A stretch of DNA of 64,000 nt, from positions 2,777,300 to 2,841,299 of the forward strand of contig OX639990.1 in the NCBI GenBank assembly GCA_951828535.1. Reading direction: 5' to 3'. Positions 1 through 64,000 of this stretch are shown in pieces (the first letter of the stretch is position 1; every line of letters begins with the position of its first letter). Below the pieces are notes generated by a model. It was not told the origin of the DNA and did not search any database. It saw only the letters and a list, made by a program, of their open reading frames with translations. The translations under genes were made by a program, and so were the position numbers. The DNA comes from an uncultured Candidatus Entotheonella sp. (GTDB lineage Bacteria; Tectomicrobia; Entotheonellia; Entotheonellales; Entotheonellaceae).

Positions 1-1
1 T

Positions 2-1084
2 CAGGGCCGCGTCATGGCGCAGTTCGCGCGCGAGGAGCTGGCGGTGCGGACCGTTGCGCTGCTGACGCTGCGAGACGACGTTTACACGGAGGGGATATCC
101 AACTTCTTTGCGGCGAACTTCCGCCAACTGGGTGGAGAGGTGGTTGAGGATGCGTTGTACGACGACGGGACCACGGATTTCAGCGGGCAACTGCGCAGCA
201 TCGCGGCGCTGCAACCCGACGCACTTTTCATCTCCAGTTTCATTCGCGAGATTGCCCCGATCACCCGGCAGGCAAGGGCAATGCGGTTGCAGAATGCCGC
301 CGGTGAGCCAACGCTGTTCCTCGGAACGGATACCTGGGATAGCGAGATCCTCTTAAGCGACGAAGACGCTAAAGCTAATGTGGAAGGGAGCTATTTCACG
401 ACCCACTTTTCGCCGGACACGGAGGAACCGGCGGCGCAAGCGTTTATTGAGGCTTACCAAGCCGCGTACGGAACTGCTCCGACCGGCGGAGACGCCGTGA
501 ACTACGACGCGGTCAAGTTACTTTATGAAGCCATCGAACGGGCGGGCGGTCTTGACCCCGAGGCGATTCGGGAGCAGTTGCAAGCCACCGAAAACTATGC
601 CGGTGCCACCCGCATCGCGCATTATGACGAAAAACGCCATCCGGCCAAAAGCTCCGTCATTCTCACCGTCGAAAATGGCGAAAAGCAGTTCTATCGGCAG
701 ATTGATCCGCCGCTGCGGGGTCGCGTCGTCATCGACGATGCGGGGTGGCAGTGGGGAAACGATCCGTATAAGTTGGAGGCCGCGTCGATAACAGGCGATA
801 CGCTGACGATCACGGCATCGTATGGCGGTGGATGCAGAGCCCACCAGTTCACCCTCGTCGCGTCCGCTGCCTTCATGGAGTCGGACCCCGTGCAACTCCG
901 AGTTTCCCTGCGCCACAACGCCAACGGCGATCCGTGCAGGGCGTATCTGACCGAGACGTATGACTTCGACCTCACCCCGATCAAAACGAGGTATCAGGAC
1001 AGCTACCTACAGGGGGCGGGCACCATTGTTCTGCGCCTTGACAAGGCGCCCGATGCCGACCTCGTTTACCAATTTGCGTCATAG
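2..1084 (+). CDS. LivK-type ABC substrate-binding protein, 5' truncated, with extra C-terminal domain
   Basis: Periplasmic receptor of the branched-chain amino acid/amide ABC family (Peripla_BP_6). The frame is open to the left edge, so the true start lies outside the window. About the first 235 visible residues cover the second half of the receptor fold: an alanine-rich FAREEL-like helix, the hinge segment reading TVALLTLRDDVY and the ligand-side segment NYDAVKLLYEAI. The family normally ends shortly after this. Here roughly 115 further residues follow, with a GGGC turn, the motif ESDPVQLRV, a second Cys and an FDLTPIKTRY motif. I know this pattern from small secreted lipoprotein-like domains of unknown function. 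No permease or ATPase genes follow, so transport partners, if any, must lie to the left. Confidence 0.82.
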   Translation, partial: QGRVMAQFAREELAVRTVALLTLRDDVYTEGISNFFAANFRQLGGEVVEDALYDDGTTDFSGQLRSIAALQPDALFISSFIREIAPITRQARAMRLQNAAGEPTLFLGTDTWDSEILLSDEDAKANVEGSYFTTHFSPDTEEPAAQAFIEAYQAAYGTAPTGGDAVNYDAVKLLYEAIERAGGLDPEAIREQLQATENYAGATRIAHYDEKRHPAKSSVILTVENGEKQFYRQIDPPLRGRVVIDDAGWQWGNDPYKLEAASITGDTLTITASYGGGCRAHQFTLVASAAFMESDPVQLRVSLRHNANGDPCRAYLTETYDFDLTPIKTRYQDSYLQGAGTIVLRLDKAPDADLVYQFAS

Positions 1085-1125
1085 CGGAAATGCCGGATTA
1101 CGCTTCGCGAATCCGACCTACGTCC

Positions 1126-2040
1126 TCACACCCGCACGTACGACCCCGGTACCGCCATGCCGGCGCAGGCTTCGGGATGCAGCATCTCGGCGAGGATTTC
1201 CGCGCTCTCGACGATGCGCGGGCCGGGCCGGTTGTAATAGGCATTGCCGTCCGCCACATACACCCGATTCTGTTGCACGGCCGGCAGCGCTCCCCACTGG
1301 GGATGCGCCGTCAGCAGCGACAGGTCCGCCTGCGACTGCGGGATTTTGAACCCGCACGGCGTGATCACGATCACCTCCGGTTGGTAGGCAACCAAGGTAT
1401 CCCAGGTAATGGGCGGCGTATGCGCGCCCGCCTCCACGAGACCATACTCCCCGCCCGCCATATCCACCAATTCGGGAATCCAGTTGCCGGCGACCATCAG
1501 GGGCTCCAGCCATTCCAGGCAGGCAACGCGCGGCCTCGGCAGGTGTTCCGTCTTTACTGCGACTTCCCGCAGGCGCGCTTCCAGCCCCTGGATCAGGGTG
1601 TCGGCGGCTTCCTGCTGCCCGGTGGCCGCGGCAACGTTGCGGATGTCCCTCCAGATATCACCGAGCTTCTCCGGGTTGAGCGACACGACCTTGACGTCCG
1701 GCGTCAGAAAACATTGCACGGCGTCTTCAACGTCGGGTAGGGAAACGGCGCACACCTCGCACTGGTCCTGTGTGACGATGACGTCCGGCTTCAGATCTTG
1801 CAGCGCGTCGGTATTCAGACGGTAAACGCTCAGCCCCTCCTGCACGATCTCCTGCACCCGCGCGTCAATGTCGCCGCTGGTGCCGCGCGGGTCCAGCTTC
1901 GGCTCGGTCAAGACAGGAAGGCCCACCACGTCAGTGGGGTAATCGCATTCGTGCGAGACGCCCACCAAGCGCTCCCGCAAACCCAGCGCGCAGACAATTT
2001 CCGTGCTGCTCGGCAGCAGGGAAGCGATACGTTCAACCAT
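1126..2040 (-). CDS. BtuF-like cobalamin-binding protein
   Basis: 304-residue protein of the BtuF/FecB periplasmic-binding fold (Peripla_BP_2). It begins directly with the conserved RIASLLPSSTEIVCALG segment, followed by VGVSHECDYP and the TQDQCEVCAV segment typical of the stand-alone cobalamin-binding subgroup. No signal peptide is visible, so it may act in the cytoplasm or be exported by another route. The start is supported by GAAGGAGAACGTT just before the ATG. It is the last gene of the minus-strand run after the uracil-DNA glycosylase, 52 bases downstream. No BtuC or BtuD partner is present and the gap is too short for a cobalamin riboswitch. Ligand assignment is from family resemblance only. 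Confidence 0.82.
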   Translation of the reverse strand: MVERIASLLPSSTEIVCALGLRERLVGVSHECDYPTDVVGLPVLTEPKLDPRGTSGDIDARVQEIVQEGLSVYRLNTDALQDLKPDVIVTQDQCEVCAVSLPDVEDAVQCFLTPDVKVVSLNPEKLGDIWRDIRNVAAATGQQEAADTLIQGLEARLREVAVKTEHLPRPRVACLEWLEPLMVAGNWIPELVDMAGGEYGLVEAGAHTPPITWDTLVAYQPEVIVITPCGFKIPQSQADLSLLTAHPQWGALPAVQQNRVYVADGNAYYNRPGPRIVESAEILAEMLHPEACAGMAVPGSYVRV

Positions 2041-2092
2041 AACGTTCTCCTTCTTTCAGGCTTTCAGGTTGGATTCCATTCGCTGCTGCGCC

Positions 2093-2704
2093 TCAAACGC
2101 TCGTCGTCTGATGGCGCCACGCCGGGTGCGCAGCGATCAATTGCATGGCGGTGTGCAACAGCGTCTTGCCAGGCTCGACACGCGGCCACGGCGAGGCGCC
2201 GGAGGGATGCGGCAGCGGGATGGCATCGAAGGTGTGGTCCGCGTAGGTGCAGGGAACCGTCTGGCCGACATGGGCTTCCAAGCCGCTGTAGGGCATGAAC
2301 TGCGCGATAGCAAGCTTGCCGACGGGAATCACCAAGGCGGGCTTGAGGAGGGTCATTTCGGCTTGCAGCCAGCGCGAGCAGTTGGTGATTTCCCCCGGGT
2401 TGGGAACGCGGTCGCCGCCGCGCGGTTTTTTGCCGGGAAAGCACCGGCACACCGCGGTCATGTAGACGCGCGAGCGGAACACCGCTTCGTCGACGCCGCA
2501 GGCGCTCTGGAACCATTTGAACATCGCCTTGCCGGCCGTCCAGGCAAACGGTCGCTGCAGCGCCGGTTCCTTGTCGCCGGGCGCCTGGCCGACCAGCATC
2601 ACCTGGCTAACCACCGCCGCGCCGGTGACAGGGGCCGACTGCATGGCGGGGCACAGACGGCAGGCCCGCAGGACGGCGACGTGCTGCTCGAGGCGCCGCA
2701 GCAT
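2093..2704 (-). CDS. Uracil-DNA glycosylase family protein (family 4/5 type, Fe-S)
   Basis: 203-residue member of the uracil-DNA glycosylase superfamily that removes uracil from DNA for base-excision repair. Motif A reads GQAPGDKE (about residues 40-47) and the C-terminal motif is HPSGAS (about residue 168). Four cysteines are placed as in the iron-sulfur glycosylases: CRLC near residue 17, then one in AVCRC and one in NCSRW. Motif A has Asp after Gly, so this is nearer to families 4/5/UdgX than to classical Ung. Which family it belongs to, and whether it can cross-link to DNA as UdgX does, cannot be decided by eye. It starts six bases after the dctM stop codon, so it is probably cotranscribed with the TRAP genes, an unrelated function. 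Confidence 0.82.
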   Translation of the reverse strand: MLRRLEQHVAVLRACRLCPAMQSAPVTGAAVVSQVMLVGQAPGDKEPALQRPFAWTAGKAMFKWFQSACGVDEAVFRSRVYMTAVCRCFPGKKPRGGDRVPNPGEITNCSRWLQAEMTLLKPALVIPVGKLAIAQFMPYSGLEAHVGQTVPCTYADHTFDAIPLPHPSGASPWPRVEPGKTLLHTAMQLIAAHPAWRHQTTSV

Positions 2705-2710
2705 ACCAGG

Positions 2711-4252
2711 TCAATTCCCGTAAATCGCGTGCGGCAACCAGGTGACAATCCACGGGAACTGCACGCACAGATAAAGCCCGATGGCTTGCAGGGTCAGGAA
2801 GATCAGCGACGCCTTGAAAATAGTCGCCATCGTGATTTCAGGCGGGCTGACGCCGCGCAGGTAGAACAGGGCGTAGCCGAACGGCGGGCTGAGGAAGGAC
2901 ATCTGCATATTCACCAGGTACAGCACCCCGAACCACAGAATCTCGTCCCTGCCGTCCACCGCCGGGCCGCCCAGGAAGCCGCTAAAGGTCATGGATTCGA
3001 TGATCGGCACGAAAATGGGCACGGTGAGCAGCAGGATGCCCACCCAATCCAGGAACATGCCGAGAAACACCAACATGACCATCATGAGTAGCAGGATGCC
3101 GTATGGGTTCAGCCCGGTGCCGAGGATGCCGTCGGTAATGAATTCCCGGCCGCCCTGCAGGATGAAGAAGCCGACGAAGATAGAGGCGCCGAACATGATC
3201 CACAGCACCATGGCCGACGCCCGCGCCGTGGTGATGGACGCGTCGCGCAGTGCCTGCAGGCTGAAGCGCTTGTGCATGGCGGCGACGATCATGGCGCCGA
3301 AGGAGCCGATGCCGGCTGCCTCGACCGGTGTGGCGACGCCGCCGAACAGCAGGCCCAGCACGAGGAATACCAGAAAGATTGGTGCGATCAGATTGAGCAG
3401 CAGCCGCAGCTTCTCGCGCAGGTTGACCCGCTCTTCCTCGGGCAGCGCCGGACCGAGGCTCGGGTTGATCCACGAGCGCAGGAGGATGTAGCCGATATAC
3501 AGGCTGGATAGCATCAGGCCCGGCACCACCGAGCCCAGGTACAGCTTCCCCACCGATTGTTGGGCTACCACGGCGTAGAGAATCGCCAGGATGGACGGCG
3601 GAATGAGGATGCCGAGGGTGCCGCCGGCCATGATCGAGCCGAGGGCGATTTTGTGGTCGTAGTTGCGCCGCAGCATCGCCGGCAGCGCGATGATGCCCAT
3701 GGTGACCACCGCGGCGCCGATCACCCCCACCATGGCCGCCAGAATGGTTGACGCCACGATGGTGGCCGCCGCCAGGCCGCCCCGCAGGCCGCCCATCCAC
3801 TTGTAGACGACGTCGAACATCTCCTCGATCAGCCCGGCGCGTTCGAGCATGGAGGCCATGAAGATGAACAGCGGGATGGCCGCCAGGTCGGGGTTGGCCA
3901 TCAGGGGATAGATGCGTACGGGGATGATGTTGATCATGGTCGAGCCGCCGACCAGATAAATGAAGACGACGCCCAGCCCGCCGACCACGAACGCCATCGG
4001 CAGGCCCATCATCAGCAGCACGGCCAGGGAGCCGAACATGAAGAACGTCAGCGTGCTGATGTCGACGTCGGCCAGCACCTCGGCGAAGGTGAACAGGAAG
4101 CGCTCGTCGCTGTACGGGTCGTAAAACAGGGTGTTGACGAGCTCGACGCAGGTGATAAACGCGAGGATGAGGGCCGCGATCACCGTGAGGCCGGACCACA
4201 GACGGCTCCACGCCCCTCGCCCGCTGGAAGTTGAGGCGGTTGGCGTGTTCAT
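2711..4252 (-). CDS. dctM: TRAP transporter large permease DctM
   Basis: 513-residue large membrane subunit of a tripartite ATP-independent periplasmic transporter, the secondary carrier that moves an organic acid inward using an ion gradient. Hydrophobic helices run throughout, with conserved DctM segments such as IPLFIFMASMLERAGL, GGTLGILIPPSI and LDWVGILLLTVPIFVP. The frame is open far upstream, but I place the start at the ATG that overlaps the dctQ stop in an ATGA junction, where homology to DctM begins; this gives a usual length for the family, with a slightly long N-terminal helix. Order dctP-dctQ-dctM on the minus strand is the standard arrangement. Confidence 0.93.
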   Translation of the reverse strand: MNTPTASTSSGRGAWSRLWSGLTVIAALILAFITCVELVNTLFYDPYSDERFLFTFAEVLADVDISTLTFFMFGSLAVLLMMGLPMAFVVGGLGVVFIYLVGGSTMINIIPVRIYPLMANPDLAAIPLFIFMASMLERAGLIEEMFDVVYKWMGGLRGGLAAATIVASTILAAMVGVIGAAVVTMGIIALPAMLRRNYDHKIALGSIMAGGTLGILIPPSILAILYAVVAQQSVGKLYLGSVVPGLMLSSLYIGYILLRSWINPSLGPALPEEERVNLREKLRLLLNLIAPIFLVFLVLGLLFGGVATPVEAAGIGSFGAMIVAAMHKRFSLQALRDASITTARASAMVLWIMFGASIFVGFFILQGGREFITDGILGTGLNPYGILLLMMVMLVFLGMFLDWVGILLLTVPIFVPIIESMTFSGFLGGPAVDGRDEILWFGVLYLVNMQMSFLSPPFGYALFYLRGVSPPEITMATIFKASLIFLTLQAIGLYLCVQFPWIVTWLPHAIYGN

Positions 4253-4899
4253 GAGCGTCCGGTCTCTTCCACACGAAAGAACAATTGCAGATCCTTCAGC
4301 AGCTTTGACAGGCCGGCCAGGGTGAGCAGCGCGGCACCCAGAACCATCGCGCCTTTGACGGGGTACAACTGGACGCGCCACGTTTCCTCGGTCACCTCGA
4401 ACATGCCGACGGCGTCCATGAAGAAGCGCCAGGAACTGCCCAGCAGGGCCAGCGCGCAGATGAAGAAGAAAATGGAGGTGAACACGTCTAGTCCCGCCTG
4501 GCCGCGCTTGGGAAACTTGACGTAGAGCACGTCCACCCGCACGTGGTCGCCGTGCAGGTAGGCGAAGGCGCCGGCCAGCAGGTATTGCATGCCGAACATC
4601 AGGAACGACGCTTGGTGCACCCAGATGGTGGGGGCGTTGAAGATGTAGCGCGACACCACCTCGAAGAAGTAGGCGCACACCGCGTTCACCGTCCACAAAG
4701 CCACGAACACGCCGGATTGCTCGCTCAGCCAGTCGAGCACGCGGGTCAGGCGGTTGCCCGGCGCGCCGCCGTCTGCTTCCTGAGCGGCCTCCGCCTCACC
4801 GCCGCGGCGCCGTGTCACCAGCATGAACAACGGCGGCATGACGATCAGCCAGACCCAGTAAAGCCAGTGTGGCATGACGAAATTTGCCGACTCCGACAT
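4249..4899 (-). CDS. dctQ: TRAP transporter small permease DctQ
   Basis: 216-residue small membrane subunit of the TRAP transporter. One predicted helix lies near the N-terminus (YWVWLIVMPPLFMLV), a charged cytoplasmic stretch follows, then the four-helix DctQ core with the characteristic ARG/tryptophan region VSRYIFNAPTIWVHQASFL (residues about 84-103) and HGDHVRVDVLY. The extra N-terminal helix makes it longer than the common 160-180 residues, as is usual in the DctQ group that accompanies TakP-type receptors. It ends in an ATGA overlap with dctM, consistent with coupled translation. Confidence 0.9.
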   Translation of the reverse strand: MSESANFVMPHWLYWVWLIVMPPLFMLVTRRRGGEAEAAQEADGGAPGNRLTRVLDWLSEQSGVFVALWTVNAVCAYFFEVVSRYIFNAPTIWVHQASFLMFGMQYLLAGAFAYLHGDHVRVDVLYVKFPKRGQAGLDVFTSIFFFICALALLGSSWRFFMDAVGMFEVTEETWRVQLYPVKGAMVLGAALLTLAGLSKLLKDLQLFFRVEETGRS

Positions 4900-4978
4900 G
4901 GCTGCTTCTACTCCAGCAATTCAAGATTGATCAGCACCATTCAAGGCCGCCGTATCGCCATTCCGGCCCCAAATCGTC

Positions 4979-4999
4979 ATTCCGGGCCTGACCCGGAAT
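4979..4999. repeat. REP-like palindrome ATTCCGGG...CCCGGAAT
   Basis: Eight-base perfect inverted repeat with a five-base loop in the gap between dctP and dctQ. The context (GTCATTCCGGGCCTGACCCGGAATCC) is the widespread short palindromic repeat also seen at 37429-37448. It could stabilise the dctP mRNA end and lower expression of the downstream permease genes relative to the receptor. Confidence 0.7.
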
Positions 5000-5018
5000 C
5001 CAGTGACCTCGAATTGCT

Positions 5019-6185
5019 CTACAGGCTGAGGCCCGCGACGTCGTCCGGCGATACGTAGCCCATGTACGGGTTCAGCATGTAGTCGAGCTGCAGCTTGAAC
5101 ACGCGCCTGGCGTCGGCGTTCAGGTTCGCCCACTTGTACCACACCGGAATGGCGGCCTGGCGGAACCGCTTCACGTCCTCGGCGGAAAGCCGCGACACCG
5201 TTGTCCCCGCTTCCAGGAACTGCGCCATGGCCCGGAGGTCGGCCTCCTGGATGGTGACGAAATGGTGCACCGAATAGGTCTGCACCTGCTCCTCGACAAA
5301 GCGTTGCAGCTTCTCCGGCAGGCGCTTCCAGGCGCCCATGTTGACGGTGAGGTCCATCAGGTCGACGGGTTGGTAGAGGGAGGTTTGCCCCGGCGGGCCC
5401 ATGCAGATGATGTAATTCGTGACCTCAGCAAAGCCGAGGTCCCAGTTGATGGCGGGGCCGACGTAATCGGCGGCGTCGATGGTGCCCTTTTCCAGCGCTG
5501 GGTAGATGTCCGAGCCGGGCATGCTGGTGGTGCTGACGCCAAACTTCTCGAACACCTCCGCCACCATGCCGCCGGGCAGGCGAATCTTCATGCCTCGCAG
5601 CTGCTCCAGGCTATCCACCGGCTGCTTGGAGTGGATGATATTGGCGTCATGCTGAATCGGGCCGACGTAAAACAAGCCAAATCTCTGGTATATCTCGCGC
5701 GTCATCTCCAACAGGCCGAGGCCGTAGAACATGGTGTCCCACTGCGACGCCTGATCGGGGCCCGCCGGGTAAGACGACAGGAACACGGAAGCGGGAATTT
5801 TGCCCGACCAGTATAGCGTGAAGGGGTTCATGCCCTGCAGCACGCCGGTGCGCACGGCATCGAACAGGGCGTTGTTGTCCGCCGCCACTGCCTTGGCGGG
5901 AAACGGCCGCATTTCCAATTCGCCGTCCGACTTCTCCTGAAAGCTCTTGGCCCATTCCTCGAACAGCCGGTAGCCGGTGGTGCCGGCGTCCCAGGTCGAC
6001 TGCACCTTCCAAACGTGGGTGCGGGCCGCTTCGGCGTTGCGAACGTGGGGGGCGGCAAGCACCGCGGCGCCGCCCGCGGCGGCAACGGTACGCAGAAACG
6101 TGCGCCTACTGTTGGCCCGCATCGTGCCGCCGTTGGTGTCTGGTTTCATGACCTCGCTCATCCTTTCCATTGTCTCTACAGTCAT
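5019..6185 (-). CDS. dctP: TRAP transporter substrate-binding protein DctP (TakP-like), Tat signal
   Basis: 388-residue periplasmic receptor of the TRAP system. The N-terminus carries a twin-arginine signal (SRRTFLRTVAAAGG, residues about 26-39) ending near AEA. The mature part shows DctP hallmarks: WKVQSTWDAGT at the front, EQLRGMKIRLPGG with the arginine that normally binds the substrate carboxylate (about residue 200), and YPALEKGTIDAADYVGP. The YVGPAINWDLGF segment is typical of the TakP/DctP7 group that binds 2-oxoacids or similar monocarboxylates. The start is supported by GAGGAGACAACGGC before the ATG. It leads the TRAP operon. The exact ligand is inferred, not seen. Confidence 0.92.
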   Translation of the reverse strand: MTVETMERMSEVMKPDTNGGTMRANSRRTFLRTVAAAGGAAVLAAPHVRNAEAARTHVWKVQSTWDAGTTGYRLFEEWAKSFQEKSDGELEMRPFPAKAVAADNNALFDAVRTGVLQGMNPFTLYWSGKIPASVFLSSYPAGPDQASQWDTMFYGLGLLEMTREIYQRFGLFYVGPIQHDANIIHSKQPVDSLEQLRGMKIRLPGGMVAEVFEKFGVSTTSMPGSDIYPALEKGTIDAADYVGPAINWDLGFAEVTNYIICMGPPGQTSLYQPVDLMDLTVNMGAWKRLPEKLQRFVEEQVQTYSVHHFVTIQEADLRAMAQFLEAGTTVSRLSAEDVKRFRQAAIPVWYKWANLNADARRVFKLQLDYMLNPYMGYVSPDDVAGLSL

Positions 6186-6252
6186 GCCGTTGTCTCCTCA
6201 TTCTTGTTTTAAGCGCCGCCTGCCGCTTGGCCCAGCGAGCAAGCGCACAACC

Positions 6253-6513
6253 TTAATCGACCATTCCGAACGGCAACAGCCACAGCAGCACGCGCCCCGC
6301 TATGCCCATGAGTATCAGCAAGAATACCAAGGCTATGCCAGTCATCCATTGCAGCTTGTCCAAGCGCCCATCTAGCCGCGCGATGTCCGCCTTCGTTGCC
6401 AAGTGTTCGGTATCAGCATGTACGAGTGCATGAACAATGGCGTCCGCTTGCGCGCTATCCAGGCCCGCGTTTACCAAGCCTGTCTTAAGTGCCAACGTAT
6501 CAATCAACGGCAT
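6253..6513 (-). CDS. Small coiled-coil membrane protein (DUF1640-like)
   Basis: 86-residue protein beginning MPLIDTLALKTGLVNAG, preceded by AAGGTGGTGACGGT, which decides the start over an upstream in-frame ATG at 6561. It has an N-terminal helix that pairs alternate residues, a heptad-like stretch (ATKADIARLDGRLDKLQ) and one C-terminal transmembrane helix (TGIALVFLLILMGIAGRVLLWLL). This architecture matches the small DUF1640/CCDC90-like proteins that are common in proteobacteria and often lie beside mobile or toxin genes. No enzymatic role is known. It stands alone between the TRAP operon and the hydroxylase operon. Confidence 0.7.
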   Translation of the reverse strand: MPLIDTLALKTGLVNAGLDSAQADAIVHALVHADTEHLATKADIARLDGRLDKLQWMTGIALVFLLILMGIAGRVLLWLLPFGMVD

Positions 6514-6677
6514 ACCGTCACCACCTTTTCGTGCAGACCCGACAGGCATGTCGCCGGCCATCGCCGTACGCGTTCACCCCGTCCGGCCCCCTTGTCTGCC
6601 GGCGTTTTCCGCAGATACGCCAAGGTCGCCCCAAAGGGGGGCATTGTAGCACACTGAATCAGTGCCCCTTTCCAGCA

Positions 6678-6705
6678 TTGACGGTGCAAACGGCGCTGTG
6701 ATAGT
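6678..6705 (+). promoter_or_regulatory. Probable sigma-70 promoter for the molybdenum hydroxylase operon
   Basis: TTGACG at 6678-6683, a 16-base spacer and an extended -10 (TGTGATAGT, hexamer 6700-6705). It points toward the FAD-subunit gene and would give a leader of about 150 bases. The remaining sequence from 6514 to 6862 shows no other gene. Confidence 0.5.
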
Positions 6706-6862
6706 CTGATTTCTATCTCGTTAAGGAGACTGCAAGTCCTACGCTCTCCCACGTCATACTGCACGACGAACCATTCACTTCCTACAGAACCCGTAGTGAG
6801 ACGGATGCGGCGAGTTGCGGGGGGATTTCCGTGCAAAGCTTACTATCGAAGGAGATAAGCAC

Positions 6863-7741
6863 TTGCAAACATTTGACTATGTCGCAGCGCAGACGGTAGA
6901 CGAAGCTGTCTCCCTGCTGGCCAGCAAAGGCGACCAGGCGCGCGTGTTGGCCGGGGGCACCGACCTCATCGTGCAGCTTCGCGAAGGACGGCGGCAACTC
7001 GAAACGGTCGTCGACGTCAAGAAGATTCCCGAAGCGAACGTCTTGTCCTACGATGCCCAAAACGGTCTACACCTCGGGGCTGCCGTACCCTGCCACCGGA
7101 TTTACAATGATCCCGTCATCTCAAAGACTTATCCCGGGCTGATGGATGCCTTTACCCTGATCGGCGGCATCCAGATTCAAGGCCGGGCTTCCGTCGGCGG
7201 CAACCTGTGCAACTCGTCGCCTGCCGCTGATTCCACTCCGACGCTGATCGCGCATCGCACGATGTGCGTGATTGCCGGTCCGAGCGGACAGCGCGAGGTC
7301 GCCGCCGAGCAGTTCTGCACGGCGCCCGGGCGCAACGTTCTGGAAAATGGCGAGTTCCTGCTGTCGCTGCGCGTTCCGGCGCCGCCCAAGAACTTCGGCG
7401 CCCATTACCTGCGCTTCATCCCCCGCAACGAGATGGACATCGCCGTGGTCGGCGTCGGTTCCTCCCTGGTGTTAGGCGACGACAATTCCACGGTGACGGA
7501 TGCGCGGATTTCCCTGGGTGCAGTGGCACCGACGCCCTTGCTGGCGGTGGAAGCCGCGGCTGCCCTGGTGGGCAAGCCCATTTCCGACGACACCATCGCT
7601 GCCGCAGCGAGTGCCGCGGCAGGCATCGCGCGCCCGATCGACGACATGCGCGGGACGATACAGCAACGGATTCACCTGACTGGCGTGCTGACGCGGCGAA
7701 CGCTGCAAGGGGCGTTGTCCAGAGCGAGAGGGGAGAGTTAA
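6863..7741 (+). CDS. Molybdenum hydroxylase FAD-binding medium subunit
   Basis: About 292-residue medium subunit of the xanthine dehydrogenase/CO dehydrogenase family. It carries FAD and passes electrons between the iron-sulfur subunit and the final acceptor. The FAD-binding signatures AGGTDL (about residue 31) and ASVGGNLCNSSPAADS (about residue 110) are present, followed by the CO_deh_flav_C region. I choose a TTG start at 6863 because GAAGGAGAT precedes it by seven bases and the protein then begins QTFDYVAAQTVDEAV, as in the family. An upstream ATG at 6815 lacks a ribosome site. It is the first gene of the operon FAD subunit, 2Fe-2S subunit, Mo subunit. Confidence 0.92.
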   Translation: MQTFDYVAAQTVDEAVSLLASKGDQARVLAGGTDLIVQLREGRRQLETVVDVKKIPEANVLSYDAQNGLHLGAAVPCHRIYNDPVISKTYPGLMDAFTLIGGIQIQGRASVGGNLCNSSPAADSTPTLIAHRTMCVIAGPSGQREVAAEQFCTAPGRNVLENGEFLLSLRVPAPPKNFGAHYLRFIPRNEMDIAVVGVGSSLVLGDDNSTVTDARISLGAVAPTPLLAVEAAAALVGKPISDDTIAAAASAAAGIARPIDDMRGTIQQRIHLTGVLTRRTLQGALSRARGES

Positions 7742-7744
7742 GGA

Positions 7745-8227
7745 ATGGCGACACGGATACACGTACAAACGACCCTGAACGGCGAGGCGGTGGAATTTCT
7801 GTGCGATTCGCGCCAGAGCCTATTGGAAGTGCTGCGTGACGACCTGGGCTTCACGGGCACCAAGGAAGGTTGCAGCAACGGCAATTGCGGCGCTTGCAGT
7901 CTGCAGGTCGACGGCGTGCTCGTTGATTCCTGCCTGGTGCTGGCCGCCGAGGTGGACGGCCAGGCGGTGAATACGATCGAAGGGCTCGCCAGCCCCGCCC
8001 AACTGCACCCGCTGCAGCAGAAGTTTCTGGAGCACGCCGCCCTGCAATGCGGTATCTGCACGCCCGGCTTCATCATGGCGGCCAAGGCGCTGCTCGAAAA
8101 GAATCCCAAGCCGACGGAGCACGAGGTGCGCTACTGGCTGGCCGGCAATCTGTGCCGCTGCACGGGCTACGACAAGATCGTGCGCGCGGTTCTCGACGCC
8201 GCCGAAACCATGGAGGCCAGCGCCTGA
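7745..8227 (+). CDS. Molybdenum hydroxylase 2Fe-2S small subunit
   Basis: 160-residue small subunit with two [2Fe-2S] clusters. The plant-ferredoxin-type site reads CSNGNCGACSLQVDG followed by DSCL (residues about 43-61). The second site, in the helical domain, reads CGICTPGFIM and later LCRCTGY (residues about 102-140). All eight cluster cysteines are present. It starts three bases after the FAD-subunit stop, and its TGA overlaps the ATG of the next gene by one base. Length and order fit CoxS/HcrC-type subunits. Confidence 0.95.
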   Translation: MATRIHVQTTLNGEAVEFLCDSRQSLLEVLRDDLGFTGTKEGCSNGNCGACSLQVDGVLVDSCLVLAAEVDGQAVNTIEGLASPAQLHPLQQKFLEHAALQCGICTPGFIMAAKALLEKNPKPTEHEVRYWLAGNLCRCTGYDKIVRAVLDAAETMEASA

Positions 8228-10506
8228 TGGCAGAAGCAACGGCATATCAAGTTATCGGAACGCGCCCGGTGCGTCCCGACGGTGCCGACAAGGTGACGGG
8301 CCGGGCGATTTACGGCGCCGACGTGCGCATGGCCGGCATGCTGCACGGCAAGGTGCTGCGCAGCCCCCACGCCCACGCCCGTATCAAGTCGATTGACACC
8401 AGCAAGGCCGAAGCATTGCCCGGCGTCAAGGCCGTGGTGACGCACAAGGACCTGCCCGAGGCGCCCGACAAGATCGCCAATCTCGGCGAGGGCGCGGTCA
8501 ACCTGAAATTCCTCAGCAACAACGTGCTGGCCCAGGAAAAGGCATTGTACAGGGGGCACGCCATCGCCGCGGTGGCGGCGGTCAACGTGCATGTCGCCGA
8601 AGAGGCGGTGAACCTGATCGAGGTCGAGTACGACATTCTGCCCTCGGTGCTGACGGCGCCCGAGGCGATGGAAGACGGGGCGCCGATTCTGCACGACGGC
8701 ATGACCACCACGTCGCTCGGCGAGAAGACGGACCGCGAGAGCAACGTCGCCAGCCACTACCGCTTCACTTTGGGCGACGTGGCGGAGGGCTTCAAACAGG
8801 CCGACCTGATCATCGAGCGCGAATTCGACACCGCCACCGTGCACCAAGGCTACATCGAACCCCACAACGCCACCGCCATGTGGAACGAAGAGGGGCACGT
8901 CACCATCTGGACGAGTACGCAGGGCGCCTTCGTGGTGCAAAAGCAGTCGTCCGAGGTCTTGGGCATTCCGGTGTCGCAGGTGTCCGTCATCCCGGCGGAG
9001 ATCGGCGGCGGCTTCGGCGGCAAGATTCCCGTCTACCTCGAACCGGTGGCGGCGCTGCTGTCGCGCAAGACCGGCCAGGCGGTCAAGCTGGTGATGAGCC
9101 GCACCGAGGAGTTCGAGAGCACGGGTCCGACGCCGGGTTCGCGCCTCAACGTCAAGATGGGCGCCACCAAGGACGGCCGCGTGGTGGCTGCCGAGGCGTC
9201 GCTGGCTTTCGAGGCGGGTGCCTTTCCGGGTTCGCCGGTGGGACCGGGCGGCATGTGCATCTTCTCGCCCTACAGCTTCCCGAACATGCAGGTGGACGGC
9301 TACGACGTGGTGGTGAACAAGCCGAAGACCACCGCCTATCGCGCGCCTGGGGCAACCAATGCGGCGTTTGCCTCGGAGACGATCATGGACGAGTTCGCCG
9401 AGCAGTTGGGCATCGACCCGTTGCAATTGCGCGTGATGAACGGCGCCAAGGAGGGCGACCGCCGCGTGGACGGCCCGACGCATCCGCGCATCGGCTTCCT
9501 GGAGACGGTGCACGCGGCGCTCGAGCACGAGCACTACAACACCCCGCTCGAAGGCCCGAACCGCGGCCGCGGCGTCGCGTCCGGGTTCTGGTTCAACGTC
9601 GGCCTGCAGTCCAGCGTGGTAATCAACGTGAACTCCGACGGCACCGTCAGCCTGGTCGAAGGCTCCACCGACATCGGCGGCACGCGAGCCTCCATCGCCA
9701 TGCAGGCGGCTGAGGTGCTCGGCATTCCGTACGAGAGCGTTCGGCCCACGGTCGCCGGAACGGACGGCGTCGGCTACACGGACGTTACGGGCGGCAGCCG
9801 CACGACGTTTGCCACCGGTTACGCGGCGTACGAAGCGGCGAACGACGTCGTCCGGCAGATGAAGGAGCGCCTCGCCGAGCGTTGGAACGCCGAAACGGAG
9901 GAAGGTGCTACCGCGTTGACTGCCGAGGACGTCACCTATTCGGGCGGCGTGTTCGGCTGCAGCAAGGACGCCGGCAAGTCGGTGAGTTTTCAGGAGATGG
10001 CGGAGCTAATGCCGCGCACCGGCGGGCCGATTTCCGGCCGCGCTACCGTGCAGCCGCGCGGCGTCGGCGGCGCCTTTGCCACCCATATCGTCGATGTCGA
10101 GGTCGATCCGGACACCGGCAAGGTCTCCATCCTGCGCTACACCGCGGTGCAGGACGTTGGCAAGGCCATCCACCCGAGCTACGTGGAAGGCCAGATCCAG
10201 GGCGGCGTCACGCAAGGCGTCGGTTGGGCGTTGAACGAGGCGTACCTGTACCGAGAAGACGGCAACATGAGCAACGCCAGCTTCCTTGACTACCGGATGC
10301 CGACTTGCCTGGACCTGCCGATGATCGATACGGTACTCGTCGAGGTGCCGAATCCTGGTCACCCCTTCGGCGTGCGCGGCGTCGGCGAGGTGCCCATCGT
10401 GCCGCCGCCGGCAGCCGTGGCCAACGCCATCTACCGCGCCACCGGGCAGCGCATGACCGACCTGCCCATGTCTCCCGGTTATGTGCTCGACAAGATGCAG
10501 TCCTAA
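8227..10506 (+). CDS. Molybdenum hydroxylase molybdopterin-binding large subunit
   Basis: 759-residue catalytic subunit of the xanthine dehydrogenase/aldehyde oxidase family with molybdopterin cytosine dinucleotide. Visible landmarks are PDGADKVTGRAIYGADV at the N-terminus, GGGFGGK in cofactor binding (about residue 258), the active-site loop TAYRAPGATNAA (about residue 369) and VRGVGEVPIVPPPA near the C-terminus, holding the conserved catalytic Glu. The loop is AYRAPG rather than the CO dehydrogenase AYRCSFR, so CO oxidation is unlikely; a hydroxylase of an aromatic, N-heterocyclic or CoA-thioester substrate is more probable. Substrate is unknown. No maturation factor is encoded nearby. Confidence 0.93.
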   Translation: MAEATAYQVIGTRPVRPDGADKVTGRAIYGADVRMAGMLHGKVLRSPHAHARIKSIDTSKAEALPGVKAVVTHKDLPEAPDKIANLGEGAVNLKFLSNNVLAQEKALYRGHAIAAVAAVNVHVAEEAVNLIEVEYDILPSVLTAPEAMEDGAPILHDGMTTTSLGEKTDRESNVASHYRFTLGDVAEGFKQADLIIEREFDTATVHQGYIEPHNATAMWNEEGHVTIWTSTQGAFVVQKQSSEVLGIPVSQVSVIPAEIGGGFGGKIPVYLEPVAALLSRKTGQAVKLVMSRTEEFESTGPTPGSRLNVKMGATKDGRVVAAEASLAFEAGAFPGSPVGPGGMCIFSPYSFPNMQVDGYDVVVNKPKTTAYRAPGATNAAFASETIMDEFAEQLGIDPLQLRVMNGAKEGDRRVDGPTHPRIGFLETVHAALEHEHYNTPLEGPNRGRGVASGFWFNVGLQSSVVINVNSDGTVSLVEGSTDIGGTRASIAMQAAEVLGIPYESVRPTVAGTDGVGYTDVTGGSRTTFATGYAAYEAANDVVRQMKERLAERWNAETEEGATALTAEDVTYSGGVFGCSKDAGKSVSFQEMAELMPRTGGPISGRATVQPRGVGGAFATHIVDVEVDPDTGKVSILRYTAVQDVGKAIHPSYVEGQIQGGVTQGVGWALNEAYLYREDGNMSNASFLDYRMPTCLDLPMIDTVLVEVPNPGHPFGVRGVGEVPIVPPPAAVANAIYRATGQRMTDLPMSPGYVLDKMQS

Positions 10507-10682
10507 GTTCCCCCCTCACCCCGGCCCTCTCCCGCCAGGGGAGAGGGGGCAAAATCATCACCTGTGGGAGAGAGCAAAGGCCCTCAGCCGGGGGATTCTT
10601 ATTCCATCGCCCAACACGGTCCCCTCCCCCCTCTGTGGGGGAGGACTGGGGAGTGGGGGCGCATCGCAAGGAGACACGCATC
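10507..10682. repeat. Intergenic gap with two G/C-rich palindromes
   Basis: CCCTCTCCC (10525-10533) pairs with GGGAGAGGG (10539-10547) over a short loop. A second weaker structure, CCCCTCCCCC against GGGGGAGGAC, lies near 10622-10650. Both belong to the same dispersed palindrome family as 50688-50723 and the 54-kb region. They sit between the hydroxylase and the ABC receptor gene and may limit read-through. Confidence 0.65.
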
Positions 10683-12371
10683 ATGTCCAACCGATACCCC
10701 GCTTCAGCAAAATGGACCCGGCGCGGCGTGCTGGGAACGTCGGCGGTCGGCGCCGCGGGAGTCTACGGTCTTTCCCTCGGCCTGGGCGAGGCGCAAACGC
10801 CTAGCTCGTTCGACGGTTCGGCGTTCAAGCTCCAGGCCCCGGAGCCCAATCCCAAACGCGGCGGCGTGTTGCGCTACGGCGTCCTGAACGCGCCGGCGCA
10901 TTTCGACGTGCATCAATCCGGCACCGTTTCCAACATGGGCACGCAGGGCTGCATGTACGATAACCTCATCCGCCGCAACCCGCTCGACAGCGGCCAGACG
11001 ATCATCCCGGATCTGGCGCATAGCTGGGAGATTTCCCCCGACGGCAAGACCTACACCTTTTTCCTGCGCCAGGGCGTGACGTTCCACGACGGCGCCGCCT
11101 TGACGGCCGAGGACGTGAAGGCGACCTACCAGCGCATCATCCAGCCGCCGAAAGGCTTCAGCAGCCCGCGCACGCCGCTGTTCGCCACCGTGAGCGAAAT
11201 CAACGCCCGCGATGCCCACACCATCGAGTTCAAGCTGAGCGAGCCGCGCCCGCAGAACTTCATGCTCGGGGCGTTCGCCAGCGGCTGGAACATCATCGTG
11301 CGCAAGAAGACGCTGGAGGACAACAACTACAGCCTGCGGCAGATTCCGGATTATCCCGGCACCGGCCCGTTCCGGTCCGTCAAGCGCATCGACAAGGAGG
11401 TGTGGGTGATGGAGCGCAACCCGGATTACTGGAACGAGGGTCTGCCCTATCTCGACGGCATCGAGTTTTACCACCTGCCGCCGTTCTCGCCCCAGTTGGG
11501 CGCCGCGCTGCTGGCCGGTAATCTCGACTACGGGCGCCTGCTCGATCCCGTGAGCCTCCAAACCGTGCAGGACACCCCGGGGATGTCCGGCACCGACTAC
11601 TACCAGAGCGTTATCCAGGCAATCTGGGTGAACAACGAGCGTGAGGCGTTCCGGGATCCTCGAGTGCGGCGCGCCATTCACCTGGTGCTGGACCGCGCGG
11701 TGCTGGTGGACGTGGTCCGGGACGTGGCGCCGATGTTGGTGGGCGGCTTCATCTATCCGTTTTCGGATTTCGCCACGCCGCCGGACAAATTGGCCGAGCG
11801 TCCTGGTTACCAGTCCGATCCCACCGCCGCCATCCGCGAAGCGCGCCAGCTCATGGCGGCTGCCGGTTACCCCGATGGCCTCAAGGACGTGGATTTCATG
11901 ATCCGCGAGGCGGCCAGCTTCAAGCTCTGGTCGGTGGCCGTGCAAGCCATGCTGCGGGAAATCCTCAACATCCAGACCAACCTGCGCACGGTGCAGGTCT
12001 CGGTGTGGTTCGACGAGGCCCTGGCGGGGAAATTCGACTTCACCATCAGCGCCATCGTGTCGACCCTGATCGATCCTTCCGACTACTTTAACGCCTGGTA
12101 CGGCAAGGACGGCCCGCAGAATTATTCAAAGTGGTCCAACCCCAAGTTCCAGGACCTGGTGCTGCAGATCGACCGCGAGCTCGACGACGCCAGGCGCAAG
12201 GACCTGGTGCGGCAGGCGGAAGCCGTGATGGAGCAGGACCCGCCGCTAATTCCGGTGGCGTGGGAGAAGATCAACGACGGCTGGTACGACTACGTCAAGG
12301 GCCACAACCCGAATAACTATTTCGGCATCTACGACGTGGTGCGATTCGACACCTTCTGGATGGACAAATGA
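10683..12371 (+). CDS. ABC transporter substrate-binding protein, family 5 (DppA/OppA type)
   Basis: 562-residue periplasmic receptor (SBP_bac_5) for peptides, nickel or other organic solutes. The N-terminus carries a twin-arginine-like signal (WTRRGVLGTSAVGAAG). Family landmarks include GVTFHDGAALTAEDV, the repeated domain boundary near YPGTGPF and WNEGLPYLDGIEF, and the late segment DPPLIPVAWEK. The start is set by AAGGAGACACGCATC before the ATG. Two permease genes follow in the same direction, but no ATPase genes are found, so these must be encoded elsewhere. Position next to a molybdenum hydroxylase suggests that the imported compound could be its substrate or precursor; that is inference. 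Confidence 0.92.
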   Translation: MSNRYPASAKWTRRGVLGTSAVGAAGVYGLSLGLGEAQTPSSFDGSAFKLQAPEPNPKRGGVLRYGVLNAPAHFDVHQSGTVSNMGTQGCMYDNLIRRNPLDSGQTIIPDLAHSWEISPDGKTYTFFLRQGVTFHDGAALTAEDVKATYQRIIQPPKGFSSPRTPLFATVSEINARDAHTIEFKLSEPRPQNFMLGAFASGWNIIVRKKTLEDNNYSLRQIPDYPGTGPFRSVKRIDKEVWVMERNPDYWNEGLPYLDGIEFYHLPPFSPQLGAALLAGNLDYGRLLDPVSLQTVQDTPGMSGTDYYQSVIQAIWVNNEREAFRDPRVRRAIHLVLDRAVLVDVVRDVAPMLVGGFIYPFSDFATPPDKLAERPGYQSDPTAAIREARQLMAAAGYPDGLKDVDFMIREAASFKLWSVAVQAMLREILNIQTNLRTVQVSVWFDEALAGKFDFTISAIVSTLIDPSDYFNAWYGKDGPQNYSKWSNPKFQDLVLQIDRELDDARRKDLVRQAEAVMEQDPPLIPVAWEKINDGWYDYVKGHNPNNYFGIYDVVRFDTFWMDK

Positions 12372-12385
12372 AATGAGTGATTAGT

Positions 12386-12439
12386 GGTCAGCGGCTAGTG
12401 GTTCGTAAATCAGGGTTTGCCGGCCACTAGCCACCAGTC
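12386..12439. repeat. Imperfect inverted repeat between receptor and permease genes
   Basis: CGGCTAGTGG at 12392-12401 pairs with CCACTAGCC at 12424-12432, and the pairing extends imperfectly outward through TGGTCAG and CAGTCACTGG. This GTGGCTAGTGACTAGTGG-type repeat is common in intergenic DNA. Here it would form a hairpin directly before the permease start and could lower permease expression relative to the receptor. Confidence 0.6.
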
Positions 12440-12464
12440 ACTGGCCACTATCTGGGGCCACACC

Positions 12465-13421
12465 TTGTACGAATATATTCTGCGGCGTCTCGGCTTCGGC
12501 GTTCTGACGATGATCGGGGTGTCGATAATCATCTTCGTCGTCATGCGCATCCTCCCCGGCGATCCCCTCGTGGCCATCTTCGGCATGGAAGGCTTTACCA
12601 AGCTGACCGCCGAGGATCGCGCCCACTACATGGCCGAACTCGGCCTCAGCGACCCGCTGCCGGTGCAGTATCTCAAGTGGATGGGCGACGTCGTCACCGG
12701 CGAACTCGGCAGGTCGTTCTTCCGCGATGAGAGCGTGGCCGACATGATTGTGCGCCGCGGTCCGTTGAGCGCCGAAATCGGCGTGCTGTCGGTGGTGATC
12801 TCGTGGCTCGTAGGGCTGCCGGTGGGCATCATCAGCGCCCTGCGCCCCAACACCCTGGCAGACACGGGCGCGCGCATCATGTCGATCCTCTTCCTGGCCA
12901 TCCCCGGCTTCTGGCTCGGCATCCTCATCGTTCTCGGCTCGCTCTTCTGGTTCGGCTACAAGGCGCCGCTCACGGGAGTACCGTTCTGGGTCGACCCGTG
13001 GGTCAACCTGCAGATCGTCGTCGGGCCGGCGGTGGTTCTGGGCTTCGGCCAGGCCGCCTACATTGCCCGCATGGCGCGATCCTCGCTGCTGGAAGTCATC
13101 CGCGAAGATTACGTTCGCACGGCCCGCGCCAAGGGGGTCGTCGAACGCCTGGTGGTAAACCGCCATGCGCTGCCGAATGCCTTGTTGCCCGTTATCACGC
13201 TGTCCGGCGTTCTGATGGGCTTCGTGCTGGCCGGGTCGATCCCGATCGAGCAGGCGTTTGGCGTCCCCGGCCTCGGCCGCGCCATGATTACCGCGGTGAT
13301 CGAGCGCGATATCATGGTGATTCAGAATCTCGTGTTCCTGTACTCTTTCGTCTTTGTGCTGATCAACGTGCTGGTCGACGTGACTTATGCCTGGTTTGAT
13401 CCGAGGATTCATTATCAATAG
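12465..13421 (+). CDS. ABC transporter permease, DppB type
   Basis: 318-residue inner-membrane permease of the peptide/nickel ABC family (BPD_transp_1). I choose TTG at 12465, since the protein then begins YEYILRRLGFGVLTMIGVS, the usual DppB-type start followed by ILPGDP. The EAA loop, which docks the ATPase, appears as DYVRTARAKGV (about residue 210). Six hydrophobic helices are visible. An upstream in-frame TTG at 12417 lies inside an intergenic repeat and is less likely. It is followed two bases later by the DppC-type partner. Confidence 0.92.
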   Translation: MYEYILRRLGFGVLTMIGVSIIIFVVMRILPGDPLVAIFGMEGFTKLTAEDRAHYMAELGLSDPLPVQYLKWMGDVVTGELGRSFFRDESVADMIVRRGPLSAEIGVLSVVISWLVGLPVGIISALRPNTLADTGARIMSILFLAIPGFWLGILIVLGSLFWFGYKAPLTGVPFWVDPWVNLQIVVGPAVVLGFGQAAYIARMARSSLLEVIREDYVRTARAKGVVERLVVNRHALPNALLPVITLSGVLMGFVLAGSIPIEQAFGVPGLGRAMITAVIERDIMVIQNLVFLYSFVFVLINVLVDVTYAWFDPRIHYQ

Positions 13422-13423
13422 AT

Positions 13424-14341
13424 ATGCAAGCGTACAGCCCAAGTTCCCCAGCCTCGTCCGCTGCGGTTGACACCGCCGTCCTCTCCCGTCCAGCACGGGC
13501 ATGGCGTGGTCTGCGAAATTTCGTACGGCGCAACCCCCTATCGGCCTTCTGGGGCGTGGTGGCCGCTGCGATTCTCATCATGGCGATTGTCGCGCCGTTG
13601 ATCGCACCACACGACCCGCTGAAGGCCAACTTCAGGCGCATGTCAAAGCCGCCCGACGCGCAAAGCTACTTCGGCACCGACCAGATCGGCCGCGACAATC
13701 TGAGCCGGGTGATCTACGGCAGCCGCTCCTCGCTGCTGGTGGCTATTGCCGCGGTGCTGCTGGGCACCACCACCGGCTCGCTGTGGGGCCTGGCCAGCGG
13801 ATACATCGGCGGCCGCTTCGACATCGTTAGCCAGCGCATCATCGAGTTTCTGCAATCGTTCCCGGACCTCATCCTGGCCATGGCCATCTCGATGGCCCTC
13901 GGCACCGGCACCTGGACGGTCATCGTCGCCATTGCCGTTACCCGCATCCCCTTCGGCGGCCGGGTCGTGCGCGCCGTAGCGCTGTCGCTGAAAGAAATCG
14001 CCTACGTCGAAGCCGCCCGCGGCATCGGCGCCTCCACGCTGCGCATCATGGCGCTGCACATCCTGCCGCAGTGCGTTGCCCCGTACCTGATTCTCGCCAC
14101 CACGCACCTGGGCGTCGCCATCATCATCGAGTCCGCCCTCGGCTTCCTCGGCCTCGGCATCCCGCCCCCAACCCCTACCTGGGGCAACCTGCTCGCCGAT
14201 TCCCTGAACTCCGGCCTCATTCCCCCTTGGTGGCTGGTGCTCTTTCCCGGCCTGGCCATCACCATTACCGTGCTGGCCTTCAACCTGCTCGGCGACGGTA
14301 TCCGCGACACCCTCGACCCACGGCTGCGCGGCACGCGGTGA
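13424..14341 (+). CDS. ABC transporter permease, DppC type
   Basis: 305-residue partner permease. The N-terminal segment FVRRNPLSAFWGVVAAAIL is the DppC/OppC N-domain, then APHDPLKANF and FGTDQIGRDNLSRVIYGSR are family signatures. The EAA loop reads EIAYVEAARGIGAS (about residue 190) and the C-terminus ends DGIRDTLDPRLRG, as in most DppC proteins. It forms the heterodimeric channel with the preceding gene. No DppD/DppF ATPase genes follow. Confidence 0.93.
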   Translation: MQAYSPSSPASSAAVDTAVLSRPARAWRGLRNFVRRNPLSAFWGVVAAAILIMAIVAPLIAPHDPLKANFRRMSKPPDAQSYFGTDQIGRDNLSRVIYGSRSSLLVAIAAVLLGTTTGSLWGLASGYIGGRFDIVSQRIIEFLQSFPDLILAMAISMALGTGTWTVIVAIAVTRIPFGGRVVRAVALSLKEIAYVEAARGIGASTLRIMALHILPQCVAPYLILATTHLGVAIIIESALGFLGLGIPPPTPTWGNLLADSLNSGLIPPWWLVLFPGLAITITVLAFNLLGDGIRDTLDPRLRGTR

Positions 14342-14464
14342 GCGGCGGAATCCGTCCGGTTTGCAAGTTTCAAAGGGCAGCTTCGGATGCAGGCGTTCCT
14401 TTGCAGTTGAGTCATGGCTTGCATGGTGCTGATTGTTCACTTTCCTTCAGCGCCTCAAACGTCC

Positions 14465-14493
14465 TTTCCAAGCGCTAGGCCGCGGCGTATCAT
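14465..14493 (+). promoter_or_regulatory. Possible sigma-70 promoter upstream of lysA
   Basis: TTTCCA at 14465-14470, a 17-base spacer and TATCAT at 14488-14493. It would give a leader of roughly 85 bases before lysA. Confidence 0.4.
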
Positions 14494-14583
14494 GGCCCCC
14501 GCATTGTCCCAAACGCTGCGGCACATGCGGTCTGGCGTTTCGCCTGATTCGACAGCATCACATGACACGACAAAGGAGAATAC

Positions 14584-15867
14584 ATGGCCACAGCGGCCTG
14601 GCAGGGGGTTGATCTGCGCCAGTTGGCGGCGCACGTCGGCACCCCGTTTTACCTTTACGACGCGCAGCTTCTACGCGCCCGGATCGCTGCCATCCGCGAC
14701 CTGACGGACGCGCCGGGCCTGCAGGCGCGCTACGCCATGAAGGCGTGTTCGGCGGCACGCGTGCTGAGCACCATGCGCGAGCAGGGAATCTGGATCGACG
14801 CGGTATCGGGGAACGAGGTCCTGCGGGCGCAGGTGGCGGGCTATCCCATGGGCGCCGACACGCCGGAGGTCATGCTGTCCACCGACGTGTTCCGGGACAA
14901 CGCCCTGGAAGTTATCCACCGGCACAAGGTGCTGCCCAATCTAGGCTCGCCCGCCATGGTGCAGCAACTCGCCGACGCCGGCTACCGCGGCCCCATTGCC
15001 CTGCGCCTCAATCCGGGTTTCGGACACGGACACGTGCAGGGCTGCGACACGGGCGGGCCCAGTTCCAAGCACGGCATGTGGCCGCAGGAGGCGCTGGCGG
15101 CGGCCCAGAATGCCGAATGCCAAGGCATGACGGTGACACTCCTGCACGCCCACGTGGGCTCCGGGCCGACCACCGAGGAGTTCCAGGCCAACATGCAACA
15201 GCTTGTCACTTTCTTCGCTGATTGCCTGCCCGCCTATCCGCACGCGCAGGCCGTCAGCCTCGGCGGCGGCCTGCCTTACCCCTACAAGCCGGAGGCGGGG
15301 GCCATCGACCTTGAGCCGTTCGGTCACCTGCTGCGCGAATGTCAGGCGCGTTTCAGTCAGCAAACGGGGAAAAACATCCGGGTGGAGATCGAGCCGGGGC
15401 GGTACTTCGTGGCGCCGGTCGCCTCGGTGGTGACGCGGGTGACGGACATCAAGCGCACCCGCGCCAACGCCAAGGGACCGGGTCACACCTTCGTCATGGT
15501 CGACGCCGGATTCTGCGATCTGGTGCGCCCCGCCATGTACGGCTCGTTCCACCGTATCAGCGTGTGGGACGCGCCGGACGATGCGTCGCTCGAGCCGGTG
15601 GTGCTGTCCGGCCCGCTATGCGAGTCGGGCGACGTGTTTACCCGCGATGACGCCGAACTGCTGCAACCGCGCCCGCTGCCGCCGGTGCAGGCGGGCGATC
15701 TGGTCCTCATCCACGACGCCGGCGCCTACGGCAACACCATGAGCTCCAACTACAACTCGATCGGGCGCGCCCCGCAGGTATGGCTGGACGACGGCGCACC
15801 TTACCTGATCTCGCGCCGCGAGACGTTTGAGGACCTGGTGCGCACGGAGTGCTTTACGCCGCTATGA
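14584..15867 (+). CDS. lysA: Diaminopimelate decarboxylase
   Basis: 427-residue fold-type III pyridoxal-phosphate enzyme that makes lysine from meso-diaminopimelate. The N-terminus reads GTPFYLYDAQLLRARI, with the PLP lysine in ARYAMKACSA (about residue 53). The glycine-rich phosphate site appears as SLGGGLPYPY (about residue 222), and the late catalytic cysteine and substrate region is GPLCESGDVF (about residue 345). AGYPMGAD and HAHVGSG are also typical. It reads MKAC where most LysA proteins have MKAN, so an ornithine/carboxynorspermidine-type decarboxylase is an outside possibility. AAAGGAGAATAC precedes the ATG. Confidence 0.87.
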   Translation: MATAAWQGVDLRQLAAHVGTPFYLYDAQLLRARIAAIRDLTDAPGLQARYAMKACSAARVLSTMREQGIWIDAVSGNEVLRAQVAGYPMGADTPEVMLSTDVFRDNALEVIHRHKVLPNLGSPAMVQQLADAGYRGPIALRLNPGFGHGHVQGCDTGGPSSKHGMWPQEALAAAQNAECQGMTVTLLHAHVGSGPTTEEFQANMQQLVTFFADCLPAYPHAQAVSLGGGLPYPYKPEAGAIDLEPFGHLLRECQARFSQQTGKNIRVEIEPGRYFVAPVASVVTRVTDIKRTRANAKGPGHTFVMVDAGFCDLVRPAMYGSFHRISVWDAPDDASLEPVVLSGPLCESGDVFTRDDAELLQPRPLPPVQAGDLVLIHDAGAYGNTMSSNYNSIGRAPQVWLDDGAPYLISRRETFEDLVRTECFTPL

Positions 15868-15883
15868 TTGCGGGCTGGCAGCG

Positions 15884-16687
15884 TCAACCGGTGAGCAGGT
15901 TGAAGACAATACCGTAGAAGAACTGCAGCGCCAGGATGGCGATGATGGGCGAAATGTCGATGGCGCCGCCGAGCGGCGGGATGACGCGGCGGATCGGTTC
16001 CATGATCGGCAGGGCGATGAGCGTCAGCAACTGCACGATGGGGTTGAGCGGATTGGGGCTGACCCAGGACAGCAGGGCGTTGGCGATGATCGCGTAGGTA
16101 AAGAACTGCGTCAGGTTGAGGATCAGCAACAGGCTGCCCGGCTCTGCCCCGCTGCCGATAAAGGCGTCCAGGAACGGTGCGGAATCGTCGAACGCCTCCA
16201 CCATGAGACCATTGAGCACGACCACCACCATGCTGTGGACCACCACCAGCCCTGCCACCGACAGCAGATTCACCGTCGGCACGTGCTGCGACACGCCGGC
16301 CGCCAGCGCCCGCACCGGGCTGACGATGCGCTGACAGAAGCTGGCGATTGGGTTGGTGTGATACTCGCGGAAGGCAGTAATGATAATGATGATGAGCACG
16401 TACAACTGCAGCAGCTTGCCGGCGAACTGTTTGATCGCGTAGGGAATGGACCCGATGAGAATCCCCTGCAGCAGGAGCAGGGCCGCCAGCACGAGCGCCG
16501 GGGCGAGATGGGCATTGCCGGATGGAAGGGTGTTTTGCACCGGGCTGACCACCGGATCGGTGGCCCGGAAGATCATGCCCAGCACATCGTCGTAGCGCTC
16601 GCTCTCGGCTGCGAACTGGCGCACGAAAAGTAGGGCGATGTAGAGCATGATGACGAAGGAAATCAAGCCTGCTACAGGGTCTTGCAT
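15884..16687 (-). CDS. YggT family membrane protein, double repeat
   Basis: 267-residue integral membrane protein with two YggT domains in tandem, the arrangement usual in proteobacteria. Each half ends in a short amphipathic segment: TDPVVSPVQNTLP in the first and ALPIMEPIRRVIPPLGG in the second (about residue 228), the second being the best conserved part of the family. Four main hydrophobic segments are visible. The start ATG at 16687 has GGGAGAG upstream; the frame stays open further up without a better start. YggT proteins have been linked to membrane ion stress and cell division, but the exact role is not known. Confidence 0.88.
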   Translation of the reverse strand: MQDPVAGLISFVIMLYIALLFVRQFAAESERYDDVLGMIFRATDPVVSPVQNTLPSGNAHLAPALVLAALLLLQGILIGSIPYAIKQFAGKLLQLYVLIIIIITAFREYHTNPIASFCQRIVSPVRALAAGVSQHVPTVNLLSVAGLVVVHSMVVVVLNGLMVEAFDDSAPFLDAFIGSGAEPGSLLLILNLTQFFTYAIIANALLSWVSPNPLNPIVQLLTLIALPIMEPIRRVIPPLGGAIDISPIIAILALQFFYGIVFNLLTG

Positions 16688-16821
16688 CAGCGTCTCTCTC
16701 CCGGCGGCAAGCCGCTCGTAATTAAGTTGTTCTATACATCGCCGAGGCGGTTGGAATGTGGCGCGGATTGTACCATACATGCGCCGCGTGAAGAAATTGA
16801 CGTGCGCCTTGAGGAAAGCTG

Positions 16822-17415
16822 GTGTCCCTCCTGTTCACCTGGCCCAATCTGGTCACCCTGACCCGCGTGGCGGGCGCGCCGGCGTTCGTGTTGTGCTGCC
16901 ATCGCGCGGCAGCGGTCGGCACACCGGCAGAGCGCTGGAGCGCGGCGCTGCTGTTCGCGGTCATCGTCGGCAGCGATGTGCTGGACGGCTGGCTGGCCCG
17001 CCGATTGCGCTGCAGCAGCGTGTTCGGGCGCTTTCTGGACCACGGTGCCGACATTTTCTTCATCCTGTTTGCGCTGGGTTGGTTCGCGGCTTGGGGCTGG
17101 GTCACCTGGTGGCTGCCGGCCGCCATTGCCTGGGCCTTTGGTCTGTACGCCTTCGATTCCTGGTGGCGCAGCGGTGAACTCGGACGGCAGCGCCGTCTGC
17201 TCGGCAGCCGGCTTGGCCACGTCGGCGGCATCTTGAACTATGCGGCCGTCGGCGGGGTGATGGCCGGGCCGGCGCTGGGCCTGTCGCTCCTGCCGCGGCC
17301 GCTAGGGCAGGCTGCTCTCGTTGCCGTGATGGGGGTGGCCTTCGTATCCGGGCTGGAGCGGTTGTTCCTGTTGTGGCTTGGGCGGAGCCTTCAGGGCCTG
17401 TCGCAGAAAACATAA
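16822..17415 (+). CDS. CDP-alcohol phosphatidyltransferase family protein
   Basis: 197-residue membrane enzyme of the class I CDP-alcohol phosphotransferase family, which joins a CDP-lipid to an alcohol to make a phospholipid. The full signature DG..AR........G...D...D is present as DVLDGWLARRL followed by GRFLDHGAD (residues about 53-78). The N-terminus TWPNLVTLTRV is the usual amphipathic start. The start is GTG, with GAGGAAAG upstream. The acceptor alcohol cannot be told from sequence. Its last 114 bases overlap the convergent flippase-like gene. Confidence 0.87.
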   Translation: MSLLFTWPNLVTLTRVAGAPAFVLCCHRAAAVGTPAERWSAALLFAVIVGSDVLDGWLARRLRCSSVFGRFLDHGADIFFILFALGWFAAWGWVTWWLPAAIAWAFGLYAFDSWWRSGELGRQRRLLGSRLGHVGGILNYAAVGGVMAGPALGLSLLPRPLGQAALVAVMGVAFVSGLERLFLLWLGRSLQGLSQKT

Positions 17416-18384
17416 GCCGATCAGGCTGTTCAGCATCATGAAGGTAAAATGGGCGGCCAGGCTGTAGGCCAGCAAGCGGGCCTCGCTGCCATACGCCGAG
17501 AAGAAGAACAACCAAGCGGCCTGCGAGGTACCAAGATGCGCTACCGTGATGGGTAGCGAGGCGGCAAGAAAGACCACTGGCAGGAAGGCCAGCAGCGCCA
17601 GAAACGGTATCTGCACGCCAAACTGCTGCACCGCCAGGTAGTGCACCAAGACGGCGAGAAAAAAGTTGGGCGCTTTGTAGAGCAGCGTCAGCAGGTAGTG
17701 ACGGACGCCGGCAGTTTGCAAGGTGTGCAAAATCCGGGCGCGCGGCCCGCCGGGCCGAGGGGTGAAGCTGATTTCGCGGCCCGACAGGCGGGCCACTGCC
17801 CGAAGTACCCGCACGAGCGGCGAGAAGCCGTGCCGGACGTAGGTCAAAGCGATGGCGAACGCGGCAATGAAGACGATGTAGAACGGCGCGAAGATGGCGG
17901 CCAGTTGCGGTTGTACGATGAAGATGCCGATAGCGGCGTACAGAGCCAGCTGGCCGAATTCGATAACCACCAGGAACACGATGGTCCCGGCCATTTCGAG
18001 AAACGGCATGCCCTCGCGGCGGTGTAAATAGTACGCCGTGCCGCCCTGCCCGAGGCCGGGGTTGAGCAGCGACAGAATATACGCCGCCGCCCGCACCGGC
18101 AGAATGCGGGTATAGCGTACCGGCTGGTGGAACCACGTGACGGCCTGCGTGAGCACGAAAGTGTCGATCAGGCAGTAGATCATGCTGTACGGCGCCATCA
18201 GCGCCAAGTAGGGCAGCAGGCGGGCCTGTTGCAGGGCTTCCAGCAGCTCGGGGACGGGAACGCGGCGGAAAATGATGACGAAGATCGCCAGGGTGATGAC
18301 CCAGGGCAGCAGCTTGAGCAGGCGCTGCCGGATACTGCTCGCCTCCCCCATGGGCAGGTCCTTTTCAGGTTGAATTTGTTTCAT
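17302..18384 (-). CDS. Flippase-like/lysylphosphatidylglycerol synthase TM-region protein
   Basis: 360-residue polytopic membrane protein resembling the UPF0104/MprF N-terminal flippase domain. About eight hydrophobic helices are present; the segment LLNPGLGQGGTAYYLHRREG (about residue 100) matches the family's G-rich region, and SLPITVAHLGTSQAAW (about residue 290) its second conserved loop. The start is placed at the ATG giving MKQIQPEKD; an upstream alternative at 18429 is possible. Neighbouring a CDP-alcohol phosphotransferase, it may act in lipid or polyprenyl-linked export, but this is inference. It converges with and overlaps that gene. Confidence 0.8.
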   Translation of the reverse strand: MKQIQPEKDLPMGEASSIRQRLLKLLPWVITLAIFVIIFRRVPVPELLEALQQARLLPYLALMAPYSMIYCLIDTFVLTQAVTWFHQPVRYTRILPVRAAAYILSLLNPGLGQGGTAYYLHRREGMPFLEMAGTIVFLVVIEFGQLALYAAIGIFIVQPQLAAIFAPFYIVFIAAFAIALTYVRHGFSPLVRVLRAVARLSGREISFTPRPGGPRARILHTLQTAGVRHYLLTLLYKAPNFFLAVLVHYLAVQQFGVQIPFLALLAFLPVVFLAASLPITVAHLGTSQAAWLFFFSAYGSEARLLAYSLAAHFTFMMLNSLIGLCFLRQALKAPPKPQQEQPLQPGYEGHPHHGNESSLP

Positions 18385-18446
18385 GATGAATTTACCGCCG
18401 TAACGGACTGCCGGTCGACGGCAGAGCATACGCGGTCAGCCTGCCT

Positions 18447-18475
18447 TTGTCACCCTGGGATGGTTCTGCTATCGT
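18447..18475 (+). promoter_or_regulatory. Probable sigma-70 promoter for the split glnE operon
   Basis: TTGTCA at 18447-18452, exactly 17 bases, then TATCGT at 18470-18475. It lies about 40 bases ahead of the small gene that precedes the first glnE half. Confidence 0.55.
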
Positions 18476-18514
18476 GCGTCGTTAGTAACCCTTAGCCACC
18501 TTGAGGTCATCGAC

Positions 18515-18733
18515 ATGTGGCATCTCTGGCGCTTCCGCCCCAGGCCCTTCCTGAAACCCTGGAAATGGCACCGGGCATACTACGTTTGGCGCGTGGAAGC
18601 ATATACCGGCATTCCGGCTGCCGAGGTTTCCTGGCGCGCTGCCCTGGACCTGCTACGCCAACCGCAGCACCGTCGCGCCTTATGGCGATACGTACGCTGG
18701 CTGGGCCGCATGCGGCGTTTTCGCACCCGCTGA
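18515..18733 (+). CDS. Small Arg/Trp-rich protein of unknown function
   Basis: 72-residue basic protein with nine tryptophans, mainly in the N-terminal half (MWHLWRFRPRPFLKPWKWHR) and the C-terminal tail (RYVRWLGRMRRFRTR). I do not recognise a family. TTGAGGTCATCGAC precedes the ATG and a good promoter lies about 40 bases upstream, so I think it is real. It is the first gene in a likely operon with the two glnE halves, 21 bases away. It could be a small membrane-surface or nucleic-acid-binding protein; nothing in the sequence decides this. Confidence 0.5.
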   Translation: MWHLWRFRPRPFLKPWKWHRAYYVWRVEAYTGIPAAEVSWRAALDLLRQPQHRRALWRYVRWLGRMRRFRTR

Positions 18734-18754
18734 GTTGTTGGGGAAAACCAAGCC

Positions 18755-20251
18755 ATGGCCTCTGGCATTCCCGCCTCCCACCAAGCTGCCGAACTGAGTC
18801 GCCCCTTACGCGATGGGAACCCGCTTTCCTGTCCCCCTGACCTCATTTCCGCCGTCGTGTCCGCACTTCTTGAATCGGTCGACCCGTATCGTGCCCGGTC
18901 ACACTTGTTGCGTTATCTGGAGTGCCTCGGTGATGCGTCGGTGTTCTGGGGGACCTGCCGCGAGCAATCGGAATTTCTACGCGGCTTGGTGGGTATCCTC
19001 GCCAGCTCGCATTTCCTTAGCAGCATCCTGTGGCGTGACCCGCAACTGGCTTTCTGGCTGCGCGACGAAGCCCTGTACGCGCCGCCGGTGCCGCCGGGCG
19101 ACCTTGGAGCACAACTCACCGCCATGCTGGAAGCCCAGGAAGACGAAGCACAGGTGGCTGCCGTTCTGAGGCGCTTCACACAGCGGCACCTGCTGCGTCT
19201 TGGGGCGCGGGATCTGAATCGTCTGGCCGACGTCGATGAGACGACCGCCGGCCTGGCGGCGCTGGCCGACTGCGTGCTGCAGGCGGGCCTGCGGGCCTGT
19301 CAGGATTGGCTGACGGCGCTGCACGGCGAGCCGGTCTACAGCGACGACAGCGGTATCGAACAGCCTTGCCGCTTCTGCGTCATCGGCATGGGAAAACTCG
19401 GCGGCGGCGAGCTGAATTTCTCCTCCGATATCGATCTGATATACGTCTACACCTCTTACCAGGGGCAGACCCGCGGCATCGTGCGGAACGGCGAGCGGGT
19501 CGGCCGGATTTCCAACCACGAGTACTTCGTGGCGCTGGCGCGCCGCCTGACGACGCTGATCGGCGGCCAGGGCGCCGCCGGGCAGATTTTCCGGGTGGAT
19601 TTGCGGCTGCGCCCGGACGGCACCCAGGGGCAGTTGGCGCTGGCGCTGCTGGCCTACGAAGCTTATTACGCACGGTTCGGGCAAGCGTGGGAGAAGATGG
19701 CGCTCATCAAGGCACGTCCGGTGGCGGGCGACGCAGACCTGGGGCGGGAATTCATGGACCTGATCCAGCCGTTTGTCTACCAGCGTCACCTGGACGCGCA
19801 GGGGGTCGAGCAACTGCGCTCCATGAAGCGGCAAATCGACAGCCAGATGGCAGACAAGAACGAATCGCGCACACACGTCAAACTCGGTCTTGGCGGTATT
19901 CGAGAGATCGAGTTTCTCATCCAGTTGCCGCAGCTTCTGTTCGGCGGCCGTCGGCCCCAGCTGCAGGAGCGCAACTCGCTGCGGGCGCTCGGCAAGCTGC
20001 GCGACGCCGGGCTGCTTGGCGTGGAGTCCGAGGCGCTATTACGCGACACCTATTGCTACCTGCGTCGCCTGGAGCACCTGCTGCAAATGGAGCAGGGCTC
20101 GCAGACGCATACCCTGCCGCGCAACGAGGAATCGCGGCAGCGTCTGGCGCGTCATTTCGGGCACAGCGACTGGGAGGTGTTCTACCAGGACTATCTGGCG
20201 CGCACAGAGGCGGTTCACGCCCTGTTCGCGGCGGCGTTTCGCATGGAGTGA
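18755..20251 (+). CDS. glnE: GlnE-like protein, N-terminal (deadenylylating) half
   Basis: 498-residue protein equal to one half of glutamine synthetase adenylyltransferase, the enzyme that adds AMP to and removes it from glutamine synthetase. The nucleotidyltransferase signature reads GMGKLGGGELNFSSDIDLIY (about residues 211-230), with both metal-binding Asp residues intact; the ELNFSSDIDLI wording is that of the N-terminal, deadenylylating domain of bacterial GlnE. RVDLRLRPDG and the GlnD_UR_UTase helical segment LGLGGIREIEFLIQ (about residue 375) follow. It stops at 20251 and an independent gene begins eight bases later, so the enzyme is split. Classical GlnE is a single chain of about 950 residues. 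Confidence 0.87.
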   Translation: MASGIPASHQAAELSRPLRDGNPLSCPPDLISAVVSALLESVDPYRARSHLLRYLECLGDASVFWGTCREQSEFLRGLVGILASSHFLSSILWRDPQLAFWLRDEALYAPPVPPGDLGAQLTAMLEAQEDEAQVAAVLRRFTQRHLLRLGARDLNRLADVDETTAGLAALADCVLQAGLRACQDWLTALHGEPVYSDDSGIEQPCRFCVIGMGKLGGGELNFSSDIDLIYVYTSYQGQTRGIVRNGERVGRISNHEYFVALARRLTTLIGGQGAAGQIFRVDLRLRPDGTQGQLALALLAYEAYYARFGQAWEKMALIKARPVAGDADLGREFMDLIQPFVYQRHLDAQGVEQLRSMKRQIDSQMADKNESRTHVKLGLGGIREIEFLIQLPQLLFGGRRPQLQERNSLRALGKLRDAGLLGVESEALLRDTYCYLRRLEHLLQMEQGSQTHTLPRNEESRQRLARHFGHSDWEVFYQDYLARTEAVHALFAAAFRME

Positions 20252-20258
20252 GGAGGCG

Positions 20259-22541
20259 ATGCATCCGCAGCAGGCTGAGCCGCTGAAGGGGATCGAAAGC
20301 CCGGGGAGGCCGAGCCGGCCCGCCGGCCGGGAATCGCTGCGCGCCGAGGTGGCGCGCCGCTGCCCGCAGGTGGCGCCCGAGGTGCTGGACGACTTCTTTG
20401 AACAACTGGACGACGACTATTTCGTGCTGTTCACCGCTGCGCAGATCGCTGCCCACGTGCAGTTGGTGGCAGCCATCGACGACCAACATCCGCTGCACGT
20501 GCGGGTGGTGCCGCGCAGCCCCATCAGCGCCGACATCCTGCTGGTCGGGTACGACCTGCTGGGCGAGTTCGCCCTCATCACCGGCGCTATGGCCGCCTGC
20601 GGACTCAACATCCGCGAGGGGCAGGTGTTCAGCTACAAGCGCGGGCCGGAACGCCTGACACCCTGGGGCAGCCATACGCGGGGCGGGTTGATCGTCGATT
20701 TGTTCACGGTGGACTTCGACGCCGACCAGCCGTTCGACGCCAGCGCCCAGGAGGCGTTTGCGGCGCACCTGGCGACGCTCATCCGATTGCAGCGGCAGGG
20801 CAAGCATCAGCAGGCTCGCGACACGCTGAATTACCGGCTCATCAATGCCATCCGCACCACCAGTCAAAAATTTCCGGGGCGGCTGTTTCCTGTGGAGGTG
20901 CGCATCGACAACACGATGTCGCCCGACTGGACCGTCGTACACGTCACCGCCGAGGATACCCCGGGCTTTTTGTACAGCCTGTCAAACGCGCTCGCGATGC
21001 GCGGCTTTTACGTGTACCGGGTCAGCATCCGCAGCGTCCAGGGAAGGGTGCAGGATGAGTTGTGCCTCGGCTGGCGCCATGGCGGCAAGATCACCTCCGA
21101 CGAGGGACAGCAGGAACTGCGTTTCATCGTCGTGCTGATCAAGCAATTCACGCATTTTCTGACTGTGGCTCCAGACCCGGCGATGGCCCTGCAGCACTTC
21201 GATCAATTTCTGGACCGTCTGGCCCCAAACGCCTCGCTTCGCGCCGACCTCGACTGGCTTTGTGATGACGGCGCCATGCAGGTGCTGGCCACCATGCTGG
21301 GCAGCAGCGGCTTCCTGTGGGAGGACTTCCTGCGCATGCAGCACGCCAATCTGCTGCCGGTTCTGAAGGAGATGCACGCCACCGACCAGCCTCTGGATTC
21401 AACTACCCTGCAGCAGCGGTTGCAGGAGGGGGTGCAAGCGGCCGGCACGCTGCCAGCGCGCAAGACCGCTCTTAACACGTTCAAAGACCGCGAGATGTTC
21501 CGCATCGACTTGCGTCACCTGCTGCATCCGGACCTGCCCTTCGGCGTGTTTGCCGACGAGTTGACCGATCTTGCCGAAGTCGTCATGGACGGCGCCCTCG
21601 AGGCGGCGCAGACCGACCTCGACGAACGCTACGGACTGCCGCTGCTGGACAACGGCGCACCCTGCCCGTTCGCCCTGTTCGCGTTGGGGAAGTTCGGCGG
21701 CCGTGAGTTGGGCTATGCCTCGGATATCGAAATGCTGTGCGTCTACGGCGGCAGCGGCGCAACCAGTGGGCCGCAGTGCCTGGCCAATACCGAGTACGCC
21801 ACGCTCCTGGTGCAGCGCCTGCGGGATCTGATCGTGGCGCGCCAGTCGGGCATTTTCGAGATTGATCTACGGCTACGGCCACACGGCGCTCAGGGTCCGC
21901 TGGCCACGAGCTGGGAGGTCTTCAAGGCCTACTACAGCGCCGACGGGCAGGCCGCGGACTTCGAGCGCCAGGCCCTCATCAAGCTGCGCTGGGTGGCGGG
22001 CGACGCCGACCTGGGCCGACGGGTCGAGGCTTGGCGAGACGGCTACGTTTACAGTGAGGTACGGTTCGATCTCAAGGCTGCGGTGGCGCTGCGAGAGCGG
22101 CAGATCGCCGAGTTGGTGACCCCTGGGCAGATTGACAGCAAGTACAGCCGGGGCGGCCTGGTGGACGTGGAGTACACCGTGCAGGTCCTGCAACTTTGCC
22201 ACGGCGCCGCCTTGCCGAAGCTGCGTATCCCGAGCACCCTGCGCGCAATTGAGGCCTTGCGCGACGCCGGCGTGCTCGGCGACAGTGACGCAGCGCAACT
22301 GGGAGAAGCGTACCGATTTCTGCGCCGCCTGATCGACGCCCAGCGCATTGTTCGCGGCCACGCGCGGGATTTGGTGCTGCCGCCGCCCGAGTCCGACGAA
22401 TTTCTGTTCCTGGCGCGCCGCCTGGGCTACTGGCAGGAGCAGGATGCCTCGACGCGGCTGGCGGCGGACATCGCCGCTCACCGGCAGCGCGCAGCGCGGC
22501 TGTATGCGGAGATATTTCAGGCGGCTGACGTCGAGGAATGA
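20259..22541 (+). CDS. GlnE-like protein with ACT domains and C-terminal (adenylylating) half
   Basis: 760-residue partner of the previous gene, started at an ATG directly behind a perfect AGGAGG. Residues about 80-130 (VGYDLLGEFALITGAMAACG) and 226-275 (VVHVTAEDTPGFLYSLSNAL) look like ACT amino-acid-sensing domains, as in GlnD. From about residue 470 comes a second GlnE-type nucleotidyltransferase, GKFGGRELGYASDIEMLCVY, in the wording of the adenylylating domain, but the second metal-site Asp is Glu here (DIE for D-x-D). DLRLRPHGAQGPL and YSRGGLVDVEYTVQVLQ follow. I infer that the two proteins together replace one-chain GlnE and that ACT sensing is built into the second. Confidence 0.82.
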   Translation: MHPQQAEPLKGIESPGRPSRPAGRESLRAEVARRCPQVAPEVLDDFFEQLDDDYFVLFTAAQIAAHVQLVAAIDDQHPLHVRVVPRSPISADILLVGYDLLGEFALITGAMAACGLNIREGQVFSYKRGPERLTPWGSHTRGGLIVDLFTVDFDADQPFDASAQEAFAAHLATLIRLQRQGKHQQARDTLNYRLINAIRTTSQKFPGRLFPVEVRIDNTMSPDWTVVHVTAEDTPGFLYSLSNALAMRGFYVYRVSIRSVQGRVQDELCLGWRHGGKITSDEGQQELRFIVVLIKQFTHFLTVAPDPAMALQHFDQFLDRLAPNASLRADLDWLCDDGAMQVLATMLGSSGFLWEDFLRMQHANLLPVLKEMHATDQPLDSTTLQQRLQEGVQAAGTLPARKTALNTFKDREMFRIDLRHLLHPDLPFGVFADELTDLAEVVMDGALEAAQTDLDERYGLPLLDNGAPCPFALFALGKFGGRELGYASDIEMLCVYGGSGATSGPQCLANTEYATLLVQRLRDLIVARQSGIFEIDLRLRPHGAQGPLATSWEVFKAYYSADGQAADFERQALIKLRWVAGDADLGRRVEAWRDGYVYSEVRFDLKAAVALRERQIAELVTPGQIDSKYSRGGLVDVEYTVQVLQLCHGAALPKLRIPSTLRAIEALRDAGVLGDSDAAQLGEAYRFLRRLIDAQRIVRGHARDLVLPPPESDEFLFLARRLGYWQEQDASTRLAADIAAHRQRAARLYAEIFQAADVEE

Positions 22542-22565
22542 AGGAGGCGCTCAAGGGGCGAGGTG

Positions 22566-22594
22566 GTAGGGGCGGATTCCAAACCCGCCCCTAC
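22566..22594. terminator. Strong hairpin between convergent genes
   Basis: GTAGGGGCGG (22566-22575) and CCGCCCCTAC (22585-22594) form a perfect 10-bp stem with a nine-base loop. There is no U-tract. It lies between the convergent glnE half and LLM gene, so it could act as a bidirectional transcript end. It is also a member of the common GTAGGGGCGGGTTT repeat type. Confidence 0.6.
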
Positions 22595-22607
22595 AGGTAA
22601 ACACCGC

Positions 22608-23801
22608 TTAATCGGCGGGGGCAGCGGCGCGGTCCTGGCTCTGGAAGGCCGGCATGACTTCGCGGGCGAAGATTTCCAACTGTTCCAGAATGACGCTTTG
22701 CGGCGTGCCGATGACCGAACCGACGTTCACTTCTTCCAGGCCGGGGTAGCGATCCTGCACGTCCTGGAGCTTTTCGATGATCAGTTCCGGCGGACCGCAG
22801 AGCCAGGAACCGGCCTCGATGGCTTGCTCCAGTGTTGGCAGGTTGGCCGAGCGCGCCCGTTTGGGGTCGGCGATGGCTTCAATCTGGCCGTCGCTGAGGC
22901 CGCGTACGAAACCGAGCGGCGCGAACATCTTCATGTTTTCCTCGAAGTAAGGCCGGGCCTCTTCGATGGCCTTCTGCTCGGTCTCGGCGATGTGGTAGGT
23001 GAAGCCCACGATCAGGTCGGTTCCCAGCTCCGTCTCGCGTCCGATGCGCCGCAGCGCGTCCCGCCAGCCTTCCATCACCTTGTCGGTTGCGCCACCGGCC
23101 GCCGCGCCGCCCCCGATGATGCCCTTGATGCCGTGTTTGGCCATGAAGTCCAGGCCGCGCTGCGTGGCGCTGACCACGGGCTGCCAGCACTCGACCGGCA
23201 GGTGGCGAGGCCGCGGCACCAGGGTGATCTCCTCCAATTCGTAGCCCCGGTACGGAATCTGGGGCGGGATGTCGTAATTCTTGCTGTGATACGAGAACGA
23301 CCGCTCGCGGAAAGCTTTGAGGATGAGTTCGACCTGGTCTTCGAACAGTTCGCGGTTGCCCTCGTTGTCGAGGGCCGTGCTGGGCGCGCCCAGTACCTCG
23401 TTTTCGCGCGAGTGGTAGCCGCGGCCAACGCCGAAGATGACCCGGCCGCCGGTCATGTGGTCGGCCATCGCGAAGTCCTCGGCCATGCGCAGCGGATGCC
23501 ACATGGGCGCCACGTTAAAGCCGCAGCCGAACTTGATGTTTTGGGTCAGGTGGGCTAGGTGAACGAAGAGCATCATCAGGTTGGGGATGCATTCGTAGCC
23601 CTCGCGCTGGAAGCGGTGTTCCGCCGCCCAGAAGGTGCTGTAGCCCAGTCGATCCATGGTGGTGGCGATGGCTTCGGACTTGTCGAAAACGGTCGCAATG
23701 TGTTCGTCGGACAGCCAGCGGTCGTTAACCGGCGTTCCCTCGAAGCCAATGTTGTCCAGGTCAACGTGTCCGGCGTACAGGCTGCCAAATCTCGTGATCA
23801 T
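22608..23801 (-). CDS. LLM class flavin-dependent oxidoreductase (bacterial luciferase family)
   Basis: 397-residue flavin-dependent monooxygenase of the luciferase-like family. Landmarks are FGSLYAGHVDLD at the N-terminus, YSTFWAAEHRFQREG (about residue 58), the segment DHMTGGRVIFGVGRGYHSRE (about residue 120) and GSWLCGPPELIIEKLQDV near the C-terminus. The ATG at 23801 follows AAGGAGACAATTG, while an adjacent TTG at 23804 is less likely. The substrate is unknown. It probably uses reduced FMN or F420. It is divergent from the hydrolase gene. Confidence 0.88.
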   Translation of the reverse strand: MITRFGSLYAGHVDLDNIGFEGTPVNDRWLSDEHIATVFDKSEAIATTMDRLGYSTFWAAEHRFQREGYECIPNLMMLFVHLAHLTQNIKFGCGFNVAPMWHPLRMAEDFAMADHMTGGRVIFGVGRGYHSRENEVLGAPSTALDNEGNRELFEDQVELILKAFRERSFSYHSKNYDIPPQIPYRGYELEEITLVPRPRHLPVECWQPVVSATQRGLDFMAKHGIKGIIGGGAAAGGATDKVMEGWRDALRRIGRETELGTDLIVGFTYHIAETEQKAIEEARPYFEENMKMFAPLGFVRGLSDGQIEAIADPKRARSANLPTLEQAIEAGSWLCGPPELIIEKLQDVQDRYPGLEEVNVGSVIGTPQSVILEQLEIFAREVMPAFQSQDRAAAPAD

Positions 23802-23896
23802 CAATTGTCTCCTTATGCTGCAACGCGGGTTGGGAATTGATCCATTGTAATGCGGCGGGCGTGGGTGTCAACCGGGCGACGGCCTGGCGAGATGCC

Positions 23897-23923
23897 TTGA
23901 GATCATCCATCGTGCGGTACAAT
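23897..23923 (+). promoter_or_regulatory. Possible promoter for the alpha/beta hydrolase gene
   Basis: A good -10, TACAAT, at 23918-23923 is preceded by TTGAGA at 23897-23902 with a short 15-base spacer. The start codon lies about 47 bases downstream. Confidence 0.4.
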
Positions 23924-23970
23924 GCCAGGAACACGTGCCAGGTCCAAATACACCGGAAAAGGAGCCCTTC

Positions 23971-24885
23971 ATGACAGCAGGCCTAAGCGTACGTACACCA
24001 ACTCTCGAAATCGGCTACGAAGCGCACGGCGACGCTGGCGGCTTTCCCGTCGTGCTGCTGCACGGCTTCCCCGACGACGTGCGGGCCTGGGACGACGTGG
24101 CGGCGCCCCTGGCGGCGGCGGGGTATCGGGCGCTGGTGCCCTATCTGCGAGGCTATGGGCCGACGCGGTTCCTGGATGAAGGAGCGCCGCGCATGGCCCA
24201 ACAGGCGGCGATGGCCCAGGACCTGATCGACTTCCTGGACGTCCTGGGCCTCGACCCTGTGGGGTTGGCCGGGTACGACTGGGGCGGACGGGCGGCGTGC
24301 ATCGCGGCCATTCTGCAGCCGGAGCGGGTGCGGGGGCTGGTGACCATCGGCGGCTACAACGTGCAGGATACCCTGTCGCGGCCGCGGCCGGGGACGGCGG
24401 TGGAGGAGCGCTCGTACTGGTATCAGTGGTACTTCAACACCGAGCGCGGGCGGCTGGGCCTGGAACAGAATCGCTACGACATCTGCCGCCTGCTGTGGCA
24501 GGAGTGGTCGCCGACATGGGCCTTCGACGACGCCACCTACGATTGCACCGCCCCTTCGTTCGACAACCCGGATTTTGTGGACCTGGTGATCCATTCTTAC
24601 CGTCACCGGCACGGCAATGCCCCGAGCGACCCGCGCTTTACCGAGGTCGAACGCCTGCTGGCTTCGCGGCCACCGATTACCGTTCCGTCGATCGTCCTGC
24701 ACGGCGCCGACGACACCGTGGGGCCACCCTATCGCTCTGAGGGAGATATGGCACAATTTCCGGCTGGTACGGCCCGGCGCGTCGTGCCCAAGGCCGGCCA
24801 TTTCATGCCGAGGGAGCAGCCCGGTGCCGTTGTGGGGGCGCTGCTGACACTTCTTGGCAACATGCCGGCGCCATCCACTCATTGA
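23971..24885 (+). CDS. Alpha/beta hydrolase, epoxide hydrolase-like
   Basis: 304-residue alpha/beta hydrolase. The oxyanion-hole segment reads LLHGFPDD (about residue 27), and the nucleophile elbow is GYDWGGRAA with Asp at about residue 101. An Asp nucleophile and the HGFP motif point to epoxide hydrolases or haloalkane dehalogenases rather than esterases. The acid residue is probably in LHGADDTVGPP and the base is His in KAGHFMPREQP (about residue 286). The start is fixed by AAAAGGAG seven bases upstream. The substrate is not predictable. Confidence 0.88.
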   Translation: MTAGLSVRTPTLEIGYEAHGDAGGFPVVLLHGFPDDVRAWDDVAAPLAAAGYRALVPYLRGYGPTRFLDEGAPRMAQQAAMAQDLIDFLDVLGLDPVGLAGYDWGGRAACIAAILQPERVRGLVTIGGYNVQDTLSRPRPGTAVEERSYWYQWYFNTERGRLGLEQNRYDICRLLWQEWSPTWAFDDATYDCTAPSFDNPDFVDLVIHSYRHRHGNAPSDPRFTEVERLLASRPPITVPSIVLHGADDTVGPPYRSEGDMAQFPAGTARRVVPKAGHFMPREQPGAVVGALLTLLGNMPAPSTH

Positions 24886-24906
24886 ATTCAGCCGCTTGCA
24901 GGCCGG

Positions 24907-25695
24907 CTATCTGCCGTAGCGGCGCCGGCGGCCCTGGTAGGTGCGGATGGCGCGCAGAAAATCGCGCTTGCGGAAGGCAGGCCAGTAGACGTCGATGAAG
25001 CACAATTCGGCATAGGCCATCTGCCACAGGAGGAAATTGGAAACCCGTTCTTCACCGGACGTGCGGATGACCAGATCCGGATCCGGCATGTCGTGGGTGT
25101 AGAGGTATTGCGATACCAGCTCTTCGCAAATGCTGTCCGGGTCGATTTTGCCGTCGCGGTGGTCGCTGAGGATGCCCTTGATGGCGTCCACCAGTTCCTG
25201 CCGTGCTCCGTAGGCGAGGCAGACGGTAAACACGAGGTCGTCATAGTCTTTCGTGGCCCTTTCGGCGGCTTCGATGGCCGTTATGAGCCGGGCCGGCAGC
25301 AGGTGAATCTGTCCCATGGCCTTGCAGCGTACGCGGTCGCGGTGGATTTCGCGGTCGTCGCAAAGTTCCAGGAAGCCGGATTCGTAGAGGTCGAACAGGG
25401 TGGCCAACTCCTGGGGCGAGCGGCTCGTCAGGTTCTCGATGGAGAGGGCGTAGACGGTCAGGTACTTGATGCCGGTATCGCGACACCAGCGCATCACCTC
25501 ACGCACCTTCTCCTTTCCCATGCGGTGACCCTGATCGTTTTGCAGGCCGCTGCTCAGGGCGAAACGGCGGTTACCGTCCATGACGATGGCCACGTGCGTA
25601 GGCAGCAGGTCCTGTCTCACCTGCCGGGAAAGAAGGCGGTCGTACAACAGCCCGAAACCGCCCTCGAACCAGCGTACCTTCTCCGCAGCGTCCAT
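24907..25695 (-). CDS. uppS: Cis-prenyltransferase (undecaprenyl diphosphate synthase family)
   Basis: 262-residue cis-prenyl diphosphate synthase that builds the lipid carrier for cell-wall and LPS sugars. Motifs are HVAIVMDGNRRFA (about residue 34), TVYALSIENLTSRS (about residue 78) and DLVIRTSGEERVSNFLLWQ (about residue 207), including the RTSGE substrate site. The first motif has NRRF in place of the NGRWA of typical bacterial UppS, the wording used by archaeal and eukaryotic enzymes. GAGGAGACAATCTG lies upstream; the ATG at 25695 or the adjoining TTG at 25698 could be the start. The product chain length is therefore less certain than the family. Confidence 0.9.
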   Translation of the reverse strand: MDAAEKVRWFEGGFGLLYDRLLSRQVRQDLLPTHVAIVMDGNRRFALSSGLQNDQGHRMGKEKVREVMRWCRDTGIKYLTVYALSIENLTSRSPQELATLFDLYESGFLELCDDREIHRDRVRCKAMGQIHLLPARLITAIEAAERATKDYDDLVFTVCLAYGARQELVDAIKGILSDHRDGKIDPDSICEELVSQYLYTHDMPDPDLVIRTSGEERVSNFLLWQMAYAELCFIDVYWPAFRKRDFLRAIRTYQGRRRRYGR

Positions 25696-25873
25696 CAACA
25701 GATTGTCTCCTCAAGTCGATTCCGTATGGCGCCTGGCCGTTCCTGTTCTGGCGTGTTAAACCTGAATGCGTCAGGCACCAGACCCAACCATTACGCCACA
25801 GCCCAGCCGGCATATCAAGGGCCGCACGACGCAGGCCGCGGGCGCGGCGGTGTATCACGAAAGGAGACGGCAA

Positions 25874-27835
25874 GTGGGCATAGCGGCTGACATTGTCATC
25901 ATCATCGTTGTCGCAGCCTTGCTGGGCGGTCTGGTCGCGCAGCGTTGCCGGCAGCCGCTGGTGCTGGGTTACATCCTCGCCGGCGTGGTCGTCGGGCCGC
26001 ATGGCTTTGCGCTGGTCTCCGACATTCACGAGATCGAGCTGCTGGCCGAGATCGGCGTGGCGCTGCTGCTGTTCGCCCTTGGGCTGGAATTCTCCTTTCG
26101 GGACTTGCGGCCGGTGCGCAGCATTGCCTTGGTCGGCACACCCATCCAGATTATCGTCACCATCGCGTACGGTTTTGCGCTCGGGACATGGTTGGATTGG
26201 GAATGGCGGCCAGCGCTCTGGTTTGGCGCCCTGATCTCATTGTCGAGCACCATGGTGGTGCTGAGAACCCTGATGAGCCAGGGCCGGATGGGCACGCTGT
26301 CCAGCCGGGTGATGGTCGGTGTGCTGATCGTGCAGGACCTCGCGGTGGTGCCGCTGATGATCATCCTGCCGCAGTTGCACGACCCGCAAACCGGCCTGGC
26401 CCTGCTTGGGCTCGCGGCGCTGAAAGCCGCCCTCTTTCTGGGGCTGACCATCGGCGTCGGCATCCGCCTGCTGCCCCGCCTGATGGTATCCATCGCCAGC
26501 TGGAATTCGCGCGAGCTCTTCCTGCTGTCCATCACCGCCATCGGTCTGGGCATCGGCTATGCCACCCACTTGGTCGGGCTGTCGTTCGCGCTGGGCGCCT
26601 TCGTGGCGGGCATGGTGCTGAGCGAGTCGGACTACGGCCACCAGGCACTCAGCGACATCCTCCCCCTGCGCGACCTCTTCGGGCTGCTGTTCTTTGCCTC
26701 CGTCGGCATGCTCTTCGATCCGGCATTCCTGTTCGCCCACCTGCAGGAGGTGGGTCTCCTGGTGTTTCTCATCATGGTGGGCAAGATGTTGATTTTCGGC
26801 ATCTTGCCGCGCTTCTTCGGGTACCGGAACGTCGTTCCCCTGGCGGTGGCCCTGACGCTTTTTCAGGTCGGCGAGTTTTCGTTCGTGCTGGCCCGAGTGG
26901 GCCTGAGGGCGGGGGCAATCGACGCCGAGTTGTATGCGTTGGTACTGACCACCGCCATTGCGACGATCATCCTGACGCCTGTCCTGTCGGGCTTCACCGC
27001 GCCACTGTATGCCCTGCGCAGGCGGTGGTTCCGTTTCGAGGCGTTGCAGTCCGTCAACCTGCCCGAGCGGGGATTGCGGGACCACGTGGTGATTGCGGGC
27101 GGCGGGCGGGTTGGCCAGTGCGTGGCGCAGGTGCTGCGGCGCTTTGAGGTGGGATTCGTGCTCATCGAGCTCGACTTCCGGCGCGTGGAGCAGGCCAAGG
27201 CCGCCGGCTGGCCGATCGTCTCCGGGGACGCCAGTCAGGGGATCGTGCTGGAAGCCGCCGGCATCGCCGAGGCTCAGCTGCTTCTGATCACCACGCCCGC
27301 CATCGTCACGACGCAGGGCATCGTGGATCAGGTTCGCCAGTTGAAGCCGACGTTGCACATCGTGGCCAGAGCCGAGGGGCTTGAGCACATGGACGCGCTG
27401 TACGACCGCGGCGTGTACGAGGTCGTGCAGCCGGAGTTTGAAGCCGGGCTGGAGATCACCCGCCAAGCGCTGGTCCACCTGGACCTGCCGGCTATTGAAA
27501 TCCAGAACTTTACGGACGCCATTCACAAGGAACACTACGCCCCGCTGTACCAGCCGCCCAGCGACTCCCGCGTCATCGCCCAACTGCGCCGCACCCCGCG
27601 TCTGCTGGACCTGACCTGGGTCGCCCTGCCGCCAGACAGCCCGCTGATCGGACGGACGCTGCTGGAGATGGACATTCGCGGTCAGACGGGTGCCACGGTG
27701 GTCGGCGTCATGCGCGGCGGCGAACTGCACGCCAACCCGGACATTGATTTTCGGTTTGCCGGCGAGGATTTGGCCGCGGTGATCGGCCGTCCGGAGCAGT
27801 TGGCGGCCTTTCAGGCGCTGGCCGCCGCTTCATAG
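25874..27835 (+). CDS. CPA2 family K+/H+ antiporter with TrkA-N domain
   Basis: 653-residue monovalent cation:proton antiporter. About twelve hydrophobic helices fill residues 1-390, with the family segment [19 protein letters not shown] near the N-terminus and [18 protein letters not shown] (about residue 235). A Rossmann-type TrkA-N (RCK) domain begins at [12 protein letters not shown] (about residue 403), and a TrkA-C region lies around residue 560 onward ([19 protein letters not shown]). This is the YbaL/KefB layout, with regulation by nucleotide or glutathione through the RCK part. The GTG start at 25874 has GGAG seven bases upstream; the frame is open for 36 more codons above it. Confidence 0.9.
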
Positions 27836-28303
27836 GAGCGAAGAGGCTGGAGGGAGAGGGGGGAGGCCGGCGTAGGGTGCAGCACACGGGAGCACCCTTC
27901 TCCCTAACCCTCCCCCACGCAGCGGGGAGGGAACGTCCCCCTGACAAGGGGGTTGGGGCGCTTATATCGGTTTGCCATTGGTTGGCAGGGCCAGAAGCCT
28001 TTCGAAAGGCAACTCATGCCAATCGCAGGGCCGAAGGACGACCGGAATCACCCGTGCCTCAACACAGAGGGCGACTTGTGGCATTGGGCGGGTCTGTTTC
28101 ATCAGGGATGTGCATCCCGCGTTGAACGCGAGAAGGAGAGGCCTGCAGGGGAGGGATGCCCAGCTACGCGCGGGTCAGCCGCCGGCGAGCGGAGCCGTGC
28201 GGCGAAGCAACCGGCTCATTCGTTCTCAACGTCACCTAGCCCCTGGCTCGGGCGTTTGCTTCCGATGGTGGTACTGGGGATGGAGGGTTATATGACGCAA
28301 GCG
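27836..28303. other. Gap without a recognisable gene, containing a palindrome
   Basis: Between the antiporter stop and the insertion sequence I see no gene. The stretch 27895-27960 holds two G/C-rich palindromes, one of them CCCCCTGACAA-GGGGG at 27937-27952 followed by TTGGGG, the same repeat as at 32067-32085. An open frame crosses 27953-28363 but has no ribosome site, no family resemblance and runs into the insertion sequence end, so I do not call it. Confidence 0.5.
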
Positions 28304-28308
28304 CATAG

Positions 28309-28324
28309 CTCGACTTTGTACAAA
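28309..28324 (+). repeat. Left terminal inverted repeat of the insertion sequence
   Basis: CTCGACTTTGTACAAA, matching the reverse complement of the right end at all 16 positions. The preceding CATAG is the left target copy. Confidence 0.88.
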
Positions 28325-28405
28325 ATGAAGGAGTATTCAGGGACACCGCCGCCCGTATTGTAAGATGGCAGTTTCTACCCAAACCATCTTGCAGCGAGGT
28401 CAGCG

Positions 28406-29755
28406 ATGTCCCCTTCAGCAAACACTAGCACCCTACTGGCGCCCTTTCAAAGTCTCTTCAGCGCACCCACTTGGCGCAAAGTCCAACGCCTGTTCATCGG
28501 AACCCTGTTGGCCCGCGGACGGCGCACCGTGACGGCGGCCTTGAGGCACACGGGGCTGGACGACACCCCGTCGTTCAGTCTCTACCATCAGGTGTTCAAC
28601 CGCGCCCGATGGTCCGCCCTCAAAGGCAGTCGCTGTCTGTTGGCCCTGCTGATGCAGACCTTTGATGTTGCTGGTGGCAGCCTCACGTTTGTCATTGATG
28701 AGACGCTAGAGAGGCGCTGGGGCCGACGCATCAACAAGCGCGGTCACTACCGCGACCCGTTGGCTTCCAGCCGCAGGCGTGCCGTGAGCACCAGTGGGCT
28801 GCGCTGGATCGTGCTGACCCTGGTCATCACGCCACCCTGGAACAACCGTTGTTGGGCTTTACCTATCTTGAGCGTGCCGGCGCCAACACCACAAGTCAGT
28901 GAACGCCTGGGACTGAGACACAAGACCATCGCCCAGTGGGCACGCCAGATGATCCGGGTGGTACGGCGCTGGCTGCCACATGCCGCTATCACCGTGCTTG
29001 GGGATCAAGCCTACAGTGTCCTTGAACTCGGGCATGCCTGCCGACAGTGTCAGGTGCGCCTGATTGCCCCCTTGCGCCTTGATGCGGTTCTCCATGAAGC
29101 GCCGCCGCCGCGCCAGCCGGGCACGCGGGGACGACCCCGTCGCAAGGGCAAGCGATTGCCCAGCTTGGCCGAGCGCCTGCGCGATGCGGCGACTTCTTGG
29201 CAGTCTCTGCGTGTGCGCTGGTACGATGGCCGCGTGCGACGCTTGCAAATCAGTAGCGGGACTGCCCTGTGGTACCGCAGTGGCCAGCCGGTGCTGCCGC
29301 TCCGGTGGGTTCTGGTACGTCCCTGCGACGCTCAGCACCCGCCACGGGCCTTCTTCTCGACGTGTCCCGGTGATCGGGCAGGTGATATCGTGGCATGTTT
29401 CATCAAGCGCTGGAGCATTGAGACGACCTTTGAAGAGAGCCGCGCCCACCTGGGCTTCGAGACTCAACGCCAATGGTCAGACTTGGCGATTGAACGCACG
29501 ACGCCGTGCCTGCTGAGCTTGTATTCGATCGTGGCGCTGTTGGCTCATGGCCTGTACCTGGAGGGTCGTTTGGCGGTGCGCCGAAGCACTTGGTATGCCA
29601 AGAAGCAGGCGACCTTCAGCGATGCCTTGGCGTCGGTGAGGCGGTGTCTGTGGGAGGCCGAGTATTTTTCAACATCGGCCTCCGACGCCGATAGGGTGGA
29701 AATTCCTCGGGTTCATTTGCAGCGCTTGATGCAATCGGCCTGTTATTCGCACTGA
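28406..29755 (+). CDS. IS701-like (DDE_5) transposase
   Basis: 449-residue transposase filling the insertion sequence. The three catalytic acids of the RNase H-like fold can be placed: Asp in FVIDETLERRWG (about residue 97), Asp in VLGDQAYS (about residue 200) and Glu in RWSIETTFEESRAHLG (about residue 338). The N-terminal region RRTVTAALRHTGLDDTPSFS followed by YHQVFNRARWS is the usual start of the DDE_5/IS701-type group. No frameshift or stop is present. Base use is a little less G+C-rich than in the flanking housekeeping genes. Confidence 0.85.
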   Translation: MSPSANTSTLLAPFQSLFSAPTWRKVQRLFIGTLLARGRRTVTAALRHTGLDDTPSFSLYHQVFNRARWSALKGSRCLLALLMQTFDVAGGSLTFVIDETLERRWGRRINKRGHYRDPLASSRRRAVSTSGLRWIVLTLVITPPWNNRCWALPILSVPAPTPQVSERLGLRHKTIAQWARQMIRVVRRWLPHAAITVLGDQAYSVLELGHACRQCQVRLIAPLRLDAVLHEAPPPRQPGTRGRPRRKGKRLPSLAERLRDAATSWQSLRVRWYDGRVRRLQISSGTALWYRSGQPVLPLRWVLVRPCDAQHPPRAFFSTCPGDRAGDIVACFIKRWSIETTFEESRAHLGFETQRQWSDLAIERTTPCLLSLYSIVALLAHGLYLEGRLAVRRSTWYAKKQATFSDALASVRRCLWEAEYFSTSASDADRVEIPRVHLQRLMQSACYSH

Positions 29756-29767
29756 CACCTATCAAAG

Positions 29768-29783
29768 TTTGTACAAAGTCGAG
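29768..29783 (-). repeat. Right terminal inverted repeat of the insertion sequence
   Basis: TTTGTACAAAGTCGAG, the exact reverse complement of the left end, followed by the second CATAG copy. The 130 bases from here to the amidase gene show no gene I can defend. Confidence 0.88.
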
Positions 29784-29918
29784 CATAGAACGTGCACCAA
29801 AATGGCATCGCCGGGCGCAATGCCGCGATTGTCAACATAAGCGCCCATGCGTGCCATTTGAGTTGCCTGGCGACCCAAGAAAAGGCGTTTGATCCCTTCC
29901 GAGTCGCAACGCCATCAT

Positions 29919-31538
29919 CTATTCGCTTGTCAACGGGCCAAACTGTGCCGGCGGCTTGCGGTGTTGGGTGCCTTGTTCAAAGGCATACGTATACCGGATG
30001 AGCTTGCCTTCTTCGAACTCCTTCGCAATAAAGGTCAAGCCGGCCGGCAACCCATGATCGTTCGTAAATCCCGTGGGGACGGTGATGGCGGGCATGCCCG
30101 TGTGCGGCGAGAGATGCGGGCTGTTGTTGCCATCCGGACTGTCCATGTCGCCGATCTTCCGGGGCTGATTGGTCCAGGTGGGGTACACGAAGGCATCTAC
30201 CCCGCTCTTGTCCATGGCTGCCTGAATCGCGTTGCGGAACTCCTGGTTCTTCGCTTCGAGCTTTACACTCGTACAATTTCGTTCCGCAGGGTTCAGGTCT
30301 TGCTCCAGCGCAAATTTCATGCGTCCATCAATATAGGGAAGATACAAACCGGACGCGACGACTTCCCCCAGGTTCTTGTATGGGGCCTCGGGACCGAGGC
30401 TGGCGAGATAGTTGTTGAAGTCATAACGGAACGTGTTGCACCACAGACGCCAGGGGTCTGATTTGTCTTTCCCGTGGATCATCTCCTCGAACCGGGGAAT
30501 GTCCATCTCCACCACGGTGGCGCCCAGGGCGCTCAGGTCTTCGATGGCCCGGTTGGTCAAGCGCCTCATCTCGGAGTCTGTGGTTTCCTGATCGAGGTGA
30601 TAGCGAAAAACCCCGATGCGGGTACCCTTCAAACCATCCTTATCCAGAAACTTCAGGTAAGAATCCTCCACTCGACCGATGCTGGCCTCCGTCACCGGGT
30701 CCTGGGGATCATGCCCCGCGATCACCTCTAGAACGCGTACCGCATCCTCGACGGTACGACACAACGGCCCGCCGATGTCATTACGCAAGAACAGCGGGAT
30801 GATGCCGTCGCGGCTGGTCAGGCCCATCGTCGAACGTATCCCCACCAGACCGTTATGCGAGGACGGCCCGCGAATGGAATTCCCGGTGTCCGTGCCGAGT
30901 CCAATAACGCCCAGGTTCGCGGCAATCGCCGCCGCCGTGCCCCCACTGGAGCCGGCCGGAACACGACTCAGGTCATACGGGTTTCGGGTAATGCCATCAA
31001 TAGAACTGACCGTGACGTAAGGACTCCAAGCCAGTTCCGCCATATTGGTCTTGCCGAGAATGATCGCCCCCGCCTCCCGAATTTTCCTGATCTGGAACGC
31101 ATCGTCAGGTGGCAGGGAGCCTTTGAGAGCCAAAGTGCCACCAGCAGTCTGCAAATCATACGTATCGTAATTGTCCTTCACGACAGTCGGAATCCCGTGC
31201 AACGGCCTGAGCTGTCCCGTACGCTGAAATTCCGCATCCAATTCGTCCGCCCGGCTCAAGGCATTCGGGTTGAGCACAACGAAAGCATTCAATCTGGTGC
31301 TCTCGTCATAGGCCTCGATCCGATCCAAATACATCTGCACCAATTGCCGAAAGGTCAGATTTCCGGCTTTGACGTGATGGTGTATATCCGCAATAGTCGT
31401 TTCCATGATATCGAAGGTATCCGACTGAGCAAGCGCCTGATCATTAACGATAATGCCCTGCATGCCGAAGCTGAAAGCCATCGCGACAAATACCACGGCC
31501 ATTTCAAAGGTTCGCAGCTTCTTCACAATTTGCCTCAT
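29919..31538 (-). CDS. Secreted amidase-signature family protein
   Basis: 539-residue amidase-signature hydrolase with a Sec-type signal peptide (hydrophobic stretch [17 protein letters not shown], cleavage probably near ALAQS). The Ser-cisSer-Lys triad is present: Lys in TVVKDNYDT (about residue 123), cis-Ser in [13 protein letters not shown] (about residue 198) and nucleophile Ser in [13 protein letters not shown] (about residue 222). [15 protein letters not shown] and [10 protein letters not shown] are typical. Export marks it as a scavenging or detoxifying enzyme for extracellular amides, unlike GatA. The substrate is unknown. It stands alone beside the insertion sequence. Confidence 0.9.
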
Positions 31539-31704
31539 GGCATACCTCCTTCTTGTTGCGACAAAGTTGGGGCCAAGCGTTGGAATCTCATGCGCTGCAT
31601 GCTAAAGCGACTCGCCATGATGTCAAGTCCTCTGTCTTCTCCATACCATGGGGCAGCAAATGGCAGTTTCTGGCGACTATGTGAACAATGTGGTGGCCAT
31701 GGCC

Positions 31705-31950
31705 CCAAGTGACCATTTTACGAACACCCAGCCCTGCAGCTGGAGCCACAAGAGGTATCGGGTGGGGTTTTGGGGGGTGCGAGGTTGGCACAGACGGGCG
31801 AGCGCCGCGTCGGCCCGTGGGCGAGCCGCCCCGATACTGACCGCTGACTGGCCGTTCCGGGATGCACCCCAGGGCGCTCGGCCATACCGCCCCGGTGACC
31901 CCTTGCTGACGTAGTTCGTTTACCATCCAGTAGTCCGCTTGGGTGAGCAT
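31705..31950 (-). pseudogene. istA: Decayed N-terminal fragment of an IS21-family IstA transposase
   Basis: An ATG at 31950 opens MLTQADYWMVNELRQQGVT, which matches the usual IstA start. Homology then jumps frame: GGMAERPGVHPGTASQ in a second frame corresponds to the helix-turn-helix (AEELGVHPRTVSRAL type), GSPTGRRGARPS returns to the first frame, and YLLWLQLQGWVF is in a third. At least three frameshifts over about 80 codons, and no downstream IstA or IstB, mark it as a remnant. The rest of 31539-32121 holds only this fragment and one palindrome. Confidence 0.65.
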
Positions 31951-32066
31951 GCTCGCCTCCGGTTTCTTGGTGAAACGAGAGGGTTGCACGGGTCACTTGA
32001 GAGGACATCTCAAGAAGGCTGCCAGGATGGCCAGACTGTGCAAGCCGAACATCGTTTACAAACGAG

Positions 32067-32085
32067 ACCCCCTGACAAAGGGGGT
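32067..32085. repeat. Palindrome ACCCCC-TGACAAA-GGGGGT
   Basis: Perfect six-base arms around TGACAAA, followed by TGGGGGG. It is the same repeat as at 27937-27952 and lies just downstream of the thiolase gene, where it could serve as a transcript end. Confidence 0.6.
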
Positions 32086-32121
32086 TGGGGGGTTCAGTGA
32101 AGGATGTTCCCGGTTTGCATC

Positions 32122-33384
32122 TTACTCGACGTTTTCCAGCACCAGCGAAACGACCGTGCGGTCGTCGCCGCCCATGTTGGCGGTCAGGCCGGTGTGGATG
32201 TCCTTCTGGATCTGGTAGTCCCCGCACACACCCTTCATCTGACGGTAGACCTCGGCTGCCTGCTTGACGCCGGTGGCGCCGACCGGGTGCCCGAAACCCA
32301 CCAGGCCGCCGCCAGGGTTGACCGGCATGCTGCCTTCCAGGGAGGTGTCGCCGGAGCGCAGCAGGTCGATGCCCTTGCCCGGCTCGGCGAACCCGATGGC
32401 CTCGTACATCATCAACTCGGCAATCGTGAAGCAGTCGTGCACCTCGGCCAGTTGCACGTCCTGCGGCGTGATACCGCCGTCCTGCATAGCCTCGGCGGCG
32501 GCCGAGGCGGCGGTGTCGAGGCGCAGCAGATCATTTACCTGCCCCAACGGGTTGGTGCAGAAGCCGTACGACTTCAGTTGCACGCAGTCCTGCGGTGCCC
32601 GGCCCAGCCGCTCCAGGCCCGTTTCACTGGCGATGATCACCGCCGCGGCGCCGTCGCTCACCTGCGAGCAATCGCTGACCCTGAGGTGCTCGTGCAACTC
32701 CGGATTTTGCAGGATGTTCGGGTTGGAATCGCTGGCCGTAGCGGCCTGGTCGAGGGTCATCTTGACGGTGTGCATGTGGGCCAGCGGGTTGCGGTTGGCG
32801 TTGGCGTACGCCTTGACGGAGAAATGCGCCAGGTCGCGGTCGGTGAGGCCGTAGGTTTCCTTGTACGCCTTGGCACGGCGGGCGAGCAGGGCGGGGAAGG
32901 TGAAATCGTCGATGGAGCGCTCGCTGGCGTAGTGCGCGGCGCGCGCCAGGTAATTGGCGCCCTCACGCGCCCGCACCGTCGTCTGCACTTCGGCGCCGAC
33001 GACCAGCACGACGTCCAACCCGGCCTGGACGGCCTCGATGGCGCCGACGATGCCGACGCCGCCGGACGCGCACGCCGCCTCGACTCGCGCACAGCCGATG
33101 CCCGCCAATCGTTCGTCCGCCCGCGCCAGCATGGCGCCGAGGAAGCCCTGGCTGGAGAACAACTCGCCGGCAAAGTTGCCGATGTAGCCGCGCTGGATGA
33201 GGCTCGGATCAATGCCGTTATCGTCCAACAGTTGGCGGATGACCGTGGCGATATGGTCCTCAAGCGTCGGGTTCTCCTTGACCCCGTAATCCGGGTGTCC
33301 CTTGGCGATGAAGTTGGGACTGCCCTTGCCGATGAACGGCGTCAGCGCTTGGGCTGCAATGAATGCCGGGCGTGCTGGTCGCAT
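32122..33384 (-). CDS. Thiolase family protein (acetyl-CoA acetyltransferase/SCP2-type)
   Basis: 420-residue thiolase-fold enzyme that condenses or cleaves acyl-CoA thioesters. The nucleophile Cys lies in RVEAACASGG (about residue 103), and the second half has EVHDCFTIAEL (about residue 320) and GGGLVGFGHPVGATG with the catalytic His (about residue 372). HDCF and GLVGFGHP are the wording of the SCP2-thiolase branch rather than classical beta-ketothiolases. The start is set by AGGAG before the ATG at 33384. No other beta-oxidation genes are adjacent. It lies opposite the AAA/RloB pair. Confidence 0.88.
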   Translation of the reverse strand: MRPARPAFIAAQALTPFIGKGSPNFIAKGHPDYGVKENPTLEDHIATVIRQLLDDNGIDPSLIQRGYIGNFAGELFSSQGFLGAMLARADERLAGIGCARVEAACASGGVGIVGAIEAVQAGLDVVLVVGAEVQTTVRAREGANYLARAAHYASERSIDDFTFPALLARRAKAYKETYGLTDRDLAHFSVKAYANANRNPLAHMHTVKMTLDQAATASDSNPNILQNPELHEHLRVSDCSQVSDGAAAVIIASETGLERLGRAPQDCVQLKSYGFCTNPLGQVNDLLRLDTAASAAAEAMQDGGITPQDVQLAEVHDCFTIAELMMYEAIGFAEPGKGIDLLRSGDTSLEGSMPVNPGGGLVGFGHPVGATGVKQAAEVYRQMKGVCGDYQIQKDIHTGLTANMGGDDRTVVSLVLENVE

Positions 33385-33581
33385 GGTGCTCTCCTGAGGC
33401 AATGGGGCGCGGAAGGTGCCCCGCGTGGGTAGTGGCGCCTTGTATGTGTCGGGGCGGCAGTATACATGTCGGGTCGGAAGCGCTCAAGATGATGCTTGGC
33501 GTCAGTTTTCAGGCCTTGCGGATTTAGTAGAGTCCTGTATCCCCGTCACAATTTAGCGCAGAGATTGACGTGACAGTGGAG

Positions 33582-33604
33582 AATATGCGAAAGTGACGCA
33601 TATT
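33582..33604. promoter_or_regulatory. Perfect inverted repeat upstream of the AAA/RloB operon, possible operator
   Basis: AATATGCG (33582-33589), a seven-base spacer, then CGCATATT (33597-33604). It lies 47 bases before the ATPase gene in A+T-richer DNA. The size and spacing fit a dimeric repressor site. No clear -35/-10 pair could be chosen around it. Confidence 0.5.
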
Positions 33605-33650
33605 TCGTTCTATCTCGGTTGATTAAGCGTAATAAATAGGAATCTAGCAT

Positions 33651-34922
33651 ATGCTTTTACGCTTTGGCGTCTCCAACCACTTGTCGATAAGGGATTACCA
33701 GGAATTGTCTTTTGCGACGTCTTCGTTGAAAGACCAACGTGAAGGGCTGATTGACTGCGATGTGGCGCCCAACAGGTCGGTATTGCCAGCGGTCGTGATC
33801 TACGGACCCAACGCATCGGGGAAAAGCAATTTCATTGCTGCCATGCGGGCTATGCAGTCCATGATTCTGTGGTCTCAGACAAGAGGGGAACCCGACGGAG
33901 GTGTGCCTCCGCGTCGCGCCTTCAGACTGGATTACACGAGTTCCGGTTCGCCTTCGCGCTTCGACGTCGATTTTGTGGTTAATGGTGTGCGACACCATTA
34001 CGGGTTCGAGACGTCGTCCAAGATGTTCGAGGCCGAGTGGCTCTACGCCTTCCCCAAGTCACACCAACGCGCACTGTTTGAACGACAGGGCAATGACTTT
34101 CGATTTGGGCGGGGATTGAGGGGGCAAAATAACAGTATTGCTGGCCTTACGAGGCCCAATAGCCTCTTTTTGTCGGCGGCAGCCCAGAACGGTCACGAAT
34201 ATCTTTCTAGGATATTCGGGTTCTTCCGGTCGATTCTTAATGTGGGAAATATTTCTGTGCCGGGTGTGGCAGCTTCCGCTCAGATTACCGAGGAAGGGGG
34301 AATCGACCCGCGTGTTATTTCATTCTTGGAGAACATAAACACAGGAGTTGTCGATTATCGACAAAGGGAGATTGAGCTTCCAGAAGAAATCAGAGCAGTG
34401 CGGCAGGAACTGGCTACCGTGTTGAAAAAGATTACAGACACCCCGGACGATATCGAAATGGATGAAGATGACAAGCACGTTATTCTCGAACTCGCGCACC
34501 GTGGTCGAGACGGTGAAGCAATTTTTCTTGATTTGGATCTGGAGAGTGCCGGCACACGTCGATTGCTCATTGTGCTTGGGCTTGCCTACCGAGCGTTGGA
34601 CCGGGGCTGGCTTGTGTGCGTGGATGAACTCGATGCAAGCCTGCATACGCAGGCGAGCGAAGCGGTGCTGAAACTATTTTGCTCGCGGGAAAGCAATCCT
34701 AAAGGTGCGCAGATTATCGCGACGACTCACGACACCAACCTGCTGAAATCATCAGTGCTTCGACGAGATCAAGTCTGGTTTACGGAAAAAGACCCCGAGG
34801 GCTCGACACAACTTTATCCGTTGACCGACATTCGGACGCGCAAAGGCGATGACATCAGAAGGGGGTATCTGCAGGGGCGTTACGGTGCGATACCATTTGC
34901 CGGAGCCCCTCTCGACTCATGA
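33651..34922 (+). CDS. AAA family ATPase, RloA-like, of a two-gene candidate defence module
   Basis: 423-residue ATPase of the OLD/ABC-like AAA_15/AAA_21 group. Walker A is GPNASGKSNF (about residue 53), the ABC-signature-like segment is SAGTRRLLIVLGL (about residue 298), Walker B with its catalytic Glu is VCVDELDASLH (about residue 320) and the H-loop is IATTHDTNLL (about residue 355). The middle contains an alpha-helical insertion. All ATPase residues look intact. The stop overlaps the next gene in ATGA. In families I know, this ATPase pairs with RloB or with DUF4435 (PARIS) as phage-sensing ATPase and effector. Base composition is visibly lower in G+C than the neighbours. Confidence 0.85.
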   Translation: MLLRFGVSNHLSIRDYQELSFATSSLKDQREGLIDCDVAPNRSVLPAVVIYGPNASGKSNFIAAMRAMQSMILWSQTRGEPDGGVPPRRAFRLDYTSSGSPSRFDVDFVVNGVRHHYGFETSSKMFEAEWLYAFPKSHQRALFERQGNDFRFGRGLRGQNNSIAGLTRPNSLFLSAAAQNGHEYLSRIFGFFRSILNVGNISVPGVAASAQITEEGGIDPRVISFLENINTGVVDYRQREIELPEEIRAVRQELATVLKKITDTPDDIEMDEDDKHVILELAHRGRDGEAIFLDLDLESAGTRRLLIVLGLAYRALDRGWLVCVDELDASLHTQASEAVLKLFCSRESNPKGAQIIATTHDTNLLKSSVLRRDQVWFTEKDPEGSTQLYPLTDIRTRKGDDIRRGYLQGRYGAIPFAGAPLDS

Positions 34923-35578
34923 AACCCAGCCGCAGAAACATTCGCAAACTGGGGCGCTCCAAACCCAGTCGTGAACCGAGGCAGAGATTTATCTTATTCT
35001 GTGAAGGTAAGAATACGGAGGTCGAATATTTCAATGCAATCGACCGGGCATGCACAAGTGCATCGATTTCTGTGGAACCCCGTGGCGGCGAGGGCGTTCC
35101 CTACACGATTGCCGAAAAGGCCGTCGAATATGCCAAGGCCCTCAGGTGGGGCCAGAGGAATTCCTATGAGGAACGCGACCAAGTTTGGGCGGTATTTGAC
35201 CGCGATGACCATCCTCACTTCAACGAAGCAGTGGCATATTGCGAAAGCAACAAGGTTGGAGTTGGTCGGTCCAATCCATGTATCGAACTCTGGTTGATCC
35301 TGCACGAGCGGGACTTCGACAGGTACGAAGACCGGCACGACATGCAAAAGAAACTCGCCGAGTTGCGCCCCGAATACGACCCGGACCGCGCGAAAACGCC
35401 CGACTGCGACGATTTGGTAAAACGGGTCGACGCGGCGGAGCGACGCAGTAAGACTCAGTTGTGGCGCCGGGCTGAGGAAGACAACCCACACGGCAATCCC
35501 TCCACAACCGTCGGTCAGTTGACTCGTGAGATCCGTGAAGCCAATGCGCGGGCGGCCAGACCTGACAATCCTCGATGA
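34919..35578 (+). CDS. rloB: RloB-family protein, putative TOPRIM-like nuclease partner
   Basis: 219-residue RloB-like protein. FCEGKNTEVEYF (about residue 23) carries a conserved Glu, AVFDRDDHPHF (about residue 91) holds the acidic pair, and SNPCIELWLILHER (about residue 118) is the RloB signature. The Glu and D-x-D-like layout resembles TOPRIM nucleases such as AriB of PARIS, so a nuclease effector is likely by analogy. The basic N-terminus (RRNIRKLGRSKPSREPRQR) could bind nucleic acid. It overlaps the ATPase gene by four bases. RloB proteins were first noted within restriction loci; their activity is not firmly established. Confidence 0.83.
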   Translation: MKPSRRNIRKLGRSKPSREPRQRFILFCEGKNTEVEYFNAIDRACTSASISVEPRGGEGVPYTIAEKAVEYAKALRWGQRNSYEERDQVWAVFDRDDHPHFNEAVAYCESNKVGVGRSNPCIELWLILHERDFDRYEDRHDMQKKLAELRPEYDPDRAKTPDCDDLVKRVDAAERRSKTQLWRRAEEDNPHGNPSTTVGQLTREIREANARAARPDNPR

Positions 35579-35591
35579 TGGCACAGGCAGC

Positions 35592-35798
35592 ATGGCAATG
35601 GACGGCGAGATATCCTTCATACTGACGCCCCAAGCCGAGGGCGGATTCAATGTGACCTCTCCCGCGCTGCCGGAGTTGGTCACGGAAGGCGACTCCATAT
35701 CCGAGGCATTGGCCCATGTTGAAGATGCTCTCGCTACGGTCATTGAGCTATGCCAGGATCAGAGTCGGCCATTACCCCCTACCCCGCTTGCGCCTTGA
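35592..35798 (+). CDS. HicB-like small protein
   Basis: 68-residue protein with the HicB/partial RNase H-like core: ISFILTPQAEGGFNVTSPAL followed by PELVTEGDSISEALAHVEDAL. It begins 14 bases after rloB and is likely cotranscribed. There is no HicA toxin gene and no C-terminal DNA-binding segment, so it is either a stand-alone HicB-like protein or a remnant. Its last residues (PLPPTPLAP) are encoded inside the end of the displaced deacetylase fragment on the opposite strand, so its C-terminus may not be original. An ATG at 35598 is an alternative start. Confidence 0.65.
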   Translation: MAMDGEISFILTPQAEGGFNVTSPALPELVTEGDSISEALAHVEDALATVIELCQDQSRPLPPTPLAP

Positions 35799-36096
35799 CA
35801 TACCGGGCGATGTCGGCATGCGTGGCGAACCACACGCCGCTGTGTGAGCGCATGTGTCGGATCAGCTCGTCGAGAACGCTGACGTGCGAGCGGTGGCCGA
35901 TGATGTGCGGGTGCATGGTGAGCAGAAACAGGCCGCGCTCCGCGTAAGCCCCGTCGAACTCGCGCCGCCAGATTTCACCCACCAGCGAGGGCGCCGTGTA
36001 CTGGCGGATGGTGGTCACGCGGTCCATGCCAAAGTAGGGATAGTCGTCCCTGATCCACTCCACCGGCAACTCCACCACGCCGGTCGACTCGCCCTC
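35779..36096 (-). pseudogene. Displaced 3' end of a polysaccharide deacetylase gene
   Basis: About 105 codons corresponding to the C-terminal third of the intact deacetylase at 47755-48699. Aligning by eye gives about 24 mismatches over some 316 bases, near 92 percent. Protein identity is about 95 percent, ending at the same stop codon. Upstream of codon GES the frame runs on into unrelated sequence, so no catalytic NodB residues remain. It lies in the same orientation as the intact gene. The similarity begins exactly at the stop and ends abruptly near 36096, as expected of a junction. Confidence 0.85.
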
Positions 36097-36430
36097 AAGA
36101 CGTGCGATGCAAATTAACTTCCGAGCAGAGGGGTTTTTTTCCCTCTCCCTAGCCCTCCCGTGGAAACCAAGCATATGTGGCCAGATGGCCAGAATTCGTT
36201 GGTTTTTGGTTGTGTCAAGATTCGTTGGTTTCCATCTACCTGGGTCTAACCTGGAGGACCGGACGCCGGGGCACCGACGCGGAGACCTTCCACTGCTGCC
36301 CAAGGAGTCTCGTTTTCCGAAAGTCTCGGCTAACCTCCCACCCCCATGGACTGATCGTCGACGATGCCGGCAAAAGGCCGTAATCGCCCTACTACGTGGG
36401 ACGACACCGCCGCGACTTTCGAGTATGGGA
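36097..36430. other. Gap between displaced deacetylase end and hepT, with a short direct repeat
   Basis: No gene is visible. It contains ATTCGTTGGTTT twice, at 36194-36205 and 36220-36231 (26-base period), and a GGCCAGATGGCC palindrome near 36179. An A/T-rich run lies at 36130-36140. If the flanking deacetylase copies mark an inserted segment, this is its left margin, but I see no integrase or classical att site. Confidence 0.4.
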
Positions 36431-36772
36431 TCAGTCGGCGTCCGGAGGGAGCAGAGCTTGGAGCTCGTTGAGCAGAATGGGAATGTCCTGGTGGACGATC
36501 TACCAGATCAGGTTGAGGTCGATGTCGAAGTAACCGTGGACGACGCGGTTGCGCAGTCCGATGATCTGACGCCATGGGATTTGCGGATAAGAGCGGTGAG
36601 TGTCGGTCGTGATGCGAGAGGCGGCTTCGCCGATGATTTCGAGAACCTTGAGAATTGCGTTCTGGTGCAGGTCGCTGTGCTGGAACTGCGGATACGTGAG
36701 GTCTGCGGCGAAGGCGGTGGCCTTGCGAGCAGCCTGGAGCATGTCGATGAGGTACGAATCATCGTGCCGCAT
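36431..36772 (-). pseudogene. hepT: HepT-like toxin with an in-frame stop at codon 91
   Basis: HEPN-domain RNase toxin of the MntA/HepT pair. The active-site motif R-x4-H-x-Y is present as RNRVVHGY (about residues 75-82), preceded by KVLEIIGEAASRI. The frame ends at a TAG at 36500-36502 right after DIDLNLIW, but the same frame continues as IVHQDIPILLNELQALL to a second stop at 36431-36433, giving 113 codons, the family's normal length. The family normally has Gln at this place, so CAG to TAG is the likely change. A truncated 90-residue product keeps the catalytic motif but lacks the last helix. Confidence 0.75.
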
Positions 36773-37070
36773 AGATCAACTCTGCAGTGCTGAGGATGCT
36801 CTTGCGGCGGATAGGGTTTTGGCTCTGCTCGACCGCGGCACGGATGAGGAGGTCGACCGGTCTGCCAAAGAGCGTTTCGAGTTCGTCGGCGATGGTGACG
36901 AAATGGAGTCCGGGGGTTCGCCCAGGCTGGAACTCGACGAGAAGGTCGACGTCGCTGTCAGGTCCAAAGTCGTCGCGGAGCGCCGAGCCAAAGACGGCGA
37001 GACTGGCGATACCGTTGGCGCGGCAGAAGTCGGCTAAGCGGTCTTTGGGAATGACCAGGTTCGGGTTCAT
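36759..37070 (-). CDS. mntA: MntA-like antitoxin nucleotidyltransferase
   Basis: 103-residue minimal nucleotidyltransferase. The signature GS-x10-D-x-D reads FGSALRDDFGPDSDVDLLVEF (about residues 29-49), and the third acidic residue lies in RPVDLLIRAAVE. In studied pairs MntA AMPylates the tyrosine of the HepT R-x4-H-x-Y motif and so blocks the RNase. The start ATG at 37070 has AGGATG nearby; the frame is open further up without support. Its 3' end overlaps hepT by 14 bases, as usual for this pair. It looks intact although its toxin gene is interrupted. Confidence 0.83.
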   Translation of the reverse strand: MNPNLVIPKDRLADFCRANGIASLAVFGSALRDDFGPDSDVDLLVEFQPGRTPGLHFVTIADELETLFGRPVDLLIRAAVEQSQNPIRRKSILSTAELIYAAR

Positions 37071-37428
37071 GAGCGGCATCCTGTTCATTACGGTGTGAAG
37101 TGTTGCGGCGATTCTATCAAGGTGTGGTCGAGCCGAGCAACGGCGTGGTGAGAACACGTGCAGGATAGCCCCGAGACAGAAGGCGGCTTGCTCGTTAATT
37201 CGAACGGCATGCACAGCACAAAGACACGCTGTTACGATTCAGAGCAAAATGGTGTGTTTTTGTGCCGGAGTTCCTTGGTTGAAAAGGCACATACAAGATG
37301 AATCTGGCACTTTTTCGGACAGACATTCTTGCATTGGTGGCCCGTATCGTCTGTTTGCACACTCCCCCACGGAGACGTGTGATACGCATTACGACGAAAG
37401 ACAACCCGCGCAACGCTCCCGGACTGTC

Positions 37429-37448
37429 ATTCCCGCGAACGCGGGAAT
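37429..37448. repeat. REP-like palindrome ATTCCCGCG-AA-CGCGGGAAT
   Basis: Perfect nine-base arms with a two-base loop, in the context GTCATTCCCGCGAACGCGGG. Same repeat class as 4979-4999. Confidence 0.75.
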
Positions 37449-37574
37449 CCGGTGGCCTCAGCCCACCGAAAAACCTCTGGACTCCCGGCCCTGATCGGAG
37501 TCGAGGGCAGGCCCCGGCCGGTAAGCCGTATTGATTCGAACGTGCTCTAAAGATGCGTCACATCACATCAGTAA

Positions 37575-37604
37575 GGGGAAAACCCACCGTCGCTGGTTTT
37601 CCTT
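37575..37604. ncRNA. Stable hairpin, possible part of a structured RNA
   Basis: GGAAAACC (37577-37584) pairs with GGTTTTCC (37595-37602) over a ten-base loop, with two G-U pairs extending the stem. A second hairpin, AGGGCGC (37664-37670) with GCGCCCT (37677-37683), lies 60 bases downstream. I cannot match them to a known RNA family. Confidence 0.3.
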
Positions 37605-37793
37605 GAGGCAGCCTGCTTCCCAGCGACCTTCGCAGCACCGAAAGCGCCAGAATTGCGTGCGGCAGGGCGCACATCGGCGCCCTCAGCGTAGGGGAATCAC
37701 CGTTCGTTATGAGATGGCGACCAGCGTTGCGGAACTGCTGGCGGGTGCGAATGCGGGATGGTCGCGGAGGGAGGTGCCATCCTGAAAAAAGCC

Positions 37794-37821
37794 TTGACCT
37801 TTTATTGATCTGTGATATGGG
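37794..37821 (+). promoter_or_regulatory. Probable promoter of the cupredoxin-Sox-cbb3 operon
   Basis: TTGACC at 37794-37799, a 16-base spacer and an extended -10 (TGATATGGG, hexamer 37816-37821). The first gene starts about 82 bases downstream. Confidence 0.5.
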
Positions 37822-37902
37822 GGTACGAAATGCCTATCTATAGATGGTCGGGTGTCAGTCGTGCTGGTGCTCTGGCAAGCTGGAAAGAAGGAGTTAGGGT
37901 AC

Positions 37903-38619
37903 ATGAGATGCTTGAGAATAGGAATCGGTGTGCTGGTGGTGCTTGCCAGCGTGCTTCCGGTCCAATCGTATCAGGAAGTCGTGGTTGCAGACGGCGGAAC
38001 GATTTCCGGGAAGGTGATCTACCAAGGAGCCGTACCCACCAGGAAGATTATCCCCACGAAGGACCGGGATGTCTGTGGCGGCATCCGCGATGAAGCCCGT
38101 GTCGTCGTTGGACCGGACAAAGGCGTCCACGGCGCTTTCGTCTACCTCCAGGACGTAGCGCAAGGCAAGGCATGGGCACAGGCAGAAGACCCCTATGAAC
38201 TCAACAATGAGCAGTGCAAGTTCTGGCCGCACGTCCAGGTCATTCCCGTCAAGTCGGAACTGGACATCATCAACTCGGATCCGGTGCTGCATAATACCCA
38301 CGGTTTTCTCGGCCGGCGGACGGTGTTCAACGTGGCCTTGCCGGACCAGGGGATGCGCATCAAGAAGCGGCTCAGGCGTCCGGGCATCGTGCGGGTGGAA
38401 TGCGATGCGCACGGCTGGATGCTGAGCTGGATTTACGCCGCGGAGAATCCCTACTACGCCGTCACGACAGCGGACGGCACGTTTACCATTACGGATGTGC
38501 CGCCGGGAACCTATACTCTGGTCGCATGGCAAGAGTATACGGGCGCTCTGGAAATCCCGGTGACCGTCAGCGAAAAGGAGGTGATAGAGCTTCCCATTGA
38601 GTTGAAGAAGGCTAACTGA
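37903..38619 (+). CDS. Exported cupredoxin-like protein with carboxypeptidase-regulatory-like domain
   Basis: 238-residue exported protein, started at an ATG after AAGGAG. A short signal peptide (IGIGVLVVLASVLPVQS) leads. The central part holds a blue-copper-like site: first His in VLHNTHGF (about residue 130), then Cys, His and Met in VECDAHGWM (C-x2-H-x2-M, about residue 166). The last 50 residues (TFTITDVPPGTYTLVAWQEY) are a carboxypeptidase-regulatory-like beta domain. This layout is known in methylamine-utilisation-like proteins near respiratory genes. As first gene of the operon it is a good candidate for a periplasmic electron carrier to the cbb3 oxidase. Confidence 0.8.
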   Translation: MRCLRIGIGVLVVLASVLPVQSYQEVVVADGGTISGKVIYQGAVPTRKIIPTKDRDVCGGIRDEARVVVGPDKGVHGAFVYLQDVAQGKAWAQAEDPYELNNEQCKFWPHVQVIPVKSELDIINSDPVLHNTHGFLGRRTVFNVALPDQGMRIKKRLRRPGIVRVECDAHGWMLSWIYAAENPYYAVTTADGTFTITDVPPGTYTLVAWQEYTGALEIPVTVSEKEVIELPIELKKAN

Positions 38620-38649
38620 CCCAGGCTCTGGTTTAAGGAGGCAAATACC

Positions 38650-39765
38650 ATGAACGGATCTCAGGGCACGTATCGCAATACGGATTCGGAAGAACGTCCC
38701 GACCGTTCGCTCGGGATCACCCGCCGCACTTTCCTGCACAAATCGTTTCTGGCCGGTGCTGCGGGCGCTGCGACCTTTGGATGGTTTCCCCTCATCAACA
38801 CCATTGACTTGGCTTTTGGTGCCGAGTCATTCAAGTTTGCCTGGCTTTCCGATACCCACCTTTATCCGAAAGACGTGAATACCCGTTTTGTCGAAAAGAC
38901 CGAACGCGCCGTGAAGGAAATCCAGGCCATGCAGCCTGCCGCCGATTTCCTGATTTTCGGTGGCGACCTGGCCCAACTCGGCGACCCGGTGGAACTCGAC
39001 CTTGGGAACGAGATTCTCAAGCAGGTAACCATCAACAAGGTTTTCATTCCAGGGGAACATGACTGGTACCTGGATATGGGCGCGAAATGGGAGCAGCTCT
39101 TTGGCAAACCACCGTGGAGCTTCGATCATAAAGGCGTGCGTTTCATTGGGCTCGATACCGTAAGCCGCGCTCCGGATTACTGGTCGATCAAAAAGATGAG
39201 CCCAAAGGAGCGCATGGGTCACATGGCGACGTTGGACGGCTCGGTAGCCGGGCCTTGGGCTGGCGTCGGCCATGACCAGCTTGCCTGGCTCAACAGCGCC
39301 CTGGCGGATTTGGCGCAGGACGCACCGGTCATCGTCTTCAGCCATAACCCGCTCTATGAGTATTACCCACCGTGGAACTTCTGGGTGCGGGACTGGCGCG
39401 AAGTCCACGAAATCCTGCAACCGTTCTCGAACGTCACCAATATCCATGGCCACACCCATCAGGTGCTTTACAATGAGATCGGCAACCTGCGCTCCATCGG
39501 CATGCTCGCCACCTCATGGCCCTGGCCGTATGCGCCTGAAGGCGTGCCGATCCTGACCACACCGCATATCCGGGCCGACCCGGGTGACCACTTTGACGGC
39601 GTCGGCTGGGCCCAATTGGACGTGACCGCCGCCGGACGGGTCGAGCATGAGTACATGATGTGGCGCAAGGATATCCTGGCGGAAGCCCCGTGGGATTCCG
39701 GCACGGGCGACAATGCCAACCAGGTCCTGCGCCCGCGTATTGCTGACCGTCAGTGGCCTTATTGA
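38650..39765 (+). CDS. Tat-exported metallophosphoesterase
   Basis: 371-residue calcineurin-like phosphoesterase with a twin-arginine signal (ITRRTFLHKSFLAGAAG, residues about 23-39). Dimetal motifs in order are SDTHLYP (about residue 67), FGGDLAQLG (about residue 102), PGEHDWYLDMG (about residue 135), FSHNPLYEYYP (about residue 230) and HGHTHQ (about residue 266). The third motif has Glu where the family normally has Asn (GNHD). TAAGGAGGCAAATACC sets the start. SoxB of thiosulfate oxidation is a larger member of this fold; beside SoxYZ-like and cytochrome genes, a SoxB-like role is possible but not proved. Confidence 0.85.
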   Translation: MNGSQGTYRNTDSEERPDRSLGITRRTFLHKSFLAGAAGAATFGWFPLINTIDLAFGAESFKFAWLSDTHLYPKDVNTRFVEKTERAVKEIQAMQPAADFLIFGGDLAQLGDPVELDLGNEILKQVTINKVFIPGEHDWYLDMGAKWEQLFGKPPWSFDHKGVRFIGLDTVSRAPDYWSIKKMSPKERMGHMATLDGSVAGPWAGVGHDQLAWLNSALADLAQDAPVIVFSHNPLYEYYPPWNFWVRDWREVHEILQPFSNVTNIHGHTHQVLYNEIGNLRSIGMLATSWPWPYAPEGVPILTTPHIRADPGDHFDGVGWAQLDVTAAGRVEHEYMMWRKDILAEAPWDSGTGDNANQVLRPRIADRQWPY

Positions 39766-39781
39766 GCAAAGGGGGATGGCT

Positions 39782-40240
39782 ATGAAGAGGAAGCGGTACG
39801 CGCTCATCGTGCTGGGGGCAACCCTCAGCCTGTCACTGGTCGTCACCGCCGTGCTTAACCAGGCTCTGGCGCATAAGGCAAAACACACGCCGGAACAGCT
39901 TCAGGCGTTCCAGGACGTGCTCATGGAGCAAGTCAGACTGGGTGACCTGCTCTTTCATGGCGACGGCGCCACTGCGCAACAGATGGGGGTTAACCTTTCC
40001 AGGACCGGGATGGCCTGTGCCATGTGCCACCCCTTTGCGTCGGATACGCACCCCCACGAGTTCCCCAAATTCCAGGAACAGATGAACGCCTTTGCCACCC
40101 TGCGTGACATGATCAACTGGTGCATCGAGAAACCGAACGAGGGGGAAATAATTGGCACTGACTCGGAAGCGATGAAGGCCCTGGAGGCTTATATCTACTG
40201 GTCAAACCAGGGGTCGAAGCTGGATACGGGCCGACACTGA
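39782..40240 (+). CDS. Monohaem c-type cytochrome, SoxA/SoxX-like
   Basis: 152-residue exported cytochrome with one haem site, ACAMCHPF (about residue 80). The signal peptide is YALIVLGATLSLSLVVTAVL, ending near ALAHK. The tail RDMINWCIEKPNEGE followed by AMKALEAYIYW resembles the end of SoxA haem domains, and includes an extra Cys. GGGGG precedes the ATG at 39782; an ATG at 39776 is an alternative. It lies between the phosphoesterase and the SoxYZ fusion and probably passes electrons toward the oxidase. Whether it can load sulfur on SoxY, as SoxAX does, is unknown. Confidence 0.8.
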   Translation: MKRKRYALIVLGATLSLSLVVTAVLNQALAHKAKHTPEQLQAFQDVLMEQVRLGDLLFHGDGATAQQMGVNLSRTGMACAMCHPFASDTHPHEFPKFQEQMNAFATLRDMINWCIEKPNEGEIIGTDSEAMKALEAYIYWSNQGSKLDTGRH

Positions 40241-40271
40241 GCCAGCCCTTTACCCAATGGGGAGATGCCGT

Positions 40272-41183
40272 ATGCGCGGCGGGGTCATGCAGTGGCAACC
40301 CGGGGACCCCGGAAAGTGCGGTGCCAAGTCGCAGGGTATGACGAGGCGCGCGGTGTTTCGTCTCGCCTCACGCCTGGCGGCAACCGGTTTGCTGATGCAC
40401 GGGAAAGGAGGGCAACGGTTTGAAGCTTTTGCAGGGGAGTTGCGTTCCCCTCAAGACCCGCGCCATCCTACCCCCTTCGAGCAACTGCATCTCCCCATGC
40501 TAAAAGTGCCCTCCTTTACGAATAGTGGCTCCCATGTGCCGATTGTGGTCGAAATGGCACATCCCATGGAGCCGGATCATTACATCACCAGCCTGAACGT
40601 TCTGAACCCCAGCGACCCCATTCCATCCAAGGGTATCTTGCACCTGACCCCTGGCAGTGGGCAAGCCTACCTGGGCATGCAGGCACGCATGCATAGTGGT
40701 TCCTCTTCGGTCGTGGCCGTGGCCGAGTGCAACCAGCACGGGCGCTGGGTTGCGCAGCGCTCGGTTACGGTTTCCGAAGACGCCGGGGGTTGTGCGACGG
40801 CGACGGATGAAGAGATCAGCGAGCTCGTGCAGCCTCGCTTTCGCCCGCCGGTCATTCGCATTCCCAAGCTGGTGCGAGGCCAGCGGATCACGCCGGGAGA
40901 GGTCATCCGGGTGCAGCTTAAACTTCTGCATCCAAACCGCACGGGTTTGGCTTGGCGCGATGGAGCGTTTTACCAGGCCGTGGAGAATCCCCTCTACCTC
41001 AAGAATCTGCAGGTGTTCTACGGGGATCGTTTGGTGAGCCGGTACGAGATGACACCCGCTCTTAGTGATAACCCCCTCATTGCCCTGAAGCTCAGGGTGG
41101 TCGAGGAGGGGTCTGTACGTATGGTGATCACCAACAGCCACGATCAGCAATTTCAGGCGCGACACGAGATCAAGTGGTCCTGA
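40272..41183 (+). CDS. SoxY-SoxZ fusion, sulfur carrier-like protein
   Basis: 303-residue exported fusion. A Tat-like signal (TRRAVFRLASRLAATG, residues about 24-39) leads. Residues about 75-175 are SoxY-like (VPIVVEMAHPMEPDHYITSL, GILHLTPGSGQAYLG), closing with DAGGCATATDE, where Cys174 stands at the place of the SoxY carrier cysteine (normally GGCGG at the very C-terminus). Residues about 195-303 are SoxZ-like (IPKLVRGQRITPGEVI, FYGDRLV, and VRMVITNSHDQQFQ). It resembles the fused SoxYZ carriers found beside quinoprotein dehydrogenases. GGGGAG sets the start. Placed directly before ccoN, it may feed an inorganic or C1-derived sulfur intermediate to this respiratory module. Confidence 0.83.
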   Translation: MRGGVMQWQPGDPGKCGAKSQGMTRRAVFRLASRLAATGLLMHGKGGQRFEAFAGELRSPQDPRHPTPFEQLHLPMLKVPSFTNSGSHVPIVVEMAHPMEPDHYITSLNVLNPSDPIPSKGILHLTPGSGQAYLGMQARMHSGSSSVVAVAECNQHGRWVAQRSVTVSEDAGGCATATDEEISELVQPRFRPPVIRIPKLVRGQRITPGEVIRVQLKLLHPNRTGLAWRDGAFYQAVENPLYLKNLQVFYGDRLVSRYEMTPALSDNPLIALKLRVVEEGSVRMVITNSHDQQFQARHEIKWS

Positions 41184-41202
41184 GAGGGACGATGAGGGAA
41201 AG

Positions 41203-42594
41203 ATGGCCGAGGAGATTGCATCCACAGAGGACATAGCGCTCAGGAATGATGAGCTGATCGATAAGAACCTGATCAGGCAATGGCTTCTCTGGGGGTTCTT
41301 TTGGCTCCTGTTCGCCCCGGTGGTGGGCGTCATCGCTTCAACGAAATTCAATTATCCGGATTTCCTGGGCGCAAGTCCCTTTCTGACGTTCGGCCGGATT
41401 CGCCCCATTCACGTCAATGGGGTGATCTTCGGGACCTTTTCAACCCTGTTCATCGGTCTGTGCTACTACATCCTGCCGCGTCTCGCGGGCATCCGGGTCT
41501 ACAAAGAACGTTGGGGATATGGGTTCCTGTGGCTATGGAACCTGACGCTGGCAGCGGGCTTCGTCTCTCTTGCCATGGGCCACAACCAGGGCCTGGAAGC
41601 CTCCGAGTTCCCGCTGCTGATCGATATCGTGCTGTGGGTGGCGCTCTTGGGCATCACGGTGCAGTTCCTGGTCACCGTAGCGCGACGGCAAGAGCCCCGC
41701 ATCTACGTGAGCCTGTGGTATCTGGTTGCCGCGTTCATCTGGACGGATATCAACTGGGTGCTGGGCAACTTTATCATTCCCTACAGCATTCCCGGGATCA
41801 ACAACGCCGCGCTCCACGGCCTCTACATTCACTACGTGGTCGGCCTGTGGATCACGCCGGCGGGCTACGTGCTGATCTACTATTTCCTGCCGGCAAGCGT
41901 CCAGAACCCCATCTACAGCCATAAGCTGTCGCTCATTGGCTTCTGGTCCCTCGCCTTCTTCTATCCCTTTGTCGGCATTCATCATTACTTGTTCAGTCCG
42001 ATCGCCGATTGGGCCGAGACCATCGCGATCATTACCAGCATGCTCCTCATCGTCCCGGTGTGGACCGTCCTCCAGAATTTCTTCGGGACGATGATCGGCT
42101 GTTGGCAGTCCTTTGGCCGGAACTTGCCGGCAAAGTTCCTGATTACGGGAAGCCTGATGTACCTCATCGGCTGTTTGCAAGGCTCGACCGAAGCGCTCAG
42201 GTCGATGCAGGAACCCACGCACTTTACGGATTTCGTCATCTCCCATTCGCATCTGACTGTTTTCGGCACCTTCGTGCTGTGGACCGTGGGCGGCATGGTC
42301 TATGTCTGGCCTCGGGTTACCGGGGGCGAATTGTGGAGTTTTCGTCTTGGAAACTGGTCGTTTTGGCTGATTACGTTGGGAATTGCGTCCATGGGGCTGA
42401 TTCTGACGGCACAAGGACTGCAGCAGGGTTATATGTTGATGTCGCGGGTCGAGTGGGTCGACTCGATGGTGTCTATGAAACCGTATTGGTGGTTCAGGAC
42501 CTTTTCGGGCATTTCCATGGACGTCGGCCTGGCCCTGTTGCTCATCAACCTGGTGTGGTCGACGCGGCCTCGCCTGACGCCGGCCGCTGCCTAG
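41203..42594 (+). CDS. ccoN: cbb3-type cytochrome c oxidase subunit I
   Basis: 463-residue haem-copper oxidase subunit of the C family, the oxygen-reducing and proton-pumping core. Haem and copper ligands can be placed: His in IRPIHVNGVIFG (about residue 70), the helix ALHGLYIHYVVGLWITP (about residue 205), the CuB pair in FVGIHHYLFSP (about residue 263) and the late pair HSHLTVFGTFVLW (about residue 347). About twelve transmembrane helices are visible and length is normal for CcoN. It starts 20 bases after the SoxYZ fusion and is followed 14 bases later by the tri-haem partner. cbb3 enzymes have high oxygen affinity. Confidence 0.95.
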   Translation: MAEEIASTEDIALRNDELIDKNLIRQWLLWGFFWLLFAPVVGVIASTKFNYPDFLGASPFLTFGRIRPIHVNGVIFGTFSTLFIGLCYYILPRLAGIRVYKERWGYGFLWLWNLTLAAGFVSLAMGHNQGLEASEFPLLIDIVLWVALLGITVQFLVTVARRQEPRIYVSLWYLVAAFIWTDINWVLGNFIIPYSIPGINNAALHGLYIHYVVGLWITPAGYVLIYYFLPASVQNPIYSHKLSLIGFWSLAFFYPFVGIHHYLFSPIADWAETIAIITSMLLIVPVWTVLQNFFGTMIGCWQSFGRNLPAKFLITGSLMYLIGCLQGSTEALRSMQEPTHFTDFVISHSHLTVFGTFVLWTVGGMVYVWPRVTGGELWSFRLGNWSFWLITLGIASMGLILTAQGLQQGYMLMSRVEWVDSMVSMKPYWWFRTFSGISMDVGLALLLINLVWSTRPRLTPAAA

Positions 42595-42607
42595 CGGGGA
42601 ATCATCT

Positions 42608-44257
42608 ATGAAACGCGCGCGCACGGTAGCAGTGGTGGCTGGCTTCGGATTTATTACCCTGGCCGTTTTTGTGCAAGGCATCCTCCCGGCTCTGATCCGC
42701 GAATCCCAGGGTGATCAGGTCACCATGGTGGTACGGACGGAGTTGGGAGAACTGAAATGGCTCTGGCATCAGGCGCAGGACTATACGGAACTGGAACGGC
42801 TGGGACGCCAGGTCTATGTCCGCGAGGGGTGCTGGTACTGCCACTCGCAATACGTCAGGCCGGTTACGGGTGAGGACCAGCGCTGGGGCTTTGTTTCGCA
42901 GGCCGGGGAATACGCCTACGATCTGCCGCACCTGTTCAGCACCCGGCGCATTGGCCCGGATCTTACCCGGGTTGGCCTCAAGTACGGGGACGACTGGCAC
43001 TTCGCGCACCACTGGGATCCGAGATTGGTGGTGCCCGACTCCATGATGCCGGCCTTTCCCTGGTTGTATGACCAGATAACCGTGGCCGTGCAAGAACAGG
43101 ACGGCGTGCTGCAACTCGTGGAAGACCCGGGGCTGCGGCAGTTCTTCACGTTCAATGACGCACACGAGATCAATTTGATCCCCAATCCGGACGGTCTGGC
43201 TTTTGCCAGACAACGAGATGGCGTGCCGACGCTGTCCGTCGAGCTGCTGCCGGAACCGTTTTCTCAGCCGGCAGTGACCATCGTTGCCCCGACTGAGGAA
43301 GCCCGGGCAGTGGTAGCCTATATCCAGAAGCTGGGGATGAATCGCGGCCAGTGGCGGGACAAATTCGAGCCGCAGCTTATCTTCGTTTCCGAACTATCGA
43401 TCCCGGCTTCACCGGAATGGGTCGAGGCGGGCAAGGCGGTTTACACACGGCGCTGTGTTGGCTGCCACGGTGTCAATGGAGATGGCAATGGTCCGGCTGC
43501 CACCTTCATGGAACAGCGGCCACGTGACTTCCGGGACGCCATTTTCAAGTTCCGGGTTACCCCGGAAGGGTCGCTACCCACGGATGGGGACCTGTTCCGG
43601 ACGATCACCCGCGGGGTGCGGGGCACAGCCATGCCAAGCTGGCATGAGGTACCGGAAAAGGATCGCTGGGCAGTGATTCAATACATCAAAACGTTCTCCC
43701 CCTTCTTCGAGGATGAGTGGCCCGATCCGCCCATCTATATCCCGCCGCCGCCGCCGCCGAGCGCCGACATCGTGGCGCTGGGTCAAGAAACGTATGTCAA
43801 CACAAAGTGTTGGCAATGCCACGGCGGTCCGGGGGAAAAGGACGGCGAACCGTTCACGTTTCCTTGGGGCGAAGGGCCGTCGGCGGACGAATTGACCGAT
43901 GACTGGGGATTTCCGATCGAGGCGACGGATCTCACCACCGGAATTTTGAAGTCCGGCCCCACGGTGGCCGACATCTTCCGGACCATGACCACGGGCCTCA
44001 ATGGCACGCCGATGCCCTCGTTCAGACAGGCGCGTAGCGAGGAGCAGCGCTGGGCCATTGCTTACTACGTAGCCAGCCTGTCCGCCTATACCGACACCCT
44101 GAGCAGCGCCAAGCTCGATCTTCCCACTGCCGTCAAGGCGGCGTTGAATGCGCCGGATTTGCAGACACCCAGCTGGCGCATGGCTTTTGACCCGGCCAAG
44201 ATGCAGACGATCATGGCCAATCCAACGTCGAAATCGCACCTCGGCATTGTGGAGTAG
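42608..44257 (+). CDS. ccoO: Tri-haem CcoO-cytochrome c fusion subunit
   Basis: 549-residue membrane-anchored cytochrome. One N-terminal helix (VVAGFGFITLAVFVQGILPA) leads to a CcoO domain with GCWYCHSQYVRP (about residue 75), GPDLTRVGLKYGDDWH and the haem Met in PDSMMPAFPWLY. Two further c-type domains follow: RCVGCHGVNGDGNG (about residue 282) and KCWQCHGGPGEKDG (about residue 401), joined by a proline-rich hinge of six consecutive Pro. Canonical CcoO has one haem in about 200-230 residues and CcoP carries two, so this looks like CcoO and the CcoP haem part in one chain. No separate ccoP is present. Confidence 0.92.
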   Translation: MKRARTVAVVAGFGFITLAVFVQGILPALIRESQGDQVTMVVRTELGELKWLWHQAQDYTELERLGRQVYVREGCWYCHSQYVRPVTGEDQRWGFVSQAGEYAYDLPHLFSTRRIGPDLTRVGLKYGDDWHFAHHWDPRLVVPDSMMPAFPWLYDQITVAVQEQDGVLQLVEDPGLRQFFTFNDAHEINLIPNPDGLAFARQRDGVPTLSVELLPEPFSQPAVTIVAPTEEARAVVAYIQKLGMNRGQWRDKFEPQLIFVSELSIPASPEWVEAGKAVYTRRCVGCHGVNGDGNGPAATFMEQRPRDFRDAIFKFRVTPEGSLPTDGDLFRTITRGVRGTAMPSWHEVPEKDRWAVIQYIKTFSPFFEDEWPDPPIYIPPPPPPSADIVALGQETYVNTKCWQCHGGPGEKDGEPFTFPWGEGPSADELTDDWGFPIEATDLTTGILKSGPTVADIFRTMTTGLNGTPMPSFRQARSEEQRWAIAYYVASLSAYTDTLSSAKLDLPTAVKAALNAPDLQTPSWRMAFDPAKMQTIMANPTSKSHLGIVE

Positions 44258-44260
44258 ACC

Positions 44261-44416
44261 ATGATAGAGCAGATCACCTTTTTCGAGTTCCTGGTAGCGT
44301 TCTGTATGGGTCTGGCCGCATGCTGCTTTTTCCTCTGGGCCATCATGATCGGGGCGTTCAGGAACGTTGAGGACGTCAAATACAAAATCACGGAGATTGA
44401 GCGCCATGAGCCGTGA
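44261..44416 (+). CDS. ccoS: CcoS-like cbb3 oxidase assembly protein
   Basis: 51-residue protein with one transmembrane helix (FLVAFCMGLAACCFFLWAIM) followed by GAFRNVEDVKYKITEIE, the characteristic CcoS tail (short Gly-x-Phe turn, acidic residues, then a basic segment). CcoS is needed to insert haem and copper cofactors into cbb3 oxidase. It starts three bases after the tri-haem subunit and overlaps the next gene by 11 bases. Confidence 0.78.
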   Translation: MIEQITFFEFLVAFCMGLAACCFFLWAIMIGAFRNVEDVKYKITEIERHEP

Positions 44417-44732
44417 GCAAACGTCCCCGGAAGACACGCATGACCCGGTAGAAGTGTACGCCGGAGGGGAAATCAAGGCGTACCACGGCAAGGTGAACAG
44501 GTGGCTCCTGGTGGTATACGCCCTCCTGTTCGTCTGGGCGCTCTATTATCTTTTTGGGCCTTTTGAAGGTCTGACGCCAACCTTCGGCTACTGGGGCGGG
44601 CTGGGACCCGGGCTCGTCGGCGCCGATGGCGATAGCGCCTTGGGACGCAACGGGGTGATCGCCTTTGGCATCATGTTGGCTGGCGTGGTCGCTTTTTTTG
44701 CCTGGGTTGCCATCCTGGCCTGGCGGAAATGA
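44406..44732 (+). CDS. Small two-helix membrane protein with CcoP-like N-terminal anchor
   Basis: 108-residue protein. Residues about 15-55 (YAGGEIKAYHGKVNRWLLVV, then a helix ending YYLFGPFEGL) resemble the membrane anchor of CcoP (EYDNPLPRWW-type lead and a single helix), but there is no CxxCH. A second helix (VIAFGIMLAGVVAFFAWVAI) closes the protein. I infer that it supplies the CcoP anchor that is missing from the tri-haem fusion, so the subunit has been rearranged. It overlaps ccoS by 11 bases. Confidence 0.65.
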   Translation: MSREQTSPEDTHDPVEVYAGGEIKAYHGKVNRWLLVVYALLFVWALYYLFGPFEGLTPTFGYWGGLGPGLVGADGDSALGRNGVIAFGIMLAGVVAFFAWVAILAWRK

Positions 44733-44752
44733 TCGTCGGAGGAGAGACGCCA

Positions 44753-44866
44753 ATGAAGCTCGGCGAATGGCTTTTGTTTGGTCTGGCGTGGTTGGCGCTT
44801 CTGGTGCTTCTCTCGGATGCCCTGTTCAACATCCTCAGTGCGCTGGCCAGGGGTTCCCTGTACTAA
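44753..44866 (+). CDS. 37-residue single-helix protein of the cbb3 operon
   Basis: Tiny membrane peptide MKLGEWLLFG... ending SALARGSLY, with one hydrophobic helix of about 20 residues. CGGAGGAGAG lies just upstream of the ATG, and it sits snugly (20 bases and 2 bases) between its neighbours in the operon. Size and position recall small extra subunits of cbb3 oxidases such as CcoM or CcoQ, but sequence resemblance is too weak for a name. Confidence 0.6.
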   Translation: MKLGEWLLFGLAWLALLVLLSDALFNILSALARGSLY

Positions 44867-44868
44867 CC

Positions 44869-45540
44869 ATGCTGCTAAACAGCGCCCTGCTCCTGTTGGC
44901 CGCTGCCGGGGGCTCCCTGCACTGCCTCGGGATGTGCGGCGGGTTTGTCGCGGGCATCAATGCCCTCGGTGCTGGCACGTCGCGTCTTCGCGGCCTCGCC
45001 GGCCATATGGTCTACCACGGCGGCAGGCTGACGGGTTACATGTTTCTGGGCGCTGTCGCCGGCGCCTGCGGCCACCTCCTGACCGCCCCGGCCCCGTTTC
45101 TCCACACCGTGATCGATCTCGTCGCCGGCCTGTTCGTTTTGTTTACGGGTCTGTGTCTGGCCGGTTTCCTGCCGGCGCAAAATCTCGTGCAACTGACCGG
45201 CACGGAAAGCTTTACCCGCCCGCTTGGCGCTCTGCTCCGCGTCAAGCGTCTCAGTTCCGCGCTCTACCTCGGCCTGTTCAATGGCTTTATCCCCTGTCCC
45301 CTGATCGCCGCCTTCCTGGCCCAAGCAGCGGCCACCGGCTCACCACTGCCCGGCGCCTTCACGATGGCGCTCCTGGTCATGGGCACGGCTCCCGGCATGA
45401 TTCTGCTGGGTTATGTAACTCTGAGCCGTGAGACCCGGGGCAAAGCCGTGCAAGCCGCAGGGGTTCTCCTGGCTATTCTGGGGGTCATGACGACCCTGCA
45501 CGCCGTTGGCTGGGCTCCCTCGCCGTTCGGGGCACACTGA
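44869..45540 (+). CDS. TauE/SafE- or DsbD-like membrane protein of the cbb3 cluster
   Basis: 223-residue membrane protein with six hydrophobic helices. [14 protein letters not shown] near the N-terminus and [18 protein letters not shown] (about residue 133) are the Cys-containing motifs of the SafE/UreH-type (DsbD_2-like) family often encoded between ccoS and ccoI. It is thought to work in copper or thiol traffic during oxidase assembly. The start lies two bases after the preceding small gene, and the TGA overlaps the ccoI ATG by one base. Confidence 0.82.
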
Positions 45541-47639
45541 TGCCCGCAACGGACTCCCCGCATCGCTATTGTGTCCACTGCCGTCTGCCGCTGCCTGTCC
45601 GTCCCTACCGTCGCAACGTGGCAGGAGAGGACATGGCCTTTTGCTGCTCGGGCTGCAGTCTGGTGTATCAGATTACCGGACAGCTTGGGGAAGCGGGGGA
45701 GGCCTCCTTCTGGCTGGCGAAGCTAGGCCTCGGCTGCTTTTTTGCCATGAACGTCATGACCCTGAGTCTTCTCCTGTACTCAGGCTACCTCACCGAAATC
45801 GACCCTGAGATTGTGCCCAAAATTGCCTATCTCAGCTTCGCCCTCGCCACGCCGGTGATGTTCATCCTCGGCTGGCCTTTCGTAAAGCACGCTTTGAGCG
45901 AAATTGCTGCCCTGTCTTTCGGTATGGACAGCCTCATCGCCCTTGGAGCCGTGTCGGCCTATGTGGCGTCAACCTATGCCACCTTTACCGGCAATCCCCA
46001 GATTTATTTCGACACCGCAACGATGATCCTGGTGCTGGTCACCTTGGGACGCTTCCTCGAAGCCTCTGCGAAGGCCAGGGCCTCCGAAGCCCTTGAGCAT
46101 CTCCTTGACCTCGCGCCGCAGGAGGCTGTCGTGGTCGAAGCCGGACAGGAGCATCGGGTGGCGATAGCGGCCTTACGTGTTGGCGATCAGGTGCTCATTC
46201 GTCCTGGGGAACGTATCCCGGTCGACGGCAAGGTGATCGAGGGAGCGGCTGATGTCGATGAATCGACACTCACCGGGGAGGCAACGCCGGTTAGCAAAAG
46301 CCGCGGCGACCCCGTCATGCGGGCAACGGTGACGATGGCCGGGCGCCTCATCGTGGAAGTTACCCACAGCGCCGACGACACGATGTTTGCGCAGGTGGTG
46401 CGGCTTATGGAGGAAGCCCAGGCGGCACACGGGCCGTTACGCCGCCTGGTCGATCGCATCGCGGCCATCTTCGTGCCTGCTGTTGTGGGCCTCGCCGGTC
46501 TGACCGGTTTCCTGCGATTGCCGGACGGATTGGAGTCAGCTCTACTGAGTTCCCTGTCAGTCCTCCTCATCGCCTGTCCCTGTCCTTTGGGGTTGGCCAC
46601 CTCCTTGGCTACCTGGGCCGGATTGGGTCGAGCGGCTCCCAGCGGGGTGCTCATCCGCTCCGGCGACGCCCTGGAATCCCTGGCTGGCCTTAAAACTCTC
46701 TATTTTGACAAAACGGGCACGCTGACAATGGGACAGGCCGCCCTGCAGGCGGTGCAGGTTGAGCCTGACACGTTTCAGAATGCCTGGCTCAGCGCCTGCG
46801 CATCGGTCGAAGCGTACTCTGAGCACGCCTTGGGAAAAGGACTCGTTGAGGCGGTCACGGCCAGGGGACTACCCTTGCATCCCATACTGGATTTCAAGGC
46901 CTCGCCGGGTCTGGGTGTCGAGGGCATGGTTGCCTGCCCTGGTGAGTTACCGTCTCGGGTGGTGGTGGGCAACGAACGTTTTCTCAGCCAGCAAGGCATC
47001 GCCCTTGCAGACAAGCTCCGGGAGAAGAAAAGGCGCTACGAAGCTGCCGGATTGACGGTCATTCTTGGCGCCTGGAACGAGCAGGCGCAGGGACTGGCAG
47101 CCTTTGGCGATCAGGTCCGACCCGAAGCGCCGGAAGCCATTGAGGCACTCAAGGGGCTGGGCCTCGAACTCCGTCTCGCCAGCGGTGACAACGAGGCGGC
47201 CACACAGCGTGTGGCTGCAATGCTTGGTATCCCAAGGCTGGCGGCGTCTTTGCTTCCCTCGCAGAAGGCCGAATTGGTCCGGGAGGAACAGACCCGAGGG
47301 GCTGTGGGGGTCATTGGGGACGGCATCAACGACGCACCTGCCTTGGCCACGGCGTCGCTAGGCATCGCCATGGGATCAGGCACAGACCTGGCCAAGGAGA
47401 CAGCGGATGTCAGCATTCTGCGCAATGATCTGCGACAGATTCCGTGGCTCATCAGGCTGGCGAAGGCAACCCGCTGGACCGTCCGCGGCAACCTCATCTG
47501 GGCGTTCTGCTACAACGCGATTGGGCTGATTCTGGCCGTACAGGGGATTTTGACCCCGATCCTGGCCGCCCTGGCGATGGTTGTCAGCAGCCTTTTCGTC
47601 GTCTGTAACTCGCTGCGGTTACAGAAGCGGCACATTTGA
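45540..47639 (+). CDS. ccoI: CcoI-type copper-translocating P1B ATPase
   Basis: 699-residue heavy-metal P-type ATPase supplying copper to the cbb3 centre. It has the membrane metal motif [10 protein letters not shown] (about residue 342), the phosphorylation site FDKTGTLT (about residue 390), actuator [10 protein letters not shown] (about residue 242) and the hinge [12 protein letters not shown] (about residue 592). In place of the usual GMTCxxC domain, the N-terminus has CVHCRLPLP and [11 protein letters not shown] (about residue 36), a zinc-ribbon-like lead seen in CcoI/FixI proteins. CPC suggests copper. It is the last gene of the operon. Confidence 0.92.
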
Positions 47640-47754
47640 CCGCCCTTTGGTAACACGAACAGGCCGGGTGAACCGCCCCCGGAACAGCGGGGAGCGACCC
47701 GGGCCGAAGCCGATACAGGTACCTATGTTCTTCCTGATGTATGACGGCTGTCCT

Positions 47755-48699
47755 CTACCCCGCTTGCGCCTTGACGTACCGGGCGATGTCGGCATGCGTC
47801 GCGAACCACACGCCGCTGTGCGAGCGCATGTGCCGGATCAACTCGTCGAGAACGCTGACGCGCGAGCGGTGCCCGATGATGTGGGGATGCATGGTGAGCA
47901 GGAAGAGGCCGCGTTCCGCATACGCGCCGTCGAACTCGCGCCGCCAGATTTCACCCACCAGCGAGGGCGCCGTGTGCGGGCGGATGGTGGTCACGCGGTC
48001 CATGCCGAAGTAGGGGTAATCGTCCTTGATCCACTCCACCGGCAGTTCCACCACGCCGGTCGGCTCGCCGTCCTGCAGGATTTCGTAGGGCTCGTCGTCG
48101 CCCATCAGGGAGGAATCGTACAGCAGGCCCATGTCGCGGATGATGCTCAGGGTGGCGTCGCTGAAATCCCAAGACGCGGTACGCAGCCCCACGGGCGCGG
48201 TGCCGGTGAGTTTCTCCAGCACCTCGGCAGCGCGCCGGGTCAGGTCCCGCTCGTCAGCCGCTTCGAGCAGGCTGTTGCGCTCGTGAATCCAGCCGTGCAG
48301 CCCGATTTCGTGGCCCGCCGCGGCAATGTCCGTCACGTCATCCGGGTGCAGCAGCGCCGACACCCCGGGGACGTAGAAGCTCGCCGGAATGTCGTAACGC
48401 TTCATTAGCCGCAGGATGCGCGGCAGACCGGCGCGAGAGCCGTATTCACCCTGCGCCAGGAGCGCCGGGGACGTTTTGCCGTCCCGCAGCGTCAGCGTCT
48501 CCTGATCGACGTCGAATGACAGCGCCACAGCCACTTGTGCGCCACCGGGCCACACGTCGGGTCGCAGCGCTTTGCCGGCCCGCACCTGGTTGACGGCCTG
48601 CCGCCAGCGCGCCTCGGGCCAGCGCCAGGAAGCATCCGGCCCGGCGCCGGAGGCGGCGCCTTCCACGATCGCGGGTTGTTGGGGTGTGTCGTGTTGCAT
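47755..48699 (-). CDS. Polysaccharide deacetylase family protein (NodB homology domain)
   Basis: 314-residue NodB-fold carbohydrate esterase or amidohydrolase. The first motif is ALSFDVDQET (Asp-Asp pair, about residue 60), the metal-binding motif H-x3-H is GHEIGLHGWIHE (about residue 130), and the third is RTASWDFSD (about residue 170). It has no signal peptide. Such cytosolic NodB proteins include allantoinase-like (PuuE) enzymes that open cyclic amides, so the substrate need not be a polysaccharide. GGAGGAATCCCACC sets the start. Its last third has a relative copy at 35779-36096. Confidence 0.87.
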   Translation of the reverse strand: MQHDTPQQPAIVEGAASGAGPDASWRWPEARWRQAVNQVRAGKALRPDVWPGGAQVAVALSFDVDQETLTLRDGKTSPALLAQGEYGSRAGLPRILRLMKRYDIPASFYVPGVSALLHPDDVTDIAAAGHEIGLHGWIHERNSLLEAADERDLTRRAAEVLEKLTGTAPVGLRTASWDFSDATLSIIRDMGLLYDSSLMGDDEPYEILQDGEPTGVVELPVEWIKDDYPYFGMDRVTTIRPHTAPSLVGEIWRREFDGAYAERGLFLLTMHPHIIGHRSRVSVLDELIRHMRSHSGVWFATHADIARYVKAQAG

Positions 48700-48781
48700 G
48701 GTGGGATTCCTCCAGGTTGTGGGGCAAGTCGCGTTGTCTCGTCACTTGGTTCTGCAATGGGTCGGCAGCCTCGTCGTCAAG

Positions 48782-48810
48782 TTGACGGTTCTGCCAAAAA
48801 CCGATACAGT
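48782..48810 (+). promoter_or_regulatory. Sigma-70 promoter for the peroxiredoxin gene
   Basis: TTGACG at 48782-48787, exactly 17 bases, then TACAGT at 48805-48810. The peroxiredoxin start lies 71 bases downstream. Confidence 0.65.
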
Positions 48811-48880
48811 TTGCGGCATTCCAAACCCGCCTTTCTACCCCAGGCACACGGGGAAATTTATCCATACAGGAGGAGTGGTT

Positions 48881-49351
48881 GTGAGTGTACAGGTAGGGCA
48901 AGAGGCACCGGATTTTACGCTCAAGGACACCGAGACGCAGGACGTTGCGCTGAGCGGTTTTCGCGGTCAGAAGAACGTCGTGCTGCTGTTCGTGCCGTTC
49001 GCCTTTACGGGCGTGTGCACCAACGAGCTGTGCTCGGTGCGGGACAATCTCAGTACGTATAGCCAGCTCGACGCCGAGGTGTTGGGCATCAGCGTCGACA
49101 GCCCCTTTGCCCAGAAGCAGTGGAAAGAAAAAGAAAACCTCAACTTCACCCTGGTCAGCGATTTCAATCGCGGCGTCAGCAAAGCCTACGGCGCCCAGTT
49201 TGACGACCTGATGGGCTTCTCGGGCGTGGCCAAGCGCGCCGCTTTCGTCATCGACAAGGCCGGCAAGGTGCAGTACGCCGAGGTCCTTGAAAGCCCCAGG
49301 GACCTGCCGAACTTCGACAAGATTCAAGAAACGCTGCAGGGTCTTGCCTAA
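48881..49351 (+). CDS. Peroxiredoxin (AhpE-like, thioredoxin fold)
   Basis: 156-residue thiol peroxidase that reduces hydrogen peroxide and organic peroxides. The peroxidatic Cys lies in PFAFTGVCTNELC (about residue 45), with the preceding Thr and a nearby second Cys; the catalytic Arg is probably the one in VAKRAAFVID (about residue 120). GTG is the start, with AGGAGGAG eight bases upstream and a clear promoter before that. TNELC and the C-terminus match the one-Cys AhpE/Prx subgroup. It stands as a single transcript unit between two minus-strand genes. Confidence 0.9.
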   Translation: MSVQVGQEAPDFTLKDTETQDVALSGFRGQKNVVLLFVPFAFTGVCTNELCSVRDNLSTYSQLDAEVLGISVDSPFAQKQWKEKENLNFTLVSDFNRGVSKAYGAQFDDLMGFSGVAKRAAFVIDKAGKVQYAEVLESPRDLPNFDKIQETLQGLA

Positions 49352-49492
49352 CCCGACAGGGAGCGCTTCAGCCTCTCCGGAGAGATTCGCGCTAACGCCT
49401 CGGCGGCCACGTCATCATACCCGGTCCCTTCTGGCCGCCTTCTCCAAGTCCACCATCTTGCCAACTCAATAGGTCGCTGCGCGGGTGACGCT

Positions 49493-50662
49493 TCAAATGA
49501 CCCGGGATTCTCGCAGTGCGGCGATTTCCTGCGCGTCGTAACCGGCGGCGGCGAGAATCTCTTCGGTGTGCTGCCCCAAAACCGGCGCGGCGCGGCGCAC
49601 CGAACCGGGGGTGGCGCTCAGTTTGAGCGGCAGGCCAAAGAGGGACAGGGTGCCCAATGCGGGGTGGGCGACCTGCTCGACCAATTCATTGGCTAATACT
49701 TGCGGGTGCGCGAACATGTTGTGAATGGCGCCGGCCGCGGCCCTCGGCACGCCGGCCTCCTCCAGTTTCGCCGCCCATTCGTCGGCGCTCTTGGTTTGGA
49801 ACACGGCCTCCAGCCGCCCCCGCAGTTCCTGGGCGTGGGCACTGCGCTTGCGCATGGTGTCGTAGCGCGGATCGCCGGCCAGATCGGTCAACTCGACGGC
49901 GTCGCACAGGGCCAGCCAGAATTTCTGGACGTGGGCCGAGATGTACAGGTGTCCTTCGCGACAGGCATAAAGGCCGGAAATGCCGGTGTCCAGGTCGCGC
50001 TCGTTGTCGAGCGGCTCGTGCTCGCTGGCCACGTAGCGGCCCGCCTGCATGGACAGCGCCGCGGCCAGCAGTGACGTATCGACCCGTTGCCCCTCGCCGG
50101 TGCGCTCGCGTACGAACAGGGCCAGCATGACGCCGTAGGTGGCGAGCATGGCGGCGAAGAAATCGACAACGGAGCCGCCGACAAGCATCGGGCGTCCCAG
50201 AGAACGTCCCTGCGCCGCAGCGATGCCGGTCATCGTTTGCAGCACCTGGTCGAAACCGGGTTTGCCGGACAGCGGCCCGTTGGACCCATAGCCCGAAACG
50301 CCGCAGTAGATGAGCTTCGGCTGCCGTTTCCGCAGGTCGTCGTAGCCGATTTGCAGCCGTTCTGCGGTGTCCGGGCGGAAATTCTCGACAACAACGTCCG
50401 CCTGGCGCACCAGGCGATACACGACCTCGCGGCCGGCGGCCTGTTTGAGATCGAGCCGCAGCCCCCGCTTGTTGCGATTCACACCCTCAAACAGTCGGCT
50501 GCCATTGGGCATGGAAGAGGGAAAGGCGCGCGTCGGGTCGCCGCTGTGGGCTTCGATCTTGATCACGTCGGCACCCATGTCGGCCAGCATGACGGGGCAG
50601 AACGATCCGGCAATGTAACTGGTAAAGTCGAGAACGGTAATTCCTTCCAAAGGCGTCGGCAT
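49493..50662 (-). CDS. CaiB/BaiF family (class III) CoA-transferase
   Basis: 389-residue class III CoA-transferase that moves CoA between a CoA-ester and a free acid. The opening LEGITVLDFTSYIAGSFCPV followed by MLADMGADVIKIE is characteristic. The catalytic Asp is probably in GKPGFDQVLQTMTG (about residue 140), and VGGSVVDFFAAMLA follows. The C-terminal part ends in LGQHTEEILAAAGYD, the usual close. AAGGAGG lies before the ATG. The acid substrate is not identified. No acyl-CoA partner gene is adjacent. Confidence 0.92.
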   Translation of the reverse strand: MPTPLEGITVLDFTSYIAGSFCPVMLADMGADVIKIEAHSGDPTRAFPSSMPNGSRLFEGVNRNKRGLRLDLKQAAGREVVYRLVRQADVVVENFRPDTAERLQIGYDDLRKRQPKLIYCGVSGYGSNGPLSGKPGFDQVLQTMTGIAAAQGRSLGRPMLVGGSVVDFFAAMLATYGVMLALFVRERTGEGQRVDTSLLAAALSMQAGRYVASEHEPLDNERDLDTGISGLYACREGHLYISAHVQKFWLALCDAVELTDLAGDPRYDTMRKRSAHAQELRGRLEAVFQTKSADEWAAKLEEAGVPRAAAGAIHNMFAHPQVLANELVEQVAHPALGTLSLFGLPLKLSATPGSVRRAAPVLGQHTEEILAAAGYDAQEIAALRESRVI

Positions 50663-50687
50663 CGCTGGTTTGGCCTCCTTGATAGCC

Positions 50688-50723
50688 TACCTCCTCACGG
50701 GAGAGGGCTGGGGTGAGGGGGAG
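50688..50723. repeat. Dispersed G/C-rich palindrome
   Basis: CTCCTCACGGGAGAGGGCTGGGGTGAGGGGG-type sequence, a member of the family seen at 10507-10682 and near 54 kb. It lies in the divergent gap before the histidine phosphatase. Confidence 0.55.
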
Positions 50724-50775
50724 AAACGAGACGCGGCCCGCCACTGCCTTACACTGACAGGAGGACGAAGGGCGC

Positions 50776-51462
50776 ATGGCGCTGGTAATACTGATTCGGC
50801 ACGGTCAAACGGACGAAAACGTCAGCGGCAAAATTTCCGGCCAGGGCGCGGTACCGCTGAACACGCGTGGGCAAGAGCAGGCCCGTCTGGCTGCCGAGGT
50901 ATTGGCGCCCCTCGGGGTCACCCACCTCCTATCCAGCCCGGTGGCGCGCGCCCGCCAAACCGCCGAGGCCATCGCGCAGCGGCTGGACAAGTCCATTGAA
51001 GAGGTGCCAAGCCTGCACGAGGTGGATTACGGCGATTGGGAGGGCTCCTTCTTCCACACCCAGCGCGCCCACCCGGCAGCGCATGCCGTGTTCCACGATC
51101 CGATTAACGCCGTCTTTCCCAACGGCGAGACCCTGCCCAACGTGCAACGGCGCGGCGTCGAAGCGGTTGAAGCGGCTCGCCGCCGGTATCCGCAGGGGGT
51201 CATCGCCGTCGTGTCGCACGGCGACGTGATCCGCACCACGATGGCGCATTACCTCAACATGCCGTTCAACGACTATCGCCGCCTCAATCTGGACAACGGC
51301 GCCCTGTCGGTGCTGGAACTGCACGACGATTGGGTGCGCGTCAAAGCCTTCAACTTCGTACCGCAGGTCGGCAGCCTGTGGCTGAAGTCCGACTTCGCCG
51401 CTTGGCAGAAGATCAAGCAATTGGTCCCCACGCCAAACGGCGCCTCGGCCAGCGGTCATTAG
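50776..51462 (+). CDS. Histidine phosphatase family protein (phosphoglycerate mutase-like)
   Basis: 228-residue phosphatase with the catalytic RHG motif in LIRHGQTDENVSGK (His at about residue 9), the second Arg region in LSSPVARARQTAEAI (about residue 55), Glu in EVDYGDWEG (about residue 82) and the second His in AVVSHGDVIRTTM (about residue 150). This arrangement fits the CobC/PhoE-like broad phosphatases rather than glycolytic mutase. AGGAGG and GAAGG precede the ATG. The substrate is unknown. Confidence 0.88.
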   Translation: MALVILIRHGQTDENVSGKISGQGAVPLNTRGQEQARLAAEVLAPLGVTHLLSSPVARARQTAEAIAQRLDKSIEEVPSLHEVDYGDWEGSFFHTQRAHPAAHAVFHDPINAVFPNGETLPNVQRRGVEAVEAARRRYPQGVIAVVSHGDVIRTTMAHYLNMPFNDYRRLNLDNGALSVLELHDDWVRVKAFNFVPQVGSLWLKSDFAAWQKIKQLVPTPNGASASGH

Positions 51463-51465
51463 GCC

Positions 51466-51678
51466 TTAAGTCGTCCCTCTGCCGCCCGTACGCTCGATGA
51501 GCACCGACAGCGCTTCCAGCTGTGCATCCAATTTTCGGACCTGGGCATCCATCTGTCGGTCTCGCGAATCGGAAGCCCGCCGTATCTGGCGCAAACCGCC
51601 CCAGATCAGAGCACATTGCAGCAGCCCCACGCCTGCGACTGTACATTCCGCCAAAGTCAGGGGTTGGATGTCAATCAC
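51466..51678 (-). CDS. Small membrane/coiled-coil protein
   Basis: 70-residue protein with an N-terminal helix of moderate hydrophobicity (CTVAGVGLLQCALIWGGL) and a C-terminal heptad-like stretch (RDRQMDAQVRKLDAQLEALSV). The start is a GTG with AAGGAG nine bases upstream. It has the helix-plus-coil plan of many uncharacterised accessory proteins and of the small protein at 6253-6513. I do not recognise a family. It lies between convergent and codirectional neighbours with tight spacing. Confidence 0.6.
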   Translation of the reverse strand: MIDIQPLTLAECTVAGVGLLQCALIWGGLRQIRRASDSRDRQMDAQVRKLDAQLEALSVLIERTGGRGTT

Positions 51679-51692
51679 GGCTTTTCGCTCCT

Positions 51693-52607
51693 TTACACCG
51701 CAATGCTCTCTAAATCATTAGCAAGATGCGTGTTCGGGAAAATCCGCCGTGCTTCTTCAAGAAACAGGTGCTCGGCGTGCGCGTAACGCTGCGACAGATG
51801 ATTCAGGTACAGCACCTCCACGCCAGCGTCGCGCGCCACGCTGGCGGCCTGCACCGCGGTCATGTGCCCAACCTCAGCCGCCAATTCCGCATCCGCCTGC
51901 AAAAAGGTGGCTTCGCTGATCAGGCAGTGGGCGCCGGCGGCCGCCTCTGTCAGCCCATCGAAATACATCGAATCGCTAACGTAAACGAGTTTCTTACCGG
52001 GCTCTTCCGGCCCCAGCACGTCGTCGGGCCGCACGATCTGCCCATTGGCACCGCGCAGGCTCTCGCCAGCGAGCAGGCGCCGCCGTTCCGGTCCGGGGGG
52101 AATGCCGAGACATTCGGCGGCTTCGGGCTGAAAGCGCCGCCGGGGCTTCTCCTGGAATACAAAGCCGTATGACCGCTTGACCCGATGCTTCGTTGGGAAG
52201 GCATAGCAGTCGAGCTGGCGATGCGTGTAGATCAGCCCTTCGCTGATCTCGTGCCATTGCAGATCGTACTGCAGCGAGCGGCCGATGAAGCCGGCCATCT
52301 GGCGCACCCGGTCGAGGGTCGCAGGGTTGCCGTAGACCGCCAGCCGCTTGACCGGCTGCAGCATGTTAAAGGTCGCCAGCAGTCCGCCCATGCCGAGAAT
52401 GTGGTCCAGGTGCTCATGGCTCAGAAAGACGTGCGTGAGGTTCTTGAAGCCGTTGCCCGCCCGCGTGATCTGCCGCTGCGTGCCCTCGCCGCAGTCGATG
52501 AGCCACTTCAAATCCCGGTACGTCACCAGGGTGGCGGAGACGTTACGCTTCACGGTAGGAACGGCGGCGGAGGTGCCGAGAAAGGTGATGCCGAAGGTGG
52601 TGCTCAT
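51693..52607 (-). CDS. rnz: Ribonuclease Z (MBL-fold tRNA 3' endonuclease)
   Basis: 304-residue metallo-beta-lactamase-fold RNase that trims the 3' ends of tRNA precursors. The N-terminus ITFLGTSAAVPTVKRNVSA and the zinc motif HVFLSHEHLDHILGMGGL (H-x-H-x-D-H, about residue 63) are those of RNase Z. The later ligands are in YVSDSMYFDGL (about residue 210) and LNHLSQRY (about residue 270). The start is placed at the ATG giving MSTTFGITFLG, 17 bases after the gltX stop. The frame is open upstream within gltX and is not used. Confidence 0.87.
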   Translation of the reverse strand: MSTTFGITFLGTSAAVPTVKRNVSATLVTYRDLKWLIDCGEGTQRQITRAGNGFKNLTHVFLSHEHLDHILGMGGLLATFNMLQPVKRLAVYGNPATLDRVRQMAGFIGRSLQYDLQWHEISEGLIYTHRQLDCYAFPTKHRVKRSYGFVFQEKPRRRFQPEAAECLGIPPGPERRRLLAGESLRGANGQIVRPDDVLGPEEPGKKLVYVSDSMYFDGLTEAAAGAHCLISEATFLQADAELAAEVGHMTAVQAASVARDAGVEVLYLNHLSQRYAHAEHLFLEEARRIFPNTHLANDLESIAV

Positions 52608-52624
52608 GCCTGGTCTTCCGGCCC

Positions 52625-54079
52625 CTATTTTTGCAGCAGGGCCACGGCGTCCTCGAGCCGGGACAGGCAGAGGTCCTTGCCGAGAACCTGCATGGTGGCG
52701 AACAGAGGCGGCGAGGCGGTGCGGCCGGTTACCGCTGTCCGCAGGGTCATGAACAGGTCGCGGCCCGGCCATTTGGCGCCCTCGACGTACGTGCGCACGC
52801 TGGCCTCCAATTCTGCGTCCTGCCAGGGGCCGGCATGCCGAGTCAGCACCTCGGCCACCTCCGTCAGTACCTTGACGGCCTCACGCGGGTTCCTGCCCTT
52901 GGGCAGCAATAGCGCCTTGTCGTAGGCCAGCGGCGTGTCGTAGAAGAATGCCGCCATGTCCTGAAAATCCCCCAGCGTGCGCAGGCGCTCCTGCAACAGC
53001 GGTGTGATGGCGTCCACGTAGGCGTTGTCGTCCAGAAGCCGGGACTTCGCACGCGCGTTTTCCAAGAGCCGCTCCGACAGAGCCGCGGGCGAGAGTTGGC
53101 GGATGTACATGCCATTCAGCCATTCCAGTTTTTGCAGATCGAAAACGGGCCCGCCCAGGCTGATGCGGTCGAACGAAAACGACTCGATCATCTCGTCCAG
53201 CGTGAAGACCTCGCGCTCGTCGGGCATCGACCACCCCATCAGCGCCAGGAAGTTGAGCAGCGCCTCAGGCAGGTAACCCTGGCGCTCGTAGTAGCGCAGC
53301 GACACCGGATTCTTGCGCTTGCTGATCTTGCTGCGGTCAGCGTTGCGCAGCAGCGGCATGTGCATGAACACCGGCGGCGCCCAGCCGAAGGCGTCGTACA
53401 ACATGAGGTGCTTGGGGGTCGAAGAAATCCACTCCTCGGCGCGGATGACGTGCGAGATATCCATAACGTGGTCGTCTACGACGTTGGCCAAGTGGTATGT
53501 CGGATAGCCGTCGGACTTGAGCAGCACCTGATCGTCGACCTGCCCGTGCTCGATGGTAATGGGATCGCGAAAAGCATCATGTACCACGGTGCTGCCGTCC
53601 GCCGGCACCTTGAGGCGCACCACCGACGGCTGGTCGCCGTGGGCCTTTGCCTCAGCCTCGGTGAGGTGTCGGCAGTGCCCGTCGTAGCGCATCGGCGCCT
53701 TGTCCTGCCGCTGCTGCTGGCGCACCGCTTCCAGGCGTTCCGCCGTGCACCAGCAGCGGTACGCCGCGCCGCTGTCGAGCAACTGCTGCACCTGCTCGCG
53801 GTACACGTGCAGGCGTTCCGACTGCCGGTAGGGGCCGTAGGCACCGCCGACGTCCGGTCCCTCGTCCCACGCCAGGCCGACCCAGCGCAGGGAGCTCAGG
53901 ATGTCTTCTTCGTAGCGCCGTTCGGAGCGTGCCTGATCGGTGTCCTCGATGCGAATGACGCACTGCCCGCCATGCACGCGTGCGAACACGTAATTGAACA
54001 ACCCGATGTAGGCGGTGCCCACGTGCGGCGCGCCGGTCGGGCTCGGCGCGATGCGGACACGCACCTGTGACTGCGTCAT
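52625..54079 (-). CDS. gltX: Glutamyl-tRNA synthetase
   Basis: 484-residue class I aminoacyl-tRNA synthetase. The HIGH-like motif is PTGAPHVGTAYIGLFNYVFA (about residue 12), and the KMSKS-like loop reads RSKISKRKNPVSL (about residue 246). IRIEDTDQAR and the discriminating FVH-like segment of the Glu group are present. Length is usual. It charges tRNA-Glu. Since glnS is also encoded 700 bases away, this enzyme is probably discriminating. GAGGAGGCATTC lies upstream of the ATG. Confidence 0.95.
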   Translation of the reverse strand: MTQSQVRVRIAPSPTGAPHVGTAYIGLFNYVFARVHGGQCVIRIEDTDQARSERRYEEDILSSLRWVGLAWDEGPDVGGAYGPYRQSERLHVYREQVQQLLDSGAAYRCWCTAERLEAVRQQQRQDKAPMRYDGHCRHLTEAEAKAHGDQPSVVRLKVPADGSTVVHDAFRDPITIEHGQVDDQVLLKSDGYPTYHLANVVDDHVMDISHVIRAEEWISSTPKHLMLYDAFGWAPPVFMHMPLLRNADRSKISKRKNPVSLRYYERQGYLPEALLNFLALMGWSMPDEREVFTLDEMIESFSFDRISLGGPVFDLQKLEWLNGMYIRQLSPAALSERLLENARAKSRLLDDNAYVDAITPLLQERLRTLGDFQDMAAFFYDTPLAYDKALLLPKGRNPREAVKVLTEVAEVLTRHAGPWQDAELEASVRTYVEGAKWPGRDLFMTLRTAVTGRTASPPLFATMQVLGKDLCLSRLEDAVALLQK

Positions 54080-54137
54080 GAATGCCTCCTCAGTTCCCTC
54101 TCCCTCTGGCAGAAGGCCCGGGTTAGGGTCGCTGGCA

Positions 54138-54262
54138 GCGGAGATTGCGGGCGGGAAGCCGGCTTGGCTTTTTTCCCCTCACCCGGCCTTTGGCTATCCT
54201 CTTCCAAGGGGGAGAGGGTTTTCACGGAGGTCGTGTCGCTCATTTCGCCCACTCCGTCCCGA
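54138..54262. repeat. Degenerate duplicate of the DUF559 5' region, copy 1
   Basis: This stretch aligns with 54622-54766: GCGGAGATTGCG, then GCCGGCTTG-CTTTT, CCCTCACCCGGCCTT and GGAGAGGGT-TTC-CGGA follow in the same order. It lacks about 18 bases that hold the start codon of the DUF559 gene in copy 2. It appears to be the remains of a second copy of that gene's upstream flank and first codons. Confidence 0.65.
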
Positions 54263-54285
54263 CAGTCCCCTCGCGGAAGGAAGCA

Positions 54286-54645
54286 CTATCGAAATTCCCT
54301 CTCCCTTTGGGAGAGGGCCAGGGTGAGGGTATCATGCAATTTTTCCAACACGGCTTCCGTCTCTTGCGTCACCTCGTGATTCCAAACCCGGATGACTGCT
54401 ATGCCCTGCGCCTCAAGATAGGCTGTGCGTTCCCTGTCCCTGCGTTCTCTGTCGGCCTCGTTATGTTGCCCCCCGTCCACCTCAATCGCTATTCGGGCTT
54501 CGTGACAGTAAAAATCCAACACATAGGGCGCAACTGGGTACTGGCGGCGGAATTTCAGCCCGCCGAATTGCCGGTTTCGGAGCAAGTGCCAAAGCAGGTG
54601 CTCGGCGCTGGTTTGGCTTTTGCGGAGATTGCGAGCGAGGGCCAT
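54286..54645 (-). CDS. DUF559 (Vsr/restriction-endonuclease fold) protein
   Basis: 119-residue protein of the DUF559 family, which has the PD-(D/E)XK-type nuclease fold. The order is KSQTSAEHLLWHLLRNRQFG, then KFRRQYPVAPYVLDFYCHEA, then IAIEVDGGQHNEADRERRD with the acidic pair and Gln (about residue 65), and IRVWNHEV. It starts at an ATG at 54645; a longer frame continues upstream through repeats. Its last codons (LSQREREFR) lie inside a CCCTCTCCC-type palindrome, so the gene is embedded in repeats on both sides. Its function is unknown. Confidence 0.8.
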   Translation of the reverse strand: MALARNLRKSQTSAEHLLWHLLRNRQFGGLKFRRQYPVAPYVLDFYCHEARIAIEVDGGQHNEADRERRDRERTAYLEAQGIAVIRVWNHEVTQETEAVLEKLHDTLTLALSQREREFR

Positions 54646-54766
54646 GAGTCGGGGAGAGAGAGCCGGCTTGCCTTTTCTTCCCTCACCCGGCCTTCGGCCA
54701 CCCTCTCCCGAGGGGAGAGGGTCTTTCGCGGACTTCATGTCGCTCTTTTCACCCTCTCCACCCCGA
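54622..54766. repeat. DUF559 5' flank repeat, copy 2
   Basis: The flank of the intact DUF559 gene, including its first eight codons, which is repeated in degenerate form at 54138-54262. It contains the palindrome CCCTCTCC-CGA-GGGGAGAGGG near 54701-54720. The gap to glnS also has CCCCTATTGGGAGAAGGGG at 54770-54788. Confidence 0.65.
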
Positions 54767-54815
54767 TTTCCCCTATTGGGAGAAGGGGCTTTGGAAACAT
54801 CCTGACAGCCCTGGA

Positions 54816-56528
54816 TTACTGTTTGGCGATCTTCGCCCAGGTATCGCGCAGCGGCACGGTGCGGTTGAAGACCAAGCGGTCCGGGGTCGTGTCGGGGTCG
54901 GCGCAGAAGTAGCCCTGGCGCTCGAATTGGTAGCGGCTGCCAGCCTCCGCCCCGGCCAGACTGGGCTCGACCTGGCACGACGTCAACGTCTCCAGAGAAT
55001 GGGGATCCAGCGCGGCGGTGAAATCTTCGCCTTCTGGCACGTCGTCCGGGTCGGCCTGGGCGAAGAGATGGTCGTACAGCCGCACCTCGGCGGGAACCGA
55101 GTGCGCCGCCGACACCCAATGCAGGGTGGCCTTGACCCGGCGGCCGTCGGGCGACCCACCGCCGCGGGTGGCGGGATCGTAGGTACAGTGGATCTCCACC
55201 ACCTCGCCGGTTTGCTCGTCCTTCACCACGCCCACGCAGGTCACATAGTAGGCGTAGCGCAGTCGCACCTCGCGCCCCGGGGCGAGGCGGAAAAACTTCT
55301 TGGGCGGTGTCTCGTGAAAATCCTCGCGCTCGATGTACAACACCCTGGAAAATGGTACCTTGCGTGTCCCCATCGAGGCGTCCTCGGGGTTGTTGACCGC
55401 CTCCATTTCTTCCGTTTCGCCCTCGGGATAGTTGTCGATGACCAGCCGCAGCGGCCGCAGCACCGCCATGACGCGCGGCGCCCGACGGTTCAGGTCCTCA
55501 CGGATGCAGTATTCGAGCAGGGCGATATCCACCGTGCTGTCGCGCTTGGCCACGCCGATGCGCTCGCAGAAGGCGCGGATTGCCTCCGGCGTGTAGCCGC
55601 GCCGCCGCAGGCCGGACAGGGTCGGCATACGCGGGTCGTCCCAGCCGTTCACCAGGCCGCGCTCCACCAGGCTCAGGAGCTTGCGCTTGCTCATTACCGT
55701 GTGGCTGAGATTGAGGCGCGCGAACTCGATTTGCTGCGGATGGCACGGCGTCTGCAGGACGTTCAGGAACCAGTCGTAGAGCGGCCGATGATCCTCGAAC
55801 TCCAGGGTGCAGATGGAGTGCGTGATGCCCTCCAGGGCGTCGGACAGGCCGTGGGTAAAGTCATACATGGGGTAGATGCACCAAGCGTCGCCGGTGCGGT
55901 GGTGGGACACACGCCGGATACGGTAGAGCGTCGGGTCGCGCATATTGACGTTTCCCGAAGCCATGTCGATCCTGGCACGCAGCACCCGCGAGCCCTCGGG
56001 AAACTCGCCCGCCTTCATGCGCGCGAACAGGTCCAGGTTTTCCTCGACCGAGCGTAACCGGTAGGGACTTTCCCTGCCGGATTCCGTCAGGGTGCCGCGA
56101 TAGGCGCGCACCTCGTCGGCGCTGAGGTCACACACGTACGCCTTGCCGGCTTTGACGAGTTGCACGGCGTAGTCGTAAAGCTTTGCAAAATAATCGGATG
56201 CGTAGAACAGCCGGTCGCCCCACTCGAACCCCAGCCAACGCACGTCGGCCTTGATGGCCTCGACGTACTCCACGTCTTCCTTGCTGGGATTGGTGTCGTC
56301 GAAACGCAGATGGCAGAAGCCGCCGTTCTCCGCCGCGAGGCCAAAATTGAGGCAGATGGACTTGGCGTGACCGATGTGCAGGTAGCCGTTCGGCTCCGGC
56401 GGGAAGCGCGTGACGACGCGCCCGTCGTGCTTGCCGGACCGCCGGTCTGCGGCGATAATCTCACGGATGAAGTGTGCCGGTGCCGCGTTGGCGCTTGTCT
56501 CGTTCACCTTATCAGTGGCCTGTGTCAT
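54816..56528 (-). CDS. glnS: Glutaminyl-tRNA synthetase
   Basis: 570-residue class I synthetase of the eukaryote-derived GlnS type. HIGH reads [21 protein letters not shown] (about residue 43) and KMSKS reads [14 protein letters not shown] (about residue 270). The segment [17 protein letters not shown] is characteristic. The C-terminal half carries the two anticodon-binding beta-barrel domains. GlnS is typical of gamma- and beta-proteobacteria and a few other lineages. GATCGAAAGGTAAACC is upstream of the ATG. It is divergent from kdsB. Confidence 0.95.
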
Positions 56529-56638
56529 GGTTTACCTTTCGATCCGGGACGCGCTGCGAATAAAGTCGTTATGGTAGCATATCTGCCCCGCCAGACAACG
56601 GGCCGCGCCCGCTTCTCACCTGCCAAAGGATGCCGTGC

Positions 56639-57454
56639 ATGCGAGCCATTCTGATCATCCCCGCCCGCTACGGATCGACGCGCCTGCCGGGCAAGCCGCT
56701 GACGTATATCGCCGGACGAACGATGCTGTCGCGGGTGTGCGGCATCGCCCGCGCCGCAGCGCGGGACAACGGCGACATCGACATCGCAGTGGCGACGGAT
56801 GACGCCCGCATCGGCGCGCATTGCGAGGACATCGGGGCGCCGTGGGTGATGACGCCGGCGTCCTGTCCCAGCGGCACGGACCGCGCGCTGGCGGCGCTCA
56901 GGGAACTGCCGCGGGCGTACGACGTGGTCATCAATTTGCAGGGCGATGCGCCGCTGACGCCGCCCGACTTCATCACCGCCATGCTGCAGGCGTTCGAGGC
57001 CGACCCGGCAATCGAGGTGGTTACGCCCGCGGTGCAGTTGAGCTGGCCGGAACTGGACCGGTTGCGGGCCCAGAAGCGCGAGACGCCGTTCAGCGGCACC
57101 TGCGTGATTGTGGACCCACACGGCAACGCGCGGTGGTTTTCCAAACAGGTCATCCCGGCCATGCGGAATGAGGAAGCGCTGCGGCGCCGGGGCGGTTCGT
57201 CCCCGGTGCTGCGGCACGTCGGGCTTTACGGCTACAGCCGCAAGATGCTGGAAACTTACGTCACGCTGCCGGCGGGGTACTATGAGCAACTCGAAGGGCT
57301 TGAACAGCTTCGGGTTCTGGAGCACGGCTACGGCATTCGCGTTGTGCAGGTTGATTACCAAGGCCGTGCAGCCATGTCCGGTGTGGACAGCCCCGAGGAC
57401 GTGGCCCGCGCCGAGGCACTCATCGCCAGGCACGGCGAACTGCTGACGGGCTGA
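56639..57454 (+). CDS. kdsB: 3-deoxy-manno-octulosonate cytidylyltransferase
   Basis: 271-residue CMP-KDO synthetase, which activates KDO for the lipopolysaccharide inner core. The nucleotide-binding start reads IIPARYGSTRLPGKPL (about residue 5), then VATDDARI, ASCPSGTDR (about residue 81) and INLQGDAPLTPP (about residue 102), with the LQGD motif of the family. HVGLYGYSRKMLE and LEQLRVLEHGYGI follow. The start ATG at 56639 has AAAGGA seven bases upstream. The gene indicates a Gram-negative envelope with KDO. Confidence 0.92.
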   Translation: MRAILIIPARYGSTRLPGKPLTYIAGRTMLSRVCGIARAAARDNGDIDIAVATDDARIGAHCEDIGAPWVMTPASCPSGTDRALAALRELPRAYDVVINLQGDAPLTPPDFITAMLQAFEADPAIEVVTPAVQLSWPELDRLRAQKRETPFSGTCVIVDPHGNARWFSKQVIPAMRNEEALRRRGGSSPVLRHVGLYGYSRKMLETYVTLPAGYYEQLEGLEQLRVLEHGYGIRVVQVDYQGRAAMSGVDSPEDVARAEALIARHGELLTG

Positions 57455-57459
57455 CCTCC

Positions 57460-58083
57460 ATGACCACTCGCCTGATCATCGCCCGACACGGCAACACCTT
57501 CGGGCCCGGCGATACCCCAAGACGGGTCGGCCGGCGTACCGACCTGCCGCTCGTGGCAAGCGGTGAGGCGCAAGCCAGGCGCATCGGCGACTATCTGCGC
57601 CGCCACCAAATGGTGCCTGATGTGGTGTTTGCCGCGCCGCTGCAACGCTCTTACGACACCGCCCGGCTGGCTGTGGAAGCCCTGGGATGCGACCTGCCCA
57701 TTACCATCGACGCACGTTTTAACGAGATCGACTACGGCCCCGATGAGAACCAGCCCGAGTCCACCGTCGTCGCCAGAATCGGCGATCAGGCCCTTTCCGA
57801 CTGGAACGAACACGCCAAGGTGCCGCCCGGATGGCGGGCCGATCCACTAGCGATCATCGGCGACTGGCTGGCCTTTGGGGATACCTGCCGCCAATCCTTC
57901 AGCGGCCGGACGGCTCTCGTCGTCACCAGTAACGGCATTGCCCGCTTTGCGCCGCATTTGTCAGGCGATTTTGAGGGTTTCAGGCGTGAGCACGGCATCA
58001 AGATTGCCACGGGTGCCTTATGTTTCCTGCGCATGCGAGGCAGCCAATGGGCGGTCGAACAGTGGAACATCCGACCAACGTGA
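57460..58083 (+). CDS. Histidine phosphatase family protein
   Basis: 207-residue member of the phosphoglycerate mutase-like superfamily. The catalytic segment is IIARHGNTFGPGDTPRR (about residue 6), FAAPLQRSYDTARLA (about residue 58) holds the second Arg, and NEIDYGPDENQPES the Glu (about residue 88). The second His of the active site should lie near VVTSNGIARFAP (about residue 152), but the family's SHG/THG reads SNG here, so catalysis by the classical mechanism is doubtful. It starts five bases after kdsB, suggesting an operon and perhaps a sugar-phosphate role. Confidence 0.82.
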   Translation: MTTRLIIARHGNTFGPGDTPRRVGRRTDLPLVASGEAQARRIGDYLRRHQMVPDVVFAAPLQRSYDTARLAVEALGCDLPITIDARFNEIDYGPDENQPESTVVARIGDQALSDWNEHAKVPPGWRADPLAIIGDWLAFGDTCRQSFSGRTALVVTSNGIARFAPHLSGDFEGFRREHGIKIATGALCFLRMRGSQWAVEQWNIRPT

Positions 58084-58114
58084 TGACATGTTGATCTGAC
58101 GAAAGGACGTGCCC

Positions 58115-59158
58115 ATGAACGGGACGCTGCTTGGGTTTGGACTGCTCGCGGTGATCGTGGTGGTGCTGCTGGCAGTTCTGTGGGTCGTGTTGAAGGCGCT
58201 GCACAACGTCCAGCTCGAACTGCGCGGGGTGAACGAGCGGGTGTCGGGCATGGAGCACAATCAGACTCGCGTCGACCAGGGCATTGGCGACCTGAGGACC
58301 GGTATGGCCAAGACAGACTCCGCCACTGCGCGGCTGATGAGCGCGACAACAGTCATTCACGACCAACTCTTGCGCGCCAAGGAGGGGGTTGCCCAGCTTC
58401 AGACGCACAGCCATGCCCGACAGGGGCTGGAGGAACAGACGGCCGAGTCCATCAAGCGGCTCGAAGCCGTCATCGCCGGTACGCAAAGCAAGGGCGCCGC
58501 CGGGGAAAACATCCTCGAAACCCTGTTCGCGCGCTTGCCGGCAGAGTGGCAGGTGCGGGATTTTCAGGTGGGCAACAAATCGGTCGAGTTCGGGCTGCGC
58601 CTGCCCAACCGGCTCGTGCTGCCCATCGACAGCAAGTGGCCGGCCACGCACCTCATTGAGCGATTCCTGGCTGCGGAGGACCCGGACGAGCGCCAGAAGG
58701 TCAAGACTCGTATCGAATCCGCAGTCCGGGACAAGGCCAAGGAGGTCAGAAAATACATCGACCCGAACGTGACCGTGAATTTCGGCATCGCCGCCGTGCC
58801 CGATGCGGTCTACGAGTTGTGCACCCGCGTACAGATCGATGTTTTCCAGTGGAGCGTCGCACTGGTCAGCTACAGCATGGTCGTGCCCTACCTGCTGCTC
58901 GTCTTTCAAACCGTGCTGCGGTCGGCACAGACGGTCGACGCCCAGAAACTCGACGCCTGCCTGCGCAGCATTGAGGACGGCATCGCGTCCATGCAGGCGG
59001 AACTGGATGGGCGCTTTTCTCGCGCCTTAACGATGATCGACAATTCCCGCAGCGAGTTGCGCGCGCACCTTGGCAGGGTCGCCGGTGGCCTGGCCGGCCT
59101 GCAAATTGCCGCTCCAAGCGTGGACCCTGTGCAGATGATCGCACCTGTAGAACCCTGA
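58115..59158 (+). CDS. rmuC: RmuC family DNA recombination-limiting protein
   Basis: 347-residue RmuC-like protein. An N-terminal membrane helix (LLAVIVVVLLAVLWVVLKAL) leads into a coiled-coil region (residues about 25-120), then the RmuC nuclease-like core KGAAGENILETLFARLP (about residue 128) and LPIDSKWPATHLIERF (about residue 168), with the PIDSKWP wording typical of the family. It is shorter than E. coli RmuC. RmuC limits inversions at short repeats. AAAGGA lies seven bases before the ATG at 58115; a GTG six bases upstream is an alternative. Confidence 0.82.
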   Translation: MNGTLLGFGLLAVIVVVLLAVLWVVLKALHNVQLELRGVNERVSGMEHNQTRVDQGIGDLRTGMAKTDSATARLMSATTVIHDQLLRAKEGVAQLQTHSHARQGLEEQTAESIKRLEAVIAGTQSKGAAGENILETLFARLPAEWQVRDFQVGNKSVEFGLRLPNRLVLPIDSKWPATHLIERFLAAEDPDERQKVKTRIESAVRDKAKEVRKYIDPNVTVNFGIAAVPDAVYELCTRVQIDVFQWSVALVSYSMVVPYLLLVFQTVLRSAQTVDAQKLDACLRSIEDGIASMQAELDGRFSRALTMIDNSRSELRAHLGRVAGGLAGLQIAAPSVDPVQMIAPVEP

Positions 59159-59169
59159 GCGCTCCATTC

Positions 59170-60045
59170 TCACGCCATCGCGTCCGCCATCATTTGTGAC
59201 AATTCCTGCTGGGAAAACGTGTACTCGGTGGCGCAAAACTCGCACCGCACCTGGGTTTCGGGCTGTTCGCTGATGAGTTGGCTGAGTTGCTGCGGGCCCA
59301 AGGCGAGGAGGGCGCGAACCACGCGGTCCTGGGAGCAGCCGCAGTGCCAGGCGGGGGCGGCCTGTTTGACGACTTCAAGGTCGAGGCCGCCGACGGCGCG
59401 ATGCAGGATATCCTGCGGGCCGTATCCCTCGCGCACGAGGGTGGTGACGGTCGGCACGGCGCCGAGGGCCTGCTCGACGTGAACAACCAGATCGTCGTCG
59501 ATGCTGGCATGAAATTGCACCAGGAAGCCGCCAGCGGCGGCCACGGTGTGCTCGGGGGTGACGAACACGCCCAGGGATACGGCGCTGGGGATTTGCTCCG
59601 ACTGGACAAAGTACGACGCCAGATCCTCGGCGATCTCGCCGGACGCTAACGGCACGGTGCCGCTGTACGGCTCGGCGGCGCCGGTTTCCCGGATGACGTG
59701 CAGGATGCCCTTGCCCACCGCGCCTCTGACGTCGAGCTTGCCGTTGCGTGACGGCACGTTGATGGCGGGCTGCCCCAGGTAGCCTCGCACCTGCCCCACC
59801 CCATTTGCCTCAACCAGAATGCTCCGCACCGGCCCTTTGCTGCTCACCTGCAGCGTCACGCGATGCGCGGCGTCTTTCAGCAACGAACCCATCAACACGC
59901 CGCCCGTCAGCAGCCGGCCCAGCGCCGCCGCCGCGGTTGGCGAGGCGCCATGAATGCCTCTGGCCTTCTCCACCAGCGCCGTCGTGACGGCGGCGACGCC
60001 GTAAATGTGTTCGTTCGCAACGATGACGCTCGTCAGCGTATCCAA
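59170..60045 (-). CDS. hslO: Hsp33 redox-regulated chaperone
   Basis: About 291-residue heat-shock protein 33, a holdase activated by oxidative unfolding. The C-terminal redox switch is complete: HCGCSQDRVVRAL (C-x-C, about residue 231) and RCEFCATEYTF (C-x2-C, about residue 265), which hold zinc in the reduced state. ATGRLLTGGVLMGSLLK-like and YLGQPAINVP segments match the core. The start is probably a TTG at 60045 with GAGG six bases upstream; a GTG at 60057 is an alternative. It converges on rmuC. Confidence 0.9.
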   Translation of the reverse strand: MDTLTSVIVANEHIYGVAAVTTALVEKARGIHGASPTAAAALGRLLTGGVLMGSLLKDAAHRVTLQVSSKGPVRSILVEANGVGQVRGYLGQPAINVPSRNGKLDVRGAVGKGILHVIRETGAAEPYSGTVPLASGEIAEDLASYFVQSEQIPSAVSLGVFVTPEHTVAAAGGFLVQFHASIDDDLVVHVEQALGAVPTVTTLVREGYGPQDILHRAVGGLDLEVVKQAAPAWHCGCSQDRVVRALLALGPQQLSQLISEQPETQVRCEFCATEYTFSQQELSQMMADAMA

Positions 60046-60189
60046 AGGGCACCTCACTGGCTTGGGTTTTGATCGTGTTGGTCCGGTTGGCTTTCATCGG
60101 TGGGAATCAAGCAGGCCGTGCCGCGAAACGGTGAGGCAGCATACGGCGCTCGGCGTTGGCGTGTCAAGCCGCCGACGGCGCTTGTCGCC

Positions 60190-60218
60190 TTGACAAAATC
60201 GAGTTCCGTCGGTACAAC
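60190..60218 (+). promoter_or_regulatory. Sigma-70 promoter for the larA operon
   Basis: A consensus TTGACA at 60190-60195, a 17-base spacer and TACAAC at 60213-60218. The larA start lies 70 bases downstream, after AGAGGAGAG. Confidence 0.65.
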
Positions 60219-60287
60219 GGGCACCCTGACAGCTGCATTGAATGCCCGTCGCGGGCGCGTTTTTCCGGGTTCAAGAGGAGAGATGGT

Positions 60288-61655
60288 ATGACCGGCCCCT
60301 GTCGTTTGGAGATCGATGTTCCGGCGGTGTCGTTTGAGGTGCCGGCAGGCACGGACATCCTCACTGTGCCGCAGCCGTCCGCCGCGCTGGCCGACCCGGC
60401 CGGTGCCATCGCCCAAGCGCTCGCCGCCCCCATCGGTACCGCGCCGCTGGCCGACGTCATCCAGGCTGCCTGGTCCGACAAGGCACCCGCGCAGCGCACC
60501 GCCGTCGTGGTTGTTTCCGACATGACCCGGCCCGACGTTCCGTACACCGGCGAATCCAGTATCCTGCACCCGGTGCTCCGCGCCCTCGAAGCGCAGGGCC
60601 TGCTGCCGGAGAACATCGTCGTTCTGGTGGCTACCGGCACGCACCGCGCCACCACCGACGCCGAGAAATGCCGCCTGTACGGCGACGACGTGCTGGCCCG
60701 CTACCCGATTCTCGATCACTGCGCGACGGACCGCACCGTCCTGCGCGCCGTGGGCACCACGGCCAGTGGCACCGAGGTGCTGATTCACAAACTTTATCTC
60801 GACGCCGATATCAAAATCCTCACCGGCGAGATCAAACCCCACTTCATGGCCGGATTTTCGGGCGGTCGCAAGGCCATCTGCCCCGGATTGGCCAACCTGG
60901 AAACCCTGCAGAAATTCCACAGCCCGCAATTTCTGGAAGACCCCGGCGCCACCAACCTCAGCCTCGATGCCAATCCCTGCCACCGCGAAGCTACCGAGGT
61001 GGCCCAAGGGGTCGGGGCCGATTTCCTCATCAACGTCACCATGAACGAGGAAAAGGAATTGACGGGCGTGTACGCCGGCGACTGGCGGCTCGCCTTCGAG
61101 CGGGCGACGGAATCCCTGGCCGAGGCCGTCAGCGTGCCGGTCGCGGCGCCCTATGAGGTGCTGATCACCATTGATTCCACCATTGATCACTACCAGGCCG
61201 CCAAGGCTGCCATCGGCGCCCTGCCCATCCTGGTGGACGGCGGCACCCTCATCCAGGTGGCCAACAGCAGCGACGGCGTCGGTGCTGTGGAATACATACA
61301 CGAACTCGCCCTGCTGAGCAGCCTGCCGTGCCCGCGTGACTACATCGCGGCGCTGTTCAAGCGCCCGAGCGTGCAAAAGGATCAGTGGGAAGTGGAAATG
61401 TGGTGCAAGGTGCTGGAGAAGGTCGGCGGCCCGGCGGGGCTGATCTACTGCACAAACGGCATCAGCGCCGGTGATCTGGAAAAACTTCCCCTCACCTCGG
61501 GATACGCCTACAGCGGCCAAAGCGCGCTGGGGCCGATGGTTGAAAAAGCCATCCAACGAACGGTTGCGGCGTGGCAACAGCGCCTCGGCCGGCCGCCGCG
61601 CCTGGGTCTCATTCGCGACGGCGCGCACGCTATCCCGGTCCTGCGGAAAGCCTGA
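60288..61655 (+). CDS. larA: LarA-like nickel-dependent racemase family protein (DUF2088)
   Basis: 455-residue LarA-like protein. LarA interconverts lactate isomers with a nickel-pincer nucleotide; wider family members racemise or epimerise other 2-hydroxyacids. VVVVSDMTRPDVPY (about residue 77), VATGTHRATTDAE (His at about residue 118) and GEIKPHFMAGFSGGRKAI (His and Lys, about residues 185-197) are the active-site and cofactor-lysine regions. No larB, larC or larE genes for cofactor synthesis are in the window, so the substrate and even the cofactor are inferred. Its TGA overlaps the next start by one base. Confidence 0.88.
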   Translation: MTGPCRLEIDVPAVSFEVPAGTDILTVPQPSAALADPAGAIAQALAAPIGTAPLADVIQAAWSDKAPAQRTAVVVVSDMTRPDVPYTGESSILHPVLRALEAQGLLPENIVVLVATGTHRATTDAEKCRLYGDDVLARYPILDHCATDRTVLRAVGTTASGTEVLIHKLYLDADIKILTGEIKPHFMAGFSGGRKAICPGLANLETLQKFHSPQFLEDPGATNLSLDANPCHREATEVAQGVGADFLINVTMNEEKELTGVYAGDWRLAFERATESLAEAVSVPVAAPYEVLITIDSTIDHYQAAKAAIGALPILVDGGTLIQVANSSDGVGAVEYIHELALLSSLPCPRDYIAALFKRPSVQKDQWEVEMWCKVLEKVGGPAGLIYCTNGISAGDLEKLPLTSGYAYSGQSALGPMVEKAIQRTVAAWQQRLGRPPRLGLIRDGAHAIPVLRKA

Positions 61656-62509
61656 TGACGCAGGCGTTTCCCATCGTCAAATGTCCCGATGCCGCCGGGC
61701 CGGCCCGCAGCCCTATCCTGGTGAGCATTCCCCACTTCGGCACGCAACCCCTGCCCGGCATGACGGCCAAAGATTACTGCGAACCCTGGTTTGAAACCTT
61801 CGCCTACGGGTTCGCCGACACCTTCGTCGGCGACCTCTACGCCGGCCTGCACGAGCAAGGCGCTACCGTGCTGGCAACGCCGCTGTCGCGCATCTTTGTG
61901 GACGTGAACCGCCGCCGAGACGATTTCGAGATGCAGGGCGACGCAGTTCGTTCGCATCGCGGCGTGGTTCGCACCCACACCATTCGAGACGCGCCCATCT
62001 TTGCCAAGCCACTCAGGCGGGACCAGCTTGAAGCCCGTCTGAAGACCTATTACGACCCGTATTACGCGACGCTCGAACGTCTGCTCGGCGAGATTCACGC
62101 CGCCTACGGGTACGCCCTGCTCATCGACGGGCACACGGGTAGCCCGCGGCGCATGAAGGATTACGAGATTATTATTGGAACCAGACGGGGTGCGACATGC
62201 GACGAGGCCCTGGTGGAACCGATCACGACGATCTTCACGCGCCGCGGCTTCGAGGTGCATCACAACATCAGCGGGTATACGGGCGGCAATCTGGTGGTGA
62301 CCTATGGGAAGCCAATCAGCGACCGGCAGCACGCCGTTCAGTTGGAAATCAATGCTTCCCTGCTGATGACGACCCCGCGGCAGGAATTCATCGCCCAGGT
62401 GTCGCGCGGCGAGGTCCCCGCCAAAGACGAGGCGAATATCGCGCGCCTGCGCGCTTGCTTGCAGGAATCGGCCCTGGCGTTGCCCGCCGTGCTGGCGGCC
62501 CTAGGGTAA
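61655..62509 (+). CDS. N-formylglutamate amidohydrolase family protein
   Basis: 284-residue zinc amidohydrolase-like protein. ILVSIPHFGT (about residue 23), LSRIFVDVNRRRDDFE (about residue 79) with the Asn-Arg pair of the family, and LLIDGHTGSPRR (about residue 157) are conserved. These enzymes release formate from N-formylglutamate in histidine breakdown, but no hut gene is nearby, and many members have other formyl or acyl amides as substrates. Overlap with larA suggests one transcript and perhaps one pathway for a hydroxy- or amino-acid derivative. Confidence 0.85.
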   Translation: MTQAFPIVKCPDAAGPARSPILVSIPHFGTQPLPGMTAKDYCEPWFETFAYGFADTFVGDLYAGLHEQGATVLATPLSRIFVDVNRRRDDFEMQGDAVRSHRGVVRTHTIRDAPIFAKPLRRDQLEARLKTYYDPYYATLERLLGEIHAAYGYALLIDGHTGSPRRMKDYEIIIGTRRGATCDEALVEPITTIFTRRGFEVHHNISGYTGGNLVVTYGKPISDRQHAVQLEINASLLMTTPRQEFIAQVSRGEVPAKDEANIARLRACLQESALALPAVLAALG

Positions 62510-62527
62510 TCGCAAAAGGAGGCGACA

Positions 62528-63463
62528 ATGACGGATTGGAGGGTGCGGGCGCTGACCTGCGGCTTGGTCATTGTGGCGTTGGTATTAGCCGGTTGGGCGC
62601 TACCGGCGGTGGCGCACGATAGGCAGGACGATGTCCGCCGGATTGCCGTGGTGTCCGCCTTTGCGCCGGAGATGTCGGTGCTGCGGGAAGAGTTGGACAA
62701 CGCAACGGTGCATTCGATCAACGGCGTCGAATTTGTCGCCGGGACTCTGGAAGGACAAAACGTCGTGCTGTTCCTGAGCGGCATCAGCGTCGTCAACGCG
62801 GCGATGACGGTGCAACTGGCCTTGGACCACTTCACGATCGACCGGATCGTTTTCTCGGGCATTGCGGGCGGCGTTGATCCGGCGTTGCACATCGGCGACG
62901 TGGTGATCGCCGACCGCTGGGGGCAGTATCTTGAGGCGCTCTTTGCTCGGCGGGTCGGGGGCGGGTGGGCCAAGCCACCGTTCTTCGACTACCCGTTCGC
63001 CAATTTCGGCATGATGTTTCCGCGCTCAGTAACGGTGCAGCGGGCCAACGCCGAGGCGCCCGAGGCGCGTTTCTGGTTTCCGGTGGACGAGACGCTGCTG
63101 GCCCATGCCCGCACCGCGGTGACCGATGTTGTGCTCGACCGTTGCATGGAAGGCGACGCCTGTCTTCAACGGACGCCCAAGATCGTCATCGGCGGCCCCG
63201 GGGTGTCGGGGGGCGCCTTTATCGACAACGCGGAATTCCGCGAGTATACGTTCAGGGCCTTCGGCGCCCGCGTGCTGGATATGGAAAGCGCCGCCGTGGC
63301 GCACGTGGCCTATGCGAACGAGGTGCCGTTCGTCGCCGTCCGCAGCCTGTCCGATCTGGCAGGCGGCGGCGAAGGCGAGAATCAGATCGAGGTCTTTTTC
63401 GGCCTGGCGGCAGGCAACTCGGCGGCAGTCGTCAAGGCGCTGTTGCGGGCAATACCGGAATAG
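62528..63463 (+). CDS. Exported phosphorylase/nucleosidase-fold protein (MTA/SAH nucleosidase-like)
   Basis: 311-residue protein with a Sec signal peptide (ALTCGLVIVALVLAGWAL, cleaved near VAHD) followed by a PNP_UDP_1 domain. IAVVSAFAPEMSVLREEL (about residue 38) and FSGIAGGVDPALHIGDVVIA (about residue 112) match MTA/SAH nucleosidases. The catalytic-site Glu lies in VLDMESAAVAHVA (about residue 255) and Asp in VRSLSDLAGG (about residue 277). Cytosolic Pfs-type enzymes are about 230 residues and have no signal. Here export points to a periplasmic nucleoside role. AAAGGAGGCGACA sets the start. Confidence 0.85.
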   Translation: MTDWRVRALTCGLVIVALVLAGWALPAVAHDRQDDVRRIAVVSAFAPEMSVLREELDNATVHSINGVEFVAGTLEGQNVVLFLSGISVVNAAMTVQLALDHFTIDRIVFSGIAGGVDPALHIGDVVIADRWGQYLEALFARRVGGGWAKPPFFDYPFANFGMMFPRSVTVQRANAEAPEARFWFPVDETLLAHARTAVTDVVLDRCMEGDACLQRTPKIVIGGPGVSGGAFIDNAEFREYTFRAFGARVLDMESAAVAHVAYANEVPFVAVRSLSDLAGGGEGENQIEVFFGLAAGNSAAVVKALLRAIPE

Positions 63464-63476
63464 GTCGAGCGGCGTT

Positions 63477-64000
63477 TCACGCGAAAACGGCGGTGGGAGT
63501 CCCGACACCGAGATATTGCGAGACCTCCTGCTGAATGAACTGGCTGAGTTCGACATCGCTGAGGCGGCCGAAGGCCTGTTCCAGGTTGGCCAGGGGGATG
63601 ACGGCTTTGGCCATGGAGCGGTGGCCGCCGGCGCTGCCGAGGCGCCCAAAGGCGTGGCGTACCAATTCACCGGCGTTTTTGACGTTTTCCACGTTGCGAA
63701 CCGAGACGATTAGATTGCCGCCGAAAATACCCGACACCACCGACCACTCCACCCCGCCCACGTGCAAGCAAAACTCGGCAAACTGCGGCAGAACGTCCTC
63801 GCGTTCGACAATGCCGAGGTGCGTGAAAAAGACAGGGCCGATGACCGTGCGGCTGCGCAGCGCATAGGCGAAGGCATCGACATCGCGCAGCGGCAATTTG
63901 GGACGCTGCATGCGGCGAATGAGCGCGTGATTGGCAAGCGGATACAGGTGGGCGAATGCCTCGATATCGGCTTTGGTAGTTTCGCGTCCGAGAAAGAGGG
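63477..64000 (-). CDS. DHH family phosphoesterase (NrnA-like), 5' truncated by window
   Basis: C-terminal 174 residues of a DHH/DHHA1 phosphoesterase. The frame is open to the right edge, so the start and the DHH motif are outside. What is visible ends the DHH domain (ETTKADIEAFAHLYPLANHA) and holds DHHA1: VGGVEWSVVSGIFGGNLIVS followed by FGRLGSAGGHRSMAKAVIP with the GGH motif (about 50 residues before the end). NrnA-like proteins degrade nanoRNA, pAp or cyclic dinucleotides. It converges on the preceding gene with only 13 bases between them. Confidence 0.82.
   Translation of the reverse strand, partial: LFLGRETTKADIEAFAHLYPLANHALIRRMQRPKLPLRDVDAFAYALRSRTVIGPVFFTHLGIVEREDVLPQFAEFCLHVGGVEWSVVSGIFGGNLIVSVRNVENVKNAGELVRHAFGRLGSAGGHRSMAKAVIPLANLEQAFGRLSDVELSQFIQQEVSQYLGVGTPTAVFA

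Follow-up and report, generated by a model that had tools for sequence, protein, structure and literature searches.

A fused SoxY-SoxZ carrier with superoxide-reductase-type ligands, encoded in a Sox-like module upstream of cbb3 oxidase genes

The Sox system of sulfur oxidation, the cbb3 oxidases, the carriers associated with quinoproteins and the superoxide reductases each share features with the locus described here. In TsdA, the cysteine haem ligand bears a thiosulfonate intermediate (PMC4423706). In Hyphomicrobium, Sox-dependent oxidation of sulfur requires transporters of the YeeE/YedE family (PMC11582611). In the ped cluster, a carrier of the quinoprotein-associated kind has a beta-propeller and a SoxH-like hydrolase as partners (PMC12997753). 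The open-access literature that we searched contained no paper linking SoxY or SoxYZ with desulfoferrodoxin, neelaredoxin or superoxide reductase. Our main new finding is that the SoxY domain of a fused carrier has a dual SoxY/superoxide reductase character, seen in its sequence, its fold and its ligand set.

The locus lies in a window of 64,000 nucleotides (the whole stretch of DNA that was analysed) from an uncultured Candidatus Entotheonella sp. (Table 1). A sequence-only reading had described a single cluster running from a cupredoxin to the copper ATPase CcoI. Its account of gene contents and order was borne out, as all genes are found on the + strand between 37903 and 47639, with intergenic gaps of at most 30 nt. 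The cupredoxin probably starts at ATG 37903, which is preceded by GGAG; position 37852 is a GTG further upstream. The family assignments held for Metallophos, SoxA-TsdA_cyt-c, SoxY-SoxZ, COX1, FixO, DsbD_2 and P-type ATPase; for CcoS, no Pfam counterpart was found. Scans for promoters and terminators were uninformative, with counts near or below those of shuffled sequence. The two copies of the flanking direct repeat are 92% identical, and a look for the empty site in a genome of the same genus found no synteny in the 400 kb around the guessed position.

Table 1. Features of the cluster and its flanks (positions in the window)
Feature	Position	Strand	Details
Left copy, 300-nt direct repeat flanking the cluster	35776..36075	.	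Polysaccharide deacetylase-like gene fragment
Exported cupredoxin with C-terminal carboxypeptidase-regulatory/fn3-like domain	37903..38619	+	Type-1 Cu pattern His130, Cys167, His170, Met173
Tat-exported calcineurin-like metallophosphoesterase, not SoxB	38650..39765	+	Metallophos 1.6e-12
Mono-haem SoxA/TsdA-family cytochrome	39782..40240	+	Haem motif C79AMCH83; SoxA-TsdA_cyt-c PF21342, 3e-9
SoxY-SoxZ fusion carrier, Tat motif R30R31	40257..41183	+	Sox swinging-arm Cys plus superoxide-reductase-type ligand set
Superoxide-reductase-type ligands	40488..40739	+	His78 (40488), His102 (40560), His108 (40578), Cys158 (40728), His161 (40737)
Codon of carrier-arm Cys179, GGC motif	40791..40793	+	Kept in 41/41 fused relatives
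CcoN, cbb3 catalytic subunit	41203..42594	+	COX1 3.8e-70; 6xkw CcoN E 1e-50
CcoO with C-terminal di-haem extension	42608..44257	+	FixO + two cytochrome c domains
Small membrane protein, called CcoS-like from position and pattern alone	44261..44416	+	No Pfam match
Small membrane protein, two predicted membrane stretches	44406..44732	+	
37-residue membrane peptide	44753..44866	+	
SafE/DsbD_2-type membrane protein	44869..45540	+	DsbD_2 1e-33
CcoI-type copper P1B ATPase	45540..47639	+	P-type ATPase match
Right copy, 300-nt direct repeat	47752..48051	.	Within longer deacetylase-like ORF 47755-48699 (- strand)

The haem and CuB residues of CcoN (H70, H210, Y254, H260, H261, H348 and H350) are all present and are invariant in 19 relatives; Tyr254 is presumably the cross-link tyrosine. 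CcoO had been called a tri-haem fusion, which agrees with its domain composition and with the CxxCH motifs found at residues 75, 283 and 401, three in all. The SafE-like protein of the earlier account is also present. We take it to be the usual DsbD_2 maturation protein, ordinary equipment of cbb3 operons.

The first four genes had been proposed as a donor pathway dedicated to this oxidase, together with a genome search for the four families upstream of ccoN. This search placed the four-gene module directly upstream of ccoN-ccoO in the window, in one genome of the same family and in 15 Methylomirabilota (Rokubacteria) genomes. Direct adjacency of carrier and ccoN thus occurs in at least 17 genomes; a likely contig link (L011-L093) is left out of this count. 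Among the 95 Methylomirabilota genomes searched, carrier and this CcoN are adjacent in 15 of the 15 that hold both (Fisher p for co-occurrence 1.7e-5, uncorrected for shared descent). A physical and evolutionary coupling of the module to this cbb3 operon is supported. Strict dedication is refuted: 13 genomes carry this ccoN subfamily but lack the module, and 7 Methylomirabilis-type genomes carry the module but lack ccoN, mostly having it beside di-haem cytochrome c peroxidases. Clusters unlinked to ccoN had been named beforehand as evidence against the proposal, and they do occur. Two loci depart from the common pattern. At L110 the cytochrome is broken and no phosphoesterase is matched, and L112 holds a strongly diverged copy (phosphoesterase about 45% identical) with all parts beside ccoN in a rearranged order. 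YeeE/YedE (YeeE/SoxT-type) sulfur transporters lie near three ccoN-linked loci and many loci of paralogous carriers.

The carrier is of the Sox type by several measures. SoxY (1.7e-17) and SoxZ (2.5e-11) are matched within one reading frame, and both Pfam families are matched in 35/35 carrier members. The folds agree, with Z 13.7 for the SoxY domain against P. pantotrophus SoxY and Z 10.4 for SoxZ. The arm cysteine of the fused protein sits internally rather than at the C-terminus, and unfused relatives terminate precisely at the equivalent residue. The sequence-only reading numbered it Cys174; with ATG 40257 as the start, it becomes Cys179. It is invariant in all 41 fused relatives, and its absence from close homologues, named beforehand as evidence against the proposal, is thus not seen.

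The call of a monohaem SoxA/X-like cytochrome was also sound, as the protein matches the SoxA-TsdA family and has one haem motif. Its match to solved SoxA structures is weak in sequence (E about 0.01). Cys114 aligns with the haem-ligand cysteine of TsdA (C96) and with the SoxA cysteine, and it is kept in 23 of 24 relatives. By this alignment, Cys114 is predicted to be a haem ligand. Carrier-arm Cys179 and cytochrome Cys114 are the two residues that support a Sox-like chemistry. The type-1 copper ligands of the cupredoxin are invariant or almost so in 21 relatives.

The phosphoesterase had been said to have the fold of SoxB. The broad fold is indeed common to both, but the protein is not SoxB: it matches no SoxB model, lacks the SoxB 5'-nucleotidase C-terminal domain and has an invariant GEHD. 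Its metal motifs are D68xH70, D106, GE136H137D138, H232 and GH268xH270, with GEHD replacing GNHD/E in 21/21 relatives that cover the motif. CpdA/GpdQ-type enzymes are its nearest kin. AlphaFold modelled the protein poorly (pLDDT 59), and the model was left out of the analysis. The protein is nearly confined to carrier-bearing genomes (19 of the 20 with a close copy). SoxCD, a separate SoxX and a full-length SoxB had been reported missing from the cluster, and the family scan agrees; with the ORF list, it found no SoxX or SoxCD genes in positions 33651-51000 of the window. Canonical SoxB (TIGR04486) was not found in the organism's own genome. In gammaproteobacterial relatives, a SoxB-like 5'-nucleotidase lies between soxY and soxZ. 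The module is not simply a Sox system without SoxB, because SoxB co-exists with it in three Rokubacteria.

On balance, we lean towards a periplasmic Sox-like sulfur-oxidation carrier module that feeds a respiratory haem sink. The SoxA/TsdA-type cytochrome would use its His/Cys-ligated haem to join a reduced sulfur compound, most likely thiosulfate, oxidatively to Cys179 on the mobile arm of SoxYZ. The Tat-exported metallophosphoesterase might then hydrolyse the carrier-bound product and could in this way stand in for SoxB in role. The cytochrome and the type-1 copper protein would carry the electrons on to the haems of the tri-haem CcoO subunit, and CcoN would reduce oxygen. A sulfur substrate is suggested by the homology to SoxA/TsdA and SoxYZ and by the YeeE/SoxT-type transporters near related loci.

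The SoxY-SoxZ fusion was correctly recognised from the sequence, but the superoxide-reductase-type site within it was overlooked. The window carrier matches Desulfoferrodox at 5.2e-9, and the same family is matched in 35/35 carrier members. Six control SoxYs fall below the cut-off, which rules out canonical SoxY as the cause of the match. The fold of the SoxY domain resembles superoxide reductase (Z 12.4) nearly as it does SoxY. All five His4Cys residues occur in the window carrier, aligned with those of superoxide reductase. Some relatives lack part of the set: H102 is kept in 39/39, H108 in 38/39, C158 in 39/41 and H161 in 35/41. His78 is kept in most relatives and is a tyrosine in the Methylomirabilis-type clade. 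The lysine of the superoxide reductase EKHVP motif is replaced in the carrier, where the alignment shows Leu77 ahead of His78 (QLHLP). It is possible, though we consider it unlikely, that the SoxY domain is a metalloprotein whose mononuclear iron centre oxidises arm-bound sulfur, for example in a SoxCD-like manner, with electrons passing via the cupredoxin to cbb3. If so, this protein would be the first carrier of sulfur to double as a redox enzyme, and it would be evidence for a common ancestor of SoxY and superoxide reductase.

Other functions were considered for the module. It could resemble the fused SoxYZ-like carrier and metallohydrolase found alongside PQQ/lanthanide alcohol dehydrogenases, and would then serve a methanol-type dehydrogenase by relaying electrons or sulfur. 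TIGR04557 is the top NCBIfam model of the carrier in 35/35 members, the own genome has 11 PQQ-dehydrogenase matches, and beta-propellers, which the ped cluster also has, recur here. However, the window carrier scores 81.7 bits on TIGR04557 against a cut-off of 140. A true TIGR04557 protein from Azospirillum (L226) has no superoxide-reductase-type motifs and adjoins a metallo-beta-lactamase (MBL)-type zinc hydrolase, not the phosphoesterase of the cluster. Neither a PQQ gene nor an MBL-type relay hydrolase is present in the window cluster or the loci examined, and no PQQ dehydrogenase was matched in two genomes that hold cbb3 and the entire module (G002 and G062). This C1 or alcohol relay appears improbable.

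We regard an oxygen-stress module as slightly more improbable. Here, the SoxY domain would be a periplasmic superoxide reductase, and the neighbouring cbb3 oxidase or cytochrome c peroxidase would remove oxygen or peroxide. The ligand set and the fold both match, di-haem peroxidases flank the module in the Methylomirabilis-type clade, and the own genome has no other Desulfoferrodox-family protein. Yet the replaced lysine speaks against this role, and the first histidine is a tyrosine in exactly the peroxidase-linked clade. His161 is missing in some ccoN-linked members, whereas the arm cysteine never is, and the phosphoesterase and SoxA-type cytochrome are left without explanation. Equally improbable is a vestigial or loose operon, whose Sox-related proteins are kept solely to transfer electrons, with the cupredoxin and the cytochrome as donors, or adjoin by shared descent without shared function: oxidase and module are each also found alone, related genomes are not independent and L110 is defective, but all four proteins keep their active residues across 44-80% identity and two phyla, and diverged L112 retains all parts beside ccoN.

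The conserved unit, present in groundwater and soil lineages such as Rokubacteria and Methylomirabilis relatives, joins a Sox-like carrier to a high-affinity oxidase or to cytochrome c peroxidases. For bacteria that lack a full Sox system, it offers a candidate, open to testing, for the oxidation of sulfur at low oxygen. The dual character of the carrier also opens the origin of SoxY to direct testing.

Compared with the Sox system, the cluster shares a carrier with a GGC arm cysteine and SoxZ partner, a SoxA-family cytochrome, a hydrolase of metallophosphoesterase fold, transfer of electrons to c-type haems and Tat/Sec export. It differs in that SoxY and SoxZ are fused, SoxY bears the superoxide-reductase-type ligands, the cytochrome is mono-haem with no SoxX partner, the phosphoesterase is from a different family, SoxCD is absent, a cupredoxin is added and the operon is shared with a terminal oxidase. 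Like cbb3 oxidases (ccoNOP, ccoGHIS), it has CcoN with all ligands, CcoO, a copper ATPase and a SafE-like protein. In contrast, its di-haem part is fused to CcoO, as in a known variant (NCBIfam NF011054), where a separate CcoP would be usual, and a donor module sits upstream within the same operon. The TIGR04557 carriers are alike in the SoxY-SoxZ fusion, the internal GGC arm and the hydrolase and propeller partners; the cluster carrier falls below that family's cut-off and has a superoxide-reductase-type motif, and the cluster has its phosphoesterase in place of the MBL-type hydrolase and no PQQ dehydrogenase neighbours. With superoxide reductase and desulfoferrodoxin centre II (PF01880), the carrier shares an Ig-like fold and His-His-His-Cys-His in HxP, HPMxxxHYI and CNxHG motifs, whereas the EKHVP lysine is replaced and a C-terminal Sox arm, a SoxZ domain and Tat secretion are its own.

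The window carries one close-packed gene set on the + strand (37903-47639), with intergenic gaps of at most 30 nt. Family scans uphold the gene content and order given by the sequence-only reading, but they link the phosphoesterase to SoxB by no more than the broad fold. The 108-residue membrane protein has no Pfam match. Since CcoO carries the di-haem part as a fusion, this protein could serve as the membrane anchor, without haem, of a split CcoP. A 300-nt direct repeat flanks the whole cluster. Its copies are 92% identical, lie 11976 bases apart, and are both parts of a polysaccharide deacetylase-like gene, the left one truncated. The same-genus genome G001 has neither the fused carrier nor a window-type ccoN, so the whole cluster may be a segment that was inserted here or lost there.

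Features of the window cluster and of related loci
Feature	Location	Strand	Basis or context
Gene 1, exported protein with cupredoxin ligand pattern and carboxypeptidase-regulatory-like end		+	family scan
Gene 2, metallophosphoesterase, Tat-exported		+	family scan
Gene 3, SoxA/TsdA-type cytochrome, mono-haem		+	family scan
Gene 4, SoxY-SoxZ fusion (the carrier)	window 40257-41183	+	family scan
Gene 5, CcoN		+	family scan
Gene 6, CcoO with two extra cytochrome c domains		+	family scan
Three small membrane proteins		+	next after CcoO
DsbD_2/SafE-type protein		+	family scan
Copper P-type ATPase, last gene		+	family scan
108-residue membrane protein	window 44406-44732		between CcoS-like and SafE genes
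Direct repeat, left copy	window 35776-36075
Direct repeat, right copy	window 47752-48051
Second ccoN-ccoO copy	L099, 14.8-17.8 kb		directly upstream of cupredoxin
Second ccoN-ccoO copy	L104, 7.7-10.6 kb		directly upstream of cupredoxin
Canonical SoxY/SoxZ pair	L038, G000:C1:812000-828000		window's own genome
Gammaproteobacterial cluster	L018, 4-14 kb		similar in L016-L024

Of the 95 Methylomirabilota genomes searched with the carrier's profile, 31 have it, as do 2 of 5 genomes of the window's own small phylum, the latter count excluding second, canonical-type SoxY/SoxZ matches. The neighbourhoods of the matches were fetched and then compared. The order cupredoxin, phosphoesterase, cytochrome, SoxYZ, ccoN, ccoO is shared by the window, the same-family genome G002 (L039) and 16 loci in 15 Methylomirabilota genomes; one more genome (L011 and L093) probably has it across a contig break. 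The contig stops within the carrier gene at L125 and L128, and L101 starts within the phosphoesterase gene. L110 is degenerate, and L112 retains every part, though rearranged and highly divergent in sequence. In L099 and L104, the second ccoN-ccoO copies mean that two oxidases flank the module. Seven Methylomirabilis-type genomes carry the four-gene module without ccoN; di-haem cytochrome c peroxidases adjoin the module in five of these, and a YVTN beta-propeller in some.

A dedication of the four genes to the oxidase, as proposed earlier, is rejected in its strict form. The window's ccoN subfamily (at least 62% identity) occurs in 28 of the 95 genomes; the carrier lies immediately upstream in 15 and is absent from 13, while seven genomes have the carrier without this ccoN. 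The resulting table (15, 7, 13, 60) gives a Fisher p of 1.7e-5, which is descriptive because related genomes are not independent. Where upstream DNA was available, the 13 carrier-free ccoN loci had none of the four genes, which thus form a unit in their own right; one lineage couples this unit to cbb3, another to peroxidases. The phosphoesterase accompanies the carrier in 19/20 genomes.

The expected arm cysteine is conserved in close homologues: Cys179, in a GGC motif, is present in every one of 41 fused relatives. The unfused relatives (Gammaproteobacteria, Nitrospirota, Anaerolineales) terminate exactly at the matching Cys, as would be expected of a swinging arm. The carrier also has a putative superoxide-reductase-type site. 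Pfam SoxY, SoxZ and Desulfoferrodox each match every one of the 35 aligned members. Six control SoxY proteins, with 98 to 133 bits on SoxY, all fall under the Desulfoferrodox cut-off. The window carrier stays below the cut-off of every NCBIfam model. Against solved structures, its profile matches superoxide reductase (E 1e-6), SoxZ (1e-6) and SoxY (7e-6), and the reductase ligands align with His78, His102, His108, Cys158 and His161. The AlphaFold model is confident across both domains and best matches SoxY (Z 13.7), superoxide reductases (12.4) and SoxZ (10.4), with unrelated Ig-like folds at 9.6 and below; the candidate ligand loops are predicted between strands, as expected. A pure superoxide-reductase role is weakened because the Lys of the EKHVP motif is absent and the ligands decay while the arm persists. 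Tyr replaces His78 in the peroxidase-linked clade, and five fused relatives (L107, L109, L110, L111, L126) lack His161; the arm Cys is retained throughout. This pattern points to the arm as the core function and to the metal-type site as a widespread, apparently dispensable addition. A SoxY domain with such a set of reductase ligands was not found in the open-access literature searched.

The partner proteins retain their putative functional residues. The cytochrome has a single haem motif. When it is aligned to solved structures, its Cys114 coincides with TsdA C96 and with the SoxA Cys, and 23 of 24 relatives share this residue. In TsdA, the equivalent Cys ligand bears a thiosulfonate intermediate (PMC4423706). 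All metal motifs are conserved in the phosphoesterase, where GEHD invariably replaces GNHD/E, and the cupredoxin keeps its His, Cys, His and Met ligands. A quinoprotein relay, with the carrier serving a quinoprotein dehydrogenase, is weakened: the carrier is below the TIGR04557 cut-off, a true TIGR04557 member lacks the extra motifs, and two module-bearing genomes have no PQQ dehydrogenases. The window's own genome has PQQ-dependent alcohol dehydrogenase genes at 11 places, none in the cluster. In the best-supported reading, the Cys-ligated cytochrome would oxidatively load a reduced sulfur compound onto SoxYZ, the phosphoesterase would release the bound product, and electrons would reach the cbb3 oxidase subunits, tri-haem CcoO and CcoN, by way of the cytochrome and the cupredoxin. 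The steps beyond loading we infer from the anatomy of the module.

Three ccoN-linked loci (L100, L107, L109) and many loci of a paralogous carrier group have YeeE/YedE-type transporters nearby; Sox-dependent sulfur oxidation in Hyphomicrobium needs a relative of this family (PMC11582611). A second, more distant fused-SoxYZ group of Methylomirabilota (L113-L124, L126, L127) usually neighbours YeeE-type transporters, YVTN propellers and cytochromes c, not cbb3. Gammaproteobacterial relatives have a SoxB-like 5'-nucleotidase between soxY and soxZ, and SCO1 too. L018-type clusters combine Sulf_transp, YVTN propeller, SoxY, the 5'-nucleotidase and SoxZ with cytochrome c, DUF302, SCO1 and a thioredoxin-domain protein; their SoxY has the GGC end and a superoxide-reductase-type motif. 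The window's own genome encodes another SoxY/SoxZ pair, of canonical type, adjoining a flavoprotein that resembles flavocytochrome c sulfide dehydrogenase, so the carrier in the window is an extra, specialised one. L038 also encodes cytochrome c7 and NrfD- and ferredoxin-like proteins, and it is conserved in the same-genus genome (L040). SoxB was not detected in the own genome; module and SoxB occur together in three Rokubacteria. The conserved combination with cbb3 was not found in the open-access literature searched. Its components are of known kinds, and the loading chemistry would follow established SoxA/TsdA work.
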